This document shows positions 1 to 64,000 of a stretch of DNA of 64,000 nt, piece by piece. The notes under the pieces were generated by a model, which searched no databases, was not told the origin of the DNA, and was given only the letters and a program-made list of their open reading frames with translations. Location: positions 1,040,501 to 1,104,500 of the forward strand of contig NC_010729.1 in the NCBI RefSeq assembly GCF_000010505.1, in the 5' to 3' direction. The stretch comes from Porphyromonas gingivalis ATCC 33277 (GTDB lineage Bacteria; Bacteroidota; Bacteroidia; Bacteroidales; Porphyromonadaceae). Position numbers and translations under genes: made by a program. Numbering within the stretch: position 1 is the stretch's first letter; each line of letters opens with the position of its first letter.

Positions 1-8
1 AGTAACGT

Positions 9-1889
9 ATGGAAAACCCTACGAACCCTCTCACGGATTCAATGGCACAGCCTGAATCCGAAGAATTGAAACCTACGACAACAGACCGGTTGCCGGAGGC
101 TCAAAGCCTGGAAGTGGCAGATCCGACTCCTTTGGAAAACGAATCCAAATCAGCCGAAGAAAGTAAAACAAGTGTAAACGCCCGTTTGGCGGACATGACC
201 GAGCTCGAGCTACTTGACAGCTTGGCCATATTACTCCAAGGAGAAGAGCTACCTCGCCGACAGGAAGTAGAGGCCTACAAAAGTGCTTTCTATAAGAAAA
301 AGCAGGCTCGTACAGGAGAATCGGCCGACAGTACGACTTCGTCTATGGCCGAACCGGACTTGAACGAAGAGCGTCTGAAAGACTTGCTACAGCGTTTTCG
401 CGAACTGAACCAAACACGAATAGAGTCGATGCAAAAGGAACGTGAGAGCAATTTGGCTCAGAAAGAAGCCCTCTTGCAACGACTGAGGGATCTTCTCGGC
501 AGCAACGAGGAGTTCGGCAAGATCAGCCCTGTTTTTCATGAGATCCGCAAGTCATGGAAGGAGACCGGTCCCGTACCGGAAGCAAATGCTACGGATATAA
601 CCAAAGAATATAATAGTCTGGTAGAGCAGTTCTATGACCTGAAGCAGATCAATGATGAATTCCGCGCCTACGATTTCAAAAAGAATCTGGAGGCTAAGGA
701 GGAATTGATCCATCAGGCCGAAGTGCTGACTGAGAATGCGGATGTCATCCATTCTTTCAGGGTGCTGCAAGAGCTGCATCATCAATGGCGCGAATTGGGA
801 CCGGTAGCTCGCGAACTCCGCGAAGAGGTGTGGGCGAGATTCAAGGCTGCTTCTACTGCTATCAATAAGAAGTATCAGGAACACTTCGAAAAGCAAAAGA
901 TGCGCGAGCAAGAGAATCTGGCTGCGAAAACATTGCTTTGTGAAGAAATGGAAGCGATAGATACCTCCGGTCTGAACTCGCTGGCCAAATGGGACGAGCA
1001 AACGAAGGCCGTACTAGAGATTCAGGCCAAGTGGAAGACTATAGGCTATGCTCGCAGAAGCGACAATGAGAAGATCTACGAGCGTTTCCGCGCAGCATGT
1101 GATAATTATTTCAATAAGAAAACAGCTTTCTTCAAAGGCAAACGTGAAGAGCTGACCGATAACTACAAGAAGAAGCTGGCCATGGTAGAAGAGGCGGAGA
1201 GCCTTCAGGAGAGTTCCGACTGGAAAGAAACCTCTGCTCGCTTGGCCGAACTCCAAAAGAAATGGAAAACCATCGGAGCCGTTCCTCATCGGTATAGTGA
1301 TGAGATCTGGAAGCGTTTTACAACTGCATGCGATGCATTCTTCAAACGTAAAAAAGCCGAACAGGGAGATATGCGCTCCGAAGAACGCGAAAACCTGAAG
1401 AGCAAGAAAGCAATCATTGCAGAGCTTGAGACTTTGGATTCGGAAGAAGCAAGCGAGGGTATCATCGACAGGCTCAATGCTCTGGCCGGACGTTGGAATT
1501 CCATAGGCTTTGTACCGTTCAGAGAGAAGGATACTATCAACAAAGCTTACCGAAAATTGATCGATGGTCTGTACGACAAGCTGAATATCGAACGAAGCAA
1601 CCGGCGCCTCGAAGGATACAATGCCTCCTTGGAACAACTGGAGGGTGGCGGCAAAGGACAGCTCTACGATGAACGTGATCGTATGACACGTATCCTCGAC
1701 CGTATGCGCAACGAATTGCAGACCTATACGAACAATCTGGGTTTCCTCAATATATCCAGTAAAAGTGGGAATAGCCTGATGCGCGAAATGGAGCGCAAGA
1801 AGGAAAAGCTGGAAGAAGACATCCGTCTGATGATCGAAAAGATCAAGCTGATCGACAAGAAGGTGGAAGAGCTGAACTCTAAAGAGTAG
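9..1889 (+). CDS. DUF349 repeat protein
   Basis: A 626-residue, highly charged, probably cytoplasmic helical protein. It carries five DUF349-type repeats, each marked by a W-(K/R/N)-x-(I/L/T)-G-x-(V/A) core with the Trp at about residues 183, 260, 342, 419 and 496; the spacing is a regular 77 to 82 residues. The first 100 residues are acidic and low-complexity, and the last 60 are Lys/Glu-rich and probably coiled coil. The molecular role of DUF349 proteins is not established, so no function is assigned. The start at position 9 is the first ATG and nothing upstream is visible. A hairpin follows the stop, so the gene probably ends its own transcript. The family call is firm and the role is unknown. 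Confidence 0.9.
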   Translation: MENPTNPLTDSMAQPESEELKPTTTDRLPEAQSLEVADPTPLENESKSAEESKTSVNARLADMTELELLDSLAILLQGEELPRRQEVEAYKSAFYKKKQARTGESADSTTSSMAEPDLNEERLKDLLQRFRELNQTRIESMQKERESNLAQKEALLQRLRDLLGSNEEFGKISPVFHEIRKSWKETGPVPEANATDITKEYNSLVEQFYDLKQINDEFRAYDFKKNLEAKEELIHQAEVLTENADVIHSFRVLQELHHQWRELGPVARELREEVWARFKAASTAINKKYQEHFEKQKMREQENLAAKTLLCEEMEAIDTSGLNSLAKWDEQTKAVLEIQAKWKTIGYARRSDNEKIYERFRAACDNYFNKKTAFFKGKREELTDNYKKKLAMVEEAESLQESSDWKETSARLAELQKKWKTIGAVPHRYSDEIWKRFTTACDAFFKRKKAEQGDMRSEERENLKSKKAIIAELETLDSEEASEGIIDRLNALAGRWNSIGFVPFREKDTINKAYRKLIDGLYDKLNIERSNRRLEGYNASLEQLEGGGKGQLYDERDRMTRILDRMRNELQTYTNNLGFLNISSKSGNSLMREMERKKEKLEEDIRLMIEKIKLIDKKVEELNSKE

Positions 1890-1952
1890 GCTATCCCCCA
1901 CTCCATCGGCAAAATAAAACCGAAGGAGAAAATAGCATTCAAGAATTGAGGC

Positions 1953-1999
1953 GAGCCACGAAGGTTTTATATCAGACTTTCGTGGCTCACTTCTTTTCT
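1953..1999 (+). terminator. Rho-independent terminator after the DUF349 gene
   Basis: Inverted arms GAGCCACGAA (1953-1962) and TTCGTGGCTC (1979-1988) form a perfect 10-bp stem and are followed by the T-rich tail ACTTCTTTTCT. It lies 64 bp past the stop of the DUF349 gene. Confidence 0.75.
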
Positions 2000-2129
2000 A
2001 CTCGCTACTCATTGACAGAGTAAGAAACGCAAGGCCAAGAGATGAAAGACAGAATACAAGGCTGTTTTTTATCTCGATAGCGCAACAACCAAAAGGGCTA
2101 TGCTGTTTCATTTCTAAAAGGATATACCG

Positions 2130-3083
2130 ATGAAGATAGTAATAGCGGACAGCTATGCAGCTCTACCCGGAGATTTGGACTGGAGCGGTATCGAAGAAAT
2201 GGGCGAATGCGTGTTCTACGAATATACCCGTCCGGAGGATTTGGCTCTGCGTGCTGCCGATGCTGAAATACTGCTTACCAACAAGACTCCTGTGACTGCG
2301 GCCGACATGGAAGGGATGCCCCACCTACGTTACATCGGACTGATGATTACAGGCCTTAATCTTATAGATATGGATGCTGCTCGTGAGCGTGGTATCACCA
2401 TAACGAACATCCCCCACTATAGCACAGAATCAGTAGCCCAAATGGCAATCTCGCATCTGCTGCACATAACCATGCCGATCGGAGAACTTTCCCGGCAGGT
2501 GAAAGATGGTTGCTGGCAGAACGATTACGAACAAATCGCTCGCGATACTTATCAGATAGAACTGAGCGGGCTGACGATGGCTATCGTGGGACTTGGGGCA
2601 ATAGGCACACGTGTAGCGGAAATGGCACGCGGATTCGGCATGAAGATTTTGGCACATACATCCAAATCTCCAATCGAGTTGCCTTCTTATATAGAAAAGG
2701 CCGATAGCCTGGAGAAGCTTTTCTCTCGGGCTGATGTGCTGAGTCTGCATTGCCCGCTCACAGCGCAAACCCAAAGGATGGTATCGGCTGATAGGCTGGC
2801 ACTGATGAAACCGACAGCTATCCTGCTGAACATGTCCCGAGGAAGTCTGATCGATGAAAAAGCATTAGCCTCTGCCCTAAATGAAGGACGGCTCTATGCT
2901 GCAGGCTTGGACGTACTTGCGGAAGAACCTCCACGCATGGATCACCCTTTGCTCAAGGCGCGTAATTGTCACATCACGCCACATATGGGCTGGAATACGG
3001 ATGCAGCGCGCTTGCGCCTTTCTCGGACGATCAAGGAGAATCTTCGGGCTTTCATTTCCGGTCACCCTGTCAATGTCGTTTAA
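2130..3083 (+). CDS. D-isomer-specific 2-hydroxyacid dehydrogenase
   Basis: A 317-residue NAD-dependent dehydrogenase of the D-2-hydroxyacid family (glycerate, phosphoglycerate or lactate dehydrogenase type). The Rossmann motif G-L-G-A-I-G lies at about residues 154-159. The family signatures follow in order: LNMSRGSLIDE (catalytic Arg region), AAGLDVLAEEPP (catalytic Glu) and CHITPHMGW (catalytic His). The length is normal for the simple two-domain form without the regulatory ACT domain of long SerA proteins. Substrate cannot be read from sequence; hydroxypyruvate/glycerate is a reasonable guess by similarity. It is not obviously in an operon: 240 bp separate it from the gene before, and a 386-bp repeat-containing gap follows. 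Confidence 0.88.
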   Translation: MKIVIADSYAALPGDLDWSGIEEMGECVFYEYTRPEDLALRAADAEILLTNKTPVTAADMEGMPHLRYIGLMITGLNLIDMDAARERGITITNIPHYSTESVAQMAISHLLHITMPIGELSRQVKDGCWQNDYEQIARDTYQIELSGLTMAIVGLGAIGTRVAEMARGFGMKILAHTSKSPIELPSYIEKADSLEKLFSRADVLSLHCPLTAQTQRMVSADRLALMKPTAILLNMSRGSLIDEKALASALNEGRLYAAGLDVLAEEPPRMDHPLLKARNCHITPHMGWNTDAARLRLSRTIKENLRAFISGHPVNVV

Positions 3084-3161
3084 GAACAGGATCCATCAAA
3101 ACGATTATTTTTCCGACCAATACCTTTCGAGGAATTTGACGAATTTATCCTCGATAAATCT

Positions 3162-3285
3162 ACGTGAGTTCGATGTAAGCGATACGGTGCCGATTCTCAT
3201 ATGAGCCGCCTTATCGATCAAGCTCTTATTGGGATATTGACTATGACCGATCAGAAAATGAAAGGGAAAAAGTTTGACGTCTCAT
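3162..3285 (+). repeat. Dispersed repeat A, copy 1 (MITE239-like end)
   Basis: About 124 bp closely similar to 20592-20714. Both copies open with ACGTGAGTTCG, the same 11 bases that form the terminal repeat of the MITE239 copy at 11179, and both end with GAAAGGGAAAAAGTTTG. No convincing matching right-hand terminal repeat is visible. It lies in the 386-bp gap between the dehydrogenase and bioF-like genes; I see nothing else in that gap. Confidence 0.7.
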
Positions 3286-3469
3286 CGGATGTCGAAGCTT
3301 CTCGAAGCTGAAACCTCTCAACCGAGAAATGAAATACGTTGACAAACAGCATAAATCTATAAATCAGGTCTTTCCCGTTTGTTTATATTTGTATCTCATT
3401 ATCATCTGACAGCATAATCGCTCCGAATACAATACTCAGAAAATCGGAACAGACAATCAAAAAACCTGA

Positions 3470-4618
3470 ATGAACGAAAAGTATAGGGCAGAGCTGCAAG
3501 AGCTGGAAGAAAGCGGGAGTCTCAGGCAGCTTAGGAATCTGATACACGATGGCAGCTACATCATCGAGGAGGAAAGACGAATGCTCAACCTCTCCTCGAA
3601 CGATTATCTCGGACTGACTGCTCGGGAAGATCTGATAGATGAGTTTTATACCTCTATCTCTGGAGAGGATCGACTTCCGGGCAGCTGTTCCTCCCGTCTG
3701 CTCACGGGCAATAGTACGGCATATGACAGATTGGAGAGGATGATAGCGGAACGATTCGGACGCGAATCTTCTCTGATATTCAACAGCGGTTACCACCTCA
3801 ACACAGGCGTTCTACCGGCTCTTGTGGATGGACGGACCTTGATCGTGGCAGACAGATTAGTTCATGCCAGCATCATAGATGGCATCCGACTCTGTGGAAC
3901 GCCTTTCGAGCGATTTCGACACAATGATCCGGAGCATTTGGAGCGGATCCTCCGCAAGAATAAAGATCTATACAGCCGGATCATCATAGCAGTAGAGAGT
4001 ATATATAGTATGGACGGCGATGTAGCCGATCTCCCATCTTTGGTTGGTCTCAAAAAGCTATACCCTACCGTCGAGCTATATGTGGACGAAGCTCATGCCA
4101 TAGGAGTAAGGGGAAAAACCGGTTTAGGCTTGGCGGAAGAGACTGCTACCATCGGGAAAATAGACTATCTGGTCGGCACATTCGGAAAAGCATTGGCCTC
4201 TATGGGTGCCTATATAGTCTGTGACAATGCCGTACGTGAATACCTGATCAATCGAAGTCGTTCGCTTATATTCTCCACAGCTTTACCACCTGCTACGATA
4301 GGATGGACTGAACTGATATTCCGTCGGCTACCTGAGTTTGTGATGGAGAGAAAGCGGTTGGAGGATTCTGCTACGCTTTTGCGTGATGCTATCAAGAAAA
4401 AAGGCATAGAAATGCCATCATCGAGTCACATCATTCCCTATATGGTAGGCGAAAATGCTCCTTGCATTGCGTTGTCCGAACATCTTCAGGACAATGGCTT
4501 CTTCGTACTCCCGATACGACATCCGACCGTGCCACTCCATACGGCTCGCCTGCGCTTCTCTCTGACGGCAGCACTCGACACAGTAAGCATTCATAAACTG
4601 ATTGATATTCTTCCCTGA
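3470..4618 (+). CDS. bioF: AONS-family PLP enzyme (BioF-like)
   Basis: A 382-residue alpha-oxoamine synthase. This PLP family decarboxylatively joins an amino acid to an acyl-CoA or acyl-ACP; the best match in size and motifs is 8-amino-7-oxononanoate synthase of biotin synthesis. The PLP lysine is K240 in VGTFGKALAS, followed by the typical RSRSLIFSTALPP segment. DEAHAIG (about 204-210) supplies the Asp that contacts the pyridine ring. The N-terminal segment LNLSSNDYLGL is also characteristic. The stop codon overlaps the start of the next gene (TGATG), so the two are probably co-transcribed. 2-amino-3-ketobutyrate CoA ligase is the main alternative, since no other biotin gene is visible here. 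Confidence 0.82.
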   Translation: MNEKYRAELQELEESGSLRQLRNLIHDGSYIIEEERRMLNLSSNDYLGLTAREDLIDEFYTSISGEDRLPGSCSSRLLTGNSTAYDRLERMIAERFGRESSLIFNSGYHLNTGVLPALVDGRTLIVADRLVHASIIDGIRLCGTPFERFRHNDPEHLERILRKNKDLYSRIIIAVESIYSMDGDVADLPSLVGLKKLYPTVELYVDEAHAIGVRGKTGLGLAEETATIGKIDYLVGTFGKALASMGAYIVCDNAVREYLINRSRSLIFSTALPPATIGWTELIFRRLPEFVMERKRLEDSATLLRDAIKKKGIEMPSSSHIIPYMVGENAPCIALSEHLQDNGFFVLPIRHPTVPLHTARLRFSLTAALDTVSIHKLIDILP

Positions 4619-5037
4619 TGAATATGAAAAAATTTCCACTCTATGGCATAGGAGGGCGCAAAGGATGGGCATATTGGTTGCTCCTGTTCTATGGTTTGCT
4701 TTTTGTGGCTTCGCTCATAGCATCCTACATCCGCAACGAAGAACCCGTGATACCGGCATTTGCTTTTTACATTCCTGCACTCATCCTGTGGGCTTGTATG
4801 CCGGTGGCAGTAGTCATTGATGAAGAAAACGGGCGACTGCGTTGGATAGTCGGCTTTGGACGAATACTCACTGGAGGAAAACCTCTGACGGAGTATGTCC
4901 GAGCCGAATGTGATGAAACCCACACTCGAAGAGTAAAACTACTCTCCATGAAAACCCATACTTTTGTCGAGCTTTACCAGCCGGAGGCATTCTGTGAGGA
5001 AATGAACAGGGCCATCAAAAACAATAAACAAGACTGA
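4618..5037 (+). CDS. Small two-TM membrane protein
   Basis: A 139-residue protein with two predicted membrane helices, about residues 18-40 (WAYWLLLFYGLLFVASLIA) and 45-70, followed by a soluble, basic C-terminal half. I do not recognise the family. The ATG overlaps the stop of the BioF-like gene, which suggests translational coupling and a shared transcript. The topology resembles small bacterial PH-like membrane proteins, but nothing visible proves that. Confidence 0.7.
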   Translation: MNMKKFPLYGIGGRKGWAYWLLLFYGLLFVASLIASYIRNEEPVIPAFAFYIPALILWACMPVAVVIDEENGRLRWIVGFGRILTGGKPLTEYVRAECDETHTRRVKLLSMKTHTFVELYQPEAFCEEMNRAIKNNKQD

Positions 5038-5101
5038 AAAATGACAAACCAGAAAAAATTCTACGTGCCAGCGTTCTATAAATTTTATAGTCGTTGAATG
5101 A

Positions 5102-5310
5102 GCCGTCAGTCATGTATTCAGTCACTATTTGGAAGACCTCTTTATGGTCTCGGGCCCACGGATAGAGAGCAAAGAAGTTTATCCTCTTGACTTTTTATTC
5201 CTGATCGTTTTCCTCTCTACGCTCTCAGGTGATACCTCTTGGTACGAGATTGAAGATTATGCAGAGGAATACGAAGAAGTGTTGAAAAGCCGGTACGAAA
5301 CACTTACGAT
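5102..5310 (+). pseudogene. N-terminal remnant of an ISAs1-type transposase
   Basis: The translated stretch contains SHYLEDL, PRIESKEVYPLDF and SWYEIEDYAEEYEE, the pattern of the N-terminal domain associated with ISAs1/H-repeat transposases. An in-frame stop at 5099 precedes it and no catalytic domain follows, because the reading frame drifts into an unrelated GC-rich tail near 5320. It is a decayed fragment with no intact start. Confidence 0.65.
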
Positions 5311-5590
5311 CGTAGGCGTACGATGCCTTCCTGCACGATGCAGGAGACCGGCGTAGGCGTACGGTGCTCATTGCAACATGCTAATTACCAGTACATTATG
5401 GCCAATTAAGGTGAAATGAAAATAATCTTGGAAGTTTTCCCTGTTTTGCGTCTTCAAAATTCGTTTCCCCCCCTTGTTTGGGAAGATCAGGACTCATTTC
5501 TTATAATAGAAAAACACCCGTGATTGTAATTTCCAATAGTAAGAGCAACACAGACTACAGAAAATTCCCCGAAGAGGCCGGCCCCTTCGG

Positions 5591-5726
5591 CAGGGGGCTA
5601 TCGTATTTGAAAGGTTGTACTCCGTATCCTTGGTCTCTTCCTTCTACAATTAGGATCTCTAACACATTAATTCGTGTTTATTCCGGACGGAGCATGTGTG
5701 TTAATACTTCAAATGCGATTGCCCTG
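5591..5726. mobile_element. 136-bp ISAs1-type MITE, copy 1
   Basis: The segment begins CAGGGGGCTATCGTATTTGAAA and ends CTTCAAATGCGATTGCCCTG; the ends are inverted repeats of each other. The same ends flank 21202-21343 and the degenerate ISAs1 element at 29505-30147, so this looks like a small non-autonomous derivative mobilised by an ISAs1 transposase. It carries no coding sequence. The rest of the 5040-5829 gap holds the transposase remnant and a promoter. Confidence 0.6.
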
Positions 5727-5766
5727 CCGTTTCAGGAAGGTTAATACAAGTTACTTGTGTAACGTT

Positions 5767-5774
5767 TATCTTTG
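5767..5774 (+). promoter_or_regulatory. Bacteroidota -7 promoter element TATCTTTG
   Basis: An exact TAnnTTTG match. It predicts transcription start near 5781, about 48 bp before the ATG at 5829, which argues against the upstream start at 5772 for the following gene. Confidence 0.5.
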
Positions 5775-5828
5775 CGCACAATTTTTGATTCTTCTACAAA
5801 GAAGAGAAATCCGACACAAGATTATTCT

Positions 5829-7220
5829 ATGGAAGGCCCGCGTAATCAAATGGCTCGTTTTTGGTTGTTGCTTGCTGCAACGGCAATTCTTTTGGGTGCT
5901 TTATTCTATCTGCCCGAGCAGATAGGGAGCTGGCAACTCAAGCCTGTGGATTTGCTGAGCGATGTGCGACAGGCAGAAACCGATTCCACTGCGATCCTTA
6001 TTGCCCTGCAGCCGACTCTTCCCTCTAGGAATGCAGATAATAAAACAAAATCCAATAAGCGCAGAAGTGCTATTTATAGCCAATTGCTTGAGCAAAATGC
6101 AGTATCTGATTCGACCTTTATCCCTATAGAGGATTTTAGCTCTACGCGTACGGCACTCAAGCGTTTCTATACGAGTATAGCCGAGCGGTCAACTCTCGGC
6201 AGGCCCATTCGGATAGCCGTATTGGGTGATTCCTTCATCGAAGGCGATATTTTCACCGATGCTCTTCGTGCTGCTTTGCAGAAGCGTTTCGGCGGCAACG
6301 GAGTAGGATGGATGCCTATTACCTCCGAGGTCGCAGGCTTTAGGGGGAGTATTCGTCATGAGTTCAGACTGTGGGAAGATCATGCCATGCTCCATTCCAA
6401 GAAAGGTCATTATCCCTTTACCGGCCATTTCTATCGCCCTAAGCAGGGAGCATGGGTGCATTATACGATGCCCACAGGAGAGCCGAACTTCGGCCATGCG
6501 ATACTGTATTATCAAGCTGCGAACGAGGCCTCGGTTCGCATAGAGACCCCGGATACGACGCTCACTGTCGTTCTTCCTCCGACGCAAACAGTGGGGCAAT
6601 ACACTTTGAGCAGCGATCCGCAGCGAAGTATCAAATGCAGTTTTCTTTCGGGGGGACAAGATTTTGTATCTTTCGGCGTTGCTTTGGAGGATGTTCAAGG
6701 TATTTCGGTCGATAATATGTCCATTCGTGGCAATTCGGGCATTCTTCTCAAATCCATCGATCGGGAAGTAAGCCATGCCTTTGCCTCTTTGCGGAATTAT
6801 GATCTGATAATCCTGCAATACGGACTCAATGTCGCATCGAATAAGCAAAAAGACTATAGCAATTATGCCAAGCAAATGGGGGGTGTGATCGAAACCCTCC
6901 GCAACATTTGTCCCGATTCCGATATTCTACTGATGAGCGTGTCCGACAGGGCACAGCGCACAGCAAACGGAATACGGACGATGGCCGGCATTATTGCTCT
7001 TCATGCTGCGCAGCATGCTCTTGCCCAACAGCATGGTATCGCCTTTTGGAGTACGCTTAGGGCTATGCATGCCCTCGGAGGGATCTCCAGAATGGCTGAT
7101 AAGGGCTGGGCGGCCAGAGATTATACGCATTTGGCGCACCGAGGTGGACGGGAGCTGGCCAAGAAAATGATTGAAGCCATTGATTTTGAAAAAAAGTATT
7201 ATGATGCCATTCGCGAATAG
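5829..7220 (+). CDS. SGNH-hydrolase-like exported protein, long form
   Basis: A 463-residue protein from the chosen ATG at 5829. An N-terminal signal anchor (FWLLLAATAILLGALFYL) is followed by an SGNH/GDSL-type domain. Block I is VLGDSFIEGD, with the nucleophile Ser in GDS. An LQYGLN block lies in the middle, and the C-terminal DYTHLAHRGG supplies the Asp/His pair. A Gly/Asn-rich insert of about 150 residues sits between the first two blocks. Such proteins act as acyl esterases or acyltransferases outside the cytoplasmic membrane. It is followed, with overlap, by a second SGNH gene and then an MBOAT gene, so a role in O-acylating an envelope polymer is likely. The substrate is unknown. Confidence 0.75.
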   Translation: MEGPRNQMARFWLLLAATAILLGALFYLPEQIGSWQLKPVDLLSDVRQAETDSTAILIALQPTLPSRNADNKTKSNKRRSAIYSQLLEQNAVSDSTFIPIEDFSSTRTALKRFYTSIAERSTLGRPIRIAVLGDSFIEGDIFTDALRAALQKRFGGNGVGWMPITSEVAGFRGSIRHEFRLWEDHAMLHSKKGHYPFTGHFYRPKQGAWVHYTMPTGEPNFGHAILYYQAANEASVRIETPDTTLTVVLPPTQTVGQYTLSSDPQRSIKCSFLSGGQDFVSFGVALEDVQGISVDNMSIRGNSGILLKSIDREVSHAFASLRNYDLIILQYGLNVASNKQKDYSNYAKQMGGVIETLRNICPDSDILLMSVSDRAQRTANGIRTMAGIIALHAAQHALAQQHGIAFWSTLRAMHALGGISRMADKGWAARDYTHLAHRGGRELAKKMIEAIDFEKKYYDAIRE

Positions 7221-8031
7221 ATTCATGCTATTGCTGCTCTGCCTTACCACAGCTTTCGGGCTGTCGTTCGGACAGTCCTCGCTTTGGTACGAGCCGGAAG
7301 GATATCTCGACCAGGTATGGCAGCACATTAGAGTAGTCGATTCGAACAAGAAGACGGTTACGATCCTCCATCTCGGCGATAGCCATTTGAGCGGGGGATA
7401 CTTTACCCGATCCATGTCAGCCAAGTTGGCTGCCCAATACGGTGATAAAGTTCGCTTCGAGCGTATCGGCGTACCCGGCGCCAGTTATTCCACTTTCTCC
7501 CAAGACAAGTATATGCAGCGGATCAAAGCCGTAGAACCCGATCTCGTCATTATCTCTCTGGGAACGAACGATTCGTATTGTTTTAAGTTCTCAGAAACAG
7601 AAATGTGGGGAAATATGGAGACTTTTTTCGGCATGCTGCGGCAGACATTGGAGGATGTCCCATTCGTCCTGACTACTCCGCCCCCTTCTTACCTTCGCCG
7701 GTCAGTGAAAGTAGCAGGCAAAAACCGCAAAGGAAGCAAACGGCGTAAAAATCGTTATAGAACCACTTACCACTTCAACGACAATACGGAAAAGGCATCC
7801 CGCCTGATACGATCATATACGGTGGAACATGGCATGGCTTGTTTTGACCTCTCTGCGGCTATGGGGGGAGAGGCAGAAACCCGACAATGGCTGCGTAGCG
7901 GGCTGATGCATACCGATCATATACATTATACGGTGGGTGGATATACCCGTCATGGAGGACTGGTGGCCGATGCCTTACTCGGCTCTATTGTCCGTGGCAA
8001 AGTGGATAGGAGCGACCAGTCCAAACTCTAA
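7201..8031 (+). CDS. SGNH/GDSL hydrolase, secreted
   Basis: A 276-residue SGNH hydrolase. The tandem ATGATG at 7201 begins a signal peptide (MLLLLCLTTAFGLSFGQ) that the further-upstream start would bury, so 7201 is chosen. Motifs are ILHLGDSHLSGG (nucleophile Ser), ISLGTNDSY (oxyanion Gly and Asn) and TDHIHYTVGGY (catalytic Asp-x-x-His). A basic Lys/Arg-rich segment lies near residues 170-190. Its start overlaps the end of the previous SGNH gene by 20 bp. The MBOAT gene follows 20 bp later, so all three are probably one operon. It fits the AlgJ/PatB-like partner role of taking an acyl group delivered by the MBOAT protein. Confidence 0.82.
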   Translation: MMPFANRFMLLLLCLTTAFGLSFGQSSLWYEPEGYLDQVWQHIRVVDSNKKTVTILHLGDSHLSGGYFTRSMSAKLAAQYGDKVRFERIGVPGASYSTFSQDKYMQRIKAVEPDLVIISLGTNDSYCFKFSETEMWGNMETFFGMLRQTLEDVPFVLTTPPPSYLRRSVKVAGKNRKGSKRRKNRYRTTYHFNDNTEKASRLIRSYTVEHGMACFDLSAAMGGEAETRQWLRSGLMHTDHIHYTVGGYTRHGGLVADALLGSIVRGKVDRSDQSKL

Positions 8032-8051
8032 AATAAAGACAGTCCAAGACC

Positions 8052-9587
8052 GTGCACTTTTTCGATTCGATGGATATATCCCGCCTGTGGGATACATTAC
8101 AGTATGATGCTTCTGCCCCCATGATTTTTTCGAGTGGGACGTTCTTCATCCTCTTTCTTTTGTTCCTTCCGCTATACATCCTGCTACGCCGGCAAACCGG
8201 ACTGCGTATTGTATACGTATCTCTCTTTTCTCTTTATTTCTATTATAAGAGCAGCGGTCTTTTCGTCCTGCTTCTTTTGGCTGCTGCTACGAGCGACTTC
8301 CTCATCGGTCGGCTTTTGTCCCGTCAGCAGATCCAAGTACGGCGCAAGCTCCTTGTGGCACTCAGTATGTGCATCAATTTGGGAGTATTGTCCTATTTCA
8401 AATACTTCAATTTCCTCGGTGAGATACTTTTCTCTCTCATTCAGGAAATCGGTCTCGTGACCAATCGCCCGGAGTGGATCATGACCGATTGGGAGCATTG
8501 GGACATTATACTGCCTGTGGGGATCTCGTTCTATACTTTTCAGACGATGAGTTACATTATCGACATTTATCGAGGTCAGGTGCAGCCCCTAAAACGTTGG
8601 ATAGATTACGTCTTCTATGTCTCTTTCTTTCCCCAGCTGGTAGCCGGCCCCATCGTCCGCGCCCGAGATTTCATTCCGCAGATATACCGCCGTCCGGTGT
8701 TGGAAGGGAGGGAATATGCCGAAGCCCTGATGTTGATAATGGGAGGTCTCTTCAAGAAAGCGATCATATCGGACTATATCAGCCTGAACTTTGTGGATCG
8801 CGTGTTCGATGCTCCAACGCTTTACACCGGATTGGAGAACCTTATGGGGGTGTATGGCTACGCCCTACAGATCTATTGCGACTTCTCCGGTTATTCCGAC
8901 ATGGCTATCGGTATAGCTCTGGTGCTCGGCTTCCGCTTCAATATCAATTTCGATTCACCTTATCAGTCGGCCAATATCACCGAGTTCTGGCGCAGGTGGC
9001 ATATCTCTCTTTCATCATGGCTCAGGGATTACCTGTATATACCGTTGGGGGGGAATAGGAAAGGGAAAATCCGCACCTATATCAATCTTCTGCTGACGAT
9101 GCTCCTCGGTGGCCTTTGGCATGGTGCCGCCTTGCGATTTATTTTGTGGGGTGCAATTCATGGAGTGGCACTGGCCGTACACAAACTCTGGTGCGAGATC
9201 TTTCCGTCGAATCGGGCTATGTCCTCGGATATGCCTTTTTGGCGCAGATGGCTCGGACGGATCATTACTTTCCATCTCGTCTGTTTTGGTTGGATCTTCT
9301 TCCGATCCGATTCGATGGCGGTGGCCGGACAGGTTCTTGGACAAATATTCAACAACTTCCATCCCGAAGTTTTCTTCCAATTCATTGCCGGCTACAAGGG
9401 CGTTGTCGTACTGATGGTCACAGGTTACCTGTTGCATTTTGTCGGTAAGGGTAAGCGAAACAAGGCGCAATCCATGCTTGAGCGTGCTCCGTTCGTCTTG
9501 CAAACTCTGATGCTCGTTCTCCTGATCTTCACCATCATTCAGGTACGCAGCTCGGAAATACAGCCCTTCATATATTTCCAGTTCTAA
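8052..9587 (+). CDS. MBOAT-family O-acyltransferase (AlgI-like)
   Basis: A 511-residue polytopic membrane protein of the MBOAT/AlgI family. It moves acyl groups, usually acetyl, from the cytoplasm to an extracytoplasmic acceptor. The hallmark GGLWHGAALRFILWG segment, which carries the invariant His, lies at about residues 353-367. Other family blocks are PVGISFYTFQTMSYIID, FFPQLVAGPIVRA, YCDFSGYSDMAIG and FWRRWHISLSSWLRDYLYIPLGG. Around ten hydrophobic helices are visible. The two upstream SGNH genes are the expected periplasmic partners. The start is GTG at 8052; an ATG at 8070 (MDISRLW) is an alternative. Confidence 0.9.
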   Translation: MHFFDSMDISRLWDTLQYDASAPMIFSSGTFFILFLLFLPLYILLRRQTGLRIVYVSLFSLYFYYKSSGLFVLLLLAAATSDFLIGRLLSRQQIQVRRKLLVALSMCINLGVLSYFKYFNFLGEILFSLIQEIGLVTNRPEWIMTDWEHWDIILPVGISFYTFQTMSYIIDIYRGQVQPLKRWIDYVFYVSFFPQLVAGPIVRARDFIPQIYRRPVLEGREYAEALMLIMGGLFKKAIISDYISLNFVDRVFDAPTLYTGLENLMGVYGYALQIYCDFSGYSDMAIGIALVLGFRFNINFDSPYQSANITEFWRRWHISLSSWLRDYLYIPLGGNRKGKIRTYINLLLTMLLGGLWHGAALRFILWGAIHGVALAVHKLWCEIFPSNRAMSSDMPFWRRWLGRIITFHLVCFGWIFFRSDSMAVAGQVLGQIFNNFHPEVFFQFIAGYKGVVVLMVTGYLLHFVGKGKRNKAQSMLERAPFVLQTLMLVLLIFTIIQVRSSEIQPFIYFQF

Positions 9588-9680
9588 ATATCCTTACTGC
9601 GGTCTCCTTTCATCTAAGTGAACGATAAGGATATGCCTGTTGGGACTCTATAAGTTCGGCAATCTTCCAAAATGAGACTG

Positions 9681-9727
9681 TTGCATGGGATTTTCATTGA
9701 ACTCTTTTGCTGCAGAGCTGATTCTTA
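9681..9727 (+). mobile_element. MITE464-like fragment next to IS195 copy 1
   Basis: GAGACTGTTGCATGGGATTT through GCAGAGCTGATTCTTA matches one end of the element at 48846-49326 in inverse orientation. It is cut exactly at the left end of IS195 copy 1, so the insertion sequence landed in, or recombined into, a MITE464 copy. The rest of that MITE is not on the other side. Confidence 0.7.
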
Positions 9728-10797
9728 ACGTCAGTTCGATCTAAGCACAAATAGGAAAGTTTGGGTTTCTGATGATTTCAATATTGAGTTCAGGCTTTTT
9801 AGGCAGGATGTTGTAAGCGATGATACCGGAGATCAGGTTGGTGACAAAATTGTTGACACTGCGATGTCTCGTGTGCTCTATCTGACAGACATTTTTGAGC
9901 ATATCATTGACTGTTTCGATCAGGGCTCTCTTTCTCAATAAAACTTTGTCATATAGATGCATCAGGGAGTTCTTCATGTTCTTTTTGATTTTGGTTATCA
10001 TGTGGATGTCATCGACAAAGAGCCGGTCAAAAAGGTTTTGGGAAATGTAGCCTCTATCGGCAATGAGTTTGCCAAAAAGATTCTTGGTGAATGTTCCGTC
10101 TTTCAGAGGTTCTCTGTCATCACAATTGCCCGGTGTGATTTGATAGTTGATGATTTCACCCCTGTCGTTGATAACAATATGTAGCTTGAATCCATAAAAC
10201 CAACCCATGGTGCTTTTGCCTTTTTGAGCCCATCCCCTCATTGTCCTATGCCCATGAGCTCGTTTGATATGACAAGCCTTCAATGGGGTGGAATCGATGA
10301 AAGAGATGCCTGTACATTGACCCAAACAACACATATTGAGAAATGCTATCAGCTTGAAACCTACCCTGCTTTGCAGCTCCACAAAGCGATTATAAGAGAC
10401 AAGATGTGGGAACTCGGATCGACACGAGTGGGTGATGTATTGAAGATAAAAAGCTTTCAAATCTCGGTATCTTGACAGATGAAACAGGATCAGGATGGTC
10501 ATGACCTCACTGTCCGACATCTTAAACTTTCTATTCCTGCGTTTTTTGTCTTCCTCTTCGAGGGTCTTTTTCTTGATTGTTTCATCAAAAAGCTTGGAGA
10601 AATCATCTATGATGCAAAAAACATCAACTATATTTGTCTTCATAAAGTAGCGTTTTGTTTGTTCGTATCTTATTGATTATCAACTGCTAAGATACAAATA
10701 ATTCGCTACTTTTTCAAGCATAATGCCCACGTTCTTTGGGCGTTTACCACTAATCAGAAAACAAATCCATTGGCGTTTTCTTACGTCGAACTGACGT
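9728..10797 (-). mobile_element. IS195-type IS982 element, copy 1
   Basis: 1070 bp bounded by 11-bp terminal inverted repeats ACGTCAGTTCG and CGAACTGACGT. The same boundaries and length recur at 23526-24595 and 25506-26575. IS195 of P. gingivalis is about this length. Flanks are GATTCTTA on the left and TGTAAGCA on the right, so there is no target-site duplication. Confidence 0.9.
9741..10643 (-). CDS. IS982-family transposase, copy 1
   Basis: A 300-residue DDE transposase that cuts and pastes the IS195-type element. It is nearly identical to the copies at 23680 and 25519. Visible blocks include SFIDSTPLKACH (first catalytic Asp region), WFYGFKLH, PGNCDDREPL and LIADRGYIS (second Asp), with the Glu near RALIETVNDML. 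The frame is intact. The C-terminal residues read NFPICA here, against NFPISA in the other two copies. Confidence 0.92.
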   Translation of the reverse strand: MKTNIVDVFCIIDDFSKLFDETIKKKTLEEEDKKRRNRKFKMSDSEVMTILILFHLSRYRDLKAFYLQYITHSCRSEFPHLVSYNRFVELQSRVGFKLIAFLNMCCLGQCTGISFIDSTPLKACHIKRAHGHRTMRGWAQKGKSTMGWFYGFKLHIVINDRGEIINYQITPGNCDDREPLKDGTFTKNLFGKLIADRGYISQNLFDRLFVDDIHMITKIKKNMKNSLMHLYDKVLLRKRALIETVNDMLKNVCQIEHTRHRSVNNFVTNLISGIIAYNILPKKPELNIEIIRNPNFPICA

Positions 10798-10980
10798 TGT
10801 AAGCAGATTCCTCACGAATTTGGTTCCGGAATTGGCCGGAATGCGGTTCGAGTTTTCTGAGATTCACGAGCGAGAATTTTTCCGTTGTGGCGCGTAAAAT
10901 TTTTACTTCCCGAACCAAAACGAAAAAATTCCCGAGCCACGTTTTTCCAAACGCTAAACCGCCATTTTTACGAACTGACG
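10798..10980. other. Unassigned spacer with an IS195-type end
   Basis: About 180 bp with no gene I can support. A second CGAACTGACGT (10971-10981) matches an IS195-type terminal repeat and abuts the IS3-type left end, so this is probably another decayed element boundary. Confidence 0.4.
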
Positions 10981-11119
10981 TGTACGGAATCGGAGAGGTC
11001 AAAAAAAACAGTAATCATGTCGAAACATTTGACCGATTCCGAGCGTCTTCACATTGTGGAAGAATACCTCGGCAGCCCCGGAGCAAGTATGCCATCGAGA
11101 AGAAGTACAACATCGCCCA
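10981..11119 (+). pseudogene. IS3-type orfA fragment, forward
   Basis: The segment starts TGTACGGAATCGGAGAGGTC, a plausible IS3-family left end. An ATG at 11017 then reads MSKHLTDSERLHIVEEYL and so on, the N-terminus of an orfA helix-turn-helix protein (ISPg5-like by memory). A small deletion near residue 25 shifts the frame; the continuation YAIEKKYNIAQGLI is in another frame. The match stops at 11119, where an IS5-like end (GAGACCATTG) begins. The same left end occurs in reverse at 11601-11681. Confidence 0.7.
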
Positions 11120-11178
11120 GGGGCTTATTAGAGACCATTGTACGGCATTTTTGCGATATGACCATTGGTCTTTTCTTA
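11120..11178 (+). mobile_element. IS5-element end fragment
   Basis: GAGACCATTGTACGGCATTTTTGCGATAT resembles the left end of the IS5-type element at 34130. Only about 30 bp are recognisable before the MITE239 copy starts. Confidence 0.5.
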
Positions 11179-11417
11179 ACGTGAGTTCGATATAAAGAAA
11201 TGGCACAACACATTGGTTATTAGTGTGTTTTATTTTCCACACAGTGTTTTTCAGGCACTTATATTGCTTTCAGATGGCTTTTTATCTACATCTGAAACCC
11301 AATGACTTAGAAGCCGCCCCTTCTTCCCGATCATTATGCAGCCGGAGAATCACAAAAGAGTATGATTTACAGCTACTTGTTATTTTTATGGTATGTTCGC
11401 TTAGATCGAACTGGCGT
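11179..11417 (+). mobile_element. MITE239
   Basis: Exactly 239 bp between ACGTGAGTTCG (11179-11189) and CGAACTGGCGT (11407-11417), which are imperfect inverted repeats of the IS195 type. There is no coding capacity. The size and IS195-like ends match the miniature element known in P. gingivalis as MITE239, presumably mobilised by the IS982 transposase. It sits directly against a MITE464 fragment. Confidence 0.85.
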
Positions 11418-11596
11418 TATTTTATAGGACTTTCATTGAAGTCTTTTGCCGCAGAGCTGATTCTTAAGTGTTTTTCAGATTACTTGAGGTTTGCAGAGAG
11501 ACCGCATGAAGCTCTCCTTTCTTCGTCAAATCAATGCTTGTGTCTGTCTTGATCGATATGAGAGAGGGGGGAGGTTATTGTGCAACAGTCTCAAAA
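11418..11596 (-). mobile_element. MITE464-like half element
   Basis: TATTTTATAGGACTTTCATT through GTGCAACAGTCTCA is the reverse complement of the 48846-49060 half of the MITE464-like element. About 46 bp are missing after CAG near 11479, and it ends in the intact terminal repeat. Its other half has been replaced by the MITE239 copy. Confidence 0.75.
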
Positions 11597-11600
11597 TGTG

Positions 11601-11681
11601 AAGACGCTCGGAATCGGTCAAATGTTTCGACACGATTACTGATTTTTTGACCTTTCTGAGTATCAACTTTTTTCCCGTACA
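11601..11681 (-). mobile_element. IS3-type left-end fragment, inverted
   Basis: Read on the minus strand from 11681, TGTACGGG leads into GGTCAAAAAATCAGTAATCGTGTCGAAACATTTGACC and GAGCGTCTTC. It is the same left end as at 10981-11055 in opposite orientation. The MITE464 half is inserted in its orfA start. The two inverted copies bracket about 550 bp of nested debris. Confidence 0.7.
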
Positions 11682-11859
11682 CATCAGAAATGATTGGTGT
11701 ACAGATCGGTATGAACAGCCGTTTTGCCGATTTGTTGTTAGCTTTCAGCCGCTTTCATGCTCGATTTTACCTAAAAAACGGGATTGTGAACACTGTTCAG
11801 GCTTTGTTCCTTTGTCATGTACCAATAATGAGATCAAATTGACGAGGACAAAAAACGAG

Positions 11860-12459
11860 ATGGATGCTCGTGCCAGAATCTTGCGAGCTGCACGAGAGGA
11901 ATTTATGGTCAATGGTTTCCGAGATGCTTCTCTCCGAACCATCGCTCGCGAATCGGGAGTAGCCGTGAGCAATATATACAACTACTTCGAGCACAAGGAC
12001 AGCCTCTTCAGGGCTGTGCTTCAACCTCTCTTGGATGAATTCGGGCGGATAATGGAAGGTCACAACAGTGAGCACAATATGGACGTCTATATGCTCATGC
12101 CTGAAAAGTTCCGCGAAGAGACGACAAAGGAGTTCATGCAGTTTGCCCGGCAGTTTCGGGCTGAGCTGAAGCTCCTGCTCTTGCAGTCCGGGGGCTCGTC
12201 GTTGGAGCACTTCAAGGATCAGGTCATCAGCAGACAAATACGATCCGGCGAAAACTATCTGCAGCTCTTCAAAGAAAAATACCCACATGCCAACACCGAG
12301 GTAAGCCCCTTCTTTATCCGATTGGGGGCCGCGTGGTGGGTCAATGTTTTCATCGAGATAATAACAAATGAGATTCATACCGAGGAGGAGATAAATCAAG
12401 GTCTGTCCGAATATATCGCTTTCGGTACGGCCGGCTGGCGAGCACTGATGCAGATATGA
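11860..12459 (+). CDS. TetR-family transcriptional regulator
   Basis: A 199-residue TetR-type repressor from the ATG at 11860; a longer frame back to 11647 runs into IS debris and is not used. The N-terminal helix-turn-helix is textbook: ILRAAREEFMVNGF, then SLRTIARESGVAVSNIYNYFEHKDSLF at residues about 8-53. The C-terminal ligand domain is helical and unlike any specific subgroup I recognise. It is the first gene of a same-strand block with an RND/MMPL exporter 41 bp downstream, so it most likely controls that exporter and itself. The inducer is unknown. Confidence 0.9.
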   Translation: MDARARILRAAREEFMVNGFRDASLRTIARESGVAVSNIYNYFEHKDSLFRAVLQPLLDEFGRIMEGHNSEHNMDVYMLMPEKFREETTKEFMQFARQFRAELKLLLLQSGGSSLEHFKDQVISRQIRSGENYLQLFKEKYPHANTEVSPFFIRLGAAWWVNVFIEIITNEIHTEEEINQGLSEYIAFGTAGWRALMQI

Positions 12460-12499
12460 CTATAATACGGAATACAGAAAACACAAACGAGACAAAGCA

Positions 12500-14905
12500 A
12501 TGAAAATAGAACGCATTAACAGGTGGTTTCGCCATCGTGGCGAATGGATTATCCGCAAGCGTTGGATTGTATTGGGAGGTTTTTTCTTTTTTCTCCTTCT
12601 TGGATTCAATGGATTGCGTTTCCTTAGTATCAAAACCTCTTGGGAGGACTATTTTCTCGAGGACGATCCTATGATCATCAAGACGGAGGAGTTCAAATCC
12701 GTTTTCGGCAATGATAACTATGCTGCTGTATTGACCGACTGTGACAATACCTTCACGAAAGAAAATCTGGAGCTGATCCGTCGTCTTTCCAACGAGATGC
12801 TCGACAGTATTTCCTATGCCGAAAAGATTACTTCACTTACGGACATAGAGTTTATGATCGGAAATGAGGAGGGGATGGCCATCGAGCAGATCGTACCGGA
12901 AGAGATTCCTTCCGATTCAGCCGGATTGGCGGAGATCCGGCGCAAGGCTTTTCTCAAACCTTATATCGCCGATCGTCTGGTGTCCAAGGATGGTACCCTT
13001 ACATGGATACTCTTGAAGCTGAATCCCTTCCCGAGCGATTCTGTTTGGAACAAAGGGAAAGGTGCCGTTGCTCCTGAAATGGTGGTAGGACGCGAATTGG
13101 AAAACATCATCCGTAAGCCGGAGTATGCCGCACTGCATCCCAAAGGAGCCGGTATGCCCTATATGACGGATCGGAAGATAGCTTGGGTAAACAGAGAGTT
13201 ACCCATGGTGATGGGCATTGCCATTTTGTTGGCCATTATTGTGCTGGCAATATCAACCCGTTCTTTCCGCGGTGTGGTGGTACCCATCGTCACGGCATTG
13301 TCCTCTATCGTCATGGCATATGGCCTGACGGGATATTTTCGATTGGGTATCGACAGTGGTATGATGATGATACCGATGCTCTTGGCCTTTGCTGTAGCCG
13401 TGGCGTACAATATCCATATTCATTCCTACTTCCGACGGCAGATGATGATACACGGCAAGCGCAAACAGGCTGCGGTGGAGACCATTGAGGAGACCGGTTG
13501 GCCGGTGCTATTCAGTGCTCTCACCACTTTTGTTGCTTTGCTTTCTTTTCTGGCTATTCCCGTCGTACCGATGCACTTTATCGGTATCGCCACTTCTGCC
13601 AGTGTCCTCTTCTCCTTTATGATCGCCATTACGGTGATGCCGACTACCTTGAGTTTCGGCAAAGACCATCAGCCGAAAGCATCAGTGCGAAAAGAAGGAA
13701 AGCATCGGCTGGATCGATGGCTCGAAGCCTTCGGTGCCTGGGTGTTGGATCATGAGAAGTCCGTCTGGGGTGCTTTTATCCTTATGACAGTGGTGATGAT
13801 CTTTGGATTCTTGAAAATGGAGACGGCATTCGACATTGAAAGAACAATGGGGCGACGGATAGAATACGTCAGCAATATCCTTGCCGTGAGCGAAAGCGAA
13901 TTGGGTTCTCTTTATTCCTATGATATTATGATCGATTTGGGAGAGGAGGGAAAGGCCAAGACCCCCGAAGCACTTCGTGCTCTCGACAGCATCGCTCGCC
14001 ATGCAGAGGCATATTCCCTTACCAAGCGTACCACTTCGATATTGAATATCCTCAAGGATCTGAACCAGACCTTGCACGATGGGGATCAGGCATACTATAG
14101 CATTCCCGGCGATGCGGAGGAGGTGGCACAGCAGCTCCTCCTATATGAGAATGCAGGGGGGAGTGAGGCCGAAAGCTGGATAGACTACGAATACAGACGG
14201 CTGCGCCTGAAAGTGGAAATGACCTCTTACAATTCGGGTGAGGCCGAGTGGGAATTGCAGGATATTACCGATTATGCCCGTAAGCTTTTCCCCGAAGCAG
14301 AGATTACACCGGTGGGCAGTCTGCCACAGTTCACCACGATGATGCAGTATGTGGTGCGTGGACAGATTTCCTCTTTCCTCCTTTCTCTGCTTGTCATCGG
14401 ACTGCTGATGATGGTCGTTTTCGGTAGTGTTCGTGTAGGGCTGATAGGCCTTATCCCTAATATCATGCCTGCCATTGTAGTGGGAGGTCTGATGGGTATT
14501 CTGGACTATCCGCTCGATATGATGACTGCTACGATCATGCCTATGATATTGGGTTTGGCTGTGGATGATACCATTCACTTCTTCAATCATGGGCACTTGG
14601 AGTTCGACCGCCAGCGTAATTACCGTGGAGCCGTCCTCAAGTCGTTCCGGATCGTTGGGACACCTATCGTGCTCACGAGTCTGATCGTCTCGGCCAACTT
14701 TGCTGCTTACACCATTTCCAAGGGGCACTCTTTCGTACACATGGGTATTCTCTCGGTTGCAGGGATGTTCACAGCCCTTTTGGCAGACCTCTGCATCACG
14801 CCACTCCTGTTCCGACGATTCCGAATATTCGGGAAAGAAGATTTTGCCGTATCGGTTTCAAAAAAGACGGCAGACCAATCTCTCCCGAACACGGTTACCG
14901 ATTAG
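12500..14905 (+). CDS. MMPL/RND-superfamily exporter
   Basis: An 801-residue transporter with the two-fold RND layout. TM1 (WIVLGGFFFFLLLGFNGL) lies near residue 15, followed by a large periplasmic loop and then a five-helix bundle (about 230-390). The second half repeats this with a helix near 420, a loop and helices from about 625. The motif GLAVDDTIHFFNHG in the second bundle is the expected acidic relay segment. Its size and the absence of a membrane-fusion partner point to the hydrophobe/MMPL branch, which exports lipids or hopanoid-like molecules, rather than the AcrB branch. It lies downstream of the TetR gene and 77 bp before a LolA-like gene. Confidence 0.88.
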   Translation: MKIERINRWFRHRGEWIIRKRWIVLGGFFFFLLLGFNGLRFLSIKTSWEDYFLEDDPMIIKTEEFKSVFGNDNYAAVLTDCDNTFTKENLELIRRLSNEMLDSISYAEKITSLTDIEFMIGNEEGMAIEQIVPEEIPSDSAGLAEIRRKAFLKPYIADRLVSKDGTLTWILLKLNPFPSDSVWNKGKGAVAPEMVVGRELENIIRKPEYAALHPKGAGMPYMTDRKIAWVNRELPMVMGIAILLAIIVLAISTRSFRGVVVPIVTALSSIVMAYGLTGYFRLGIDSGMMMIPMLLAFAVAVAYNIHIHSYFRRQMMIHGKRKQAAVETIEETGWPVLFSALTTFVALLSFLAIPVVPMHFIGIATSASVLFSFMIAITVMPTTLSFGKDHQPKASVRKEGKHRLDRWLEAFGAWVLDHEKSVWGAFILMTVVMIFGFLKMETAFDIERTMGRRIEYVSNILAVSESELGSLYSYDIMIDLGEEGKAKTPEALRALDSIARHAEAYSLTKRTTSILNILKDLNQTLHDGDQAYYSIPGDAEEVAQQLLLYENAGGSEAESWIDYEYRRLRLKVEMTSYNSGEAEWELQDITDYARKLFPEAEITPVGSLPQFTTMMQYVVRGQISSFLLSLLVIGLLMMVVFGSVRVGLIGLIPNIMPAIVVGGLMGILDYPLDMMTATIMPMILGLAVDDTIHFFNHGHLEFDRQRNYRGAVLKSFRIVGTPIVLTSLIVSANFAAYTISKGHSFVHMGILSVAGMFTALLADLCITPLLFRRFRIFGKEDFAVSVSKKTADQSLPNTVTD

Positions 14906-14967
14906 GCATATGCCTGTACATTTTTGCCTTCCTGAAAGATGGGGAAGACTAAATATAGAACAGCTAA

Positions 14968-15774
<807 letters not shown>

Positions 15775-15777
15775 ACT

Positions 15778-17055
15778 ATGGAAGTGAAGAAAAACACAGT
15801 GGTGCTACGCCTTCTGATTTGGTTCGTGGCCATTCTTCTCTTCCACTCCTCACGGCTGTGGGGACAGGAAGGGGAGGGGAGTGCCCGATACGGATTCAAA
15901 GGATTCGTGGATACCTACCATGCCGTGCGCAGCTCTTCTCCTTTTGATTTCATGAGCTCGCGTACGAGAGTGAGAGGTGAGCTGGAGAGGTCGTTCGGTA
16001 ATTCGAAAGTAGCCGTATCGGTCAATGCCACCTACAATGCTCTACTGAAAGACGAGACCGGCTTACGTTTACGTGAAGCCTTCTTCGAGCATCAGGAAGA
16101 GCATTGGGGGTTGCGCCTCGGACGACAGATTGTCATTTGGGGGGCTGCCGACGGTGTGCGCATCACGGATCTGATCTCCCCGATGGATATGACCGAGTTT
16201 CTGGCACAGGATTACGATGATATTCGTATGCCGGTCAATGCATTGCGTTTCTCTGTCTTCAACGAATCGATGAAAGTGGAAGTCGTGGTACTGCCTGTAT
16301 TCGAGGGGTACCGTCTGCCTGTGGATCCTCGCAATCCTTGGAATATCTTCTCCCTTTCCCCCATTGCTCAGGGGATGAATATCGTCTGGAAAGAAGAAGC
16401 CGGCAAACCGGCCTTCAAGGTTGCCAATATCGAGTACGGTGCGCGATGGAGCACTACGCTCTCCGGTATCGACTTCGCTTTGGCTGCATTGCATACATGG
16501 AACAAGATGCCCGTCATCGAAGTACAGGGCATTGCGCCGACGGAAATCATCGTTAGCCCTCGCTATTATCGTATGGGATTTGTCGGCGGCGACCTCTCCG
16601 TACCCGTCGGACAGTTTGTTTTCAGGGGAGAGGCTGCATTCAATATCGACAAACACTTCACCTATAAGAGTCATGCCAAGCAAGAGGGTTTCCAAACAAT
16701 TAATTGGTTGGTTGGAGCCGATTGGTATGCTCCCGGTGAATGGATGATCTCAGGACAATTCTCAATGGAAAGCATATTCAGGTATAGGGATTTCATCTCC
16801 CAAAGACAACATTCTACCCTGATTACTCTCAATGTTTCCAAGAAATTCTTCGGCAGTACACTCCAGCTTTCGGACTTCACCTACTACGACCTTACGGGCA
16901 AAGGATGGTTCAGTCGCTTTGCAGCTGACTATGCCCTGAACGATCAGATACATCTGATGGCCGGATATGACTGGTTCAGTAGTAAGGGCAGCGGTATATT
17001 CGATCGCTACAAAGACAATTCCGAACTCTGGTTCAAAGCCCGCTACAGCTTTTAA
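15778..17055 (+). CDS. Outer-membrane beta-barrel protein of the MMPL block
   Basis: A 425-residue protein with a signal peptide (LLIWFVAILLFHSSRLWGQ) and alternating amphipathic strands to the end. It finishes with SELWFKARYSF, a typical outer-membrane C-terminus with terminal Phe. The motif RLGRQIVIWGAADGVRITDLISP is characteristic of DUF1302-like barrels found next to MMPL/LolA-like pairs. Together the exporter, carrier and barrel could form a route from inner membrane to surface. It begins 3 bp after the LolA-like stop and the ABC genes follow 24 bp later. DUF1302 membership is inferred, not proven. Confidence 0.78.
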   Translation: MEVKKNTVVLRLLIWFVAILLFHSSRLWGQEGEGSARYGFKGFVDTYHAVRSSSPFDFMSSRTRVRGELERSFGNSKVAVSVNATYNALLKDETGLRLREAFFEHQEEHWGLRLGRQIVIWGAADGVRITDLISPMDMTEFLAQDYDDIRMPVNALRFSVFNESMKVEVVVLPVFEGYRLPVDPRNPWNIFSLSPIAQGMNIVWKEEAGKPAFKVANIEYGARWSTTLSGIDFALAALHTWNKMPVIEVQGIAPTEIIVSPRYYRMGFVGGDLSVPVGQFVFRGEAAFNIDKHFTYKSHAKQEGFQTINWLVGADWYAPGEWMISGQFSMESIFRYRDFISQRQHSTLITLNVSKKFFGSTLQLSDFTYYDLTGKGWFSRFAADYALNDQIHLMAGYDWFSSKGSGIFDRYKDNSELWFKARYSF

Positions 17056-17079
17056 TAACAACAGAAACAACCAATACAA

Positions 17080-18834
17080 ATGAACGACACAATCAACAAA
17101 ATCAAAGCCTATATGGGCAATCGAGCCATTCTCTTGCCCGTTTCATTAGTGCTTTCGGGTCTCAACGGGCTTGTCTCCTTAGTCCCGTTCGTCTTGATAT
17201 GGCTGATCGTGCGTACGCTCCTTGGAGGAGAGGGTGCTATCGAGGATAATCGGGTATTTGTGTATGCCTGGTGGGCAGTCGGCATAGCCGCATTCGGTGT
17301 CCTGACTTATTTCCTCTCCCTTTCCCTTTCACATCTTGCTGCTTTCAGGGTAGAGGTCAATATGCGTCGGGAAGCTATGCACCGCGTAGTGCGTATGCCA
17401 TTGGGTTACTTCGACAAACGCCTGAGCGGAAAGATGCGCAAAGTCATCGATGAGGACTCATCGCAGACGCACACTTTCATAGCCCATATCTTGCCCGATG
17501 TTATAGGCAGTATGATGGCTCCGGTCGGGGTGCTGGTGCTTATCTTCATATTCGATTGGCGGTTGGGTATTGCCTGCCTGCTCCCGATTGCTTTTGCTGT
17601 GGGAGCCATGTCTTTTATGTTGAACCCGAAGCAAAATAAGTTCCAACGCCGGTATCTCGATGCACAGGAGAAGATGAGCAGTGAGGCCGTAGAGTATGTG
17701 CGTGGCATACCGGTAGTGAAAGTCTTCCAGCAGAGCGTTTATTCCTTCAAACGTTTCTACCAAAGTATTATCGAGTATAAGAAATTGGTGACGGAATATA
17801 CTTTGGGTTGGCAGAAGCCAATGGCTTTCTATGTCATGTTTACCAATAGTTTTGCTTTTTTCCTCGTGCCTGTAGCTATTTGGCTTATAGGCCGAACAGG
17901 CAATACGGTCGATATTATAGCCGATATGTTTCTGTATCTGCTGATTACACCCGTTTTTACGACCAATATCATGAAGATGGCCTCCCTTAGTCAGAACCTC
18001 TTTTTACTTAATGAAGCAGTAACCAGACTGGAGAATCTGACCGGAGAGGAGCCACTTGCCACACTTGAAAGACCGCAGACTCCCGTCACGAATGAAGTCT
18101 CCTTCGATCATGTTACCTTTCGCTATACCGGTGCAGTACAGGATGCCGTCAGTGATATTGACTTCTCCATCCCTCCAGGGCAAACCTATGCGCTGGTCGG
18201 AACTTCCGGAGGGGGTAAGACCACTATAGCCCGACTCATACCTCGCTTTTGGGACGCTACCCAAGGCCATATACGTATCGGTGGAGTAGATGTAAGGGAT
18301 ATGGCAAAAGAAGAGCTGATGGACAGGATTTCTTTCGTCTTTCAGAATGCCAAACTCTTCAGAACCACCATTCGTGAGAATATTACCTATGGCAGTCCGG
18401 ATGCATCCGAGGATGCTTTGGCTCGTGCCATCGACCTTTCTCAAAGCCGTGAAATTATAGAGCGTTTGCCCGATGGACTGCAAACGAAGATAGGAGCCGA
18501 TGGCACGTATCTCTCCGGAGGGGAGCAGCAGCGCATAGCTTTGGCTCGTGCCATACTCAAGGATGCTCCTATTGTGGTGCTCGATGAAGCCACAGCCTTT
18601 GCTGATCCCGAAAACGAGAAATTGATACAGCAGGCTTTGCACGAACTGACGAAAGGAAAGACGGTGCTGATGATTGCTCATCGACTGACGAGCGTACAGC
18701 ATGTGGATCGTATCCTTGTGATAGAGAAGGGACGAATCGCAGAACAGGGTACCCACGAAGAACTCTTGACACAAGGTGGTCTTTACAAATCCATGTGGGA
18801 GGAATACCAGCGATCCGTTTCTTGGACATTATGA
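17080..18834 (+). CDS. MDR-type half ABC transporter, first of pair
   Basis: A 584-residue fused permease-ATPase. Six membrane helices occupy about residues 15-310. The nucleotide domain has Walker A GTSGGGKTT (374-382), Q-loop VFQNAKLF, signature LSGGEQQ (478-484), Walker B IVVLDEAT with D502 and E503, and the H-loop AHR. The pair resembles heterodimeric exporters such as the YbtP/YbtQ type. It follows the barrel gene closely and a second half transporter starts 46 bp after its stop, so a heterodimer is likely. Substrate unknown; membership in the TetR block is inferred from spacing. Confidence 0.88.
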   Translation: MNDTINKIKAYMGNRAILLPVSLVLSGLNGLVSLVPFVLIWLIVRTLLGGEGAIEDNRVFVYAWWAVGIAAFGVLTYFLSLSLSHLAAFRVEVNMRREAMHRVVRMPLGYFDKRLSGKMRKVIDEDSSQTHTFIAHILPDVIGSMMAPVGVLVLIFIFDWRLGIACLLPIAFAVGAMSFMLNPKQNKFQRRYLDAQEKMSSEAVEYVRGIPVVKVFQQSVYSFKRFYQSIIEYKKLVTEYTLGWQKPMAFYVMFTNSFAFFLVPVAIWLIGRTGNTVDIIADMFLYLLITPVFTTNIMKMASLSQNLFLLNEAVTRLENLTGEEPLATLERPQTPVTNEVSFDHVTFRYTGAVQDAVSDIDFSIPPGQTYALVGTSGGGKTTIARLIPRFWDATQGHIRIGGVDVRDMAKEELMDRISFVFQNAKLFRTTIRENITYGSPDASEDALARAIDLSQSREIIERLPDGLQTKIGADGTYLSGGEQQRIALARAILKDAPIVVLDEATAFADPENEKLIQQALHELTKGKTVLMIAHRLTSVQHVDRILVIEKGRIAEQGTHEELLTQGGLYKSMWEEYQRSVSWTL

Positions 18835-18880
18835 AAGAAGAAATACACACAATTACCTCTAATTGAAACGAAACAAACCT

Positions 18881-20587
18881 ATGATACGATATTTCCAACA
18901 CCGATTCGCTCTCTCTCGTAAGGGTGCGCAGGATCTTGCCAAAGGCATTGCATGGACTACGGTTTTGAATGTCGGATTTATGTTGCCTGCCATATTCACT
19001 TTTCTTTTCCTCGAAGACTATCTGCAAGGATCCGCCACACATGGTATTTGGTATTATATAGCCATGGGAGCGGCTTTTATGGCGGTGCTCTTCGTTATAG
19101 CTCTCTTCCAATACACAAGTCTGTACACCAAGATATATACAGAGAGTGCCAACCGCCGCATCGCCTTGGCTGAAAAACTACGTAAACTCCCATTGGCTTT
19201 CTTCGGAGAGAAGAATCTGTCCGATCTGACTTCCACGATGATGGAGGATAGTACGGTGATGGAGACTGTCTTCTCTCACAGTATACCCCAGCTCTTTGCA
19301 TCGTTGGTCAGTCTCTTTTTGATCGGTATAGGGCTCTTCTGCTATAATTGGCAGCTTTCGTTGGCACTCTTTTGGGTTGTGCCTGTAGCAGCCTTAGCAA
19401 TTGTCTTTTCCAAAAAGATGTTGAACAAATCATTCCGCTCGAACTACCATGTCAAACGAGAGGTCACCGAGCATATACAGGAAGGAATCGAAGAGATACA
19501 GGAGATAAAATCATATAATGGCGAAGAAGAATTTGCCGAGCGCTTCGATGCCAAACTCCATGCCTATGAGAAGAGCCTTATTCGATGTGAACTTGTTGTC
19601 GGTGCCGTCCTTAATGCTTCATATATAATCCTCAAACTGGGACTTGCCTCTGTAATCATAATAGGAGCTTATCTCTTGTCAGAAGGAACAATCGATCTAT
19701 TCACTTATTTGGTCTTTCTGCTTATCGGATCGAGCATATATAATCCCATAAGTGAAGTATTCAGCAATTTGCTACTCTTGCAGTACCTCGATGTACGTAT
19801 CGATCGGGTGAGAGAGATGGATGCTATGCCGATACAGGAAGGTAAAACGGACTATTCTGTCCGGAACTTCGATATTATATTCCAAAACGTAAATTTCTCC
19901 TACGAAAAGGGGAAGCAAGTACTGCGCAATGTATCGTTCACGGCCAAACAAGGGGAAGTCACAGCCCTCGTCGGTCCGTCGGGTGGAGGAAAGAGCACAT
20001 CGGCCAAGTTGGCTGCACGCTTTTGGGATATAGATGGAGGAAAGATCTTTTTGGGAGGGGAAGACATTTCGCAAATCGAACCCGAAACCCTGCTACGTCA
20101 TTATGCCATCGTCTTCCAAGATGTACTGCTCTTCAATGCATCGGTGGCCGATAATATCCGCATAGGTAAACCTGATGCTACAGATGAAGAGCTCAAACGT
20201 GTAGCTCGGTTGGCAAGATGCGACGAATTTGTAGATCGTCTGCCGAATGGATATGACACTTTGATCGGTGAAAATGGTGAGAACCTTTCAGGAGGTGAAC
20301 GTCAGCGCATTTCTATAGCCAGAGCTTTACTCAAGGATGCTCCGATTGTGCTGCTGGATGAAGCTACGGCAAGTCTCGATGTTGAGAATGAGACACTGAT
20401 ACAGGCTGGTATATCCGAACTGATCAAAAACAAGACAGTCCTCATTATCGCTCATCGTATGCGCACTGTAGCCAATGCCCATAAGATTGTTGTACTCAAA
20501 GAAGGGACTGTAGCCGAATGTGGCAGTCCGGCCGAATTGATGGCCATGAACGGTGTGTTTGCTCGAATGGTGGCGGCGCAGAAGTAA
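18881..20587 (+). CDS. MDR-type half ABC transporter, second of pair
   Basis: A 568-residue partner to the gene before. Six helices are followed by the ATPase domain: Walker A GPSGGGKST (about 365-373), Q-loop VFQDVLLF, signature LSGGERQ and Walker B IVLLDEATAS with the catalytic Glu present. The ATP site is therefore canonical in both subunits. ATG at 18881 is preferred over a TTG at 18863, which would add six charged residues ahead of the first domain. It is the last gene of the block; a long repeat-filled gap follows. Confidence 0.88.
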   Translation: MIRYFQHRFALSRKGAQDLAKGIAWTTVLNVGFMLPAIFTFLFLEDYLQGSATHGIWYYIAMGAAFMAVLFVIALFQYTSLYTKIYTESANRRIALAEKLRKLPLAFFGEKNLSDLTSTMMEDSTVMETVFSHSIPQLFASLVSLFLIGIGLFCYNWQLSLALFWVVPVAALAIVFSKKMLNKSFRSNYHVKREVTEHIQEGIEEIQEIKSYNGEEEFAERFDAKLHAYEKSLIRCELVVGAVLNASYIILKLGLASVIIIGAYLLSEGTIDLFTYLVFLLIGSSIYNPISEVFSNLLLLQYLDVRIDRVREMDAMPIQEGKTDYSVRNFDIIFQNVNFSYEKGKQVLRNVSFTAKQGEVTALVGPSGGGKSTSAKLAARFWDIDGGKIFLGGEDISQIEPETLLRHYAIVFQDVLLFNASVADNIRIGKPDATDEELKRVARLARCDEFVDRLPNGYDTLIGENGENLSGGERQRISIARALLKDAPIVLLDEATASLDVENETLIQAGISELIKNKTVLIIAHRMRTVANAHKIVVLKEGTVAECGSPAELMAMNGVFARMVAAQK

Positions 20588-20591
20588 GGAA

Positions 20592-20714
20592 ACGTGAGTT
20601 CGATGTAAGCGATATGGTGCCGACTCTCATAAGATCCGCCATATCGATCAAACACTTGTTGGGATATTGACTATAACCGAATTGGAAAATGAAAGGGAAA
20701 AAGTTTGCCGTCAT
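20592..20714 (+). repeat. Dispersed repeat A, copy 2
   Basis: It is closely similar to 3162-3285, opening ACGTGAGTTCGATGTAAGCGAT and closing GAAAGGGAAAAAGTTTG. It begins 5 bp after the stop of the second ABC gene. The shared MITE239-type end suggests a decayed miniature element. Confidence 0.7.
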
Positions 20715-20839
20715 AAACCTAACGATTGCTACGTTCGGTTATCAAACAAGTACGAATTAATGGGGCCTTTGCACAATAAGCAGGCACTTTTGTTCATTCA
20801 TTTTATTGTGTGTCAGGCGACTATTTGGTACACGCCGGA

Positions 20840-20921
20840 TTTCCACAAGTGGAAAGCTGTCTTTCCACGGGTGGAAAATAAACTTTCCATTAGTGGAAAT
20901 TTCTTTTTCCACCGGTGGAAA
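20840..20921. repeat. Four 16-bp palindromes at exact 22-bp spacing
   Basis: TTTCCACnnGTGGAAA-type palindromes start at 20840, 20862, 20884 and 20906, so the period is exactly 22 bp. The third is TTTCCATTAGTGGAAA, with one mismatch between arms. The central two bases vary (AA, GG, TA, CG) and the 6-bp linkers differ. This is in the 800-bp gap between the ABC gene and the protease gene. Confidence 0.85.
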
Positions 20922-20936
20922 TTTACTCCCCTTTAA

Positions 20937-21170
20937 TGAGTGCCCCTTTGAGACATCAAACGACATGACCGGCAACAGCACTTGTGCTCCTCCAATCATC
21001 GCCTTGCTCCCCGTGTATGTACCTTGTGTGCCACGCTGTGCCGTCTGATTTACATTGCGTCCATACGAGCCGATACCACCTCCGGCTCCAATAACCCATC
21101 CGGCTACCATCGGTACACAGTAGCAGAATACCAATTAGGAGAAACTCGCTCGAATGAAGCTGCAAAACCA
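20937..21170 (-). pseudogene. Unrecognised gene fragment
   Basis: The minus strand reads a Gly-rich peptide without stops (VAGWVIGAGGGIGSYG, then GGAQVLLPVMSFDVSKG). The composition is protein-like and it may be part of a larger membrane or conjugation protein, but I do not recognise it and there is no convincing start or end. It is reported only as a possible remnant. Confidence 0.3.
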
Positions 21171-21201
21171 ATTTAATGCGTCGGCCCCGGGGGCAGCCTG
21201 T

Positions 21202-21343
21202 CAGGGCGATCGCGTTTGAAAATTTTTAGTCTCTTTCCTCTATGATTTGAATCTCTGACATATGGATTCGCACTTGTTTGATAACCGAGCGTAGCAATCA
21301 TGAGCTTTAGATGTACGTTAGTGGCTGAAATGCGATTGCCCTG
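21202..21343. mobile_element. 142-bp ISAs1-type MITE, copy 2
   Basis: It is bounded by CAGGGCGATCGCGTTTGAAA and TGAAATGCGATTGCCCTG, imperfect inverted repeats shared with the element at 5591-5726. The interior is partly alike (TAGTCTCTTTCCTCTA, GATTTGAATCTCT) and non-coding. It ends 40 bp before the protease start. Confidence 0.6.
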
Positions 21344-21383
21344 ATCAAAAATAGTACTACGAAAGTTTTGTACCTTAGCGCGC

Positions 21384-23093
21384 ATGAAAAAGACCAATCT
21401 GTTTTTATCTCTGCTGGTGATCTTTATCACCGGCAGTTTTATGACTGCCTGTGCACAGAAGTCCAAGACGAACAAACTCACCGAAGAAGATCGGAGTCGC
21501 AATGAATATGTACAGTCGATGGATGTGCTTAGCAATATTATCGGTAACGTCAGGCTGTATTTCGTCGATACCATAAGTATCAAACATATGACTCGGCGTG
21601 GTATAGATGCGATGTTGGGCGGGCTTGACCCCTATACCGAATACATTCCTTACGAGGAAATGGATGAACTGAAATTGATGACTACGGGAGAGTATGCCGG
21701 AGTCGGAGCTATCATATCGCAGCGTCCGGATAGTGCTGTGATTATCCAGAGACCTATGGAAGGTATGCCCGCAGACGAAGCAGGATTGATAGCAGGCGAC
21801 CGCATCCTGACTATCGATGGGAAAGACTTCCGTAAATCCACCACACCGAAAGTAAGCCAAGCACTGAAAGGGATAGCCGGTACTGTTGCAAAGGTGACAG
21901 TAATGCGCTACGGCGAAACCAAACCTCGTACTTTTTCCGTGAAACGTCAAAAAGTGATTATGAATTCCGTCACTTACAGCGGAATGCTCGATGGCTCGAT
22001 AGGATATATCCGCTTGAACAACTTTACGGACAAAAGTGCAGAAGAGGTGCGCACGGCCTTGTTGGATCTTCGTGACAAACAAGGAGCGAAAGGTCTCATT
22101 TTGGATTTAAGAGGCAATGGTGGCGGACTGATGCAGGCTGCTATCGAGATAGTCAATCTGTTCGTCCCTAAGGGCAAAGAGGTGGTAACGACCAAAGGTC
22201 GCATTGCAGAGTCGGCATCCGTATTCCGCACATTGACTGAACCGATCGACACGAAACTCCCGATAGTAGTCCTGATCGATGGACAATCGGCATCTTCCTC
22301 GGAGATTGTAGCCGGAGCACTGCAGGATATGGACAGGGCTGTACTGATGGGACAAAAGAGCTATGGCAAAGGGCTTGTACAAACGACTCGTCAGCTACCA
22401 TACAACGGTGTGATCAAATTGACTACGGCCAAGTACTACATCCCAAGCGGACGTTGTATCCAGCGTTTGGACTACAGCCGCACCAATCGGACAGGTATGG
22501 CAACGGCCATTCCTGACAGTCTGCACAAAATCTTTTACACTGCTGCCGGAAGACGTGTAGAAGATGCAGGAGGAATCCTGCCTGACATCGAGATCAAACA
22601 AGATACAGCTGCGACATTACTTTATTATATGGCCATCAATAATGACGTTTTCGATTTCGTCACAGGTTATGTGCTCAAGCATAAAACGATTGCCAAGCCG
22701 GAGGATTTTTCCATAACGAACGAGGACTATGCAGCTTTCTGCAAGATGATGGAAGAAAAGAAATTTGACTATGATCGCCAGAGTGGCAAGATGCTTGACA
22801 AACTGGAGGAACTGGCTAAGATAGAAGGCTACTTGCCGGAAGCCAACTCGGAGCTTAAAGCACTACGCGAAAAGCTAAAACCCAACCTGTCGCGTGACCT
22901 GCTACGATTCAAAAAGGAGATAACAAACCATCTCAACAATGAGATTGTCACTCGCTATTATTATGAGCGAGGCAGTATCCGCCAGAGTTTGCCGGAAGAT
23001 AAGGTAGTCAAAGAAGCTATTAAGCTGCTGAAGGACCATCCGGAGCAAATTCGACAGATCCTTGCAGCTCCGAAAGCAGAGAATAAAGGGTAA
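21384..23093 (+). CDS. C-terminal processing protease, S41 family
   Basis: A 569-residue tail-specific protease. The N-terminus is a lipoprotein-type signal, with the lipobox in SFMTAC and the lipidated Cys at about residue 23. A PDZ domain follows at about 95-175 (GVGAIISQRP, EAGLIAGDRILTIDG). The S41 catalytic core is SASSSE (302-307) with Lys 325 and 329 in GQKSYGKG and the substrate-cleft motif DLRGNGGG. The protein is probably anchored in a membrane and acts in the periplasm, trimming proteins at their C-termini. A near-consensus promoter TACCTTAG sits just 6 bp before the ATG, implying a very short leader. A terminator follows. Confidence 0.92.
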   Translation: MKKTNLFLSLLVIFITGSFMTACAQKSKTNKLTEEDRSRNEYVQSMDVLSNIIGNVRLYFVDTISIKHMTRRGIDAMLGGLDPYTEYIPYEEMDELKLMTTGEYAGVGAIISQRPDSAVIIQRPMEGMPADEAGLIAGDRILTIDGKDFRKSTTPKVSQALKGIAGTVAKVTVMRYGETKPRTFSVKRQKVIMNSVTYSGMLDGSIGYIRLNNFTDKSAEEVRTALLDLRDKQGAKGLILDLRGNGGGLMQAAIEIVNLFVPKGKEVVTTKGRIAESASVFRTLTEPIDTKLPIVVLIDGQSASSSEIVAGALQDMDRAVLMGQKSYGKGLVQTTRQLPYNGVIKLTTAKYYIPSGRCIQRLDYSRTNRTGMATAIPDSLHKIFYTAAGRRVEDAGGILPDIEIKQDTAATLLYYMAINNDVFDFVTGYVLKHKTIAKPEDFSITNEDYAAFCKMMEEKKFDYDRQSGKMLDKLEELAKIEGYLPEANSELKALREKLKPNLSRDLLRFKKEITNHLNNEIVTRYYYERGSIRQSLPEDKVVKEAIKLLKDHPEQIRQILAAPKAENKG

Positions 23094-23117
23094 GTCAAAA
23101 AAAAGTATTCCAGAATA

Positions 23118-23160
23118 GAACTCCGAACGTTTTGCACAAAACCGACGGAGTTCGTTCGTT
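23118..23160 (+). terminator. Terminator after the S41 protease
   Basis: GAACTCCG (23118-23125) pairs with CGGAGTTC (23146-23153), with extra TTTT/AAAA pairing inside the loop. The tail is GTTCGTTT, weakly T-rich. Confidence 0.55.
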
Positions 23161-23525
23161 TGTAATTGTCCAGCTCCCCTTTCAAGCTTTCCTGAAAAAT
23201 GAGTTCTATCCCCTTTTCTCCAATGCGATGGCCAATTTGTAGAGTGGGTGCAATTGGTTCAGCATATCTGATAGACTGCTGAATAATGAAGGGGTATGAT
23301 GGGGCTTTTTAATCATGAAAATCTGCAAGTTTCTTGCTATAAAGATAAGAAAACTTGCAGATTTATCAAAGGTTTTCGCAAACTAATCAGGGCAACCGCA
23401 TCAAATCTTTAGCAACTTTTTGAGGTAGTCTATATTCAGAGCTGCTTTGAATAACCTCTTCCGTAAGGATAGTTTGTCTTTATGCCCGGATACAATGGCT
23501 AAAGCAAACTTTCTCAACGTGTTTA

Positions 23526-24595
23526 ACGTCAGTTCGACGTAAGAAAAAGCCAATGAATTTGTTTTCTGATTAGGGTTAAACGCCCAAAGAACGTGGGCAT
23601 TATGCTTGAAAAAGTAGCGAATTATTTGTATCTTAGCTGTTGACAATCAATAAGATACGAACAAACAAAACGCTACTTTATGAAGACAAATATAGTTGAT
23701 GTTTTTTGCATCATAGATGATTTCTCCAAGCTTTTTGATGAAGCAATCAAGAAAAAGACCCTCGAAGAGGAAGACAAAAAACGCAGGAATAGAAAGTTTA
23801 AGATGTCGGACAGTGAGGTCATGACCATCCTGATCCTGTTTCATCTGTCAAGATACCGAGATTTGAAAGCTTTTTATCTTCAATACATCACCCATTCTTG
23901 TCGATCCGAGTTCCCACATCTTGTCTCTTATAATCGCTTTGTGGAGCTGCAAAGCAGGGTAGGTTTCAAGCTGATAGCATTTCTCAATATGTGTTGTTTG
24001 GGTCAATGTACAGGCATCTCTTTCATCGATTCCACCCCACTGAAGGCTTGTCATATCAAACGAGCTCATGGGCATAGGACAATGAGGGGATGGGCTCAAA
24101 AAGGCAAAAGCACCATGGGTTGGTTTTATGGATTCAAGCTACATATTGTTATCAACGACAGGGGTGAAATCATCAACTATCAAATCACACCGGGCAATTG
24201 TGATGACAGAGAACCTCTGAAAGACGGAACATTCACCAAGAATCTTTTTGGCAAACTCATTGCCGATAGAGGCTACATTTCCCAAAACCTTTTTGACCGG
24301 CTCTTTGTCGATGACATCCACATGATAACCAAAATCAAAAAGAACATGAAGAACTCCCTGATGCATCTATATGACAAAGTTTTATTGAGAAAGAGAGCCT
24401 TGATCGAAACGGTCAATGATATGCTCAAAAATGTCTGTCAGATAGAGCACACGAGACATCGCAGTGTCAACAATTTTGTCACCAACCTGATCTCCGGTAT
24501 CATCGCTTACAACATCCTGCCTAAAAAGCCTGAACTCAATATTGAAATCATCAGAAACCCTAACTTTCCTATTTCCGCTTAGATCGAACTGACGT
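23526..24595 (+). mobile_element. IS195-type IS982 element, copy 2
   Basis: 1070 bp with ends ACGTCAGTTCG and CGAACTGACGT. It is flanked by perfect 6-bp direct repeats TGTTTA (23520-23525 and 24596-24601), so this copy marks a clean transposition event. Confidence 0.93.
23680..24582 (+). CDS. IS982-family transposase, copy 2
   Basis: A 300-residue intact DDE transposase. Compared with copy 1 it has an Ala for Thr near residue 22 (LFDEAIKKK) and Ser for Cys near the end. Both Asp blocks (SFIDSTPLK, LIADRGYIS) are present. The element could be active. Confidence 0.92.
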   Translation: MKTNIVDVFCIIDDFSKLFDEAIKKKTLEEEDKKRRNRKFKMSDSEVMTILILFHLSRYRDLKAFYLQYITHSCRSEFPHLVSYNRFVELQSRVGFKLIAFLNMCCLGQCTGISFIDSTPLKACHIKRAHGHRTMRGWAQKGKSTMGWFYGFKLHIVINDRGEIINYQITPGNCDDREPLKDGTFTKNLFGKLIADRGYISQNLFDRLFVDDIHMITKIKKNMKNSLMHLYDKVLLRKRALIETVNDMLKNVCQIEHTRHRSVNNFVTNLISGIIAYNILPKKPELNIEIIRNPNFPISA

Positions 24596-25505
24596 TGTTT
24601 AGATTGATGGCTGAATAATCCTTACGAGCTCGACAAGTATCCTCCCTAAAGGTTACATCCAAATGCCAATGGAGTCGATTCTCAATTCCCCAATGCCCTC
24701 GAATATATTGCCCGATTAACTGACAATCTTCGGGTGGTAAACTGCTGATATAATACTGCCCTATCTATGCGAGTCTCTCCCTCTGAATTACTGATCTCAC
24801 GCTCCACTTGAATTAAACTTCTCAAGCCCTGCCATTGACTATATTCCCCCTCGTCAAAGACCTCTGAAGCCGGTAATGTGGTATAAGTCCGCTTCTCAAT
24901 ACGACCATGATCTTTCTCCAGGGTCTCATAACGATGACACCTGATATTGTCCTGTAAAGCAATCCCGAACATCCTCATACAAGTGTTTTTGATTGCCTTT
25001 GAGGCTTAGAATGTAGTCGGCTTCTGATTGGATGATCTGCTCGGCAATGTTGGTTTGAGTCCCCATAGCGTCTATGCTGATGACTGCTCCTGACAAATCA
25101 AGGCTATCCAAAACTTCCGGAATGGCTTGTAACTCATTGCGTTTCTCGGCAACACTCTCTTGAGCAAGGCTTAAACCTACTTCATCAACCCAAGCTGAGA
25201 GAATATGCGTACTGCCGGTTTTCTTCTTCGAGCCTTTCAGACGTTTGCCGTCAATGGCGATATGTTTACCTTCCAAGTCGCTAATCAGCTCTTTCCCATA
25301 AACTTGAAGACAAGCATAGAGAGACTGAGGCTCAATACGTTGGAGCACTCTTTCGAAAGTGTCTACGCTCGGACAACCATTCGGCAACTCAACCGGTGGG
25401 CGAAGAGATGCTCCTCGCTCTAAGCAAAGTTCATGCATGGACTCATAATCCTCGCCTCCACACAGATAACTCGCCAGTGCTATAACTAGAATATCGCTTA
25501 ACTTA

Positions 25506-26575
25506 ACGTCAGTTCGATCTAAGCGGAAATAGGAAAGTTAGGGTTTCTGATGATTTCAATATTGAGTTCAGGCTTTTTAGGCAGGATGTTGTAAGCGATG
25601 ATACCGGAGATCAGGTTGGTGACAAAATTGTTGACACTGCGATGTCTCGTGTGCTCTATCTGACAGACATTTTTGAGCATATCATTGACCGTTTCGATCA
25701 GGGCTCTCTTTCTCAATAAAACTTTGTCATATAGATGCATCAGGGAGTTCTTCATGTTCTTTTTGATTTTGGTTATCATGTGGATGTCATCGACAAAGAG
25801 CCGGTCAAAAAGGTTTTGGGAAATGTAGCCTCTATCGGCAATGAGTTTGCCAAAAAGATTCTTGGTGAATGTTCCGTCTTTCAGAGGTTCTCTGTCATCA
25901 CAATTGCCCGGTGTGATTTGATAGTTGATGATTTCACCCCTGTCGTTGATAACAATATGTAGCTTGAATCCATAAAACCAACCCATGGTGCTTTTGCCTT
26001 TTTGAGCCCATCCCCTCATTGTCCTATGCCCATGAGCTCGTTTGATATGACAAGCCTTCAGTGGGGTGGAATCGATGAAAGAGATGCCTGTACATTGACC
26101 CAAACAACACATATTGAGAAATGCTATCAGCTTGAAACCCACCCTGCTTTGCAGCTCCACAAAGCGATTATAAGAGACAAGATGTGGAAACTCGGATCGA
26201 CAAGAATGGGTGATGTATTGAAGATAAAAAGCTTTCAAATCTCGGTATCTTGACAGATGAAACAGGATCAGGATGGTCATGACCTCACTGTCCGACATCT
26301 TAAACTTTCTATTCCTGCGTTTTTTGTCTGCCTCTTCGAGGGTCCTTTTCTTGATTGCTTCATCAAAAAGCTTGGAGAAATCATCTATGATGCAAAAAAC
26401 ATCAACTATATTTGTCTTCATAAAGTAGCGTTTTGTTTGTTCGTATCTTATTGATTGTCAACAGCTAAGATACAAATAATTCGCTACTTTTTCAAGCATA
26501 ATGCCCACGTTCTTTGGGCGTTTACCACTAATCAGAAAACAAATTCATTGGCTTTTTCTTACGTCGAACTGACGT
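25506..26575 (-). mobile_element. IS195-type IS982 element, copy 3
   Basis: 1070 bp with the same 11-bp ends. The left flank (CTTAACTTA, inside an ISAs1 transposase) and right flank (ATCTTTCAG, inside a HEAT-like gene) share no target duplication. The flanks belong to two different interrupted genes whose missing halves are absent. Confidence 0.92.
25519..26421 (-). CDS. IS982-family transposase, copy 3
   Basis: A 300-residue intact transposase, with small substitutions near residues 25-31 (KKRTLEEADKK) relative to copies 1 and 2. The catalytic blocks are unchanged. Confidence 0.92.
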   Translation of the reverse strand: MKTNIVDVFCIIDDFSKLFDEAIKKRTLEEADKKRRNRKFKMSDSEVMTILILFHLSRYRDLKAFYLQYITHSCRSEFPHLVSYNRFVELQSRVGFKLIAFLNMCCLGQCTGISFIDSTPLKACHIKRAHGHRTMRGWAQKGKSTMGWFYGFKLHIVINDRGEIINYQITPGNCDDREPLKDGTFTKNLFGKLIADRGYISQNLFDRLFVDDIHMITKIKKNMKNSLMHLYDKVLLRKRALIETVNDMLKNVCQIEHTRHRSVNNFVTNLISGIIAYNILPKKPELNIEIIRNPNFPISA

Positions 26576-26800
26576 ATCTTTCAGAAAGAGGAGTGCTTCA
26601 CTATTCGTACCGGCCAGATGTCCTAAGATCGCGATCGCCAACATTCGTGGCTGATAGGCTTCATGATCGAAAAACTCGGAAGCGATGGCAAAAGATCTTT
26701 CTTCCGAAGAGGAAGACAAAATCTCTTTTGCAGCATCGAGTATATGCACGAAGCCATGCTCGATTTCCAATATCCGTTTCAATACATTGTCGGTCTCCAT
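26576..26800 (-). pseudogene. Truncated HEAT-like protein gene
   Basis: The minus strand from ATG 26800 encodes about 75 residues (METDNVLKRILEIEHGFVHI, later FFDHEAYQPRMLAIAILGHLAG). The fragment runs straight into the right end of IS195 copy 3. Helical pairs with a PRMLAIAILGHL segment resemble HEAT-like or DNA-alkylation-repair-type proteins of Bacteroidota. The C-terminal bulk is missing and is not found elsewhere in the window. The IS is the obvious cause of the break. Confidence 0.6.
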
Positions 26801-26822
26801 ACTGGTTTTTATGTTTCAATGA

Positions 26823-27365
26823 TTAGAAAAAAATCCCTCGTTTGACCTCCCATCTATAAAATTTTGACATGAGGAAAAATGCTGAAAGTAGACTAAGAGC
26901 AGCAAGAGTGATACCGATGACTGTCCATAAAACCATTTGTGAGGGAGACAAGGAAGTAGTGTCTGTAAATTTCACGAAGGCATATATACAATAGGGCAAA
27001 GTCAATAGAGTCGTAACAATTACCGGAATATATTTACGGTATATAATCCATTGTGCAAGATGTATAAACAAATGGATAGAATGTCCCATCAATACAGCAA
27101 ACCACCATTGATATGCACCTCGCCATACGGCAAAGAAAGAAACAACGGAAAGCAAAATAAATTCGTGAGCTGTACCAACGGCAAAAGTCGATGTTGAGTA
27201 ATCGAATAGCCCCCGCTCTGTAATGAAGGCTTCTACTTTAGGAAAATGTCTTTTCAGGTTCTCTCTATTCTGAAATATCCATTGCTTGAACATAACTACC
27301 TCTTCATATTCATGAAGCATGAACATAATAGGAAGAAGCAACATAAGCTTTTCTAGATCGGTCAT
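26823..27365 (-). CDS. HXXEE-domain membrane protein
   Basis: A 180-residue membrane protein with about five hydrophobic helices. The N-terminal motif HEYEE (residues about 18-22) fits the HXXEE family; the metal-ligand-like His/Glu set lies at the start of a helix, and a later GHSIHLFIHLAQW block adds more His residues. The biochemical role of the family is unknown. ATG at 27365 is used, with a GTG directly before it at 27368. It overlaps nothing but begins 5 bp from the stop of the HipA-like stub, so it may share that transcript. Confidence 0.75.
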   Translation of the reverse strand: MTDLEKLMLLLPIMFMLHEYEEVVMFKQWIFQNRENLKRHFPKVEAFITERGLFDYSTSTFAVGTAHEFILLSVVSFFAVWRGAYQWWFAVLMGHSIHLFIHLAQWIIYRKYIPVIVTTLLTLPYCIYAFVKFTDTTSLSPSQMVLWTVIGITLAALSLLSAFFLMSKFYRWEVKRGIFF

Positions 27366-27369
27366 CACA

Positions 27370-27465
27370 TTATCCTTTCTTACTTGATTTTATCGAAATT
27401 ACACCGGCCGGACGACCTACAACAGAGCCATCCCACATGACTTCCACCTGCAGTACCTTATTCAT
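27370..27465 (-). pseudogene. HipA N-terminal stub
   Basis: The minus strand from ATG 27465 encodes 31 residues (MNKVLQVEVMWDGSVVGRPA, ending SIKSSKKG) before a TAA. The opening resembles the first strands of the HipA N-terminal domain, where the toxin kinase normally continues for several hundred residues. It overlaps the end of the HipB-like gene by 4 bp, as hipBA pairs often do. The kinase part is absent, so no toxin can be made from here. Confidence 0.55.
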
Positions 27466-27785
27466 TTTTTGCTACCTCTCTTGCGCTTGGGCTGCTGTTC
27501 TGCCAGCACTTCATCGAGTGTCTGATACTGCCTTTGGGCAAAGAGCAGCGCAAAGTCCTGCAAGGCATTCAGAGCAAATCCGATTTGCAATAAGCCTCTA
27601 AAAGAGATTTCGCCCGTTCGCTCGAATCTGCGATAGGTAGGCAACTTCATTCCTGCCCGTAAAGCGATTCCCTCTTGTGTCAGATTCATCTCCAACCGTC
27701 GGGCCTTTACTCGGGAAGCAACCTGCATAGCTACGGACTGCGGATTGCAGTCTATAAGTGTCAAAATATTATCCATACATATCAA
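27462..27785 (-). CDS. XRE-type HTH regulator (HipB-like antitoxin)
   Basis: A 107-residue DNA-binding protein. The helix-turn-helix lies at about residues 25-65 (VKARRLEMNLTQEGIALRAG, then LPTYRRFERTGEISF), and the tail is basic (QQPKRKRGSKK). The FERTGEISFRGLLQIGFAL pattern is typical of antitoxin-type regulators beside HipA kinases in Bacteroidota. The partner is reduced to the stub overlapping its 3' end, so this may be an orphan antitoxin or simple autoregulator. Start MICMDN; the inner ATG (MDN, 9 bp in) is equally possible. Confidence 0.75.
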   Translation of the reverse strand: MICMDNILTLIDCNPQSVAMQVASRVKARRLEMNLTQEGIALRAGMKLPTYRRFERTGEISFRGLLQIGFALNALQDFALLFAQRQYQTLDEVLAEQQPKRKRGSKK

Positions 27786-27894
27786 AAAAATCTCTTTATT
27801 GATATTATGTTATCACTTTTGAAGATAATAAAACCGTTCAAAAAACACAATCAAATGGACTGAACCACCAAACGACTAGAATCTGTTTTTTAAT

Positions 27895-28803
27895 TTATCG
27901 TAAGAGATTGTCCAGTGCTTTTTCAAGGGTGACATACTTGAAACGATAGCCCGAAGAGATGATTTTTTCGGCCGATACCCTACTTCCTTCCAGTAGAATG
28001 GAAGCCCGCTCGCCGAATACACGACAAATAACCCATTTGGATATGGAGGGAAAGAAGACAGGTCGCCCGATGGAACGCCCAATAGCGCGCATGAACTCTG
28101 CATTACGCACATGCTCCGGTGCTACCACATTATAAATACCGGATACAGTCGGATTGCGAAGAGCATGCAAGATAATTCCGCATACATCACTGATATGGAT
28201 CCATGGTATATACTGCTTCCCACTTCCTAACGGAGCACCTACAAACCATCTGACGGGACGCACCATCTTAACCAAAGCACCGCCCTGAGGAGCCAGTATA
28301 ATACCGTTTCGCATAATGACAGTCCGCCCTGACACTCCCTCTTGAGAGAAAGCTTGACCCACACGCTCCCATTCGCTACACACATGGCTCAGAAAGTCGC
28401 CGCCATTTTTATCGTTTTCGGCGAAAATGTTTTCGCCGGTTAGCGTCCCGTAGAACCCCACGGCCGATGCCGAAATGAAAGTAGCTATCCGAATGTCATT
28501 GGCTTTCAGGGTCTCTAATAGGAGCCTTGCCGAATCGACCCTGCTCGAACGGATGACCTCTTTGCGCTCACTCGTCCATGGCTTATCGGCAACTCCGGCT
28601 CCTGCCTGATGGATGATATGCTTCACTCCTTGCAGTGCTTCGACCTCGATTTGCCGTTTGGCAACGTCCCACTCATATTCGTTTTCGTTTCGTTTGTGGC
28701 GCGTCAAAATGCGTATGGAGTAACCGTTTCGCACAAGTTCTTCCGACAGTGCCCGTGCAACCATCCCATTTGCACCAGTAATCAAAACAACGTCTTTCTG
28801 CAT
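27895..28803 (-). CDS. TIGR01777-family NAD-dependent epimerase (SulA/YfcH type)
   Basis: A 302-residue short-chain dehydrogenase-like protein. ATG 28803 opens MQKDVVLITGANGMVARALS, giving the nucleotide-binding ITGANGMVA motif; the longer frame to 28845 adds a non-conserved leader. Family landmarks follow: HQAGAGVADKPWTSERK, FISASAVGFYG, RNGIILAPQGGAL and the C-terminal DUF1731 part RPVFFPSISKWVI. The exact reaction of TIGR01777 proteins is not settled. It stands alone between intergenic repeats. Confidence 0.85.
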   Translation of the reverse strand: MQKDVVLITGANGMVARALSEELVRNGYSIRILTRHKRNENEYEWDVAKRQIEVEALQGVKHIIHQAGAGVADKPWTSERKEVIRSSRVDSARLLLETLKANDIRIATFISASAVGFYGTLTGENIFAENDKNGGDFLSHVCSEWERVGQAFSQEGVSGRTVIMRNGIILAPQGGALVKMVRPVRWFVGAPLGSGKQYIPWIHISDVCGIILHALRNPTVSGIYNVVAPEHVRNAEFMRAIGRSIGRPVFFPSISKWVICRVFGERASILLEGSRVSAEKIISSGYRFKYVTLEKALDNLLR

Positions 28804-28888
28804 AAAGAAACCCACAAAATTCAATCCGCTAAGACACCGAAACAAATATATAAAATGGGATGCACAAGAAAGTGTACCTCAATGGAAA

Positions 28889-29385
28889 AATACGCACCAA
28901 AAAAGTTTTCAACAACGAAGCGGAGTTTGGAATGATTCTAAATAAGCATCCTGAAGAGAGAGGGCAATCGGAGTAAAAAAGACAAGAAAACGGACTTTTG
29001 CAAGTCGAAATCCGTTTTTCGGAAGATCTTGCAACGATTTATATATAAACCATTTTCAATTTATATATAGATTGTTTTCGATTTATATATAAAACGTTTT
29101 CAATAATATATAGATCATAAATGATTTATATATAAATCGCAGGATAAAAAAGGCCGATTCAGGAGGTGATAAGACAAAGGCACCCACCGAGTTTGCCGTT
29201 AAACTCAGTGGGTGCCCGGTCTCTTGGGTGGACTACCAAAGGGGTATTCCACCCTTATACATCATAGGTCTATCTATACGCTCTTTTTCTCTAACGCAGT
29301 GAGTGGATGTGAATAAAAGGGAGCGACTGTAGCAGTCGTATCGGCAGATGGTTGGAGGTCATAATATCGGTGTGCATATCAATTT
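28889..29385 (+). repeat. Dispersed non-coding repeat B, copy 1
   Basis: It aligns with 54656-55142 in the same orientation. Shared blocks are AAAAGTTTTCAACAACGAAG, GAGTTTGGAATGATTC, the TATATA array, a GGCACCCACC hairpin (29179-29216) and a weaker stretch ending GTGTGCATAT. No reading frame is conserved. It occupies most of the 28804-29504 gap. Confidence 0.7.
29037..29140. repeat. TATATA palindrome array, about 22-bp period
   Basis: About five AT-rich palindromic units, TTTATATATAAA or variants, are separated by CCATTTTCAA/TTGTTTTCGA-type linkers. Successive units are 22, 22, 21 and 22 bp apart. It lies inside repeat B. Confidence 0.75.
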
Positions 29386-29504
29386 AGCAGTTTATTAATG
29401 TATTTATATTGAGCAGAAGAGCATATTCTGTCTTCAAGAAGAGCTTAATCGGCTGCAAATATAAGAAGTTCGGCCAACTCGAGAGAATCGAAACATTCGA
29501 ATCA

Positions 29505-30147
29505 CAGGGCTATCGTATTTGGATTTAGCGGAGATCATTGAGACAAGATTCAAACACCTGAAAAATCAATGATGTTTTTCTTTGTTCATGCAGCTTAATT
29601 CGGTATATTTATATCTGATTTCAAGCGACTTAACTAACACTTTGGCTGCAATTAAATTATTTATGGAAAATATCTTTCAAATTCTTTCAACTGTCCCGGA
29701 TCATCGTCGAGGCAATCATTTGATCTATCCCATTGATTATCTTTTACTTATTTCATTCTCCGGGATTATGTCCGTTTTTACCACGTGGAGCGACTTCGGG
29801 CTCTATGCCCAACTACATGAAGAAGACCTTAAAATGCTGTATAAAAGATTGGCAAAGAGAGAGAGCTGATGAATTATACGCCCTCACACGATACTTTCAG
29901 TTACTGTTTTCGCGGTTTGGATCCGAAGGCTTTTCAAGAGGCCTTCAAATCTTGGCTGCTCACTGTTTAGGAGATCCTCGGGCAACATATTTGCATCGAT
30001 GGAAAAACAATCCGAGGGGTGAGGAAGCTTGATCCCGATTCCGACTCACACACTGTAACGGCCTATATTGCAGGAATCAGAGCTTCTCTGAATCAGGTCT
30101 TTATATCCAAGAAATCCTATCATCCGATTTCTAATGCGATTGCCCCG
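29505..30147 (+). mobile_element. Degenerate ISAs1-family element
   Basis: The left end CAGGGCTATCGTATTTGGAT and right end AATGCGATTGCCCC are ISAs1-type terminal repeats as seen at 5591 and 23388. Only about 640 bp remain where a full element is about twice that, so there has been internal deletion. Confidence 0.7.
29663..30146 (+). pseudogene. ISAs1 transposase remnant
   Basis: ATG 29663 reads MENIFQILSTVPDHRRGNHL and IYPIDYLLLISFSGIMSVF, a typical ISAs1 N-terminus. It is followed by frameshifts near 29850 and 29990. Fragments such as DTFSYCFRGLDPKAFQEAF and TAYIAGIRASLNQVF appear in other frames. The catalytic centre is incomplete. It is a different ISAs1 type from the one at 23388. Confidence 0.7.
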
Positions 30148-30275
30148 GGCAAGAAACTTGAATATCCCCCTTTCCGAACGCTTCTTACTAAATTTGCCTT
30201 AGTGTTGCACTTGTAACTGGAATCTGCAACCCTGCACAAACCTTGCCAAGCTTTCATGGTTAAATATATTAGTCG

Positions 30276-30283
30276 TACTTTTG
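30276..30283 (+). promoter_or_regulatory. -7 promoter element TACTTTTG upstream of thrS
   Basis: An exact TAnnTTTG match 79 bp before the thrS ATG; transcription would start near 30290. It probably drives thrS-infC-rpmI-rplT. Confidence 0.5.
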
Positions 30284-30361
30284 CGCGCACAGATAATTAT
30301 GTAGAGGCTTACGCCTACTACCCTACTACCGAACAAGAAACGAAATAGACAACATAACGAT

Positions 30362-32323
30362 ATGATCAAGATCACCTTTCCGGATGGCAACTTCCGCGAA
30401 TATGAAGCGGGGATTACCGGTTGGGATATAGCCGGTAGCATCAGTCCCCGTTTGCAGCAAGATGTATTAGCTGCAGGCGTGAATGGACAAGTGTGGGATT
30501 TGCATCGTCCAATCAATGAAGATGCAGAAGTGAAGTTATTCAAATGGGACGATGCGGAAGGCAAGCATGCATTTTGGCACTCCAGTGCTCACCTGATGGC
30601 TGAAGCATTGGAAGAATTGTATCCGGGTATCAAATTCGGTATCGGACCAGCTATTGAAAACGGGTTTTACTATGACGTGGATCCGGGCGAAGGCATTTCT
30701 ATCAAAGATGCCGATCTGCCTGCCATCGAAAAAAGAATGCAAGATTTGGCTGCTCGCAAAGAAACGATCATTCGACGCGACATAGCCAAGGCTGACGCTC
30801 TCCGGATGTTCGGAGATAAGGATGATCAATATAAAGTGGAGCTGATCAGCGAACTGGCTGACGGTACCATTACGACCTATACGCAAGGTGGGTTCACCGA
30901 CCTTTGTCGCGGTCCTCACTTACCCAATACCGGTTACATTAAAGCGATCAAGCTTTTAAGCGTAGCCGGAGCTTACTGGCGCGGCGACGAAAAGAGAAAA
31001 CAGCTGACACGAATCTATGGAATCTCTTTCCCAAAGAAAAAGATGTTGGATGAATATCTCGAGCTTTTGGAAGAAGCTAAGAAGCGCGACCATCGAAAGA
31101 TCGGTAAGGAGCTCGAACTCTTCGCTTTCTCCCAAAATGTAGGTGCCGGCTTGCCGCTTTGGCTACCGCGAGGCACACAGCTCCGTTTGCGTTTGGAAGA
31201 CTTTCTGAAGCAGATACAGAAGCACTTTGGCTACCAACAGGTAATCACGCCGCATATCGGCAATAAGAATCTCTACATCACCTCCGGGCACTATGCCAAA
31301 TACGGACAGGATTCTTTCCGTCCGATCAATACGCCGCAGGAAGGAGAAGAGTTCATGCTAAAGCCAATGAATTGCCCTCACCACTGCGAGATATTCAAGA
31401 TCACTCCACATTCCTACCGCGATCTACCGATTCGTTTGGCCGAGTTCGGGACTGTGTATCGTTACGAGCAAAGCGGAGAGTTGCACGGGCTGACACGTGT
31501 AAGAGGTTTCACGCAGGACGATGCTCACTTGTTCTGTCGTCCGGATCAGCTAAAAGAAGAATTTTGCAAAGTGATGGATATCATTTTCATTATTTTCAAA
31601 GCTCTTGATTTCAAAAACTTCGAAGCACAAATATCACTTCGAGATAAAGTAAACAGAGAGAAGTATATCGGAAGTGAAGAAAATTGGGAACGTGCCGAGC
31701 GCGCAATCATCGAGGCTTGTGAAGAAAAAGGTCTCCCCGCTGTCATAGAATATGGCGAAGCTGCATTCTATGGTCCCAAGTTGGACTTTATGGTCAAAGA
31801 TGCATTGGGTCGTCGTTGGCAGTTGGGAACCATTCAGGTGGATTACAACCTGCCCGAACGATTCGATTTGGAATACACCGGTGAAGACAACAAAAAACAT
31901 CGTCCTGTGATGATCCACCGAGCACCATTCGGTTCGATGGAGCGCTTCGTTGCTGTACTCATAGAGCACACGGCAGGCAAATTTCCGCTATGGCTCACAC
32001 CCGATCAGGTTGTTGTACTGCCGGTAAGCGAACGCTTCAACGAGTATGCTCACCGTGTAGCTAAAGAGTTGAACCAGCGAGATATTCGCGTACAAGTGGA
32101 CGACAGGAACGAAAAGGTCGGACGAAAGATACGGGACAACGAATTGAAACGTATTCCGTATATGCTCATCGTAGGCGAAAACGAAAGCCGGGAAGAAGAG
32201 GTATCAGTACGCAAACAAGGCGAAGGAGATATGGGTATTATGAAAATTACTACCTTTGCCGAGCTTATCGAGAAAGAAGTCGATGATATGATTAGTGCCT
32301 GGCGCAAAGATTATCAAAACTAA
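30362..32323 (+). CDS. thrS: Threonyl-tRNA synthetase
   Basis: A 653-residue class II synthetase that charges tRNA-Thr. In order: TGS domain (about 1-61), editing domain with the HxxxH pair H73/H77 in [10 protein letters not shown], the catalytic domain with zinc-binding MNCPHHCE, motif 2 in [23 protein letters not shown], motif 3 around [11 protein letters not shown], and a C-terminal anticodon-binding domain from about 550. The length is normal. It heads the translation operon thrS-infC-rpmI-rplT, whose order is conserved in many bacteria. Confidence 0.98.
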
Positions 32324-32424
32324 AGCCTTCTTTTTCAGAAACAATAATAAGGTAACAACAATTCAAACAATTATAAAAAGGGGAAATTGGCAAAACAACC
32401 CTTTCCCCCTCTTAAACATTTTGA

Positions 32425-33063
32425 ATGGCAATCGATAAAACGAAGAATCAACATCGGATCAACGAAGCAATCCGAGTAAAAGAGGTGCGTCTCGTCGGTG
32501 ACAATGTGGAGCAAGGTGTGTACAACATACAAGAAGCACGACGCATTGCCGAAAGCCAAGATTTGGATTTGGTCGAGATCTCACCAAATGCTGATCCGCC
32601 CGTATGCCGCGTTACCGACTATCAGAAGTTTGTTTACCAACTGAAGAAGAAGGCTAAAGAACAAAAAGCCAAATCGGTGAAAATCGTAATCAAGGAGATC
32701 CGTTTCGGCCCCCAGACGGACGACCACGATTACAACTTCAAACTCAAACACGCAAAAGAGTTTTTGCAAGAAGGCTCCAAGGTAAAAGCCTACGTATTTT
32801 TTCGTGGACGCTCGATCCTTTTCAAGGAGCAAGGAGAAGTTCTTTTGCTCCGTTTTGCCAATGATTTGGAAGACTTCGCTCGCGTAGAGCAAATGCCTAT
32901 TTTGGAAGGTAAGCGTATGACAATCATGCTTACTCCAAAGTCTGCATCGAAAAAAGGACATACACCACCGAAAACACAGGTGGAGGCTTCTAAACAAGCC
33001 AACGAGTCAGCAGAAACCGAAGAAGAAAAAAAACGCTGCCATCCGACAAAGCCTGTCCTATAG
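32425..33063 (+). CDS. infC: Translation initiation factor IF-3
   Basis: A 212-residue IF-3. It binds the 30S subunit, checks the start codon and blocks early joining of 50S. Signatures are [21 protein letters not shown] and [21 protein letters not shown] in the N-domain, and [19 protein letters not shown] in the C-domain. The C-terminal tail beyond the usual end is Lys/Glu-rich and about 30 residues longer than the E. coli protein, as often in Bacteroidota. The start is a plain ATG rather than the autoregulatory AUU of E. coli, so that control is not available here. Confidence 0.97.
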
Positions 33064-33106
33064 CAGTGGAATAACAAGAAGTGTTTAATAATAATAGTGT
33101 TGGAAA

Positions 33107-33304
33107 ATGCCTAAATTGAAGACTAACTCCGGTGCCAAAAAGAGGTTCGCCCTTACCGGAACAGGTAAAATCAAGCGTAAGCACGCTTTCAAGAGTCACA
33201 TCTTGACAAAGAAAACGAAGAAGCAAAAGCGTAACCTCACCTACTTCTCTACAGTACATAAGGTAGATGAGAATGCCGTTAAGCAGCTCCTTTGTCTCCG
33301 ATAA
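33107..33304 (+). CDS. rpmI: 50S ribosomal protein L35
   Basis: A 65-residue basic protein with the L35 pattern [29 protein letters not shown] and [13 protein letters not shown]. It lies 43 bp after infC and 112 bp before rplT, the conserved order. Confidence 0.97.
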
Positions 33305-33416
33305 CAAACTCTTTCAAAGCAAACTAACAACGATTTTTTTAACAGAGAGGCATGCTATATCAAGAGCGTAGGTTTGTTAAAACCGGTGCCGCTGCCAATC
33401 AAAAACAATTAGTATT

Positions 33417-33764
33417 ATGCCAAGATCAGTCAATCACGTTGCATCGCGAGCCAAACGCAAAAGAATTCTGAAGCTTACTCGCGGATATTTTGGTGCTCGT
33501 AAGAATGTATGGACGGTTGCTAAGAACACGTGGGAAAAAGGTTTGACCTACGCTTATCGTGACCGTAAGAACAAGAAACGCAATTTCCGTGCTCTGTGGA
33601 TACAGCGTATCAACGCTGCAGCTCGTTTGGAAGGAATGTCATATTCTCGCCTGATGGGTGCTCTCCATGCAAATGGTATCGAAATCAACCGCAAAGTTCT
33701 CGCCGATTTGGCGATGAACCACCCCGAAGCTTTCAGAGCTATTGTGGCCAAAGTAAAAAACTAA
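33417..33764 (+). CDS. rplT: 50S ribosomal protein L20
   Basis: A 115-residue L20, needed early in 50S assembly. It opens [18 protein letters not shown], with [13 protein letters not shown] and [17 protein letters not shown] further on. In other bacteria L20 represses its own operon by binding the leader or the rpmI region. The 112-bp gap before it could hold such a site, but no clear mimic is visible. A strong terminator follows. Confidence 0.97.
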
Positions 33765-33811
33765 ACGCTTGCCACACCTCTCATTGAGGTGGTGATAAAG
33801 CAATATAAAGA

Positions 33812-33850
33812 AGATGTGTCGAAAAGATTTTGACACATCTTTTTTTATTT
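33812..33850 (+). terminator. Terminator of the thrS-rplT operon
   Basis: AGATGTGTC (33812-33820) pairs with GACACATCT (33832-33840) and is followed at once by a run of seven T. Confidence 0.88.
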
Positions 33851-33995
33851 CACGCATGTGCATTCTAAAAACATAGTGCTGTGCAGGGAAGATGTACGAT
33901 GGTCTCAGGTCAAGATAGAAATAGCGTGGCTTCATTTGAATAGAAAACCAGGTCTTATGCTGCCCCCACCCTTTCCTCTCCCAAGCATACATTTG

Positions 33996-34129
33996 GAAAC
34001 CTTTGCAAAATAAGGAGGTGGAGGGAAGAGGAGTTCTTCGCATAAAAGGAGCGAGTGAAAGGGGTGGCAGTAAGGAGTGAAAGTAGTTGTAAATCCCCCC
34101 TTGAGGAGCTACTTGAACGAGCTCCTCAA
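33996..34129 (-). mobile_element. IS1126 right-end remnant, inverted
   Basis: GAAACCTTTGCAAAATAAGG through GAGCTCCTCAA is the reverse complement of the last 140 bp or so of the IS1126-type element ending at 39147. Its terminal base pattern has drifted (GAAACC for GAGACC). The second IS5-type element starts directly at its inner edge, so it was probably inserted into an IS1126 copy. Confidence 0.8.
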
Positions 34130-34226
34130 GAGACCATTGCACGGTATTTTTGCGACATATTTGCCTGCATTGCTTGCGTATATCAATGATATTTAGTATT
34201 TTACACGTATAAACAAGAGCATAAAT

Positions 34227-35442
34227 ATGGCTACCAAACAAACAGAATCGGCACCAAGCTTCCTGCAAGTATACACTCAGGTTCGCAGAGATCGCATGAA
34301 ACACTCTTTCCTACGTCAAATCAATGCCGGTGTTGATTGGCGTGGTATTCGTACACTGCTGAACAAGAAATACACCAAGACACAGAATGCCATAGGTAAC
34401 CCTGCCTACGATGCACTGTTGATGTTCAAGATTCTACTCTTGGAGACCCGATATGGTTTGAGTGATTATGAGGTTGAGGAACGCATCAACGACTCCTTGC
34501 TTTTCAGTGAATTCCTTGGTCTGGATCTCGGCTTCCCTTCTCCCGATCATAGCACGATCAGTCGTTTCCGTAGCGAACTCACTCGCTTGGGGATTATGGA
34601 TAAACTCCTTCGGGAGCTGAACAAGCAGTTCAAGAAGCACGGCATCAGCCGTATTGATCAAGGCGCCATCGTTGATGCGAGCATTGTGGATAGTCCTTAC
34701 TCCCCTGATGGTAGCGTGGTCATAGAAGTGGCCGAAGATCGAGAGGATACTCGTTCGGAGGAAGCTCGTACACAGCCAGGAGGCTTATCATTGTGAACTC
34801 AAGAGTTCCTGTCCAATCCGGAAGTGGAGGTCGGCTACCTACCAGGAGGCTTATCATTGTGAACTCAAGAGTTCCTGTCCAATCCGGAAGTGGAGGTCGG
34901 CTACCTACCAGGAGGCTTATCATTGTGAACTCAAGAGTGGCAAACCGGGAGTAGACTCGGAGGCTCGTTGGGTACGCAAAGGCAGGCACTATCGGTATGG
35001 ATACAAGAAGCACGTCTTGACGGACGAGCAGGGCTTGGTAGAAACAGTGGTCACGACCTCGGCTAATTGTGCAGACACGGTTGTATTACCTGAGCTGATC
35101 AAGAAGTCCAAGTTGCCGGGAGGAATTAGTGTTTTGGCCGACAAAGGCTATTGTAGCAAGGAGAATTCGGAGTATTTGGCCCGTCAAGGTTTGATAGATG
35201 GAATTATGCTTAAGGCCCATCGAGGTCAAGCCCTCAGTGAAAGTCAGAAACAACTCAATCGGATGATCAGTAAGACGCGCTGCTTGATAGAACGTACCTT
35301 CGGTAGTATTCGACGATGGTTCTGTGGCGGACGATGTCGCTACCGAGGGTTAGCCAAGACACATACCCAAAATATCCTTGAAGCTATGGCCTACAATCTC
35401 AAGCGTATGCCGGGGCTTCTTGTGCTTCAAGGCGCCAAATAG
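34227..35442 (+). pseudogene. IS5-type transposase with frameshift and 66-bp tandem repeats
   Basis: The 5' part runs from MATKQTESAPSFLQVYTQVR through the first DDE block (GAIVDASIVDSPY) to a stop at 34796. The 3' part resumes in another frame at about 34777 and ends at 35442, with SVLADKGYCS (second Asp) and SKTRCLIERTFGSIRRW (Glu). One extra C in CACAGCCAGGAGG near 34776 accounts for the shift. Two extra copies of a 66-bp unit (22 codons, EAYHCELKSSCPIRKWRSAT per unit) lie at 34776-34907, then normal sequence continues. Inactive as read, unless frameshifting occurs. Confidence 0.85.
34776..34929 (+). repeat. 66-bp tandem repeat inside the transposase
   Basis: CCAGGAGGCTTATCATTGTG starts at 34776, 34842 and 34908. 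The two complete 66-bp units appear identical and the third is partial. The unit length is a whole number of codons. Confidence 0.9.
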
Positions 35443-35588
35443 GCGTAAAACGCCCGTACCTCGAGGGCAATTGCCCTCGAGGTGCGGGAAAGGGGACTAA
35501 TCCCCCAAGCTGCAAAACAGACGAGAATGGTCAAAAACACACCAGAAACAAGCGAGGAAAAAGAACAGCCTCTTTGTGCAATGGTCTC

Positions 35589-35639
35589 ATCTTGGGATTG
35601 ATAGATGAGGATATTCCCCTTATCGTCCTTGTGCTCCAT
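35589..35639 (-). pseudogene. RhuM-like gene, N-terminal stub
   Basis: ATG 35639 on the minus strand reads MEHKDDKGNILIYQSQD and is cut exactly at the right end of the IS5-type element (35588). The GNILIYQSQD opening is characteristic of RhuM-family proteins of Bacteroidota, and only 17 codons survive. Its promoter TACATTTG (35660-35667) is intact, so it could read into the IS as antisense. Confidence 0.6.
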
Positions 35640-35659
35640 ATTATTTTTTAGTTACAGGA

Positions 35660-35667
35660 CAAATGTA
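35660..35667 (-). promoter_or_regulatory. -7 promoter element TACATTTG
   Basis: An exact TAnnTTTG on the minus strand, 21 bp before the RhuM-like stub's ATG. Confidence 0.45.
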
Positions 35668-35768
35668 GCGCTTTGTGCCGGCTTTGGTTGGTCTCCGAAT
35701 TTGAGAATTTCAAGAGCAGATTCCAATCTCAAATGCAAGCTTTTATGAATAACCGGAAATAATACAGC

Positions 35769-36545
35769 TCAATCCAGATCGGCCATATCTATCTTCCAGG
35801 TAGAATCGGGAAAAATCAGATAGGATTCTGCTCCTGACTTTCGGAGTTCTTCCCGGGCCTTTTTCATTTCCTCGCGGTATTGTTTGCGGGCTTTTTCCAT
35901 CTCTTGGCGGAGCTTTTCCCGCTCCTTGCGCCATTCTTGATTTTGCTTTTTCTGAGCCTTCATATACTCTTGGTAGTATTTCTCCTTTTGCTTGCGATAT
36001 TTTCGCATAGCCTCCGAGTTGTCAGGCTTCAAAACATTCCACTCCTTGCGGAAATAACGCGAACGGCCATTGGGATAAATCATTTGATCGAGCTGCTCTC
36101 GCGTGAATGTCCCTTCCATGACAAGTGCACGTATTTCCTCCGCATCCTCCGTGTACAGGACAAGTGTCCGGAACGTATTCTTCTTGCCCTTCTCGGCATA
36201 GAAACCGATTCGCTCGTTGCCATCCTGCACAGACATCAGCTCCTCATAGTCCTTACGGCTCCCGCCCATGATCGGGGAAAAGGTTCTGCGAATCAGAGCC
36301 GCGGACGAAGAACGATTCATATCGGTCGAAAAAATGTACATCCCATCCAGCAACGACGTATTGATGCTGATATCCGTCTTCCGTTTCAGATACTTCGAAG
36401 CCATTTTGAGCATCGACTTGGAGAGATAGACGGATTCGATGCCGTTATCTTTCCTAAGTTCTTCCACTTTTATACGCTGAGCATCGGCTACCGGGGACAA
36501 CATACATACAGCCACGATCAGGGCTACAATCATTTTTGCTTTCAT
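35769..36545 (-). CDS. Exported DUF4252-type protein
   Basis: A 258-residue protein with a signal peptide (VALIVAVCMLSPVADAQ). The mature N-terminal part (SVYLSKSMLKMASKYLK, then DGMYIFSTD and LVLYTEDAEEIRALVMEG) fits DUF4252, small envelope proteins of Bacteroidota. Residues about 185-245 are a Lys/Glu/Arg-rich helix, probably coiled coil, an unusual extension for this family. It is the third gene after an ECF sigma factor and its presumed anti-sigma gene, as often found for DUF4252 genes, so it is likely a target or part of that regulon. Confidence 0.78.
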   Translation of the reverse strand: MKAKMIVALIVAVCMLSPVADAQRIKVEELRKDNGIESVYLSKSMLKMASKYLKRKTDISINTSLLDGMYIFSTDMNRSSSAALIRRTFSPIMGGSRKDYEELMSVQDGNERIGFYAEKGKKNTFRTLVLYTEDAEEIRALVMEGTFTREQLDQMIYPNGRSRYFRKEWNVLKPDNSEAMRKYRKQKEKYYQEYMKAQKKQNQEWRKEREKLRQEMEKARKQYREEMKKAREELRKSGAESYLIFPDSTWKIDMADLD

Positions 36546-36560
36546 CTCTATTCTCCTTTT

Positions 36561-37121
36561 TTATTCTATTGTGTTTCTTTCATATTCCTCTTCGGACATA
36601 GCCGTTTCCGCATACAAGGCTTCCTCTTCCCATCCGAGCATTTCCACAAACTCCCCCTCCGCATCAGCCCCGCGATCGAGACAATACTCCAATAGCTCCA
36701 TGGCGTAGGCCGTTTCCCGGACGGCTTCGTCCCGATCGAGCGCGATCCCGTTCCTGTTGGACGAAAGTCGTCCCACCGTATTCAGCTCCACCGCCACACC
36801 TATGGCCAGTGCCAAAGCCACACAAGCTACAGCCCCGTAGCGTACCAACCGAAGCGACAACCGCCTTGAAGGATGCCGGACACGATCCTCCCAACTCGCC
36901 ATCTTTTCCAAGAGAACTTTGTCCGAATCATCTTCCATTACCGTTTCACGCTCAGGAAGACCGATCAAAGCCCGCAAAAGCTGCAAGTCCGAATGATAGG
37001 GAGCCGCATCCGGCAATCCCTCCAGCAAGCAATACAGCTCCAACTCCTCTTGCGGAGAAGTGGTACCGGCATAAAAACTTTCCAGTAGCCGGTCGATTTT
37101 ATTTCTCTCTTCACGCATCAT
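36561..37121 (-). CDS. Probable anti-sigma factor
   Basis: A 186-residue protein with one membrane helix at about residues 92-112 (LVRYGAVACVALALAIGVAV). The cytoplasmic N-terminal part (REERNKIDRLLESFYAG and so on) has the size of an anti-sigma domain, and the outside part is acidic (EEYERN near the end). There is no zinc-binding ZAS motif. Its ATG overlaps the end of the sigma gene by 11 bp, the usual arrangement for a sigma and its regulator. The role is inferred from position and topology. Confidence 0.7.
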   Translation of the reverse strand: MMREERNKIDRLLESFYAGTTSPQEELELYCLLEGLPDAAPYHSDLQLLRALIGLPERETVMEDDSDKVLLEKMASWEDRVRHPSRRLSLRLVRYGAVACVALALAIGVAVELNTVGRLSSNRNGIALDRDEAVRETAYAMELLEYCLDRGADAEGEFVEMLGWEEEALYAETAMSEEEYERNTIE

Positions 37122-37617
37122 CTTTCATCACCTCCTTAGCTTCTCTGCGCAGTCTGCACAGTATCACCCTCACATTGCCCTCTGTCAGTCCCAACCGCTC
37201 GGCAATCTCGCCATTCGAAAGCCGCCGGAAGTGGCTCATGGCAAAGACCGTCCGATGCAGTTCGGACACACCCCTCAACCACTGCCGCAGCCTCCCGATT
37301 TGCTCCGAGAGTAGCAGATCGGCCTCACCGCCATGCGTCTCCGACACTTCCTGTACCTCGGCAGCCTCCAAAGAGGTCGAATAAGGGCTGTTGCTTGCCT
37401 TTCGGATCAGGTTCAGGCAGTAGTTCCGAGCTATTCGGATGGCATACGCCCTCGGATTGTCCAGTCCGTCCAGCCGCATTCGTGCTTCCCACAAACGCAA
37501 ATAGACCTCTTGGGTGGCATCCTCAGCCTCCTCGTCGTCGCACAAAAATGCGTGACAAACAGCCCGAATGGAGGGGCGAATCGGAAGAAAAATCTCCTTG
37601 AAAGCGATAGTATTCAC
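37111..37617 (-). CDS. ECF RNA polymerase sigma factor
   Basis: A 168-residue group-4 sigma factor. Region 2 contains CDDEEAEDATQEVYLRLWE and NPRAYAIRIARNYCLNL. Region 4 contains LPS-like SELHRTVFAMSHFRRLSNGEIAERLGLTEGNVRVIL, a clear helix-turn-helix. The longer frame to ATG 37689 would add 24 unrelated residues, so the GTG at 37617 (VNTIAFKEIF) is chosen. An in-frame ATG is lacking nearby. The two genes after it encode a presumed anti-sigma and a DUF4252 protein. Confidence 0.88.
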   Translation of the reverse strand: MNTIAFKEIFLPIRPSIRAVCHAFLCDDEEAEDATQEVYLRLWEARMRLDGLDNPRAYAIRIARNYCLNLIRKASNSPYSTSLEAAEVQEVSETHGGEADLLLSEQIGRLRQWLRGVSELHRTVFAMSHFRRLSNGEIAERLGLTEGNVRVILCRLRREAKEVMKDDA

Positions 37618-37876
37618 GTCGTACTCAGTCCGTTCTCTCGTGTAGGGGCAGGCATCCGCAGGAATGCCCCTGTATATATGAAGATGCAAAAAGGATCCAT
37701 TTGTTACAAACGGAAGGAAAAACTTCTGCCGGCACCGAATCCAATCGGAGGGAAAATGGCGACGAAAGGGGATGAAATGCCGGCACCAATATCTTTAGAC
37801 GTATATATGAGACCTTTGCACGGCGATTGGTGTGTATTTTGTTTGTTAATTCATTGTATAATAGGGAGTTATTTTG

Positions 37877-37884
37877 TATATTTG
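37877..37884 (+). promoter_or_regulatory. -7 element TATATTTG for the IS1126 transposase
   Basis: An exact TAnnTTTG match 30 bp before the transposase start codon, inside the element's left end. Confidence 0.45.
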
Positions 37885-37913
37885 AGCATTAAAAACAGCA
37901 TAATATTCCTCCC

Positions 37914-38999
37914 ATGGCATACCAATCCAAGAATACCGATGAGCATGTAACATTTGCAGACGCACTCCTTTCAAAGCGTTATCGCAAAGCACAAAACGAC
38001 TTCCTCAATCAGGTTGACACGCTTATCGATTGGCGTCCGATCAGGACGCTGATCAACAAGAAATACACGAAGCGACAAAATGCCATCGGCGCCCCGGCTT
38101 ATGACGTGATTCTCTTATTCAAGATGTTGCTTTTGGAGACATGGTACAACCTCAGTGATTGTGCTCTGGAGGAGCGCATCAATGATTCAATCACCTTTTC
38201 CCGATTCTTGGGACTGAAGATGGAAGAGGTATCTCCCGACCACAGCACCATCAGTCGATTTCGTTCGGCACTGACAGAGTTGGGTCTCATGGACAAACTA
38301 TTGGCGCAGTTTAACAAACAACTTTCGCGCCATCACATTTCGGTCAGGGAAGGGGTGCTTGTCGATGCAAGCCTTGTGGAGACGCCGCATAAACCCAACG
38401 GAAGCATTACGATTGAAGTCGCAGACGACAGAGAAGACAATCGGAGCGAGGAGGAAAAAGAGGCAGAGGAGGATTATCAAAAACAGGTTGTCCGTCAACG
38501 TAAAGGGACGGATGAAGAAGCCCGTTGGGTGTACAAACAAAAGCGTTATCACTACGGATACAAAAAGCATTGTCTGACCAATGTTCAAGGCATTGTTCAA
38601 AAGGTGATAACGACAGCAGCGAACCGCAGTGACACGAAGGAGTTTATTCCCCTATTGCAGGGTGCAAACATACCTCAAGGCACAGCCGTCTTGGCGGACA
38701 AAGGATATGCTTGCGGGGAAAATCGTTCCTACCTGCAAACCCATCACCTTCAAGACGGCATTATGCACAAGGCACAACGCAACAGGGCATTGACCGAGGA
38801 AGAGAAGCAACGAAACAAAGCAATCGGTCCGATACGGAGCACCATCGAACGCACCTTTGGCAGTATTCGGCGGTGGTTTCATGGCGGACGATGTCGATAC
38901 CGGGGACTTGCCAAGACCCATACTCAAAACATTCTTGAAAGCATCGCCTTTAATTTATACAGAACGCCGGGGATAATTATGTCCTCATCCGTAGGATAA
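37914..38999 (+). CDS. IS1126-type transposase
   Basis: A 361-residue IS5-family DDE transposase with an intact frame. The first Asp lies in GVLVDASLVETPH, the second in AVLADKGYACGE and the Glu in RSTIERTFGSIRRW. The N-terminal DUF772-like part has IGAPAYDVILLFKMLLLETW and SPDHSTISRFR. It should be functional. Confidence 0.93.
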   Translation: MAYQSKNTDEHVTFADALLSKRYRKAQNDFLNQVDTLIDWRPIRTLINKKYTKRQNAIGAPAYDVILLFKMLLLETWYNLSDCALEERINDSITFSRFLGLKMEEVSPDHSTISRFRSALTELGLMDKLLAQFNKQLSRHHISVREGVLVDASLVETPHKPNGSITIEVADDREDNRSEEEKEAEEDYQKQVVRQRKGTDEEARWVYKQKRYHYGYKKHCLTNVQGIVQKVITTAANRSDTKEFIPLLQGANIPQGTAVLADKGYACGENRSYLQTHHLQDGIMHKAQRNRALTEEEKQRNKAIGPIRSTIERTFGSIRRWFHGGRCRYRGLAKTHTQNILESIAFNLYRTPGIIMSSSVG

Positions 39000-39266
39000 G
39001 GCATAACCACCCTTGAGGAGCTCGTACAAGTAGCTCCTCAAAGGGGGGATTTACAACTACTTTCACTCCTTACTGCCACCTCTTTCACTCGCTCCTTTTA
39101 TGCCAAGAACTCCTCTTTACTCCACCTCCTTATTTTGCAAAGGTCTCATATATAGAAGATAACTTCGGCAAGGTGCAACAAATCACTTTTAACTTCAACA
39201 AGAAGCAAGAGCTTAGTCCCTCGTCATAGTTCAATAATGGGATAAGATGATATTTAATTTGAATGA

Positions 39267-39306
39267 AGCAGGTATCGATCCTGGAGGATCGATACCTGCT
39301 TTTTTA
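39267..39306 (+). terminator. Strong terminator between IS1126 and the TPR gene
   Basis: AGCAGGTATCGATCC (39267-39281) and GGATCGATACCTGCT (39286-39300) form a perfect 15-bp stem with a 4-base loop, then TTTTT. On the minus strand it could also end the TPR gene. Confidence 0.9.
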
Positions 39307-39329
39307 TATCATCAAAAGCTGGTGAGCAA

Positions 39330-41786
39330 TCAAACAACTTTTATCGGACGGCAATAACCCGATTTATTAATAAGTTTGATGAGGTCATCTACCTCGCTGC
39401 ACTCAAAGAGCTGTTTTTTGAATTCTTCATAGCTCATTTCTTCGGAAGAAGTCTCATTCTCGATGAATTTTCCTGCAATTACAGGAATAGCAGCCCCAAG
39501 GCAACTAATAAATAGGCTATTATTGCCTAAATAGTGTGTTATGCAACCAGAAAATATTGCTATCATTATATCCATTGATGTTGCAGAAATATTCTTTGAC
39601 TTTTTGTTCGAAATATTTCGATCGAACCAAAGCATTAAGAAGAACATTTCTTCTGCACCAATATCTCCATTATAGGAGTGGTATTGTATAAGCTTGAGAA
39701 TTATTTCCCGGTGAGTGGTATCCTGTCCATGAGAACTGATTAACCTCACGATTTTAGCCTCAATTTCTTCTTTCGAAGATAAGTTTTGTGTTTCAAACAG
39801 GATAGTGCTTTCGACTCGTTGAAACTCTTCTTGCGACAGGCTTACAGTTTTCAGTTGACTTACAAATCTTTTACATTCGAGGAAACGTATTTTGTCTGCC
39901 AACTCCTTACGAGCTTCTTCTGTCAGTTCAAAAGCATTCCAAAGCATTTTTACTTCTTTCTCCAAATACTTTCTTGCCATCTCTGGGAAATAGCAAACCT
40001 CCAAAAGATGAAGGTATTCTTCGAATTGGGACAAATTTCCTTGCTCAATATCTATGGGCTGTATCTCTTTTGAATGTATGTTTTGCAAGAGATGCCTTAA
40101 CTCTTGACTGGGAGTTGTTTCGTTCAGGCTATCTGTCATTATTCGGGAAAAAGGAATAGAAGAGCAATGAAAGGCCTGTACTGCAGATTCTTTATCATTG
40201 TTCAAGAGGTGTATCATTCCTAAGTAGTAATAATCTATAGGAGCCGGCTCTTTTTGAGTCGATACTTTGTCTATGGCATCTGTGATAATGTTCTTTTGAC
40301 CAAGATTGGCATCTTCACTCAAACTTAGAGCAGAGAGAATAAAATAGTAGTATTGTTGGGCTGAAAGAGGTTGTTCTCCTGTATCCAATTCTTCGTCAAA
40401 AACTTTGAAAGCCTCAGAACATCCTCCGAGATTATAGATGAGAATGGGATAAAAACTTACGAACTCTTCGTGCGGTAACTGCAGCTCATAGTAGTGTAGT
40501 AAAAGCAAGAAGTCTTGTATAGGGCTAACACGTTGCCAATAGGAGATAAAAGAAGTGGGGCCTTGAGAGAAAAAAGAATCTGTCGGTAGAGATATGTACT
40601 GAAATAGAGTGTGACAGTTGTGAGGATAGCCATCAAAAGCCCTTATTAATCGGGATAGTCCAGGTCTTATAGGTCTTATAAGATTTATTAATTCATTGGA
40701 GAGAATCAGATATAGCACTGTATTGAAGTCCGCTTGACTTTTTTCAAAATCTCCTATCTCATAATATGCAACTCCTCTACCATTATACCCAAGGATGTAT
40801 TTATCGTCTAATTCTATTGCCTGAGAATAGTCTTTAATCGCTTCTTCATATGATCCTTTCTCACAATATGCATTCCCTCTATTATGATACGCATGGGCGA
40901 ATTTACCGTCTAATTCTATTGCCTTAGAATAGTCTTTAATCGCTTCTTCATATGATCCTTTCTCACAATATGCATTCCCTCTATCATAATACGCATGGGC
41001 GAATTTACCGTCTAATTCTATTGCCTTAGAATAGTCTTTAATCGCTTCTTCATACAACCCTTTCTTAAAATATGCAATTCCTCTACCATGATACGCATGG
41101 ACGAATTTACCGTCTAATTCTATTGCCTGAGAATAGTCTTTAATCGCTTCTTCATACGATCCTTTTTTAAAATATGCAATTCCTCTTCCATGATACGCAT
41201 GGACGAATTTACCGTCTAATTCTATTGCCTGAGAATAGTCTTTAATCGCTTCTTTATACGATCCTTTCTCACAATATGCAATTCCTCTACTATGATACGC
41301 ATAGGTGTATTTATCGTTTAATTCTATTGCCTTAGAAAAGTCTTTAATCGCTTCTTCATATGATCCTTTCTCACAATATGCATTCCCTCTATCATAATAC
41401 GCATGGGCGAATTTATCGTCTAATTCTATTGCCTGAGAATAGTCTTTAATCGCTTTTTTATACCATCCTTTCTTAGAATATGCATTTCCTCTACCATGAT
41501 ACGCAGGGGCGTATTTATCGTCTAATTCTATTGCCTGAGAATAGTCTTTAATCGCTTCTTCATACGATCCTTTTTTAAAATATGCAATTCCTCTTCCATG
41601 ATACGCATGGACGAATTTATCGTCTAATTCTATTGCCTTAGAATAGTCTTTAATCGCTTCTTCATACGATCCTACAATACAGCAGCCGACGCCTCTGTTA
41701 TAATAGGCAATAGCTTCTTGCCGATTAGGTTCAGGCACATTTGACAGTTTGTTGTCATTTTCTTTTAGATCGTTGTTTTTGTTCAT
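39330..41786 (-). CDS. TPR-repeat protein, ten near-identical repeats
   Basis: An 818-residue protein from ATG 41786; the longer frame to 41831 starts at or before the predicted transcript start and is rejected. Residues about 25-370 hold ten 34-residue TPR units of the type KFxHAYxxRGxAYxxKGSYEEAIKDYSxAIELD. Adjacent units are nearly identical at the DNA level (102-bp period). The C-terminal 450 residues are helical and unlike anything I recognise, with a possible hydrophobic segment near 740-775. TPRs bind peptides or proteins. Base composition is markedly AT-rich compared with neighbours, suggesting recent transfer. No partner gene is adjacent. Confidence 0.88.
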   Translation of the reverse strand: MNKNNDLKENDNKLSNVPEPNRQEAIAYYNRGVGCCIVGSYEEAIKDYSKAIELDDKFVHAYHGRGIAYFKKGSYEEAIKDYSQAIELDDKYAPAYHGRGNAYSKKGWYKKAIKDYSQAIELDDKFAHAYYDRGNAYCEKGSYEEAIKDFSKAIELNDKYTYAYHSRGIAYCEKGSYKEAIKDYSQAIELDGKFVHAYHGRGIAYFKKGSYEEAIKDYSQAIELDGKFVHAYHGRGIAYFKKGLYEEAIKDYSKAIELDGKFAHAYYDRGNAYCEKGSYEEAIKDYSKAIELDGKFAHAYHNRGNAYCEKGSYEEAIKDYSQAIELDDKYILGYNGRGVAYYEIGDFEKSQADFNTVLYLILSNELINLIRPIRPGLSRLIRAFDGYPHNCHTLFQYISLPTDSFFSQGPTSFISYWQRVSPIQDFLLLLHYYELQLPHEEFVSFYPILIYNLGGCSEAFKVFDEELDTGEQPLSAQQYYYFILSALSLSEDANLGQKNIITDAIDKVSTQKEPAPIDYYYLGMIHLLNNDKESAVQAFHCSSIPFSRIMTDSLNETTPSQELRHLLQNIHSKEIQPIDIEQGNLSQFEEYLHLLEVCYFPEMARKYLEKEVKMLWNAFELTEEARKELADKIRFLECKRFVSQLKTVSLSQEEFQRVESTILFETQNLSSKEEIEAKIVRLISSHGQDTTHREIILKLIQYHSYNGDIGAEEMFFLMLWFDRNISNKKSKNISATSMDIMIAIFSGCITHYLGNNSLFISCLGAAIPVIAGKFIENETSSEEMSYEEFKKQLFECSEVDDLIKLINKSGYCRPIKVV

Positions 41787-41828
41787 GACTGTTTGAATTT
41801 TATTGATTAAATGTATCTGTTTTTGTAA

Positions 41829-41836
41829 CAAATGTA
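41829..41836 (-). promoter_or_regulatory. -7 element TACATTTG for the TPR gene
   Basis: An exact TAnnTTTG on the minus strand. A start about 7 bases downstream would place the ATG at 41786 in a leader of about 36 bases. Confidence 0.5.
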
Positions 41837-42113
41837 GTCGTTTTCTTGGACATCCAGTCTATATAGTTAGCGTCCAATCTCTTGAGTGCAGAGTCCCAAT
41901 CTGTACAATGTCCGAAGGTAAGCTTTGCATTCACTCAGATTTTCCAATGGTTGTCCTTTCCTTTTATCCATCCATTGGCCTTCCACATAGGGTGGAACTC
42001 ATGGACAAAGAAACAGAAGAACAGAGCTTGAAACACAGAAAAAAGAACCGAAGCTGTGTCAAAACTGGATTTTGGTTCAGTCCTTTTTCTTTGTGATTTG
42101 CCTGGAGTAAGGC

Positions 42114-42159
42114 GACTAAAAAGAAAAACCTCTCGATTTCAAAATGAAATCGAGAGGTT
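42114..42159 (-). terminator. Terminator after tRNA-Phe
   Basis: AACCTCTCGATTTCA (42127-42141) and TGAAATCGAGAGGTT (42145-42159) form a perfect 15-bp stem with a 3-base loop. Read on the minus strand it ends in TTTTTCTTTTT. Confidence 0.88.
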
Positions 42160-42182
42160 CGCATTATACAAGTTTTGTGTCG

Positions 42183-42255
42183 TGGTGCCACCAGGAATCG
42201 AACCGGGGACACAAGGATTTTCAGTCCTTTGCTCTACCAACTGAGCTATGGCACC
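42183..42255 (-). tRNA. tRNA-Phe (GAA)
   Basis: 73 bases on the minus strand. The acceptor stem GGTGCCA pairs with TGGCACC and A is the discriminator; the D arm is GCTCAGTTGGTAGAGC. The anticodon stem-loop is GGACTGAAAATCC with anticodon GAA, and the T arm is CCGGTTCGATTCCTGG. CCA is not encoded. A terminator follows 24 bp downstream. Confidence 0.97.
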
Positions 42256-42734
42256 TTGTCTCTTGACGGGTGCAAAGATGTGTGTTTTATTTGATACCAC
42301 CAAATTTTGTCACCGTTTTTTTCTTTCGCAGATCCGGTATCGAGTACAACGTTGCGATAAATTTAGGATTGAGACGTCAAGAGGCGTTCTGAAGTTCCGG
42401 TTCCTTCCGGGTATATGATTCGGATCGGCTTCGGTTTGCTCGGTCTGTGCAGAGATAAGAGAGCCGGTTCCTGTATTGCAGAATAGGCACAATCCGATAT
42501 TAACTGACATTTCCTGCCTTTTGAGAAGAAAACTTCTGCCACGATCATGTTACGTTTTCACAAAAGTGGCGATGAAAGGTGACAAAATAGCATGCCGAAC
42601 AGCATTCGAATGACTTTTGGTCTAATCTCTGCCCCATCGGCTCGGTGGCACTGTATTTGTAGCCTCTTACAAGCAAGGATTTACAGCCCGTAAAAACGGA
42701 TTCGGACGATGCCCAAAGGAGTATTCCGGCGGAC
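42256..42734. other. Gene-free spacer
   Basis: No supported gene. The part at 42525-42600 shares AACTTCTGCC and TGGCGATGAAAGG with the IS1126-split small ORF region (37726-37770), so a decayed relative of that small ORF may lie here (reading VAMKGDKIAC). Confidence 0.35.
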
Positions 42735-42742
42735 CCTTCATA

Positions 42743-42867
42743 CTTTATACTATAAACCCTTCTGACTTTATACTTAAAACCCTCCACCCTTTATACTATA
42801 AACCCATACCACTTTATACTATAAAGCCTCTATACTTTATAGTATAAAGCCTGCGAGCTTTATAGTC
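42743..42867. repeat. CTTTATACTATAAAG array, exact 23-bp period
   Basis: Six units start at 42743, 42766, 42789, 42812, 42835 and 42858. The best units are perfect or near-perfect palindromes CTTTATACTATAAAG; linkers are variable and C/T-rich. It lies just downstream of the tamL gene end, in a 660-bp gene-free gap. Confidence 0.88.
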
Positions 42868-42917
42868 GGAAGTATTAAAGGAATCATTGTCGTGCTACGC
42901 TTGTGCAAGAAAAAGGA

Positions 42918-45242
42918 TCAGAACGGATAGCCTACTGCAATGTGCCAAGCGAAATTGGAAGAAAGGTTTGGGCGTGTGATAGCCCATTTGTAACGCCCTG
43001 TCTGCTGAGGATCGTAGGCTTTCAGTCCGGCATCCAGCCGCACAAGGAAATAATCGAAGTCGAGACGAAGCCCCAGACCGTAGGCCAAAGCTATTTCCTT
43101 GTAGAAGCGATCGAAACGAAAGAGCCCGTCCTCCTGATTCTCATACTCCTTTATCGTCCAGACATTGCCGGCATCGACAAAAGCTGCTGCGCGAAACTTC
43201 CAGAACAGCTTTGTCCTGTATTCGACATTCAGATCCAGACGAATATCACCCATCTGATCGAAGAAGGTCTTGTCCGGAGTCATCTTCATACTCCCCGGGC
43301 CGAGGGTACGGACACTCCAGCCACGAACGCTGTTCGATCCTCCGGCAAAGTAACGTAACTCAAAGGGTATATGGCGAGCATTGCCATAAGGGAAAGCCAG
43401 TCCGAAACCCAGATGCAGTGCCAAAGTATTGTCCTTTTCGAGAAGAACGGTTTTAGCCAGATCGAGATCGAGCTTGACGAACTGAGCATAGTGCAGACCG
43501 AACATTTTATACAACCCGTGTTCGTCTTTCGGAGAATCGGTCAGATAAGAAATGGCTTGCAGCAGGTTGCCGGCTGTCTGGATACTGAACCGTGCCGTAA
43601 AAGGATTGGATACGATACGCTCCATGGACGAAGCCGTGGTATAGTTCAGTATATATGCCGAGCCGAGGATAAACTGCTCCGTGTAGTTATACAGTGCAGT
43701 CGTAGGCGGAAGGGATTGGGCAAAGTCGGGATCGATGTACGGGAGATGGAGATAATCGACATCCAGCAGGCGGATCGTATGACGCAGACGATTGTGCAGG
43801 TAGGTCTGCCATGAATAATTGAGTTGAGCGGAGAGAATCACCCGATCGAACTCCGGACGTGTCTGGTAATTATACCCGATCTTCCATTCCGTGGATGCCC
43901 GTAGCCGCCGGCGCGTTTCGTCAGAAATGAATGGGAAGAGGAGACGAGGGAAACGGAGCGAACTTTCCACCCCATATTCCATGAAGCTGTGCGAACCCTT
44001 GCGAATGGCTTCGTAAGCACCCTTGAGTTTGATATTGAACATCTCCGCCCCACGAAACAAATTGCGATCGGTGAAACCGAGAGACAAAGCCGCCCCGAAG
44101 TCTCCTGCGGAATTGGTGCCGAGGACTTCGGCTTCGAACGATTTGCTCTTGGCCGGAACGGTAAGAATATAGCAGTCCACAAGGCGAGAGCTATCCGCCG
44201 GAGCAATCTCATCCTTACCATTGTGCTCCACAAATCGGATATTCACGTTCCGAACGATAGGGAGCGCATTCAGCTTGATATAAGAGCGTTCCACATCATC
44301 CTCGCAGAAAAAAGCTCCCGGTGTAACGGACACCGACCGCGTGAGAGCCGATGCCCGGATATAACGTCCCCTACTCCCATAGTAAACAGTGTAATCGCCA
44401 CGCGAAATCGAATCGATACGTGGCAGCTCCTGAACTCTGAAGTCCGATTCGAGAGGATCATAATCGGCATGAAAGAATACCCTGCCGATCCGATATGGAT
44501 AACGCCCGATACCATTGACCACCAATTTCAGATCGGCAGATTTCGTACCCGATCCTCCTGAAACGGTAGTATCGGCTTCATAATAAACATCCTCGGCGGA
44601 GAACTTCCAGAAGCCGTTGTTGCGCATATGACGAGCTATCGCCTTTCTCTCTTCATCGAGTACGATGGGCGACAAGGGAGAACCCTCGCTGATCCCGACC
44701 TTGTATGCCGAAAGAAGCGAATTGCCAAGCGTAACGGGAGGAAGGAGTGGATTCTTCACATCCAAAGCCATATTGCGTATATAATAACGGCTTCCGGGCT
44801 GAATCAGATAAGTAATGCGAGCTTTCTTGTACAAGCCGGTGTCTACCACGGCACGAGCAGTAGCATCGAGAAAGCCATCGCCGGCCATCGCCTTTGCCAG
44901 ACGGTTGGCAGTACGCTCGGTGAGGACAGAATCGATGAGGACAGGCGGTTCGCCCATTTTCCGGAGCGAACGGTTCCACCAGCTGTTGCTGTTCGGATTC
45001 GAGCTGCTATAGACGCGCAGTAGCCAGCGAGTCATCCCGAACAGTCTGTAATTGGGTTGCTGGAGGGTATAGTCCCGAATATCTTCCGGCAGAGCGATAC
45101 TGTCCGTTTCGCTTGCGATCGTTACCCTGTCTAATAGTCTGCTACCGTCCGGCACATAACGAGTGACCGAGCAGGAGGAAGCAAGCATGAGAAGCAAGCA
45201 GCCGGCAATGCCGATTAAATACCGAACGGAATGCGAGGACAT
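42918..45242 (-). CDS. tamL: TamL-type outer-membrane lipoprotein (Omp85 family)
   Basis: A 774-residue Omp85-superfamily protein. A lipoprotein signal ends in LASSC with Cys24. POTRA-type domains follow to about residue 370, then a 16-strand-type barrel containing the family RGW motif (GGSNSVRGWSVRTLG) and FVDAGNVW. It ends with WHIAVGYPF, an outer-membrane C-terminal Phe. The lipidated TamA variant, TamL, is the usual Bacteroidota form and helps insert outer-membrane proteins or move lipids. No tamB is adjacent in this window. aroE lies 27 bp upstream on the same strand. Confidence 0.85.
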   Translation of the reverse strand: MSSHSVRYLIGIAGCLLLMLASSCSVTRYVPDGSRLLDRVTIASETDSIALPEDIRDYTLQQPNYRLFGMTRWLLRVYSSSNPNSNSWWNRSLRKMGEPPVLIDSVLTERTANRLAKAMAGDGFLDATARAVVDTGLYKKARITYLIQPGSRYYIRNMALDVKNPLLPPVTLGNSLLSAYKVGISEGSPLSPIVLDEERKAIARHMRNNGFWKFSAEDVYYEADTTVSGGSGTKSADLKLVVNGIGRYPYRIGRVFFHADYDPLESDFRVQELPRIDSISRGDYTVYYGSRGRYIRASALTRSVSVTPGAFFCEDDVERSYIKLNALPIVRNVNIRFVEHNGKDEIAPADSSRLVDCYILTVPAKSKSFEAEVLGTNSAGDFGAALSLGFTDRNLFRGAEMFNIKLKGAYEAIRKGSHSFMEYGVESSLRFPRLLFPFISDETRRRLRASTEWKIGYNYQTRPEFDRVILSAQLNYSWQTYLHNRLRHTIRLLDVDYLHLPYIDPDFAQSLPPTTALYNYTEQFILGSAYILNYTTASSMERIVSNPFTARFSIQTAGNLLQAISYLTDSPKDEHGLYKMFGLHYAQFVKLDLDLAKTVLLEKDNTLALHLGFGLAFPYGNARHIPFELRYFAGGSNSVRGWSVRTLGPGSMKMTPDKTFFDQMGDIRLDLNVEYRTKLFWKFRAAAFVDAGNVWTIKEYENQEDGLFRFDRFYKEIALAYGLGLRLDFDYFLVRLDAGLKAYDPQQTGRYKWAITRPNLSSNFAWHIAVGYPF

Positions 45243-45269
45243 AGGAAAACGGATATACGGGGAGAGAGA

Positions 45270-46019
45270 CTATCGTTCGTTCCAGATACGCCAACTGCAC
45301 AACGCCTGTATGAGCAGCATCTCCAATCCGTTCTGCACAGAAGCACCCTGTGCTTGAGCGCGATGCATGAAGATCGTTTCCTGCGGATTATAGATCAGAT
45401 CATAACAGAGATGCTCTGCACCTATACCCTCGAACGGAATAGACGGACATTGGTCTATATGTGGATACATACCCACCGGAGTGGCATTGACGATCAGCTT
45501 GTGCCGTTCGATAATCTCCGGCGTCAGATCCGAATATGCATACACACCGGGAGCCGAAGGTGTGCGACTGACCTGCCGATGTACTATTCCCATCTTCTTC
45601 AGAGCGCGCATCACAGCCAGTGCTGCCCCACCCGATCCCAAGACGAGAGCTTGCGTATGCCACGGCTTTCGGATCAGCTCCAGGCTATCGGCAAAGCCTT
45701 TCACATCGGTATTATAACCGACGAGATGGGGACGACGAAAGCGCGCACGTTCTACCCGAATCGTATTGACGGCTCCGGTCAATTCCGCTTCCTCGTCTAT
45801 CCGATCCAGATAGCGCATCACCTCCACTTTGTACGGCGATGTCACATTGAACCCCTGAAGAGAGGGATGGAGCGAAAGCAGACTCTTCAGTTGGGAAAGC
45901 GACTCCAGAAGGAAAAGTTCGTAGACGGCATTGATTCCCTCCGTCTTGAATTTGGCGTTGAAGAATTCGGCAGACAGCGAATGAGCCAGTGGATAGCCGA
46001 TCAGACCGTACTTTTTCAT
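45270..46019 (-). CDS. aroE: Shikimate dehydrogenase
   Basis: A 249-residue enzyme that reduces 3-dehydroshikimate with NADPH in chorismate synthesis. The N-terminal [13 protein letters not shown] binds shikimate, and the catalytic Lys is in [12 protein letters not shown]. The dinucleotide motif is [12 protein letters not shown], followed by [10 protein letters not shown] and DLIYNPQET. The length is near the shorter end of the family. Its start overlaps the stop of menG by 4 bp, so the two are coupled. Confidence 0.95.
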
Positions 46020-46753
46020 TTCAGTCCCATATAAACGGTTGCCACCTCCAACGAAAGGCTACGATAATACGCCTCCCGAAATCCGACAGAGAGCATCAGG
46101 TCCGCCAGTTCTTCCCGTTGAGGCATGGCTGCTATCGATTCGGGAAGATAGGTATAGGCTTCCGCATCCTGTGAGAGGAAACGACCGACAACCGGTATCA
46201 CATGCGAAGCATAGAAGTTGTAGCCCTGCTTCCAGGGGAAACTCACCGGACGGGAAAGCTCCAGTATCATCAGAGGAGCACCCTCATTGAGCACACGATA
46301 CATTTCCTCCAGACCGAGTTTGATATTCTGAAAGTTGCGCAAGCCGAAAGCCACTGTAACTGCATCGAAACTATGATCTGCGAAAGGAAGATCGAGACAA
46401 TCTTTCTGCATGAACGTAATCCGATTGTCCAAATTCTCCGAACGTACTTTCTGCTCCCCTATCCTCATCATTTCCAACGAAAGATCTACACCCGTCACCT
46501 GCTTGACTGAAGGGATATGCCTGCATATTTCGATGGCTAAATCACCCGTTCCGGTAGCCACATCCAGCACTGTATGTGGAGCGAAAGGCTCGATCATACG
46601 GATAGCCTTCTGCCGCCATACACGATCCATTCCCCATGAAAAGAGGTGATTGAGACGATCGTAATGTCCGGCGATATGATTGAACATGGCCTCTACCTGC
46701 TCATTCTTGGGGCATTCGGTGTCATAGGGGGTTATTTTTTCAGGACTTTGCAT
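46016..46753 (-). CDS. menG: Demethylmenaquinone/ubiquinone methyltransferase
   Basis: A 245-residue SAM-dependent C-methyltransferase of the UbiE/MenG family. It makes menaquinone from demethylmenaquinone, the step expected in this anaerobe. Motif I is [15 protein letters not shown], the post-motif is [14 protein letters not shown], and the family signature [12 protein letters not shown] follows. The N-terminal [24 protein letters not shown] is typical. It lies between purC and aroE on the same strand. Confidence 0.94.
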
Positions 46754-46784
46754 GGCACATGATTATTCGACAGTCAGCCGACTG

Positions 46785-47726
46785 CTAACGCAGATACTCC
46801 GTTATGTTCTTTTCTATTCTTTCTGCCAGATTGCTCAGGTCTGCCTTTTCGAAGGGCTTACCTACCACTCGCTCGTACAATTCTATGTACCGCTCCGACA
46901 CACTGTCGCAGTATGCTTCCGTCATTTCCGGTATTTGCTGGCCGGGCTTGCCCTGGAAACCGTTCTCGATCAGCCACTGACGAACAAACTCCTTGGATAA
47001 CTGCTTCTGGGCTTCGCCCCGTTCGAATCGCTCCTGATAGCCCTCGGCATAGAAGTAGCGAGAAGAGTCCGGCGTATGTATTTCGTCGATCAGGTAGATC
47101 TTACCGTCCTTCTTGCCGAATTCGTATTTGGTATCCACCAAAATAAGCCCCTTTTCAGCAGCCATTTGAGTACCGCGCTCGAAAAGTGCGTAAGTATAGC
47201 GTTCTATCTGCTCGTAGTCCTCTTTCGACACCAGTCCCTGAGCAATGATTTCCTCACGAGAGATATTCTCATCGTGACCCTCATCGGCCTTGGTCGTAGG
47301 GGTGATAATGGGATGTTCGAAACGCTGATTTTCGCGCATGCCCTCGGGAAGAGGCAGACCGCAAAGCACTCGCTCGCCGGCAGCATAGGCACGCCATGCA
47401 CTTCCTGTGATGTAGCCGCGGATGACCATCTCGACCTTGAACGGTTCGCAACGGTGTCCGATAGTAACCATCGGGTCGGGCGTAGCTATCTTCCAGTTCG
47501 GAACTATATCGCGAGTGGCATCGAGGTAGTGTGCCGCTATCTGATTGAGTACCTGACCCTTGTAAGGGATACCGGCCGGAAGGACTACGTCGAAAGCCGA
47601 TATGCGATCCGTGGCTATCATGACCAGAAGATCATTCTCCAACGTGTATACGTCGCGCACCTTGCCGTGATATACGGCTTTCTGTCCCGGCAGTCTGAAG
47701 TCGGTACGAGCTAATGTTTCTTTCAT
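46785..47726 (-). CDS. purC: SAICAR synthase
   Basis: A 313-residue phosphoribosylaminoimidazole-succinocarboxamide synthase. It joins CAIR and aspartate with ATP in purine synthesis. Signatures are [20 protein letters not shown], the [12 protein letters not shown] block ([17 protein letters not shown]) and [20 protein letters not shown]. It is the long form, common outside enterobacteria. It sits 31 bp upstream of menG. Confidence 0.96.
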
Positions 47727-47782
47727 CGTGAATTGTATGCTAAGTGATTCGTAATAATATCGGGGGTACCTATCGCCTGATT

Positions 47783-48775
47783 CTATATGGTTTGCGCAGC
47801 GAAAGCTGCGGCTTCGGCCTCCTTTTTCCGTTCGGCATCGTACCGGTCGTAGGCATCCACCACACGCTGTACGAGCGGATGGCGTACTATATCAGCGCGT
47901 TGGAATGCAATATAGCCTATCCCTCTCGTTCCTTGGAGGATAGTCAGAGCCTGACGCAGACCGGAGTGCACACCTCTGGGAAGATCGGTCTGCGTAATGT
48001 CGCCGGTGACGATCATCTTGGCATTGGCACCAAGGCGGGTCAGGAACATTTTCATCTGCAACTCGGTCGTATTCTGAGCTTCGTCCAGAATGACCACGGC
48101 ATCGTTGAGCGTACGTCCTCTCATGTAGGCCAATGGTGCTATCTGGATGATGTTGTTTTCGATGTACTCTTTTAGCTTCACGGCAGGGATCATCTCCTCC
48201 AGCGCATCATACAGAGGCTGCAAGTAGGGATCGAGCTTATCTTTCATCTCACCGGGCAGAAATCCCAGCTTCTCGCCGGCTTCCACGGCAGGACGTGAGA
48301 GAATGATACGGCGCACCTGCTTGCTTTTCAAGGCACGGACAGCCAGACTGATGGCTACGAAGGTCTTGCCCGTTCCGGCAGGGCCGATGGCAAAAACGAG
48401 GTCATTGGCCTCGAAAGCCTCCACAAGTTTCTGCTGATTATCACCTCTGGCAATGATGCTCTTGCCTCCCGTTCCATGCAGGATAAGATGTTTAGGGACA
48501 TCGTCAGCGGGCAGCTTGGCACCCTGTGCAATGCGCAGGATCACATCTTCGGGCAGGAGGTTGTACTCACGGCAATACGCCACCATCGGCTCCAAAACTT
48601 CCAGGAAACGATCCGTCTCGCGCGAATCGCCCATAATCTTGAGCACATTATGGTGTGCCACCAGGCGCAACTTCGGGAAGAGAGTGCGCAAGAGCATGAG
48701 ATTGCTGTTATTTACACCGAGGAAAGCCTGTACATCGACATCTTCCAATACGTAAATTCTCTCTGTAATCAGCAT
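47783..48775 (-). CDS. PhoH-family ATPase
   Basis: A 330-residue PhoH-like protein from ATG 48775 ([15 protein letters not shown]); the longer frame adds eight unconserved residues. A KH-like N-terminal part precedes Walker [14 protein letters not shown] and Walker [14 protein letters not shown]. The [16 protein letters not shown] segment is characteristic. PhoH ATPases are linked to RNA metabolism and stress, but the exact role is not known. The promoter TACATTTG at 48797-48804 fits this start. Confidence 0.92.
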
Positions 48776-48796
48776 ATGTATCCAATAACAACGGTG

Positions 48797-48804
48797 CAAA
48801 TGTA
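48797..48804 (-). promoter_or_regulatory. -7 element TACATTTG for the PhoH gene
   Basis: An exact TAnnTTTG on the minus strand, 21 bp before the chosen ATG. Confidence 0.5.
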
Positions 48805-48845
48805 GTCTTTTTCATTCCATTTAGGTTCGCAAAAAAACATAGAAT

Positions 48846-49326
48846 GAGACCGTTGCACAATAACCCTTCCCCCCCTCATATCGATCAAGACAGATACAAG
48901 CATTGATTCGACGAAGAAAGGAGAGCTTCATGCGGTCTCTCTGCAAACCTCAAGTAATTTCTATTTGTTTGGTGCCCTTATGCATGAGGTTTGATCTTTC
49001 CTGAAAAACACTTAAGAATCAGCTCTGCGGCAAAAGACTTCAATGAAAGTCCTATAAAATAGTTGCAAATAGCTGATAGTTAGCGCATTGATGGGAGCAG
49101 AATCAGCTGACAATCGCGTCCTGCATCGTGCAGGAAGCAAGAAACAGCCGACAATCGTTTCTTATTTCTCGCCTATTTGACGAGGAAAGGAGTACTTCTC
49201 TAATGGAAACTTGGGGAAATTTCTATTTGCTCGGTGCCCATATACCGGAGGTTTGACCTTTCCCGAAGACACTAAGAATCTGCTCTGCAGCAAAAGAGTT
49301 CAATGAAACTCCCATGCAACAGTCTC
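48846..49326. mobile_element. MITE464-like element, 481 bp
   Basis: The ends GAGACCGTTGCAC and TGCAACAGTCTC are inverted repeats resembling IS5-type ends. Inside, two diverged direct repeats are present: 48917-49070 and 49178-49310, sharing AATTTCTATTTG, TTCGGTGCCC-like, GAGGTTTGA and GCAAAAGAC/GTTCAATGAAA. Non-coding. Pieces recur at 9681-9727 and 11418-11596. It occupies nearly all of the 48800-49395 gap. Confidence 0.8.
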
Positions 49327-49394
49327 AGGATGCAGTTGCAACCTTCTGTATCAAAAACTCAGGTAAATGCTTGTAATCCTAAGCAACTTCGGCT

Positions 49395-51710
49395 TTATCG
49401 AAGACGATTGCTTAGTTCGTAACGGAGGTGACCGCAGCGCACCAAATCGGCATGGCTGATATGCCTTGTTCCATGCGGAAGTGTTTTATTGCCAAAAGAA
49501 ACCGTATGGATGTAAATGGAATCTGTCGGTTGATTCTCTGTATTGGTCGTAATGACCAACTCCCCCTGAGGATAATACTGCGGATTGAGCTGAATCCTAA
49601 CTCGGGGGAATACCGGCGAAGTCAGTGTATAGGTGGGGCTGCCCGGACAGTCGGGGTAGAATCCCAGCATGGAATAGACAAGCCAAGCACTCATCGTACC
49701 GGCATCGTCATTACCGGGCAAGCCGTCAGGAGCATTGCGAAAATGTTTGTCTATCAACTCCCGGGTCAATTTCTGCGTTCGCCATGCTTCCTTGGGGAAA
49801 TAGGAGAAGAGGTAAGGATAGGCGATGTCCGGCTCGTTGGTCGGATCATAATATCCTTCATCGAAGACTTTCTGCAACCTTTCCGAAAAAACCTTTGCTC
49901 CTCCCATCAGCCGGGCAAGCCCTTGTATATCGTGGGGAACGAAAAAGGCATAGTTATAAGCACTACCCTCGTGGAAACCGGGATTAGGCTCGAAGTTTTC
50001 ACCCTGTTTGGGATCGAAAGGAGTGAGGAATGATCCATCCGGCAGCAATGGACGCAGCATACCATACTCCTTATTATAATAGTGTCTGTAGCCCAACGAA
50101 CGTTTTCCGAATAGAGCTGCGTCTTCTTTATGCCCAAGTGCGTGGGCAAACCGGGACAGATTCCAGTCGGCCAGATAGTATTCCAGCGCATGCGATACGG
50201 AATTGTCGTACTGTTCGCGAAGCGGTACGAAGCCGAGGGTGAGATAGTCGTCGTTGTCGGGACGGATCGGATGGGTCGCTCCTGCCGAAGAAGCATTTTT
50301 TTTCATGGCTTCATAGGCCGTTGCCGTATCGAAAGCACGAAGGCCCCTTTGCCAAGTGTCATTGATGACGATAAGCGAGGGGTCGCCCTCCATCGTCAGG
50401 GTCTCCTGTCCGTACAGCTCCCATCTCGGCAGCCATCCGCTCTCTCGGTACATGTCGATCAGTGTCCGTACCATATCCAACTGCTTCTCCGGATAGAGGA
50501 GGCAGAGCAGCGGATGTACGTTGCGGTAGGTGTCCCAAAGAGAGAACACGGTGTAGCGGTCGTGAGCCGTATTACCCGTTTTGCCACTGCCCATCATAGG
50601 ATATTCTCCATTGGCATCTTGTAGGATATTCGGATGTATCAGCAGGTGATAGAGTGCGGTATAGAATATCGTCTTTTCATCCGGTGTGCCTCCTTCCACT
50701 TCCACCGTACCGAGAGCTTCCTCCCAACGCTCTATAGCGCGAGAGCGTATAGCGGAGAAAGCCTTGGCCGGATTCCCTCCGACGCTTTTGAACACCTCTT
50801 CTTGCTCCGCTTCCAGATTATAGAGTGCATTGGCTTCGCTGACGAATGAAACGGCCGATCGTACATAGATCTTTTCCCCCTGATCGCAGTTGAACGAGAA
50901 TCGGACACCGATGTCATCACCGCTCATCTCACGCTTGTAGCCGTCGTACTGCTTATATTTCCCTGCAGTCGAATCCCATTGGGCTTCCACCGTCATAGGA
51001 GGCTGCTTCTTCCAATAGCCGGCAGAGATCGGTCGCCGACTTACCTGAAGCACAAAATACTGACGAAAAACCGCCTGCGGATTGTAGCAGAACGTCCCCA
51101 TCAGCTTGCTGCCGACGACTGTGGAGTCGTTTAAGAATCGAACGCAGGCTCCCGATTCATTGCTTAGGGCCTGTCCCAGGTTCAGCAAGATATGGCTTTC
51201 TCCTTCGGGAAAAGCAAATTCGGTCAAAGCAGTCCGCTCGGTTACGGTCACGGCTGCATCTATACCGTATTTGTCCAATACAGCCTTGTATTCTCCCGGG
51301 CGCGCATATTCTCGACTGAGCGAAGAGCCGTAGTGGCAGTAGTCAGGATCGAATGTGCCGGAAGTGGCCATCAGCAGTATTCCACTCAGTTCGGGACAGC
51401 CTACTCCACTCAGATTCACATGGCTGAAACCGATGCAGTAACTATTGTCGGCCGAATAAGGCGCACTCCACCAACGCGAATCTTTGTCGAAGCGATTCTC
51501 TGTCGATCCGCTGACATTGAAAGGGGTAACGCTCATCAACCCATTGGGCAATACTGCTCCCGGATTCGTGGTACCGTAATTGGCCGTTCCGATAAAGGGA
51601 TTGACATATTCTGTCAGTCGTCTACCCGAAGAGACAGAGCTTTGTGCATCGGCAGCGAACGCTATCAGCGACAGACAACAATAGAGGAGGAAGTTTCGGA
51701 TCGTCAGCAT
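49395..51710 (-). CDS. GH92 alpha-mannosidase, secreted
   Basis: A 771-residue glycoside hydrolase of family GH92, calcium-dependent exo-alpha-mannosidases that trim host or fungal mannosyl glycans. The signal peptide FLLYCCLSLIAFAADAQ is followed by VNPFIGTANYGTTNPGA. Further family blocks are FSLWDTYRNVHPL, the acid-rich GNDDAGTMSAWLVYSMLGFYP and HEGSAYNYAFFVPHD. The signal peptide is better placed with ATG 51710; a frame to 51734 would start right at the predicted transcript start. It is likely periplasmic or on the surface. Sugar linkage, probably alpha-1,2, is inferred. Confidence 0.9.
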   Translation of the reverse strand: MLTIRNFLLYCCLSLIAFAADAQSSVSSGRRLTEYVNPFIGTANYGTTNPGAVLPNGLMSVTPFNVSGSTENRFDKDSRWWSAPYSADNSYCIGFSHVNLSGVGCPELSGILLMATSGTFDPDYCHYGSSLSREYARPGEYKAVLDKYGIDAAVTVTERTALTEFAFPEGESHILLNLGQALSNESGACVRFLNDSTVVGSKLMGTFCYNPQAVFRQYFVLQVSRRPISAGYWKKQPPMTVEAQWDSTAGKYKQYDGYKREMSGDDIGVRFSFNCDQGEKIYVRSAVSFVSEANALYNLEAEQEEVFKSVGGNPAKAFSAIRSRAIERWEEALGTVEVEGGTPDEKTIFYTALYHLLIHPNILQDANGEYPMMGSGKTGNTAHDRYTVFSLWDTYRNVHPLLCLLYPEKQLDMVRTLIDMYRESGWLPRWELYGQETLTMEGDPSLIVINDTWQRGLRAFDTATAYEAMKKNASSAGATHPIRPDNDDYLTLGFVPLREQYDNSVSHALEYYLADWNLSRFAHALGHKEDAALFGKRSLGYRHYYNKEYGMLRPLLPDGSFLTPFDPKQGENFEPNPGFHEGSAYNYAFFVPHDIQGLARLMGGAKVFSERLQKVFDEGYYDPTNEPDIAYPYLFSYFPKEAWRTQKLTRELIDKHFRNAPDGLPGNDDAGTMSAWLVYSMLGFYPDCPGSPTYTLTSPVFPRVRIQLNPQYYPQGELVITTNTENQPTDSIYIHTVSFGNKTLPHGTRHISHADLVRCGHLRYELSNRLR

Positions 51711-51741
51711 GGTTTTTGATCGTCTGTGGTTCATACAGTGA

Positions 51742-51749
51742 CAAAGGTA
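51742..51749 (-). promoter_or_regulatory. -7 element TACCTTTG for the GH92 gene
   Basis: An exact TAnnTTTG on the minus strand. Predicted start near 51735, giving a leader of about 25 bases to ATG 51710. Confidence 0.5.
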
Positions 51750-51818
51750 AACGATCTATGACACGTAAGAGCCGACTTTGCCGTTGGGGAAAAGAGCATG
51801 TTCGGCCATAGTATTTGC

Positions 51819-51826
51819 TAATTTTG
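51819..51826 (+). promoter_or_regulatory. -7 element TAATTTTG for queA
   Basis: An exact TAnnTTTG, 23 bp before the queA ATG; it is divergent from the GH92 promoter. Confidence 0.5.
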
Positions 51827-51848
51827 CCGCGCAAAATATCATACCACG

Positions 51849-53066
51849 ATGATTACGACCACGGATATTTCCATTGCCGACTACGACTATCCATTGCCCG
51901 AAGAACGAATTGCCAAACATGCTTTGCCACAGCGCGATGCCTGTAAATTGCTCGTTTATGACAAGGGTGAGATAAAGGATGCCGTATTCTCCCGATTATC
52001 GGAAGTACTGCCATCGGGCAGTATGCTGGTCAGGAATAATACCCGTGTCATTCGTGCCCGTTTGCTTTTTCACAAGTCCACGGGAGCGACCATCGAGGTA
52101 TTCTGTCTCGAACCTGTCAGCCCTGCACAGTACGAACTCTCGCTAACAGCTCGTGGCTCCTGTGTCTGGCACTGTATGGTAGGCAATGCCAAAAGATGGC
52201 GGTCGGGCGACTTGCAGATGGAGATTCCTTCTCCGCAAGGAGGTAGCATCTTATTGACAGCTTCTCACGATCCTGCGGCAGATGGATGCATCCGTTTCAG
52301 CTGGGAAAACGATCACTACACCTTTGGCGAAATCCTTGAAATGGCCGGCATCCTCCCTATTCCCCCCTATCTCAATCGGGATACCGAAGAGGAAGACTTG
52401 GAAACCTACCAAACCGTCTATGCCAAAAATCAGGGTTCGGTGGCAGCACCTACGGCCGGGTTGCATTTCACGGAGGAGGAGTTCGAACGGCTGAGAGCAC
52501 AGGGTACTCCGGTTATCGATGTTACCCTGCATGTCGGAGCCGGCACTTTCCGTCCCGTCAAAAGCGAGACTATCGGTGAACACCGGATGCACCGCGAGCT
52601 GATAGTCATCGAACGTTCATCGCTGGAAGCCCTGCGTGATTGGCAGGGTCGTATCGTTGCCGTTGGGACGACCTCCGTACGAACACTCGAAAGTCTCTAT
52701 TGGCTGGGGAGAAGCCTCTCCACCGCTTCGCATACATCGCAAGAATCCTTAAAAGTCAATCAGTGGGAAGCCTATGAGAATGAAGATGCGGCCCTGTCTC
52801 GTAGTGAAGCCATCCGCATAATACTTGCTTGGATGGACGAGCAAGGAGTCGAAACGCTGATTTTTCCGACCAAGATTCTGATTGCTCCGGGCTATCGCTA
52901 TCGGATGGTCGATGCCATGATTACCAATTTTCATCAACCGCGCAGTACCCTCTTGCTGCTTGTCTCGGCTTTTATCGGAGAGGATTGGAAGGCTGTTTAC
53001 CACCATGCCCTCGAATCGGGCTATCGCTTCCTGAGCTATGGCGATGGTTCATTGCTGATCCCCTAA
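51849..53066 (+). CDS. queA: SAM:tRNA ribosyltransferase-isomerase QueA
   Basis: A 405-residue QueA. It moves the ribosyl part of SAM onto 7-aminomethyl-7-deazaguanine in tRNA to form epoxyqueuosine. Signatures are YDYPLPEERIAKHALPQRD at the start, LVRNNTRVIRARL, GSVAAPTAGLHFTEEEF and VTLHVGAGTFRPVK. The end GYRFLSYGDGSLL is also typical. The length is above the E. coli protein (356) because of an insert near residues 290-315 (SLSTASHTSQESLKV). It is alone and followed by a bidirectional terminator. Confidence 0.95.
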   Translation: MITTTDISIADYDYPLPEERIAKHALPQRDACKLLVYDKGEIKDAVFSRLSEVLPSGSMLVRNNTRVIRARLLFHKSTGATIEVFCLEPVSPAQYELSLTARGSCVWHCMVGNAKRWRSGDLQMEIPSPQGGSILLTASHDPAADGCIRFSWENDHYTFGEILEMAGILPIPPYLNRDTEEEDLETYQTVYAKNQGSVAAPTAGLHFTEEEFERLRAQGTPVIDVTLHVGAGTFRPVKSETIGEHRMHRELIVIERSSLEALRDWQGRIVAVGTTSVRTLESLYWLGRSLSTASHTSQESLKVNQWEAYENEDAALSRSEAIRIILAWMDEQGVETLIFPTKILIAPGYRYRMVDAMITNFHQPRSTLLLLVSAFIGEDWKAVYHHALESGYRFLSYGDGSLLIP

Positions 53067-53186
53067 GCCGGTTTCCCAATCTTTCAAAAGCTATTTCCGC
53101 GCTGTTTTCTCGGCCATGCGTGGATATATAGCATCCCTTCCGGCCTGAACACGGACCTTTATTCTTTGTAATATCTCCAATAAAAA

Positions 53187-53245
53187 GGAAGAGAGTGTGT
53201 CGAAATCGCCTCGAAATAGCGATTTACTGACACACTCTCTTCTTT
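53187..53245. terminator. Bidirectional terminator between queA and tRNA-Leu
   Basis: AAGAGAGTGTGTC (53189-53201) pairs with GACACACTCTCTT (53229-53241), with an inner AAATCGC/GCGATTT stem. T-runs follow on both strands (CTTTTTGGG; CCTTTTTATT). Confidence 0.85.
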
Positions 53246-53250
53246 TTGGG

Positions 53251-53332
53251 TGCGGCTGGCGAGACTCGAACTCGCACGCCGTGAAGCACCAGATCCTAAG
53301 TCTGGCGTGGCTACCAATTACACCACAGCCGC
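53251..53332 (-). tRNA. tRNA-Leu (TAG)
   Basis: 82 bases on the minus strand. Acceptor GCGGCTG pairs with CAGCCGC, A discriminator. The anticodon loop CTTAGGA gives TAG, between CCAGA and TCTGG stems. A long variable arm (TGCTTCACGGCG) marks class II. The T arm is GCGAGTTCGAGTCTCGC. CCA is not encoded. Confidence 0.95.
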
Positions 53333-53470
53333 ATACCGCACCTGCTCGACAGGCTTAGCGGGCACAAATATACACGAATCTTTTGGATTATGTTCCAGTA
53401 TGTTTTTATTAAATTCTCTAATCTGAGCAATTCAAAAGAAAAAAAGCCGCAGAACAGATGCTTTCCCTTT

Positions 53471-54388
53471 TTATTCTTCTCCAAAATAGTCACTATCGAG
53501 CTTTTTCAACTCATAAGTCTGTTGTGTAGTGCATCCAAGGTTGTAATCGATCATTAATTGAGTTAGTTGTTCCCCATCTATCAATACAATTTTAGTCTCA
53601 TTCCTGGGTGTATAAGTTAATGCTTCCTTTGTAAAATTTGAAGTTGTTATAAAGATCCCTTTTTTGGCACCTTGTCCAGCGAGTGCTCCAACAAACTTTT
53701 GAAGCTCAGGTCTTCCTACCACATTCCCAGGCCTCCAGCGCTTGGCTTGGATATAAATAATATCAAGTCCCAGTTTATCTTCTTTTATTGTTCCGTCAAT
53801 TCCCTCGTCTCCACTTTTGCCTAATGCTTTACCGGCATCCTTGATAGAACCTCCATATCCCATTTTGACTAATAATTCGACAACAAGCCTCTCAAAAAAA
53901 GCAGGTGAAAGGTCAATGACTTTATTAAGTAATTCGGAAGCCAATGATTTTCTGATTCTTTGATATGCTTTGTCAAGGACCTCTTCAGGTGTTTGTTCGT
54001 GTATTTCTTCTGTTATGGACTCTTCTTCTGTTTCGCCGTCATTTCGATAACCGTTCTGAAATTCTATAAACGCCGGAAACCGTCTTAGGTATTTTGTGTC
54101 TATTTTTGGGGGATTCTTCGAAAGTATCTCTCTGCCAAGGTCAGAAATTATAAGAATCGCTCGTTTAGGCGAATCAAGAAGACCAGCTTTTTTTAGATAT
54201 GTTCTTGCCCAGCCAACGCGATTGTTAAAAACAGCTTGGGAGCCACTTGCTAAGAGTTCCTTGCGTTCTTCGTCCGTGACCTCAAATTCGGCTGCCAAAT
54301 GTTCGATAATATCTCTGTATTTGTGCTCTTGTCCATCTGAAACACATTTCAGCAATGGAAGCATCAGGGTTTGGAAATCTGGTATCAT
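53471..54388 (-). CDS. mrr: Mrr-type restriction endonuclease
   Basis: A 305-residue protein in two domains. The N-terminal winged-helix Mrr_N part (about 5-90) holds KYRDIIEHLAAEFEV and NRVGWARTYLKKAGLL. The C-terminal PD-(D/E)xK nuclease part has SGDEGIDGTI near 193 and IIYIQAKRW near 212, the D...QxK-type catalytic set, then KFVGALAGQGAKKGIFITTS. Mrr enzymes cut modified foreign DNA (type IV). It is AT-rich relative to neighbours, stands alone next to a tRNA gene and lacks methylase or specificity partners, as expected. Probably horizontally acquired. Confidence 0.92.
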   Translation of the reverse strand: MIPDFQTLMLPLLKCVSDGQEHKYRDIIEHLAAEFEVTDEERKELLASGSQAVFNNRVGWARTYLKKAGLLDSPKRAILIISDLGREILSKNPPKIDTKYLRRFPAFIEFQNGYRNDGETEEESITEEIHEQTPEEVLDKAYQRIRKSLASELLNKVIDLSPAFFERLVVELLVKMGYGGSIKDAGKALGKSGDEGIDGTIKEDKLGLDIIYIQAKRWRPGNVVGRPELQKFVGALAGQGAKKGIFITTSNFTKEALTYTPRNETKIVLIDGEQLTQLMIDYNLGCTTQQTYELKKLDSDYFGEE

Positions 54389-54655
54389 ATTTCTATTGTT
54401 TTCTCCATTATAAAAACATAATTTTTCTCTTGACCAATGAGCAACTCGAAATAGTGAAGTTGGTTTGACTTTGCGAATATACTTTATTTGGGGATGTTAT
54501 ACATCTTTTTGCGTGTCTTGTGGACTATACATGCGTTGGGTGAGTAATCATTTATAAAGTCTGACTATTAGGAGTTCGGAATCTGTTCCTGTCCTGAAAC
54601 TCTATATGCTTCTAAAAGCAAAATATAGACCTTTATCAGTATTGATGGAGAGTCC
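54389..54655. other. Gene-free spacer upstream of mrr
   Basis: AT-rich and without a supported gene or a clear consensus promoter. Confidence 0.4.
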
Positions 54656-55142
54656 AAAATACGCGCGAAAAAAGTTTTCAACAACGAAGATGAGTTTGGA
54701 ATGATTCCAAATAAGCACCTGAAAGGAAGACGATTTCGAAGTCAAAAAGGTAAAAAGAGGATGTTTTTCAGGTAGAAACATGACTTTTAGAAGAGAAGAT
54801 AACGATCTATATACAAACAGTTTACGATAAATATATAGATCGTTTTCGATTTGTATATAAATCGTTTTCAATTTATACATAGATCGAAACTCATTTCTAT
54901 ATAAATCGCAGGCTGAAAAAGGTCGGTTTGGGCAGTGATAAAACAAAGGCACCCACCAAATTCTACAAGGAACTCGGTGGGTGCCTTATATGTTTGAGGA
55001 GACTATGGAAGCCTTATTCTTCTTTATTCGTCATAGAGATATTCTTGCTTAGTCCGAATAGTGCAGTGGTATGACAGACACGGATGGGGTAAAATCGGCC
55101 TGATGAAAAAGGGAATGATGTATGAAAGCTGTGTGCATATTC
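54656..55142 (+). repeat. Dispersed non-coding repeat B, copy 2
   Basis: It aligns with 28889-29385: AAAAAAGTTTTCAACAACGAAG, GAGTTTGGAATGATTCCAAATA, the 22-bp TATATA array, AAAACAAAGGCACCCACC, a hairpin at 54948-54985 and a weaker tail ending GTGTGCATAT. Loop sequences of the hairpin differ while the stem ends are kept. Confidence 0.7.
54803..54908. repeat. TATATA palindrome array, 22-bp period
   Basis: About five units of the type CGATYTATATAYA with linkers GTTTTCGA/GTTTTCAA. Units are 22 bp apart. Same array as at 29037. Confidence 0.75.
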
Positions 55143-55403
55143 GTTGTCATTTATTCGTAAACTGTTTGTCATATTGTTCTATATCAAGCAGATAAACTCT
55201 TCCTTCGAAGAACTACATCCTCTTGGTGGACGCTTTGTCGGCCGGCAAATATAGCAAAAACCTCCAACCATGGGGAATCGAATTTTGCATCTCGAATCTT
55301 CCATTTCCCAATCTGTCGCGCTATGCTGTAATCTTAAAAGAATTTTCAGCATTCTCACGGCCCGGAGCATAATCAAACGGCTCGGGAAGATGAGAAAAAA
55401 CGC

Positions 55404-55411
55404 TACTTTTG
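55404..55411 (+). promoter_or_regulatory. -7 element TACTTTTG for psd-pssA
   Basis: An exact TAnnTTTG. Predicted start near 55418, about 73 bases before the chosen psd ATG. Confidence 0.45.
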
Positions 55412-55490
55412 TATTAGTGGACACGGTGGAAGGGCATACTCTTCCTCCGTGCAATCCCACAGGATTCATTTCAACTATGATGAGAACGAC

Positions 55491-56156
55491 ATGAAGGTTC
55501 ATAAAGAGAGCACCGGACTTTTAGTATCCATGGCAACCCTCTTCACGGGGATATGCTTAAGCCTGTTTTATTTTCTCGGGGCTTCTATTGTATCCTATTT
55601 GGTAATGATCATTGCCATTTTCCTCTATCTGCTTACGATCAACTTTTTTCGTTGTCCTAAGAGACACAGCCCCTTTGCCAATGACGACCGTGCCGTTGTA
55701 GCACCTGCCGATGGCAAGATCGTAGCCATCGAAGAAGTATCCGAAAATGAAATACTCCATGAACGCTGTATTCAGGTGTCGATTTTTATGTCGATTTTCA
55801 ATGTTCATGCCAATTGGTTTCCCTGCGAAGGCAAGGTTACGCACGTATCTCACAAGAACGGTCATTTTATCGCAGCCTACCTCCCTAAGAGTAGTACCGA
55901 CAACGAGCGTTCGGCTATCGTTATCAAAACCGAAAAAGGTGCTCGTATACTGGCGCGCCAGATTGCAGGGGCTTTGGCTCGCCGTATCGTTACCTATGCA
56001 GAGGTAGGGGATATATGCTCCGTAGATGCCCATATGGGTTTTATCAAGTTTGGCTCACGAGTAGATGTTTACTTGCCCCTCGGCTCTCAGGTAGAGGTTA
56101 AGATGGATCAGAAGACTGTCGGCAATCAAACGCTAATAGCCCGACTGCCCGAGTAG
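55491..56156 (+). CDS. psd: Phosphatidylserine decarboxylase, short form
   Basis: A 221-residue PSD of the short soluble-tail type. It turns phosphatidylserine into phosphatidylethanolamine. Two N-terminal helices (LVSMATLFTGICLSLFYFLG; ASIVSYLVMIIAIFLYLL) anchor it. APADGKIVAIEE and FMSIFNVHANWFP follow. The self-cleavage site is FGSRVDVYLP, where S189 becomes the pyruvoyl group. ATG 55491 is chosen because the upstream frame adds 14 non-conserved residues. The next gene, pssA, starts 1 bp after its stop, so substrate and product enzymes are made together. Confidence 0.95.
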   Translation: MKVHKESTGLLVSMATLFTGICLSLFYFLGASIVSYLVMIIAIFLYLLTINFFRCPKRHSPFANDDRAVVAPADGKIVAIEEVSENEILHERCIQVSIFMSIFNVHANWFPCEGKVTHVSHKNGHFIAAYLPKSSTDNERSAIVIKTEKGARILARQIAGALARRIVTYAEVGDICSVDAHMGFIKFGSRVDVYLPLGSQVEVKMDQKTVGNQTLIARLPE

Positions 56157-56157
56157 C

Positions 56158-56868
56158 ATGAATATCCATCGACATATTCCCAATGCCATCACATGCCTCA
56201 ATCTGCTTGCAGGTTGTGCAGCTATAATCGCAGCCGTTGAGTACCACGATCTCGCTGTGGCTGCGGGATTTATTATTTTGGCTGCCGTATTCGACTTCTT
56301 CGATGGAATGGCTGCAAGGATTCTGAATGCGAAGTCATCTATCGGAGCCGATCTGGATTCATTGGCTGATGTGGTCAGTTTCGGCGTGGCTCCTACCATG
56401 TGTTTGTATATGGCTTTGGCTGCTGTAGTGGAGCCTTCGTATCGCTTTGCCGCTTATGGAGTGTTTCTTTTGGCTGCATTTGCCGCCTTGCGTTTGGCCA
56501 AATTCAACAACGACACACGTCAGACTACCTCCTTTATCGGCCTACCGGTTCCGGCCAATGCCCTCTTTTGGATCGCATACATAGACCTTTTTTCTTTGGA
56601 TAGCAGTCCGGTAATGGCCGGATTGCCCTTGTTGGTGCTCACTCTTGTGCTCGTTTTTCTCTTCTCCTATTTGATGATCAGCGAACTCCCTATGCTCGCC
56701 CTGAAGATTCGGTCGCTGTCGTGGCGAGGCAATGAATGGCGATATACACTGGTCATCGCTTCGGCTCTGTTCGTAGCAGTCTGGGGAATAGGCGGATTTT
56801 CGCCGGCTATCGTACTGTATCTGCTGATGGCTATCGTAGCCAAGCGTACAGGCCGCGAGCAGAAGTGA
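56158..56868 (+). CDS. pssA: CDP-diacylglycerol-serine O-phosphatidyltransferase
   Basis: A 236-residue membrane enzyme that makes phosphatidylserine from CDP-diacylglycerol and serine, feeding psd. The full CDP-alcohol motif D46-x2-D49-G50-x2-A53-R54-x8-G63-x3-D67-x3-D71 is present. Around eight hydrophobic helices are visible. It directly follows psd and precedes a DUF4834 gene. Confidence 0.96.
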   Translation: MNIHRHIPNAITCLNLLAGCAAIIAAVEYHDLAVAAGFIILAAVFDFFDGMAARILNAKSSIGADLDSLADVVSFGVAPTMCLYMALAAVVEPSYRFAAYGVFLLAAFAALRLAKFNNDTRQTTSFIGLPVPANALFWIAYIDLFSLDSSPVMAGLPLLVLTLVLVFLFSYLMISELPMLALKIRSLSWRGNEWRYTLVIASALFVAVWGIGGFSPAIVLYLLMAIVAKRTGREQK

Positions 56869-56934
56869 AGCTAAAATCATGCTCCGCTCTCCTTTCCTCT
56901 CTTCTTCATCACAACCAAAAAGCACCATCATAAT

Positions 56935-57180
56935 ATGGAACTAATAGGCACTTTTTTTCTTATCCTGCTAATCTATTGGGTAATCCGATTTCTGATTCGG
57001 ATGTTCGCCATTCGTCAGATGTTTTTCGAACAGAAGAAGAACTCTTCACGACAAGGAACAGAAACCTCAAAAAACCCTTCTCCGGGTGAAAAAGTCGAAC
57101 TCGACGAACTTGAAAAGCGAAAATTCGACAAAGACCAAGGAGAATACGTAGACTTCGAAGACATAAAGGATAAGAGCTGA
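56935..57180 (+). CDS. DUF4834-type small membrane protein
   Basis: An 81-residue protein with one N-terminal helix (GTFFLILLIYWVIRFLI) and a charged tail (EKVELDELEKRKFDKDQGEY, then VDFEDIK). The pattern matches DUF4834 proteins of Bacteroidota, of unknown function. It follows pssA by 66 bp and may be co-transcribed. Confidence 0.75.
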   Translation: MELIGTFFLILLIYWVIRFLIRMFAIRQMFFEQKKNSSRQGTETSKNPSPGEKVELDELEKRKFDKDQGEYVDFEDIKDKS

Positions 57181-57401
57181 TACACGAACCGGATGGATCC
57201 ATATATATTTAGCAGACTCGGATCCTTTGCTCCGATATCACCCTGTCCGCTTGATACCGGATCCGACAAAAAATAAAGAGGGCACACCTCACCCGGCCCA
57301 ATCCATCGAGTAAATACCTACCTACAGAAAATAAAAAGATTTGCCCACTTCCATTTGGCAATCCGCACTTCGTTTCAAGGGGTTTTCTGCCGTGATATTA
57401 C

Positions 57402-57409
57402 TACCTTTG
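57402..57409 (+). promoter_or_regulatory. -7 element TACCTTTG for proS
   Basis: An exact TAnnTTTG. Start near 57416, 45 bases before the proS ATG. The 280-bp gap before it shows nothing else. Confidence 0.55.
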
Positions 57410-57460
57410 CCAAACTGAAAAATATCTGAATAGAAGGACATAGATACTATCATTGAAAAA

Positions 57461-58942
57461 ATGGCAAAAGAACTGAAAGAGCTGACACCACGGAGCGAAA
57501 GCTATTCGCAGTGGTATCAAGACTTGGTTATCAAAGCCGATCTGGCAGAAAATTCGGCTGTACGCGGCTGTATGGTTATCAAGCCTTATGGCTATGCTAT
57601 ATGGGAGAAAATGCAAAGACAGTTGGACGATATGTTCAAGGAGACCGGACACGTCAATGCCTATTTCCCTCTTTTTATCCCGAAGAGCTTCCTGAGCCGT
57701 GAAGCAGAACATGTGGAAGGCTTTGCTAAGGAATGCGCCGTGGTAACTCACTATCGGCTCAAAGCCAATCCCGATGGAGACGGCGTAGTAGTGGATCCGC
57801 AAGCCAAGTTGGAAGAAGAGCTGATCGTACGTCCGACATCGGAGACCATCATTTGGAATACATATAAGAACTGGATACAAAGCCATCGCGATCTGCCTAT
57901 CCTCTGCAATCAGTGGGCCAATGTGGTTCGATGGGAAATGCGTACACGCCTTTTCCTCCGGACAGCCGAATTCCTTTGGCAAGAAGGTCATACGGCTCAT
58001 GCCACAAAAGAGGAAGCCGAAGAAGAAGCCAGACGGATGCTGGAGGTTTATGCCACTTTTGCCGAAGAATACATGGCTATGCCTGTAGTCAAGGGTGTCA
58101 AGTCCGCCAACGAACGCTTTGCCGGTGCCGTGGACACCTATACGATAGAGGCGTTGATGCAGGATGGCAAAGCATTGCAAAGCGGTACTTCGCACTTCCT
58201 CGGACAGAACTTCGCCAAGGCTTTCAATGTGACTTTTGCCGATAAAGATGGCAATCGTGATTTCGTTTGGGCCACATCATGGGGCGTATCTACCCGTCTG
58301 ATGGGTGCCCTTATCATGTCCCATTCGGACGACAACGGTTTGGTACTTCCTCCGAAATTGGCACCTTATCAAGTGGTTATCGTACCGATATACCGCAATG
58401 AGGAGCAGTTGGCACAGATCGATGAGAAGGCCACTCAGATTATTCAGGCTCTGCGAGCCAAAGGTATATCGGTGAAATACGACAACAGCGACAATAAGAA
58501 GCCGGGGTGGAAGTTTGCCGAATATGAGCTGAAAGGCGTACCCGTTCGTTTGGCTATGGGGGCACGCGACTTGGAAAACAATACGATCGAAATAGCCCGT
58601 CGTGATACCCTGACGAAGGAGACAGTCGGATTGGATGGTATAGAAGAAACAGTCGCTACCCTACTCGATGATATTCAAAAAAATATCTTCCAAAAAGCTC
58701 TGAACTATCGCAAAGAACATACAATCACGGTGGACAGCTATGAAGAGTTCAAAGAAAAGATCGAAGATGGCGGATTTATCCTTGCTCACTGGGATGGAAC
58801 CTCCGAAACGGAAGAACGAATCAAGGCCGAAACGAAAGCCACTATTCGCTGTATCCCGCTGAATGGGGACATGACTCCGGGCAAATGTATGGTGACGGGC
58901 AAGCCCTCGCCCCAACGTGTACTCTTCGCCCGTGCCTATTGA
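57461..58942 (+). CDS. proS: Prolyl-tRNA synthetase, archaeal/eukaryotic type
   Basis: A 493-residue class II synthetase that charges tRNA-Pro. It is the short form without the bacterial INS editing domain. Motif 1 lies near [23 protein letters not shown] and [25 protein letters not shown] form motif 2, and motif 3 sits in [20 protein letters not shown]. The anticodon domain follows from about 290 and a C-terminal zinc-like domain ends in RVLFARAY. One Cys-rich element of the full zinc site appears reduced. Confidence 0.96.
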
Positions 58943-58996
58943 TCCGTCAGGCCGGACATCAGTAAACAAAGAATCCACTAAAAAACATAAATACTT

Positions 58997-59326
58997 ATGG
59001 CAGAAGAAATCCAAATGTACGACGATGCGGCATCCGTGGCTTTTATTCGCAATTTCATCCCGCAGGAATTGAAAGAGAAAATGACTGATGACGACATTGT
59101 CTACATCGTCGATCTGATTTACGATTTCTACGAGAGTCGCGGCTTCATGGATATGGCCGAGGACAGCGAGGAAACAGTGGAGGTGGACGAAGACGAGCTT
59201 GTGGAGTACGTTGTCAAGAATGCTGCACGGGATGAGGTAGGCCACTTCTCTGCCGATGAGATACGCTTTGTCGTGCAAGGCGAACTCGAATACTGCGAGA
59301 GTATCAATCTCTTCGAAGAGGACTGA
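58997..59326 (+). CDS. Small acidic conserved protein
   Basis: A 109-residue acidic protein of unknown family. Highlights are [34 protein letters not shown] and a Glu/Asp block ([19 protein letters not shown]). It is probably helical and cytoplasmic. It lies 55 bp after proS and 15 bp before trmB, so it is likely in the same transcript. Confidence 0.75.
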
Positions 59327-59340
59327 TACTCTACTTGGGC

Positions 59341-60108
59341 ATGAGTAAGAACAAGCTGGCCAAATTTGCCGACATGGAGACGTTCCCTCACGTCTTCCAA
59401 TATCCTTTTGCCGTTTTGCAGCAACAGGAGAGCGGTTTTCCGCTAAGGGGGCGTTGGCACACGGACTTTTTCCACAACGATCATCCCATAGTCTTGGAAC
59501 TGGGTTGCGGGAGAGGAGAATATACGGTAGGTCTGGGCAAGCGGTTTCCGGAGAAAAATTTTATCGGCATCGACATCAAAGGAGCTCGCATGTGGGCCGG
59601 TGCCAAAGAGTCTCTTCAAGAAGGGATGTCCAACGTAGCTTTCCTTCGGACGGATATAGAGCTTTTGGATCGGTTCTTTGCCAAAGGAGAGGTAGCCGAA
59701 ATATGGATCACATTCCCCGATCCGCAGATGAAGAAAGTAGGCAAGCGACTGACCGGAACGCGGTTCCTCTCGCTCTATGACAAAGTACTCGAAAGGGGGG
59801 GACGTATCCATCTGAAAACGGATAGCCCTTTCCTCTATACCTATACGAAGGCGTTGGTCGAACTCAACGGCCTGCCCGTACACGAGATAACGGATGATCT
59901 GTACGGCAAAGGATGCGTAGAGAATGAAATCCTCGGCATCCGAACATATTACGAACAACAGTGGCTGGAACGAGGCCTGACGATCAAGTACATCAGCTTT
60001 GGCTTGGGAGAACCTGACTGCGAGTATCGAGAACCCGATATTGAAATCGAACCTGACAGCTACCGCAGTTACAATCGCTCCAGAAGAAGTCAGGCAGTTC
60101 CTTCCTAA
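59341..60108 (+). CDS. trmB: tRNA (guanine-N7-)-methyltransferase
   Basis: A 255-residue TrmB-family enzyme that methylates G46 in the variable loop of tRNAs with SAM. SAM-binding [19 protein letters not shown] and [13 protein letters not shown] precede the family's [29 protein letters not shown] also matches. ATG 59341 is chosen over the TTG two codons earlier. The C-terminal end is basic and Arg/Ser-rich. Confidence 0.94.
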
Positions 60109-60127
60109 TAAATAACCTACTCAGAAC

Positions 60128-61246
60128 ATGGCATACGTAACATTATATCCCAATCTTATTCTCGAAGCTCTTGGCAAAGTTCGCTATCCGGGGACAGGAA
60201 AAGATTTGGTTTCGGCCGGAATGGTAGAGGACGATATCAGAATCGATGGCAATAAGGTATCGTTTTCGCTCATATTCGACAAAGCGAACGATCCATTCAT
60301 CAAATCAGTGGTCAAAGCAGCTGAGTCAGCCATCCTGACATATATCAGCGAAGACGTCGACATCAAAGGCAATATCTCTGTCAAGAGCAAACAGGCAATA
60401 CCTGCTCCTCCGGCCAAACTTCTGCCCGGGGTGAAGAATATCATTGCTGTTTTCTCAGGCAAAGGCGGTGTCGGGAAGAGTACCGTTACGGCTAATCTGG
60501 CCGTCTCTCTGGCCAAATCCGGCTATCGGGTAGGACTTTTGGATGCCGACATATTCGGCCCATCTATGCCTAAGATGTTCCACTGCGAAGAGTCACGTCC
60601 CGTACTCGAAGAAGTGGACGGACGCGAATTGATCGTTCCCGAAGAGGTGATGGGCGTGAAAATCCTCTCTATCGGATTCTTCGTAGATCCGGACAATGCT
60701 GTTCTCTGGCGCGGAAGTATGGCAGGTAATGCCCTGACACAGCTTATCCGCGATGCCAATTGGGGAGAGTTAGACTACTTCCTGATCGATATGCCTCCGG
60801 GAACGAGCGACATCCACCTGACACTTGTACAGACACTGGCTATTACCGGAGCCGTTGTAGTGACGACACCGCAGGACGTAGCCTTGGCTGATGCTCGGAA
60901 AGGAATCAGTATGTTTGTCGGAGAAAAGATCAATGTGCCGGTACTCGGTTTGGTGGAAAACATGTCGTGGTTCACACCGGCCGAACTGCCACAGAACAAA
61001 TACTACATCTTCGGGCGTGATGGCGGTAAGAATTTAGCCGAGGAGCTGAATATTCCCTTGCTCGGACAGATTCCGCTGGTGCAGGGTATATGCCAAAGCG
61101 GGGACGAAGGAATACCCGTTGCTGTTCGGGATGATTCGATGATGGGAATTGCTTTCCGCGAATTGGCTGCCCGAGTGGTAGAGCAAGTGGACTATCGCAA
61201 TGAACATCTTGATCCGACCAAGGTCGTAGAGGTGGCACATAGATAA
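60128..61246 (+). CDS. mrp: Mrp/ApbC-family iron-sulfur carrier ATPase
   Basis: A 372-residue P-loop ATPase that carries Fe-S clusters to apoproteins. An N-terminal DUF59-type domain (about 1-85) is followed by FSGKGGVGKST with the deviant Walker A at 110-119, LLDADIFGPSMPKMF, FLIDMPPGTSDIHLT and a VENMSWF segment. The last has only a Trp where many Mrp proteins carry the C-x-x-C pair, so the usual bridging cysteines are not obvious. It sits 20 bp after trmB. Fe-S function is inferred from the family. Confidence 0.92.
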   Translation: MAYVTLYPNLILEALGKVRYPGTGKDLVSAGMVEDDIRIDGNKVSFSLIFDKANDPFIKSVVKAAESAILTYISEDVDIKGNISVKSKQAIPAPPAKLLPGVKNIIAVFSGKGGVGKSTVTANLAVSLAKSGYRVGLLDADIFGPSMPKMFHCEESRPVLEEVDGRELIVPEEVMGVKILSIGFFVDPDNAVLWRGSMAGNALTQLIRDANWGELDYFLIDMPPGTSDIHLTLVQTLAITGAVVVTTPQDVALADARKGISMFVGEKINVPVLGLVENMSWFTPAELPQNKYYIFGRDGGKNLAEELNIPLLGQIPLVQGICQSGDEGIPVAVRDDSMMGIAFRELAARVVEQVDYRNEHLDPTKVVEVAHR

Positions 61247-61271
61247 GATATAGAAGACGAAAGAAAAGATA

Positions 61272-61669
61272 AGCAGCAGATCGGTCTGTCGCTCACTCTT
61301 TCGAGAGTGGGAGGAACGTCCGGGCAACGCAGAGCACCATCCTTCCTAACAGGAAGTTACTCGTGAGGGTAAAGGAGCGTAGAAGAGAATGACCGCCATT
61401 TTCCATGAGTTGTCTGTGCTTCGGTACGGACTACGTGGAGGGTAAGGGTGAGAAGGTGGGGTAAGAGCCTACCGGATGCAGCGGTGACGCTGCATGCCGT
61501 ACGTCTGATGGGTTGTAAGATCATGTATACCGGCGCATGTAGGGTGGCTCGCCCAATGCCGGGGGGTAGATCGCTGGAGCCATGCGGTGACGCACGGCCA
61601 AGATAAATGACAGACGCTCCGGCTACGTGTGGCCGTGAGTACAGAACCCGGCTTACAGATCTGCTGCTT
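61272..61669 (+). ncRNA. rnpB: RNase P RNA
   Basis: About 398 bases on the plus strand. P1 forms from AGCAGCAGATC (61273-61283) and GATCTGCTGCT (61658-61668). The conserved core GGGAGGAACGTCCGGGC-like segment near 61310-61326 and the 3' ACAGAACCCGGCTTAC (about 61641-61656) give the P4 pairing typical of class A RNase P RNA. Further stem-loops (GGATGCAGCGGTGACGCTGCATGCC region) support this. This is the catalytic RNA that trims tRNA 5' ends. T-rich sequence follows. Confidence 0.95.
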
Positions 61670-61706
61670 TTTCCCTCTTTCTTCGGCAATCTCCTTGGGG
61701 TGAGAT

Positions 61707-63134
61707 ATGCCGGACATCGATTTACCAACGGTATTTAACTCATTGATTTGTATGAAAGAGAGCATTGACGAGAAAGAGAAAAAGAACGATAAGGGCTTTT
61801 TCAGGCGGTGGTCCATCCGGATAAACCGAATGATTCTTTTTGTCACCCGAGATATGTGGCGCATAACGGACGAAGAGGTTTCGGTACCAAGTCGGTTGAT
61901 GATCAATTCTTTCAAATCTGTTTTCCTCACGATCCGCTACTTTATCCAAAATGATCTGGCTACACAGGCATCTGCTCTCACTTACCGTACGATCCTCTCC
62001 ATCGTACCGATGCTTGCCGTCCTGATCGGTATTGCCAAGGGTTTCGGTATTCAGCAGGTGGTACATGATTGGCTCAAAGAATATCTCCCCGGTCATCAGC
62101 AGGAGTTGGAACAGGCATTAGGCTATGTGGAAAACTATCTGGCACAAGTGCAAGGCGGTATCTTCGTCGGTGTCGGTCTTATCGTACTGCTCTACACGGT
62201 CTTTTCTTTGATTGCCACTGTGGAAGACACCTTTACCGATATTTGGCAAACCAATAAAAGACGCACTTGGAAACGGAGGGTAATCGATTATATGGGAGCT
62301 TTTTTCCTGTTGCCAATCCTGATCACGGCATCCAGTGGCCTCACCCTAATGATGACTACGATCAAGGGAACATACTTCAGCGAATATATCCTCTTCGGCC
62401 CTATGCTGGAGTTGATCCTGAATCTGATACCTTACGTGATTATCGTTCTACTTTTTACCGGTATGTATATCGTATTACCCACAGTGAACGTCCGGTTTTG
62501 GCCGGCATTTATTTCTGGAGTGCTGGCCGGTATCGTTTTCCAGATATTCCAAGCTCTTTATATCAGTGGTATCCTTTGGATCTCGAAATACAATGCCATA
62601 TACGGTAGCTTCGCTGCAGTACCCCTTTTGCTCCTTTGGATACAGCTCTCATGGACTATTGTTCTGTTCGGAGCACAACTGAGTTTCTCCATTCAGAATG
62701 TCAGGAAATTTGCTTTTGAGAGGGATACGACCAATGTTTCGCGCCGCTATATCGATTTCATAACAATCGTTGTAGCCTCATTGATCGTTAAGCGTTTCAT
62801 ATCGGACGAACGCCGCCCCCATACAGCGGATTCGCTTGCAGAAGAAAGCAAAGCTCCGATCCGATTAGTGTCGGAAGCCATACACCGCCTGCTTTCCATC
62901 GAAGCCATAACGGAAGTGAATTATGTACACGATCCCAAGGCCGAATTTTTCAGTCCGGCGATAGATCCTGAGAAAATAACGGTGGGCTTCGTTCTCGATC
63001 GTATAGATCGTTATGGGAGCGAACACTTCAAGGTAGACAATAAGGTCCGATTCGCTCCCGAATGGCAAGCGATAGAGGATTCCCGTCAGAGCCTGCACAT
63101 CCCCCCTGCGGACACGCTACTAAAGAATTTGTAG
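61707..63134 (+). CDS. YihY/BrkB-family membrane protein
   Basis: A 475-residue inner-membrane protein with about six helices between residues 75 and 335. Family blocks are NDLATQASALTYRTILSIVP near 85, FSLIATVEDTFTDIW near 170, and LYISGILWISKYNAIYGSFA with LLLWIQLSWTIVLFGAQLSF near 290-325. A cytoplasmic tail of about 130 residues ends in the winged-helix-like VGFVLDRIDRYGSEHF. The family was once called RNase BN, but transport or envelope roles are now favoured. Start 61707 or ATG 61752 (MKESIDEKEKK) are both possible. Confidence 0.88.
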   Translation: MPDIDLPTVFNSLICMKESIDEKEKKNDKGFFRRWSIRINRMILFVTRDMWRITDEEVSVPSRLMINSFKSVFLTIRYFIQNDLATQASALTYRTILSIVPMLAVLIGIAKGFGIQQVVHDWLKEYLPGHQQELEQALGYVENYLAQVQGGIFVGVGLIVLLYTVFSLIATVEDTFTDIWQTNKRRTWKRRVIDYMGAFFLLPILITASSGLTLMMTTIKGTYFSEYILFGPMLELILNLIPYVIIVLLFTGMYIVLPTVNVRFWPAFISGVLAGIVFQIFQALYISGILWISKYNAIYGSFAAVPLLLLWIQLSWTIVLFGAQLSFSIQNVRKFAFERDTTNVSRRYIDFITIVVASLIVKRFISDERRPHTADSLAEESKAPIRLVSEAIHRLLSIEAITEVNYVHDPKAEFFSPAIDPEKITVGFVLDRIDRYGSEHFKVDNKVRFAPEWQAIEDSRQSLHIPPADTLLKNL

Positions 63135-63143
63135 GAGCTTATT

Positions 63144-63159
63144 CTCTGAGTACTCAGAG
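63144..63159. terminator. Palindrome between convergent yihY and ribF
   Basis: CTCTGAGTACTCAGAG is a perfect 16-bp palindrome, and ACTCAGAGTA recurs just after at 63170. The two genes converge with 33 bp between stops. A terminator role is likely but there is no T-run. Confidence 0.45.
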
Positions 63160-63167
63160 TATTCTGA

Positions 63168-64000
63168 TTACTCAGAGTACTCGGATTGCTCGGACTCGAA
63201 GAGAGCTGAGATCCGGCCGTAGTCGGCTTGTATTTGTTGGCGAAGAGCTTCCAAACTATCGAACTTCATATCCTCTCTGATAAAGGATACAAACTCCACT
63301 CGTATCTGAGATCCGTAGATAGTTTTATCAAATTCGAAGAGATTGACTTCGATCGTTCGCTGGTCACCGTTGTTCAACGTCGGCCTGCGACCTATATACA
63401 ACATGCCATTGTATCGTTCGCTACTTACAATGGCTCTGACGGCATAGACCCCATCGCAGGGGATCAACTTGTGACTGTCGCTTACAGTCAGATTGGCCGT
63501 CGGGAATCCCAATTCGCGCCCAATCCTAAAACCATGCTCCACCTTTCCCGTCAATATATAGTCATACCCCAATAGCTGATTGGCCAAAGCAAGATTATTG
63601 TCTATCAGGGCTTGGCGTACGACACTGGAGCTGGCCGGCACTCCACCGATCTCAGCCTGCGAAGCTTTCTTTACCGTTATACCCAATGGAGTAGCTATCT
63701 GTTTGTATTCTTCCAAGCCGGATATGCGTCCATGTCCGAATCGGTGATCATAGCCAATGAGCAAGGCTTTTACATGGAGTCGTTTGTGCAGGATGGTTGT
63801 AATGAAAGTGTCGGCCGTCATTGCCACTAATTCGGGTGTAAAAGGCAGCACCACTGTATAGTCTACTCCTTCCGTTTCGAGTCTGAGGAGTTTTTCGCCT
63901 ATTGTAGTCAGCTTCTGGTAGGGTGTTCCCGGGCGAACCACTGATATGGGAGGGACGTCGAAGGTTATTACCATAGTAGGCAGATGCTTCTCTTTCGCCA
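63168..64000 (-). CDS. ribF: Bifunctional riboflavin kinase/FAD synthetase, 5' end off window
   Basis: The minus-strand frame stays open to the right edge, and the usual N-terminal HxGH nucleotidyltransferase motif must lie beyond 64000; about 30-40 residues are missing. Seen are the FMN adenylyltransferase parts ALLIGYDHRFGHGR and PASSSVVRQAL, then the riboflavin kinase domain with GRELGFPTANL, CDGVYAVRA and GMLYIGRRPT. It makes FMN and FAD from riboflavin. The C-terminal residues ESEQSEYSE are encoded within the ACTCAGAGTA repeats. Confidence 0.93.
   Translation of the reverse strand, partial: AKEKHLPTMVITFDVPPISVVRPGTPYQKLTTIGEKLLRLETEGVDYTVVLPFTPELVAMTADTFITTILHKRLHVKALLIGYDHRFGHGRISGLEEYKQIATPLGITVKKASQAEIGGVPASSSVVRQALIDNNLALANQLLGYDYILTGKVEHGFRIGRELGFPTANLTVSDSHKLIPCDGVYAVRAIVSSERYNGMLYIGRRPTLNNGDQRTIEVNLFEFDKTIYGSQIRVEFVSFIREDMKFDSLEALRQQIQADYGRISALFESEQSEYSE

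Follow-up and report, generated by a model that had tools for sequence, protein, structure and literature searches.

Our main finding is that the array of four phased palindromes described here, which lies in a 64,000-nucleotide stretch of the Porphyromonas gingivalis ATCC 33277 genome (the window), is most likely one copy of a palindromic satellite and not a local operator. We lean towards the view that arrays of this kind form a REP/BIME-like palindromic satellite, in which template switching matches the arms and flips the linkers, and which insertion sequences (ISs) have spread in P. gingivalis. In our ranking such a mutational satellite comes first, a set of binding sites for a protein second, and roles at the RNA level are weaker. 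The arrays provide a natural comparative record of a bacterial tandem palindrome in which arms are kept, adjacent spacers inverted and units lost, and they are a place to tell template-switch mutation from binding-site selection.

The array (20840..20921, no strand assigned) consists of four 16-bp palindromes joined by the 6-bp linkers gctgtc, ataaac and tttctt, with a period of 22 bp. Palindromes 1 (20840-20855, TTTCCACAAGTGGAAA), 2 (20862-20877, TTTCCACGGGTGGAAA) and 4 (20906-20921, TTTCCACCGGTGGAAA) follow the motif TTTCCAC-N2-GTGGAAA, and palindrome 3 (20884-20899, TTTCCATTAGTGGAAA) departs from it by one mismatch, one arm base being changed. The positions and the exact 22-bp period reported in the initial annotation are therefore borne out, with this single arm change in the third unit. 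Tandem Repeats Finder gives a period of 22, 3.9 copies, 70% matches and a score of 74. When up to three mismatches to the motif are allowed, nine matches are found in the window, four of them being the array, versus a mean of 3.06 in shuffled sequences, and none of 100 shuffles reaches nine. In the whole genome (2,354,886 bp), up to two mismatches yield 52 forward matches versus 6 for a reversed control pattern. The initial annotation had considered the case of a motif present only here; it is present at other loci, both in this genome and in the genus.

An ABC ORF ends at 20587, 252 bp before the array, and an S41 protease ORF starts at 21384, 462 bp after it, in agreement with the distances first given. 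This position is the point in favour of an operator array for the S41 protease, or of a terminal feature of the ABC gene, but the genome has 11 further sites of the palindrome-bearing element, including one within the duplicate of this locus. Moreover, a scan of 20580-21400, ill suited to Bacteroidetes promoters, returned no sigma-70-like promoter match. We find this reading scarcely credible. The link to either gene that had been proposed is unsupported, since the array sits inside a dispersed IS-ended element; what stands of the earlier interpretation is that the palindrome is kept rather than plainly copied in tandem, and what falls is the special tie to the neighbours. Judged from sequence, the position of the array is no evidence that it regulates the neighbouring protease, although it may still affect a neighbouring gene, and caution is due before such arrays are taken as operators of the next gene.

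The element copy that carries the array (20713..21343, no strand assigned) is IS-ended and MITE-like, and is homologous to two-ended copies of 627-671 bp elsewhere. Its right terminal inverted repeat, CAGGGCAATCGCATTT, is exact (21328..21343, minus strand). The outer left end is missing: the inner part of the left inverted repeat (20714..20757, plus strand; genome 1061214-1061257) has an 89% match, in inverted orientation, to 21266-21309, and the end itself is replaced by a different dispersed repeat that abuts the element (20591..20712, no strand assigned) and is also found at genome positions 123151, 131151, 375557 and 1043662. The element as a whole measures about 0.63-0.67 kb and ends in 16-bp terminal inverted repeats, CAGGGCAATCGCATTT and its reverse complement. 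Among the loci examined in the same genome, three copies, of 670, 671 and 627 bp, have both exact 16-bp ends and so present the short length and perfect terminal inverted repeats of a MITE. Near-direct repeats of 9-10 bp (9/10 and 8/9 identical) flank two of these three copies, and none flanks the third.

Next to the array, the decayed 3' end of a conjugative-transposon traJ, about 69 codons long (20928..21134, minus strand), continues into it. This remnant matches intact traJ genes in relatives, and one of those genes is recognised by NCBIfam TIGR03782 and Pfam CtnDOT_TraJ; the traJ matches seen in the same genome are element copies (20 of the 76 candidates scored). The element accounts for small ORFs that read through its palindromes, which in the window copy are 80-125 aa long. 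Farther along the window, a 643-bp segment (29505-30147) has ends that differ by 2 bases each from CAGGGCAATCGCATTT-type ends, and contains an ISAs1-like transposase remnant (genome 1070363-1070614; 29% identity, E 8.6e-6, one stop). Near other ISAs1-type genes, end-like words with 3-4 mismatches were noted, by location only, at L182-L184, and none at L180. An ISAs1-type transposase would have spread the composite element in P. gingivalis.

The closest published counterpart is BrickBuilt, which the accessible text of PMC4596501 describes as an IS-ended intergenic MITE of P. gingivalis with internal tandem repeats and 19 copies in ATCC 33277. Species, IS ends, intergenic location and internal tandem repeats are common to both. 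However, BrickBuilt has the 23-nt unit AGAYCATARTATCCTCTCRTRTG and ends near GAGACCTTCGCA, whereas the present element has a 22-bp palindrome, ends of type CAGGGCAATCGCATTT and a traJ fragment; identity with BrickBuilt was rejected, as the published 23-nt consensus is not matched by a unit that is 22 bp long and palindromic. The ends of BrickBuilt are nevertheless resembled by TGCAAAGGTCTC at copy G and by an inner GGGGCCTTTGCA of the window copy (20762..20773, plus strand), which is similar to the IS5-type ends GAG(A/C)CCTTTGCA printed for BrickBuilt copies in the same part of that paper; this likeness in sequence suggests that an older element may be nested within. MITE464/MITEPgRS, MITE239 and MITE700 are also MITE-like and from the same species, and MITE464/PgRS likewise has tandem repeats, but the ends printed for them in the accessible text (GAGACTGTTGCA; ACGTGAGTTCGA; ACGTCATTCGA) differ from those found here. 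The repeats of MITE464/PgRS are 41 nt long versus 22 bp here, and this candidate was dismissed, both the 41-nt repeats and the GAGACTGTTGCA ends being missing from the element copy checked by eye. This well-studied oral pathogen therefore carries a MITE-like element distinct from the four types in the accessible text of PMC4596501. That text also cites 22-nt tandem direct repeats in strain W83, whose exact locations are not given; these are possibly the present palindrome repeat, or an AT-rich 22-bp family described below. Apart from this remark, we found no description of the array or the element in the accessible parts of PMC4596501, PMC5771137 and PMC4755523 or in the literature searched, a scope that leaves out most subscription papers and the original MITE and genome papers.

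Twelve element-borne sites, A to L, carry 4, 4, 1, 3, 4, 3, 1, 4, 2, 4, 4 and 2 palindromes, respectively, C and G thus having one each, and further element fragments without palindromes are also present. The flanks of the array are common, on both sides, to copies in both orientations. Copies E (the window copy) and K are identical because a 16,858-bp segment (9718..26575, no strand assigned), which holds the whole element together with the ABC and S41 genes, has an inverted duplicate at 2129652-2146508 (99.99%); IS982-type elements of about 1.07 kb lie at both ends of this segment. Copies A and H are identical because they lie inside another duplication, of at least 6,965 bp. About ten element copies are therefore independent. 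The IMG/VR contig L108 carries a variant of copy A whose linkers are unchanged but two of whose palindromes differ. A thirteenth array, M (genome 971740-971777), has two palindromes with 2 mismatches each and different immediate flanks; an element fragment lies about 1.1 kb away, beyond an IS, and array M may be either a native array or a broken element copy. It lies downstream of the same DUF6078 gene as array L132 of the Porphyromonas genome G021, at 12 and about 300 bp, respectively (L008 4276-4777; L132 3009-3849). An IS982-type element stands at P. gingivalis arrays M and F (L008 4777-4801; L009 4566-4584), and an IS3-family element, the family having been tested in L126, at three array loci of G021 and another genome of the genus, G018 (L126, L134 and L136). 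These ISs are 18-24 bp from the array ends, and the arrays may be insertion targets.

The P. gingivalis copies also differ in their linkers, whose slots were aligned by the common flanks (copy F has two linkers, and its second was placed in slot 3). Slot 2 reads gtttat in copies A, B and J and ataaac in D and E, while slot 3 reads cttctt (A), attctt (J), aagaat (B), tttctt (E) and aagaag (D). Two 6-bp linkers therefore occur in both orientations, and in all four combinations, among copies A, J, B, E (identical to K) and D. Three of the 22 within-slot allele pairs are exact reverse complements, versus a mean of 0.135 under a null of shuffled linker letters (P(>=3) 8e-5); plain reversals and plain complements are both absent (0/22 each). 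Since all four orientation combinations exist, each inversion took in a single linker, its breakpoints falling within the adjacent palindromes, although the four combinations could also result from few inversions followed by recombination between copies.

Site-specific recombination is one way in which such a pattern could arise, each linker being flipped in turn so that the array becomes a register of independently invertible 22-bp segments. The four combinations agree with this, and the layout of inverted 5-bp arms around a 6-bp centre is similar to that of tyrosine-recombinase core sites. However, recombination of the tyrosine type normally needs matched cores, and neighbouring palindromes have different centres. 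Moreover, the element contains no recombinase gene, and ortholog alignments outside P. gingivalis, inspected by eye, revealed no clean linker inversion. We hold site-specific recombination to be very unlikely. A wider proposal, that genus-specific 22-bp dyad arrays (5-bp arm, 6-bp centre, 5-bp arm, 6-bp linker) are read by a trans factor, with independently invertible linkers forming a heritable orientation register that mobile elements carry to new genes, seems to us improbable, if somewhat less so.

The palindromic satellite that we favour accounts for these inversions by template switching. During replication, the inverted arms would form hairpins or pair across strands. A polymerase that switches template there would keep the arms matched and flip the linker, and slippage would add or drop whole units. 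According to the accessible text of two studies (PMC8604942; PMC8794818), when replication switches template between short inverted repeats, the arms become homogenised and the spacers inverted; this process therefore fits both the kept arms and the flipped linkers. The systems described there resemble ours in their matched arms and in spacers that are reverse-complemented in place, but they are single inverted repeats, whereas here the adjacent spacers of a tandem array were inverted separately. The yeast study among them, in its accessible part, saw spacer inversion only with arms of more than 9 bp (PMC8604942); the arms around the P. gingivalis linkers measure 7 bp. The lack, by eye, of clean linker inversions between orthologs outside P. 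gingivalis also speaks against the template-switch reading. Because template switching homogenises arms, and P. gingivalis linkers are inverted, the conservation of the arms may have arisen without selection for protein binding.

Related arrays exist in the genus. The looser motif TGGAAA-N6-TTTCCA-N4-TGGAAA is found in 8 of 26 genus genomes, a control pattern giving at most one match in each, and the exact pattern is missing from 18 of the 26. With a stricter, longer pattern, the P. gingivalis genome was the only one matched among 395 of the phylum, a sample in which no other Porphyromonas genome was seen. Two complete in-phase units were detected in 19 stretches of the genome_contigs collection, 17 of them titled Porphyromonas (P. 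levii, P. uenonis, P. crevioricanis, P. endodontalis and uncultured) and 2 being metagenome-assembled genomes (MAGs) of other groups, a Bacteroidales MAG (L101 2708) and a Verrucomicrobia MAG (L102 5910). Most genus arrays share one design, TTTCC, a 6-bp centre, GGAAA and a 6-bp linker (22 bp), so that the word TTTCC recurs, in alternating orientation, every 11 bp. A sister type has GTTCC/GGAAC arms; at L120 2775-2930 a GTTCC-N6-GGAAC array stands beside a TTTCC array, and this sister type may be commoner, since that segment matches many places in genomes G013, G019, G021 and G002 (about 75-95% identity). ORFs of at least 90 aa cross 11 of the relatives' 38 arrays and are absent from the other 27. 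In G021, between conjugative-transposon traJ and traK, a tandem dyad array of about 22 bp (L064 1860-2060), with arms AGTTTC/GAAACT and AGTGCC/GGCACT by eye, occupies the position at which the P. gingivalis element joins traJ to its array.

Rates of change were estimated in ten ortholog pairs, involving nine G018 loci set against G021, G013 or G019 (four genomes in all, L121 being used twice). Positions were classed from one member of each pair and differences counted to the other, with at most two arm mismatches per unit. Arms differ at 11/398 positions (2.8%), flanks at 314/4445 (7.1%), centres at 35/244 (14%) and linkers at 36/177 (20%); as within-repeat alignment can pair non-homologous units, the divergence of centres and linkers includes unit turnover and may be inflated. 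The initial annotation had also entertained the case of arms and linkers evolving equally fast, and the two differ clearly (p 1.7e-11). The order of rates is unchanged under six definitions (with the other member as reference, or with 0 or 4 mismatches), arms ranging from 1.4 to 2.9%, and with tolerant unit definitions arms are slower than flanks at p 2.6e-4 to 8.4e-4, positions not being independent. Of 11 aligned pairs, the 6 that align cleanly differ in length by whole multiples of 22 bp: five give 66, 22, 22, 22+22 and 66 bp, and the sixth, L113/L193, 22 bp. The remaining five (L114/L129, L121/L094, L119/L096, L128/L099 and L134/L139) do not align cleanly within the array; L134/L139 was excluded from the rate counts for poor alignment and the other four were kept, L126/L135 being outside the aligned set. 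At the G018 array locus L113, G002 has no array and G019 lacks one unit; in G021 and G013 the two flanks of L113 are separated from each other, as are those of L120. These two loci were chosen for their lack of a known G021 ortholog array, so the gene-order breakpoints there are not an unbiased finding.

Template switching alone lets arms drift in step, yet TTTCC/GGAAA recurs in several species, which indicates sequence recognition or common descent. Within the satellite reading, the common arm sequence would, though we are less sure of this step, come from descent from a shared ancestor, held by hairpin repair and possibly by an arm-recognising factor. A second feature is unexplained by the template-switch model: in the 174 centres from outside P. 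gingivalis, positions 2 and 5 are complements of each other in 0.14, below the 0.38 expected (units not being independent), whereas in P. gingivalis the figure is 0.85. The linkers of relatives' arrays, in G018, G021 and others, also avoid self-complementarity.

A real but minor possibility is that a dimeric DNA-binding protein specific to the genus, a regulator or nucleoid protein, binds the arrays cooperatively, and that in P. gingivalis they hitch-hike on the mobile element. The recurrence of one arm word in several Porphyromonas species, the slower change of arms than of flanks in orthologs, and the exact 22-bp phasing, which places TTTCC/GGAAA half-sites every 11 bp, about one helical turn, all agree with it. 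So do the symmetry of the P. gingivalis palindromes, which comes so close to the axis (within 2 bp) that a hairpin loop would not fit, and the presence of M and L132 by the same DUF6078 gene, as expected if selection keeps some sites. However, no candidate protein was found in the families searched (Y1_Tnp and DnaA), the arrays are not centred opposite dnaA (by inspection; G018 among the matches listed), copies C and G are down to one palindrome, and the exact pattern is absent from more than half of the genus genomes. Selection on binding accounts for the constant arm and the 11-bp spacing, but not for the inversions. Template switching and binding-site selection can act together.

A role in RNA, with the arrays forming hairpins at the ends of transcripts that serve termination or exonuclease protection in the manner of REP/BIME, is rather doubtful. 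The window array is predicted to fold strongly (RNA z -6.8, DNA z -7.6), but this score restates the palindromes; no terminator-like site was found in 20580-21400, and no RNA family matched at the array at Rfam gathering thresholds. For the 38 arrays outside P. gingivalis, simple ORF calls put convergent ORFs on either side of 17 and divergent ORFs on either side of 3-5, with no random control set. However, array polarity has no consistent relation to gene direction (by inspection), and the AT-rich 22-bp arrays of P. gingivalis are set oppositely, 1-4/29 being convergent and 7/29 divergent.

REP/BIME and REPIN sequences are short intergenic palindromes in tandem groups, with IS insertions close by, and the present arrays share this pattern, a short palindrome recurring in tandem groups at many intergenic sites. 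The satellite that we propose differs from them in its relation to Y1 transposase (RAYT) genes: PF01797 (Y1_Tnp) is found in 3 of 26 genus genomes (G012 and the array-bearing G021 and G013) and is absent from the P. gingivalis genome (G000) and from G018, the relative richest in arrays, and a RAYT/REPIN origin was rejected for the class as a whole on these grounds. MatP-like sites that organise the terminus were also discarded, as by inspection, with G018 among the matches listed, the arrays are not centred opposite dnaA, which lies at about 0.4-1.2 kb in G000, G018 and G021. In G021, array-pattern matches are, by inspection, missing from 0-0.84 Mb of 2.19 Mb and most lie at 1.0-1.84 Mb, dnaA being near 0. 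DnaA boxes were set aside because the base after TTTCCA varies outside P. gingivalis, and the half-sites presumably resemble those of parS/Noc, whose spacing differs (N6 here). In CRISPR arrays, nearly identical repeats alternate with unique spacers of about 30 bp, and this class was rejected because the linkers here are 6 bp and the palindrome centres vary.

P. gingivalis has a second family of 22-bp dyad arrays, in which a 16-bp palindrome, GATTTATATATAAATC, is followed by a 6-bp linker, for example (G/A)TTTTC. This AT-rich family has the same 16+6 design as the TTTCC arrays. It is present in the window at 29036-29138 and 54804-54907, mostly in 4-5 units, and genome-wide gives 46 forward and 29 reverse matches at about 31 loci (control 0), with flanks that repeat between loci. 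Common positions for these arrays and the relatives' TTTCC arrays were rejected: when their flanking proteins were compared, one query was matched, at 29-31% identity, and no common neighbourhood emerged. Finally, the window contains at 42733-42864 a 23-bp tandem array, ACCCTTCACACTTTATACTATAA, of about five to six units, which by eye is distinct from the BrickBuilt consensus.
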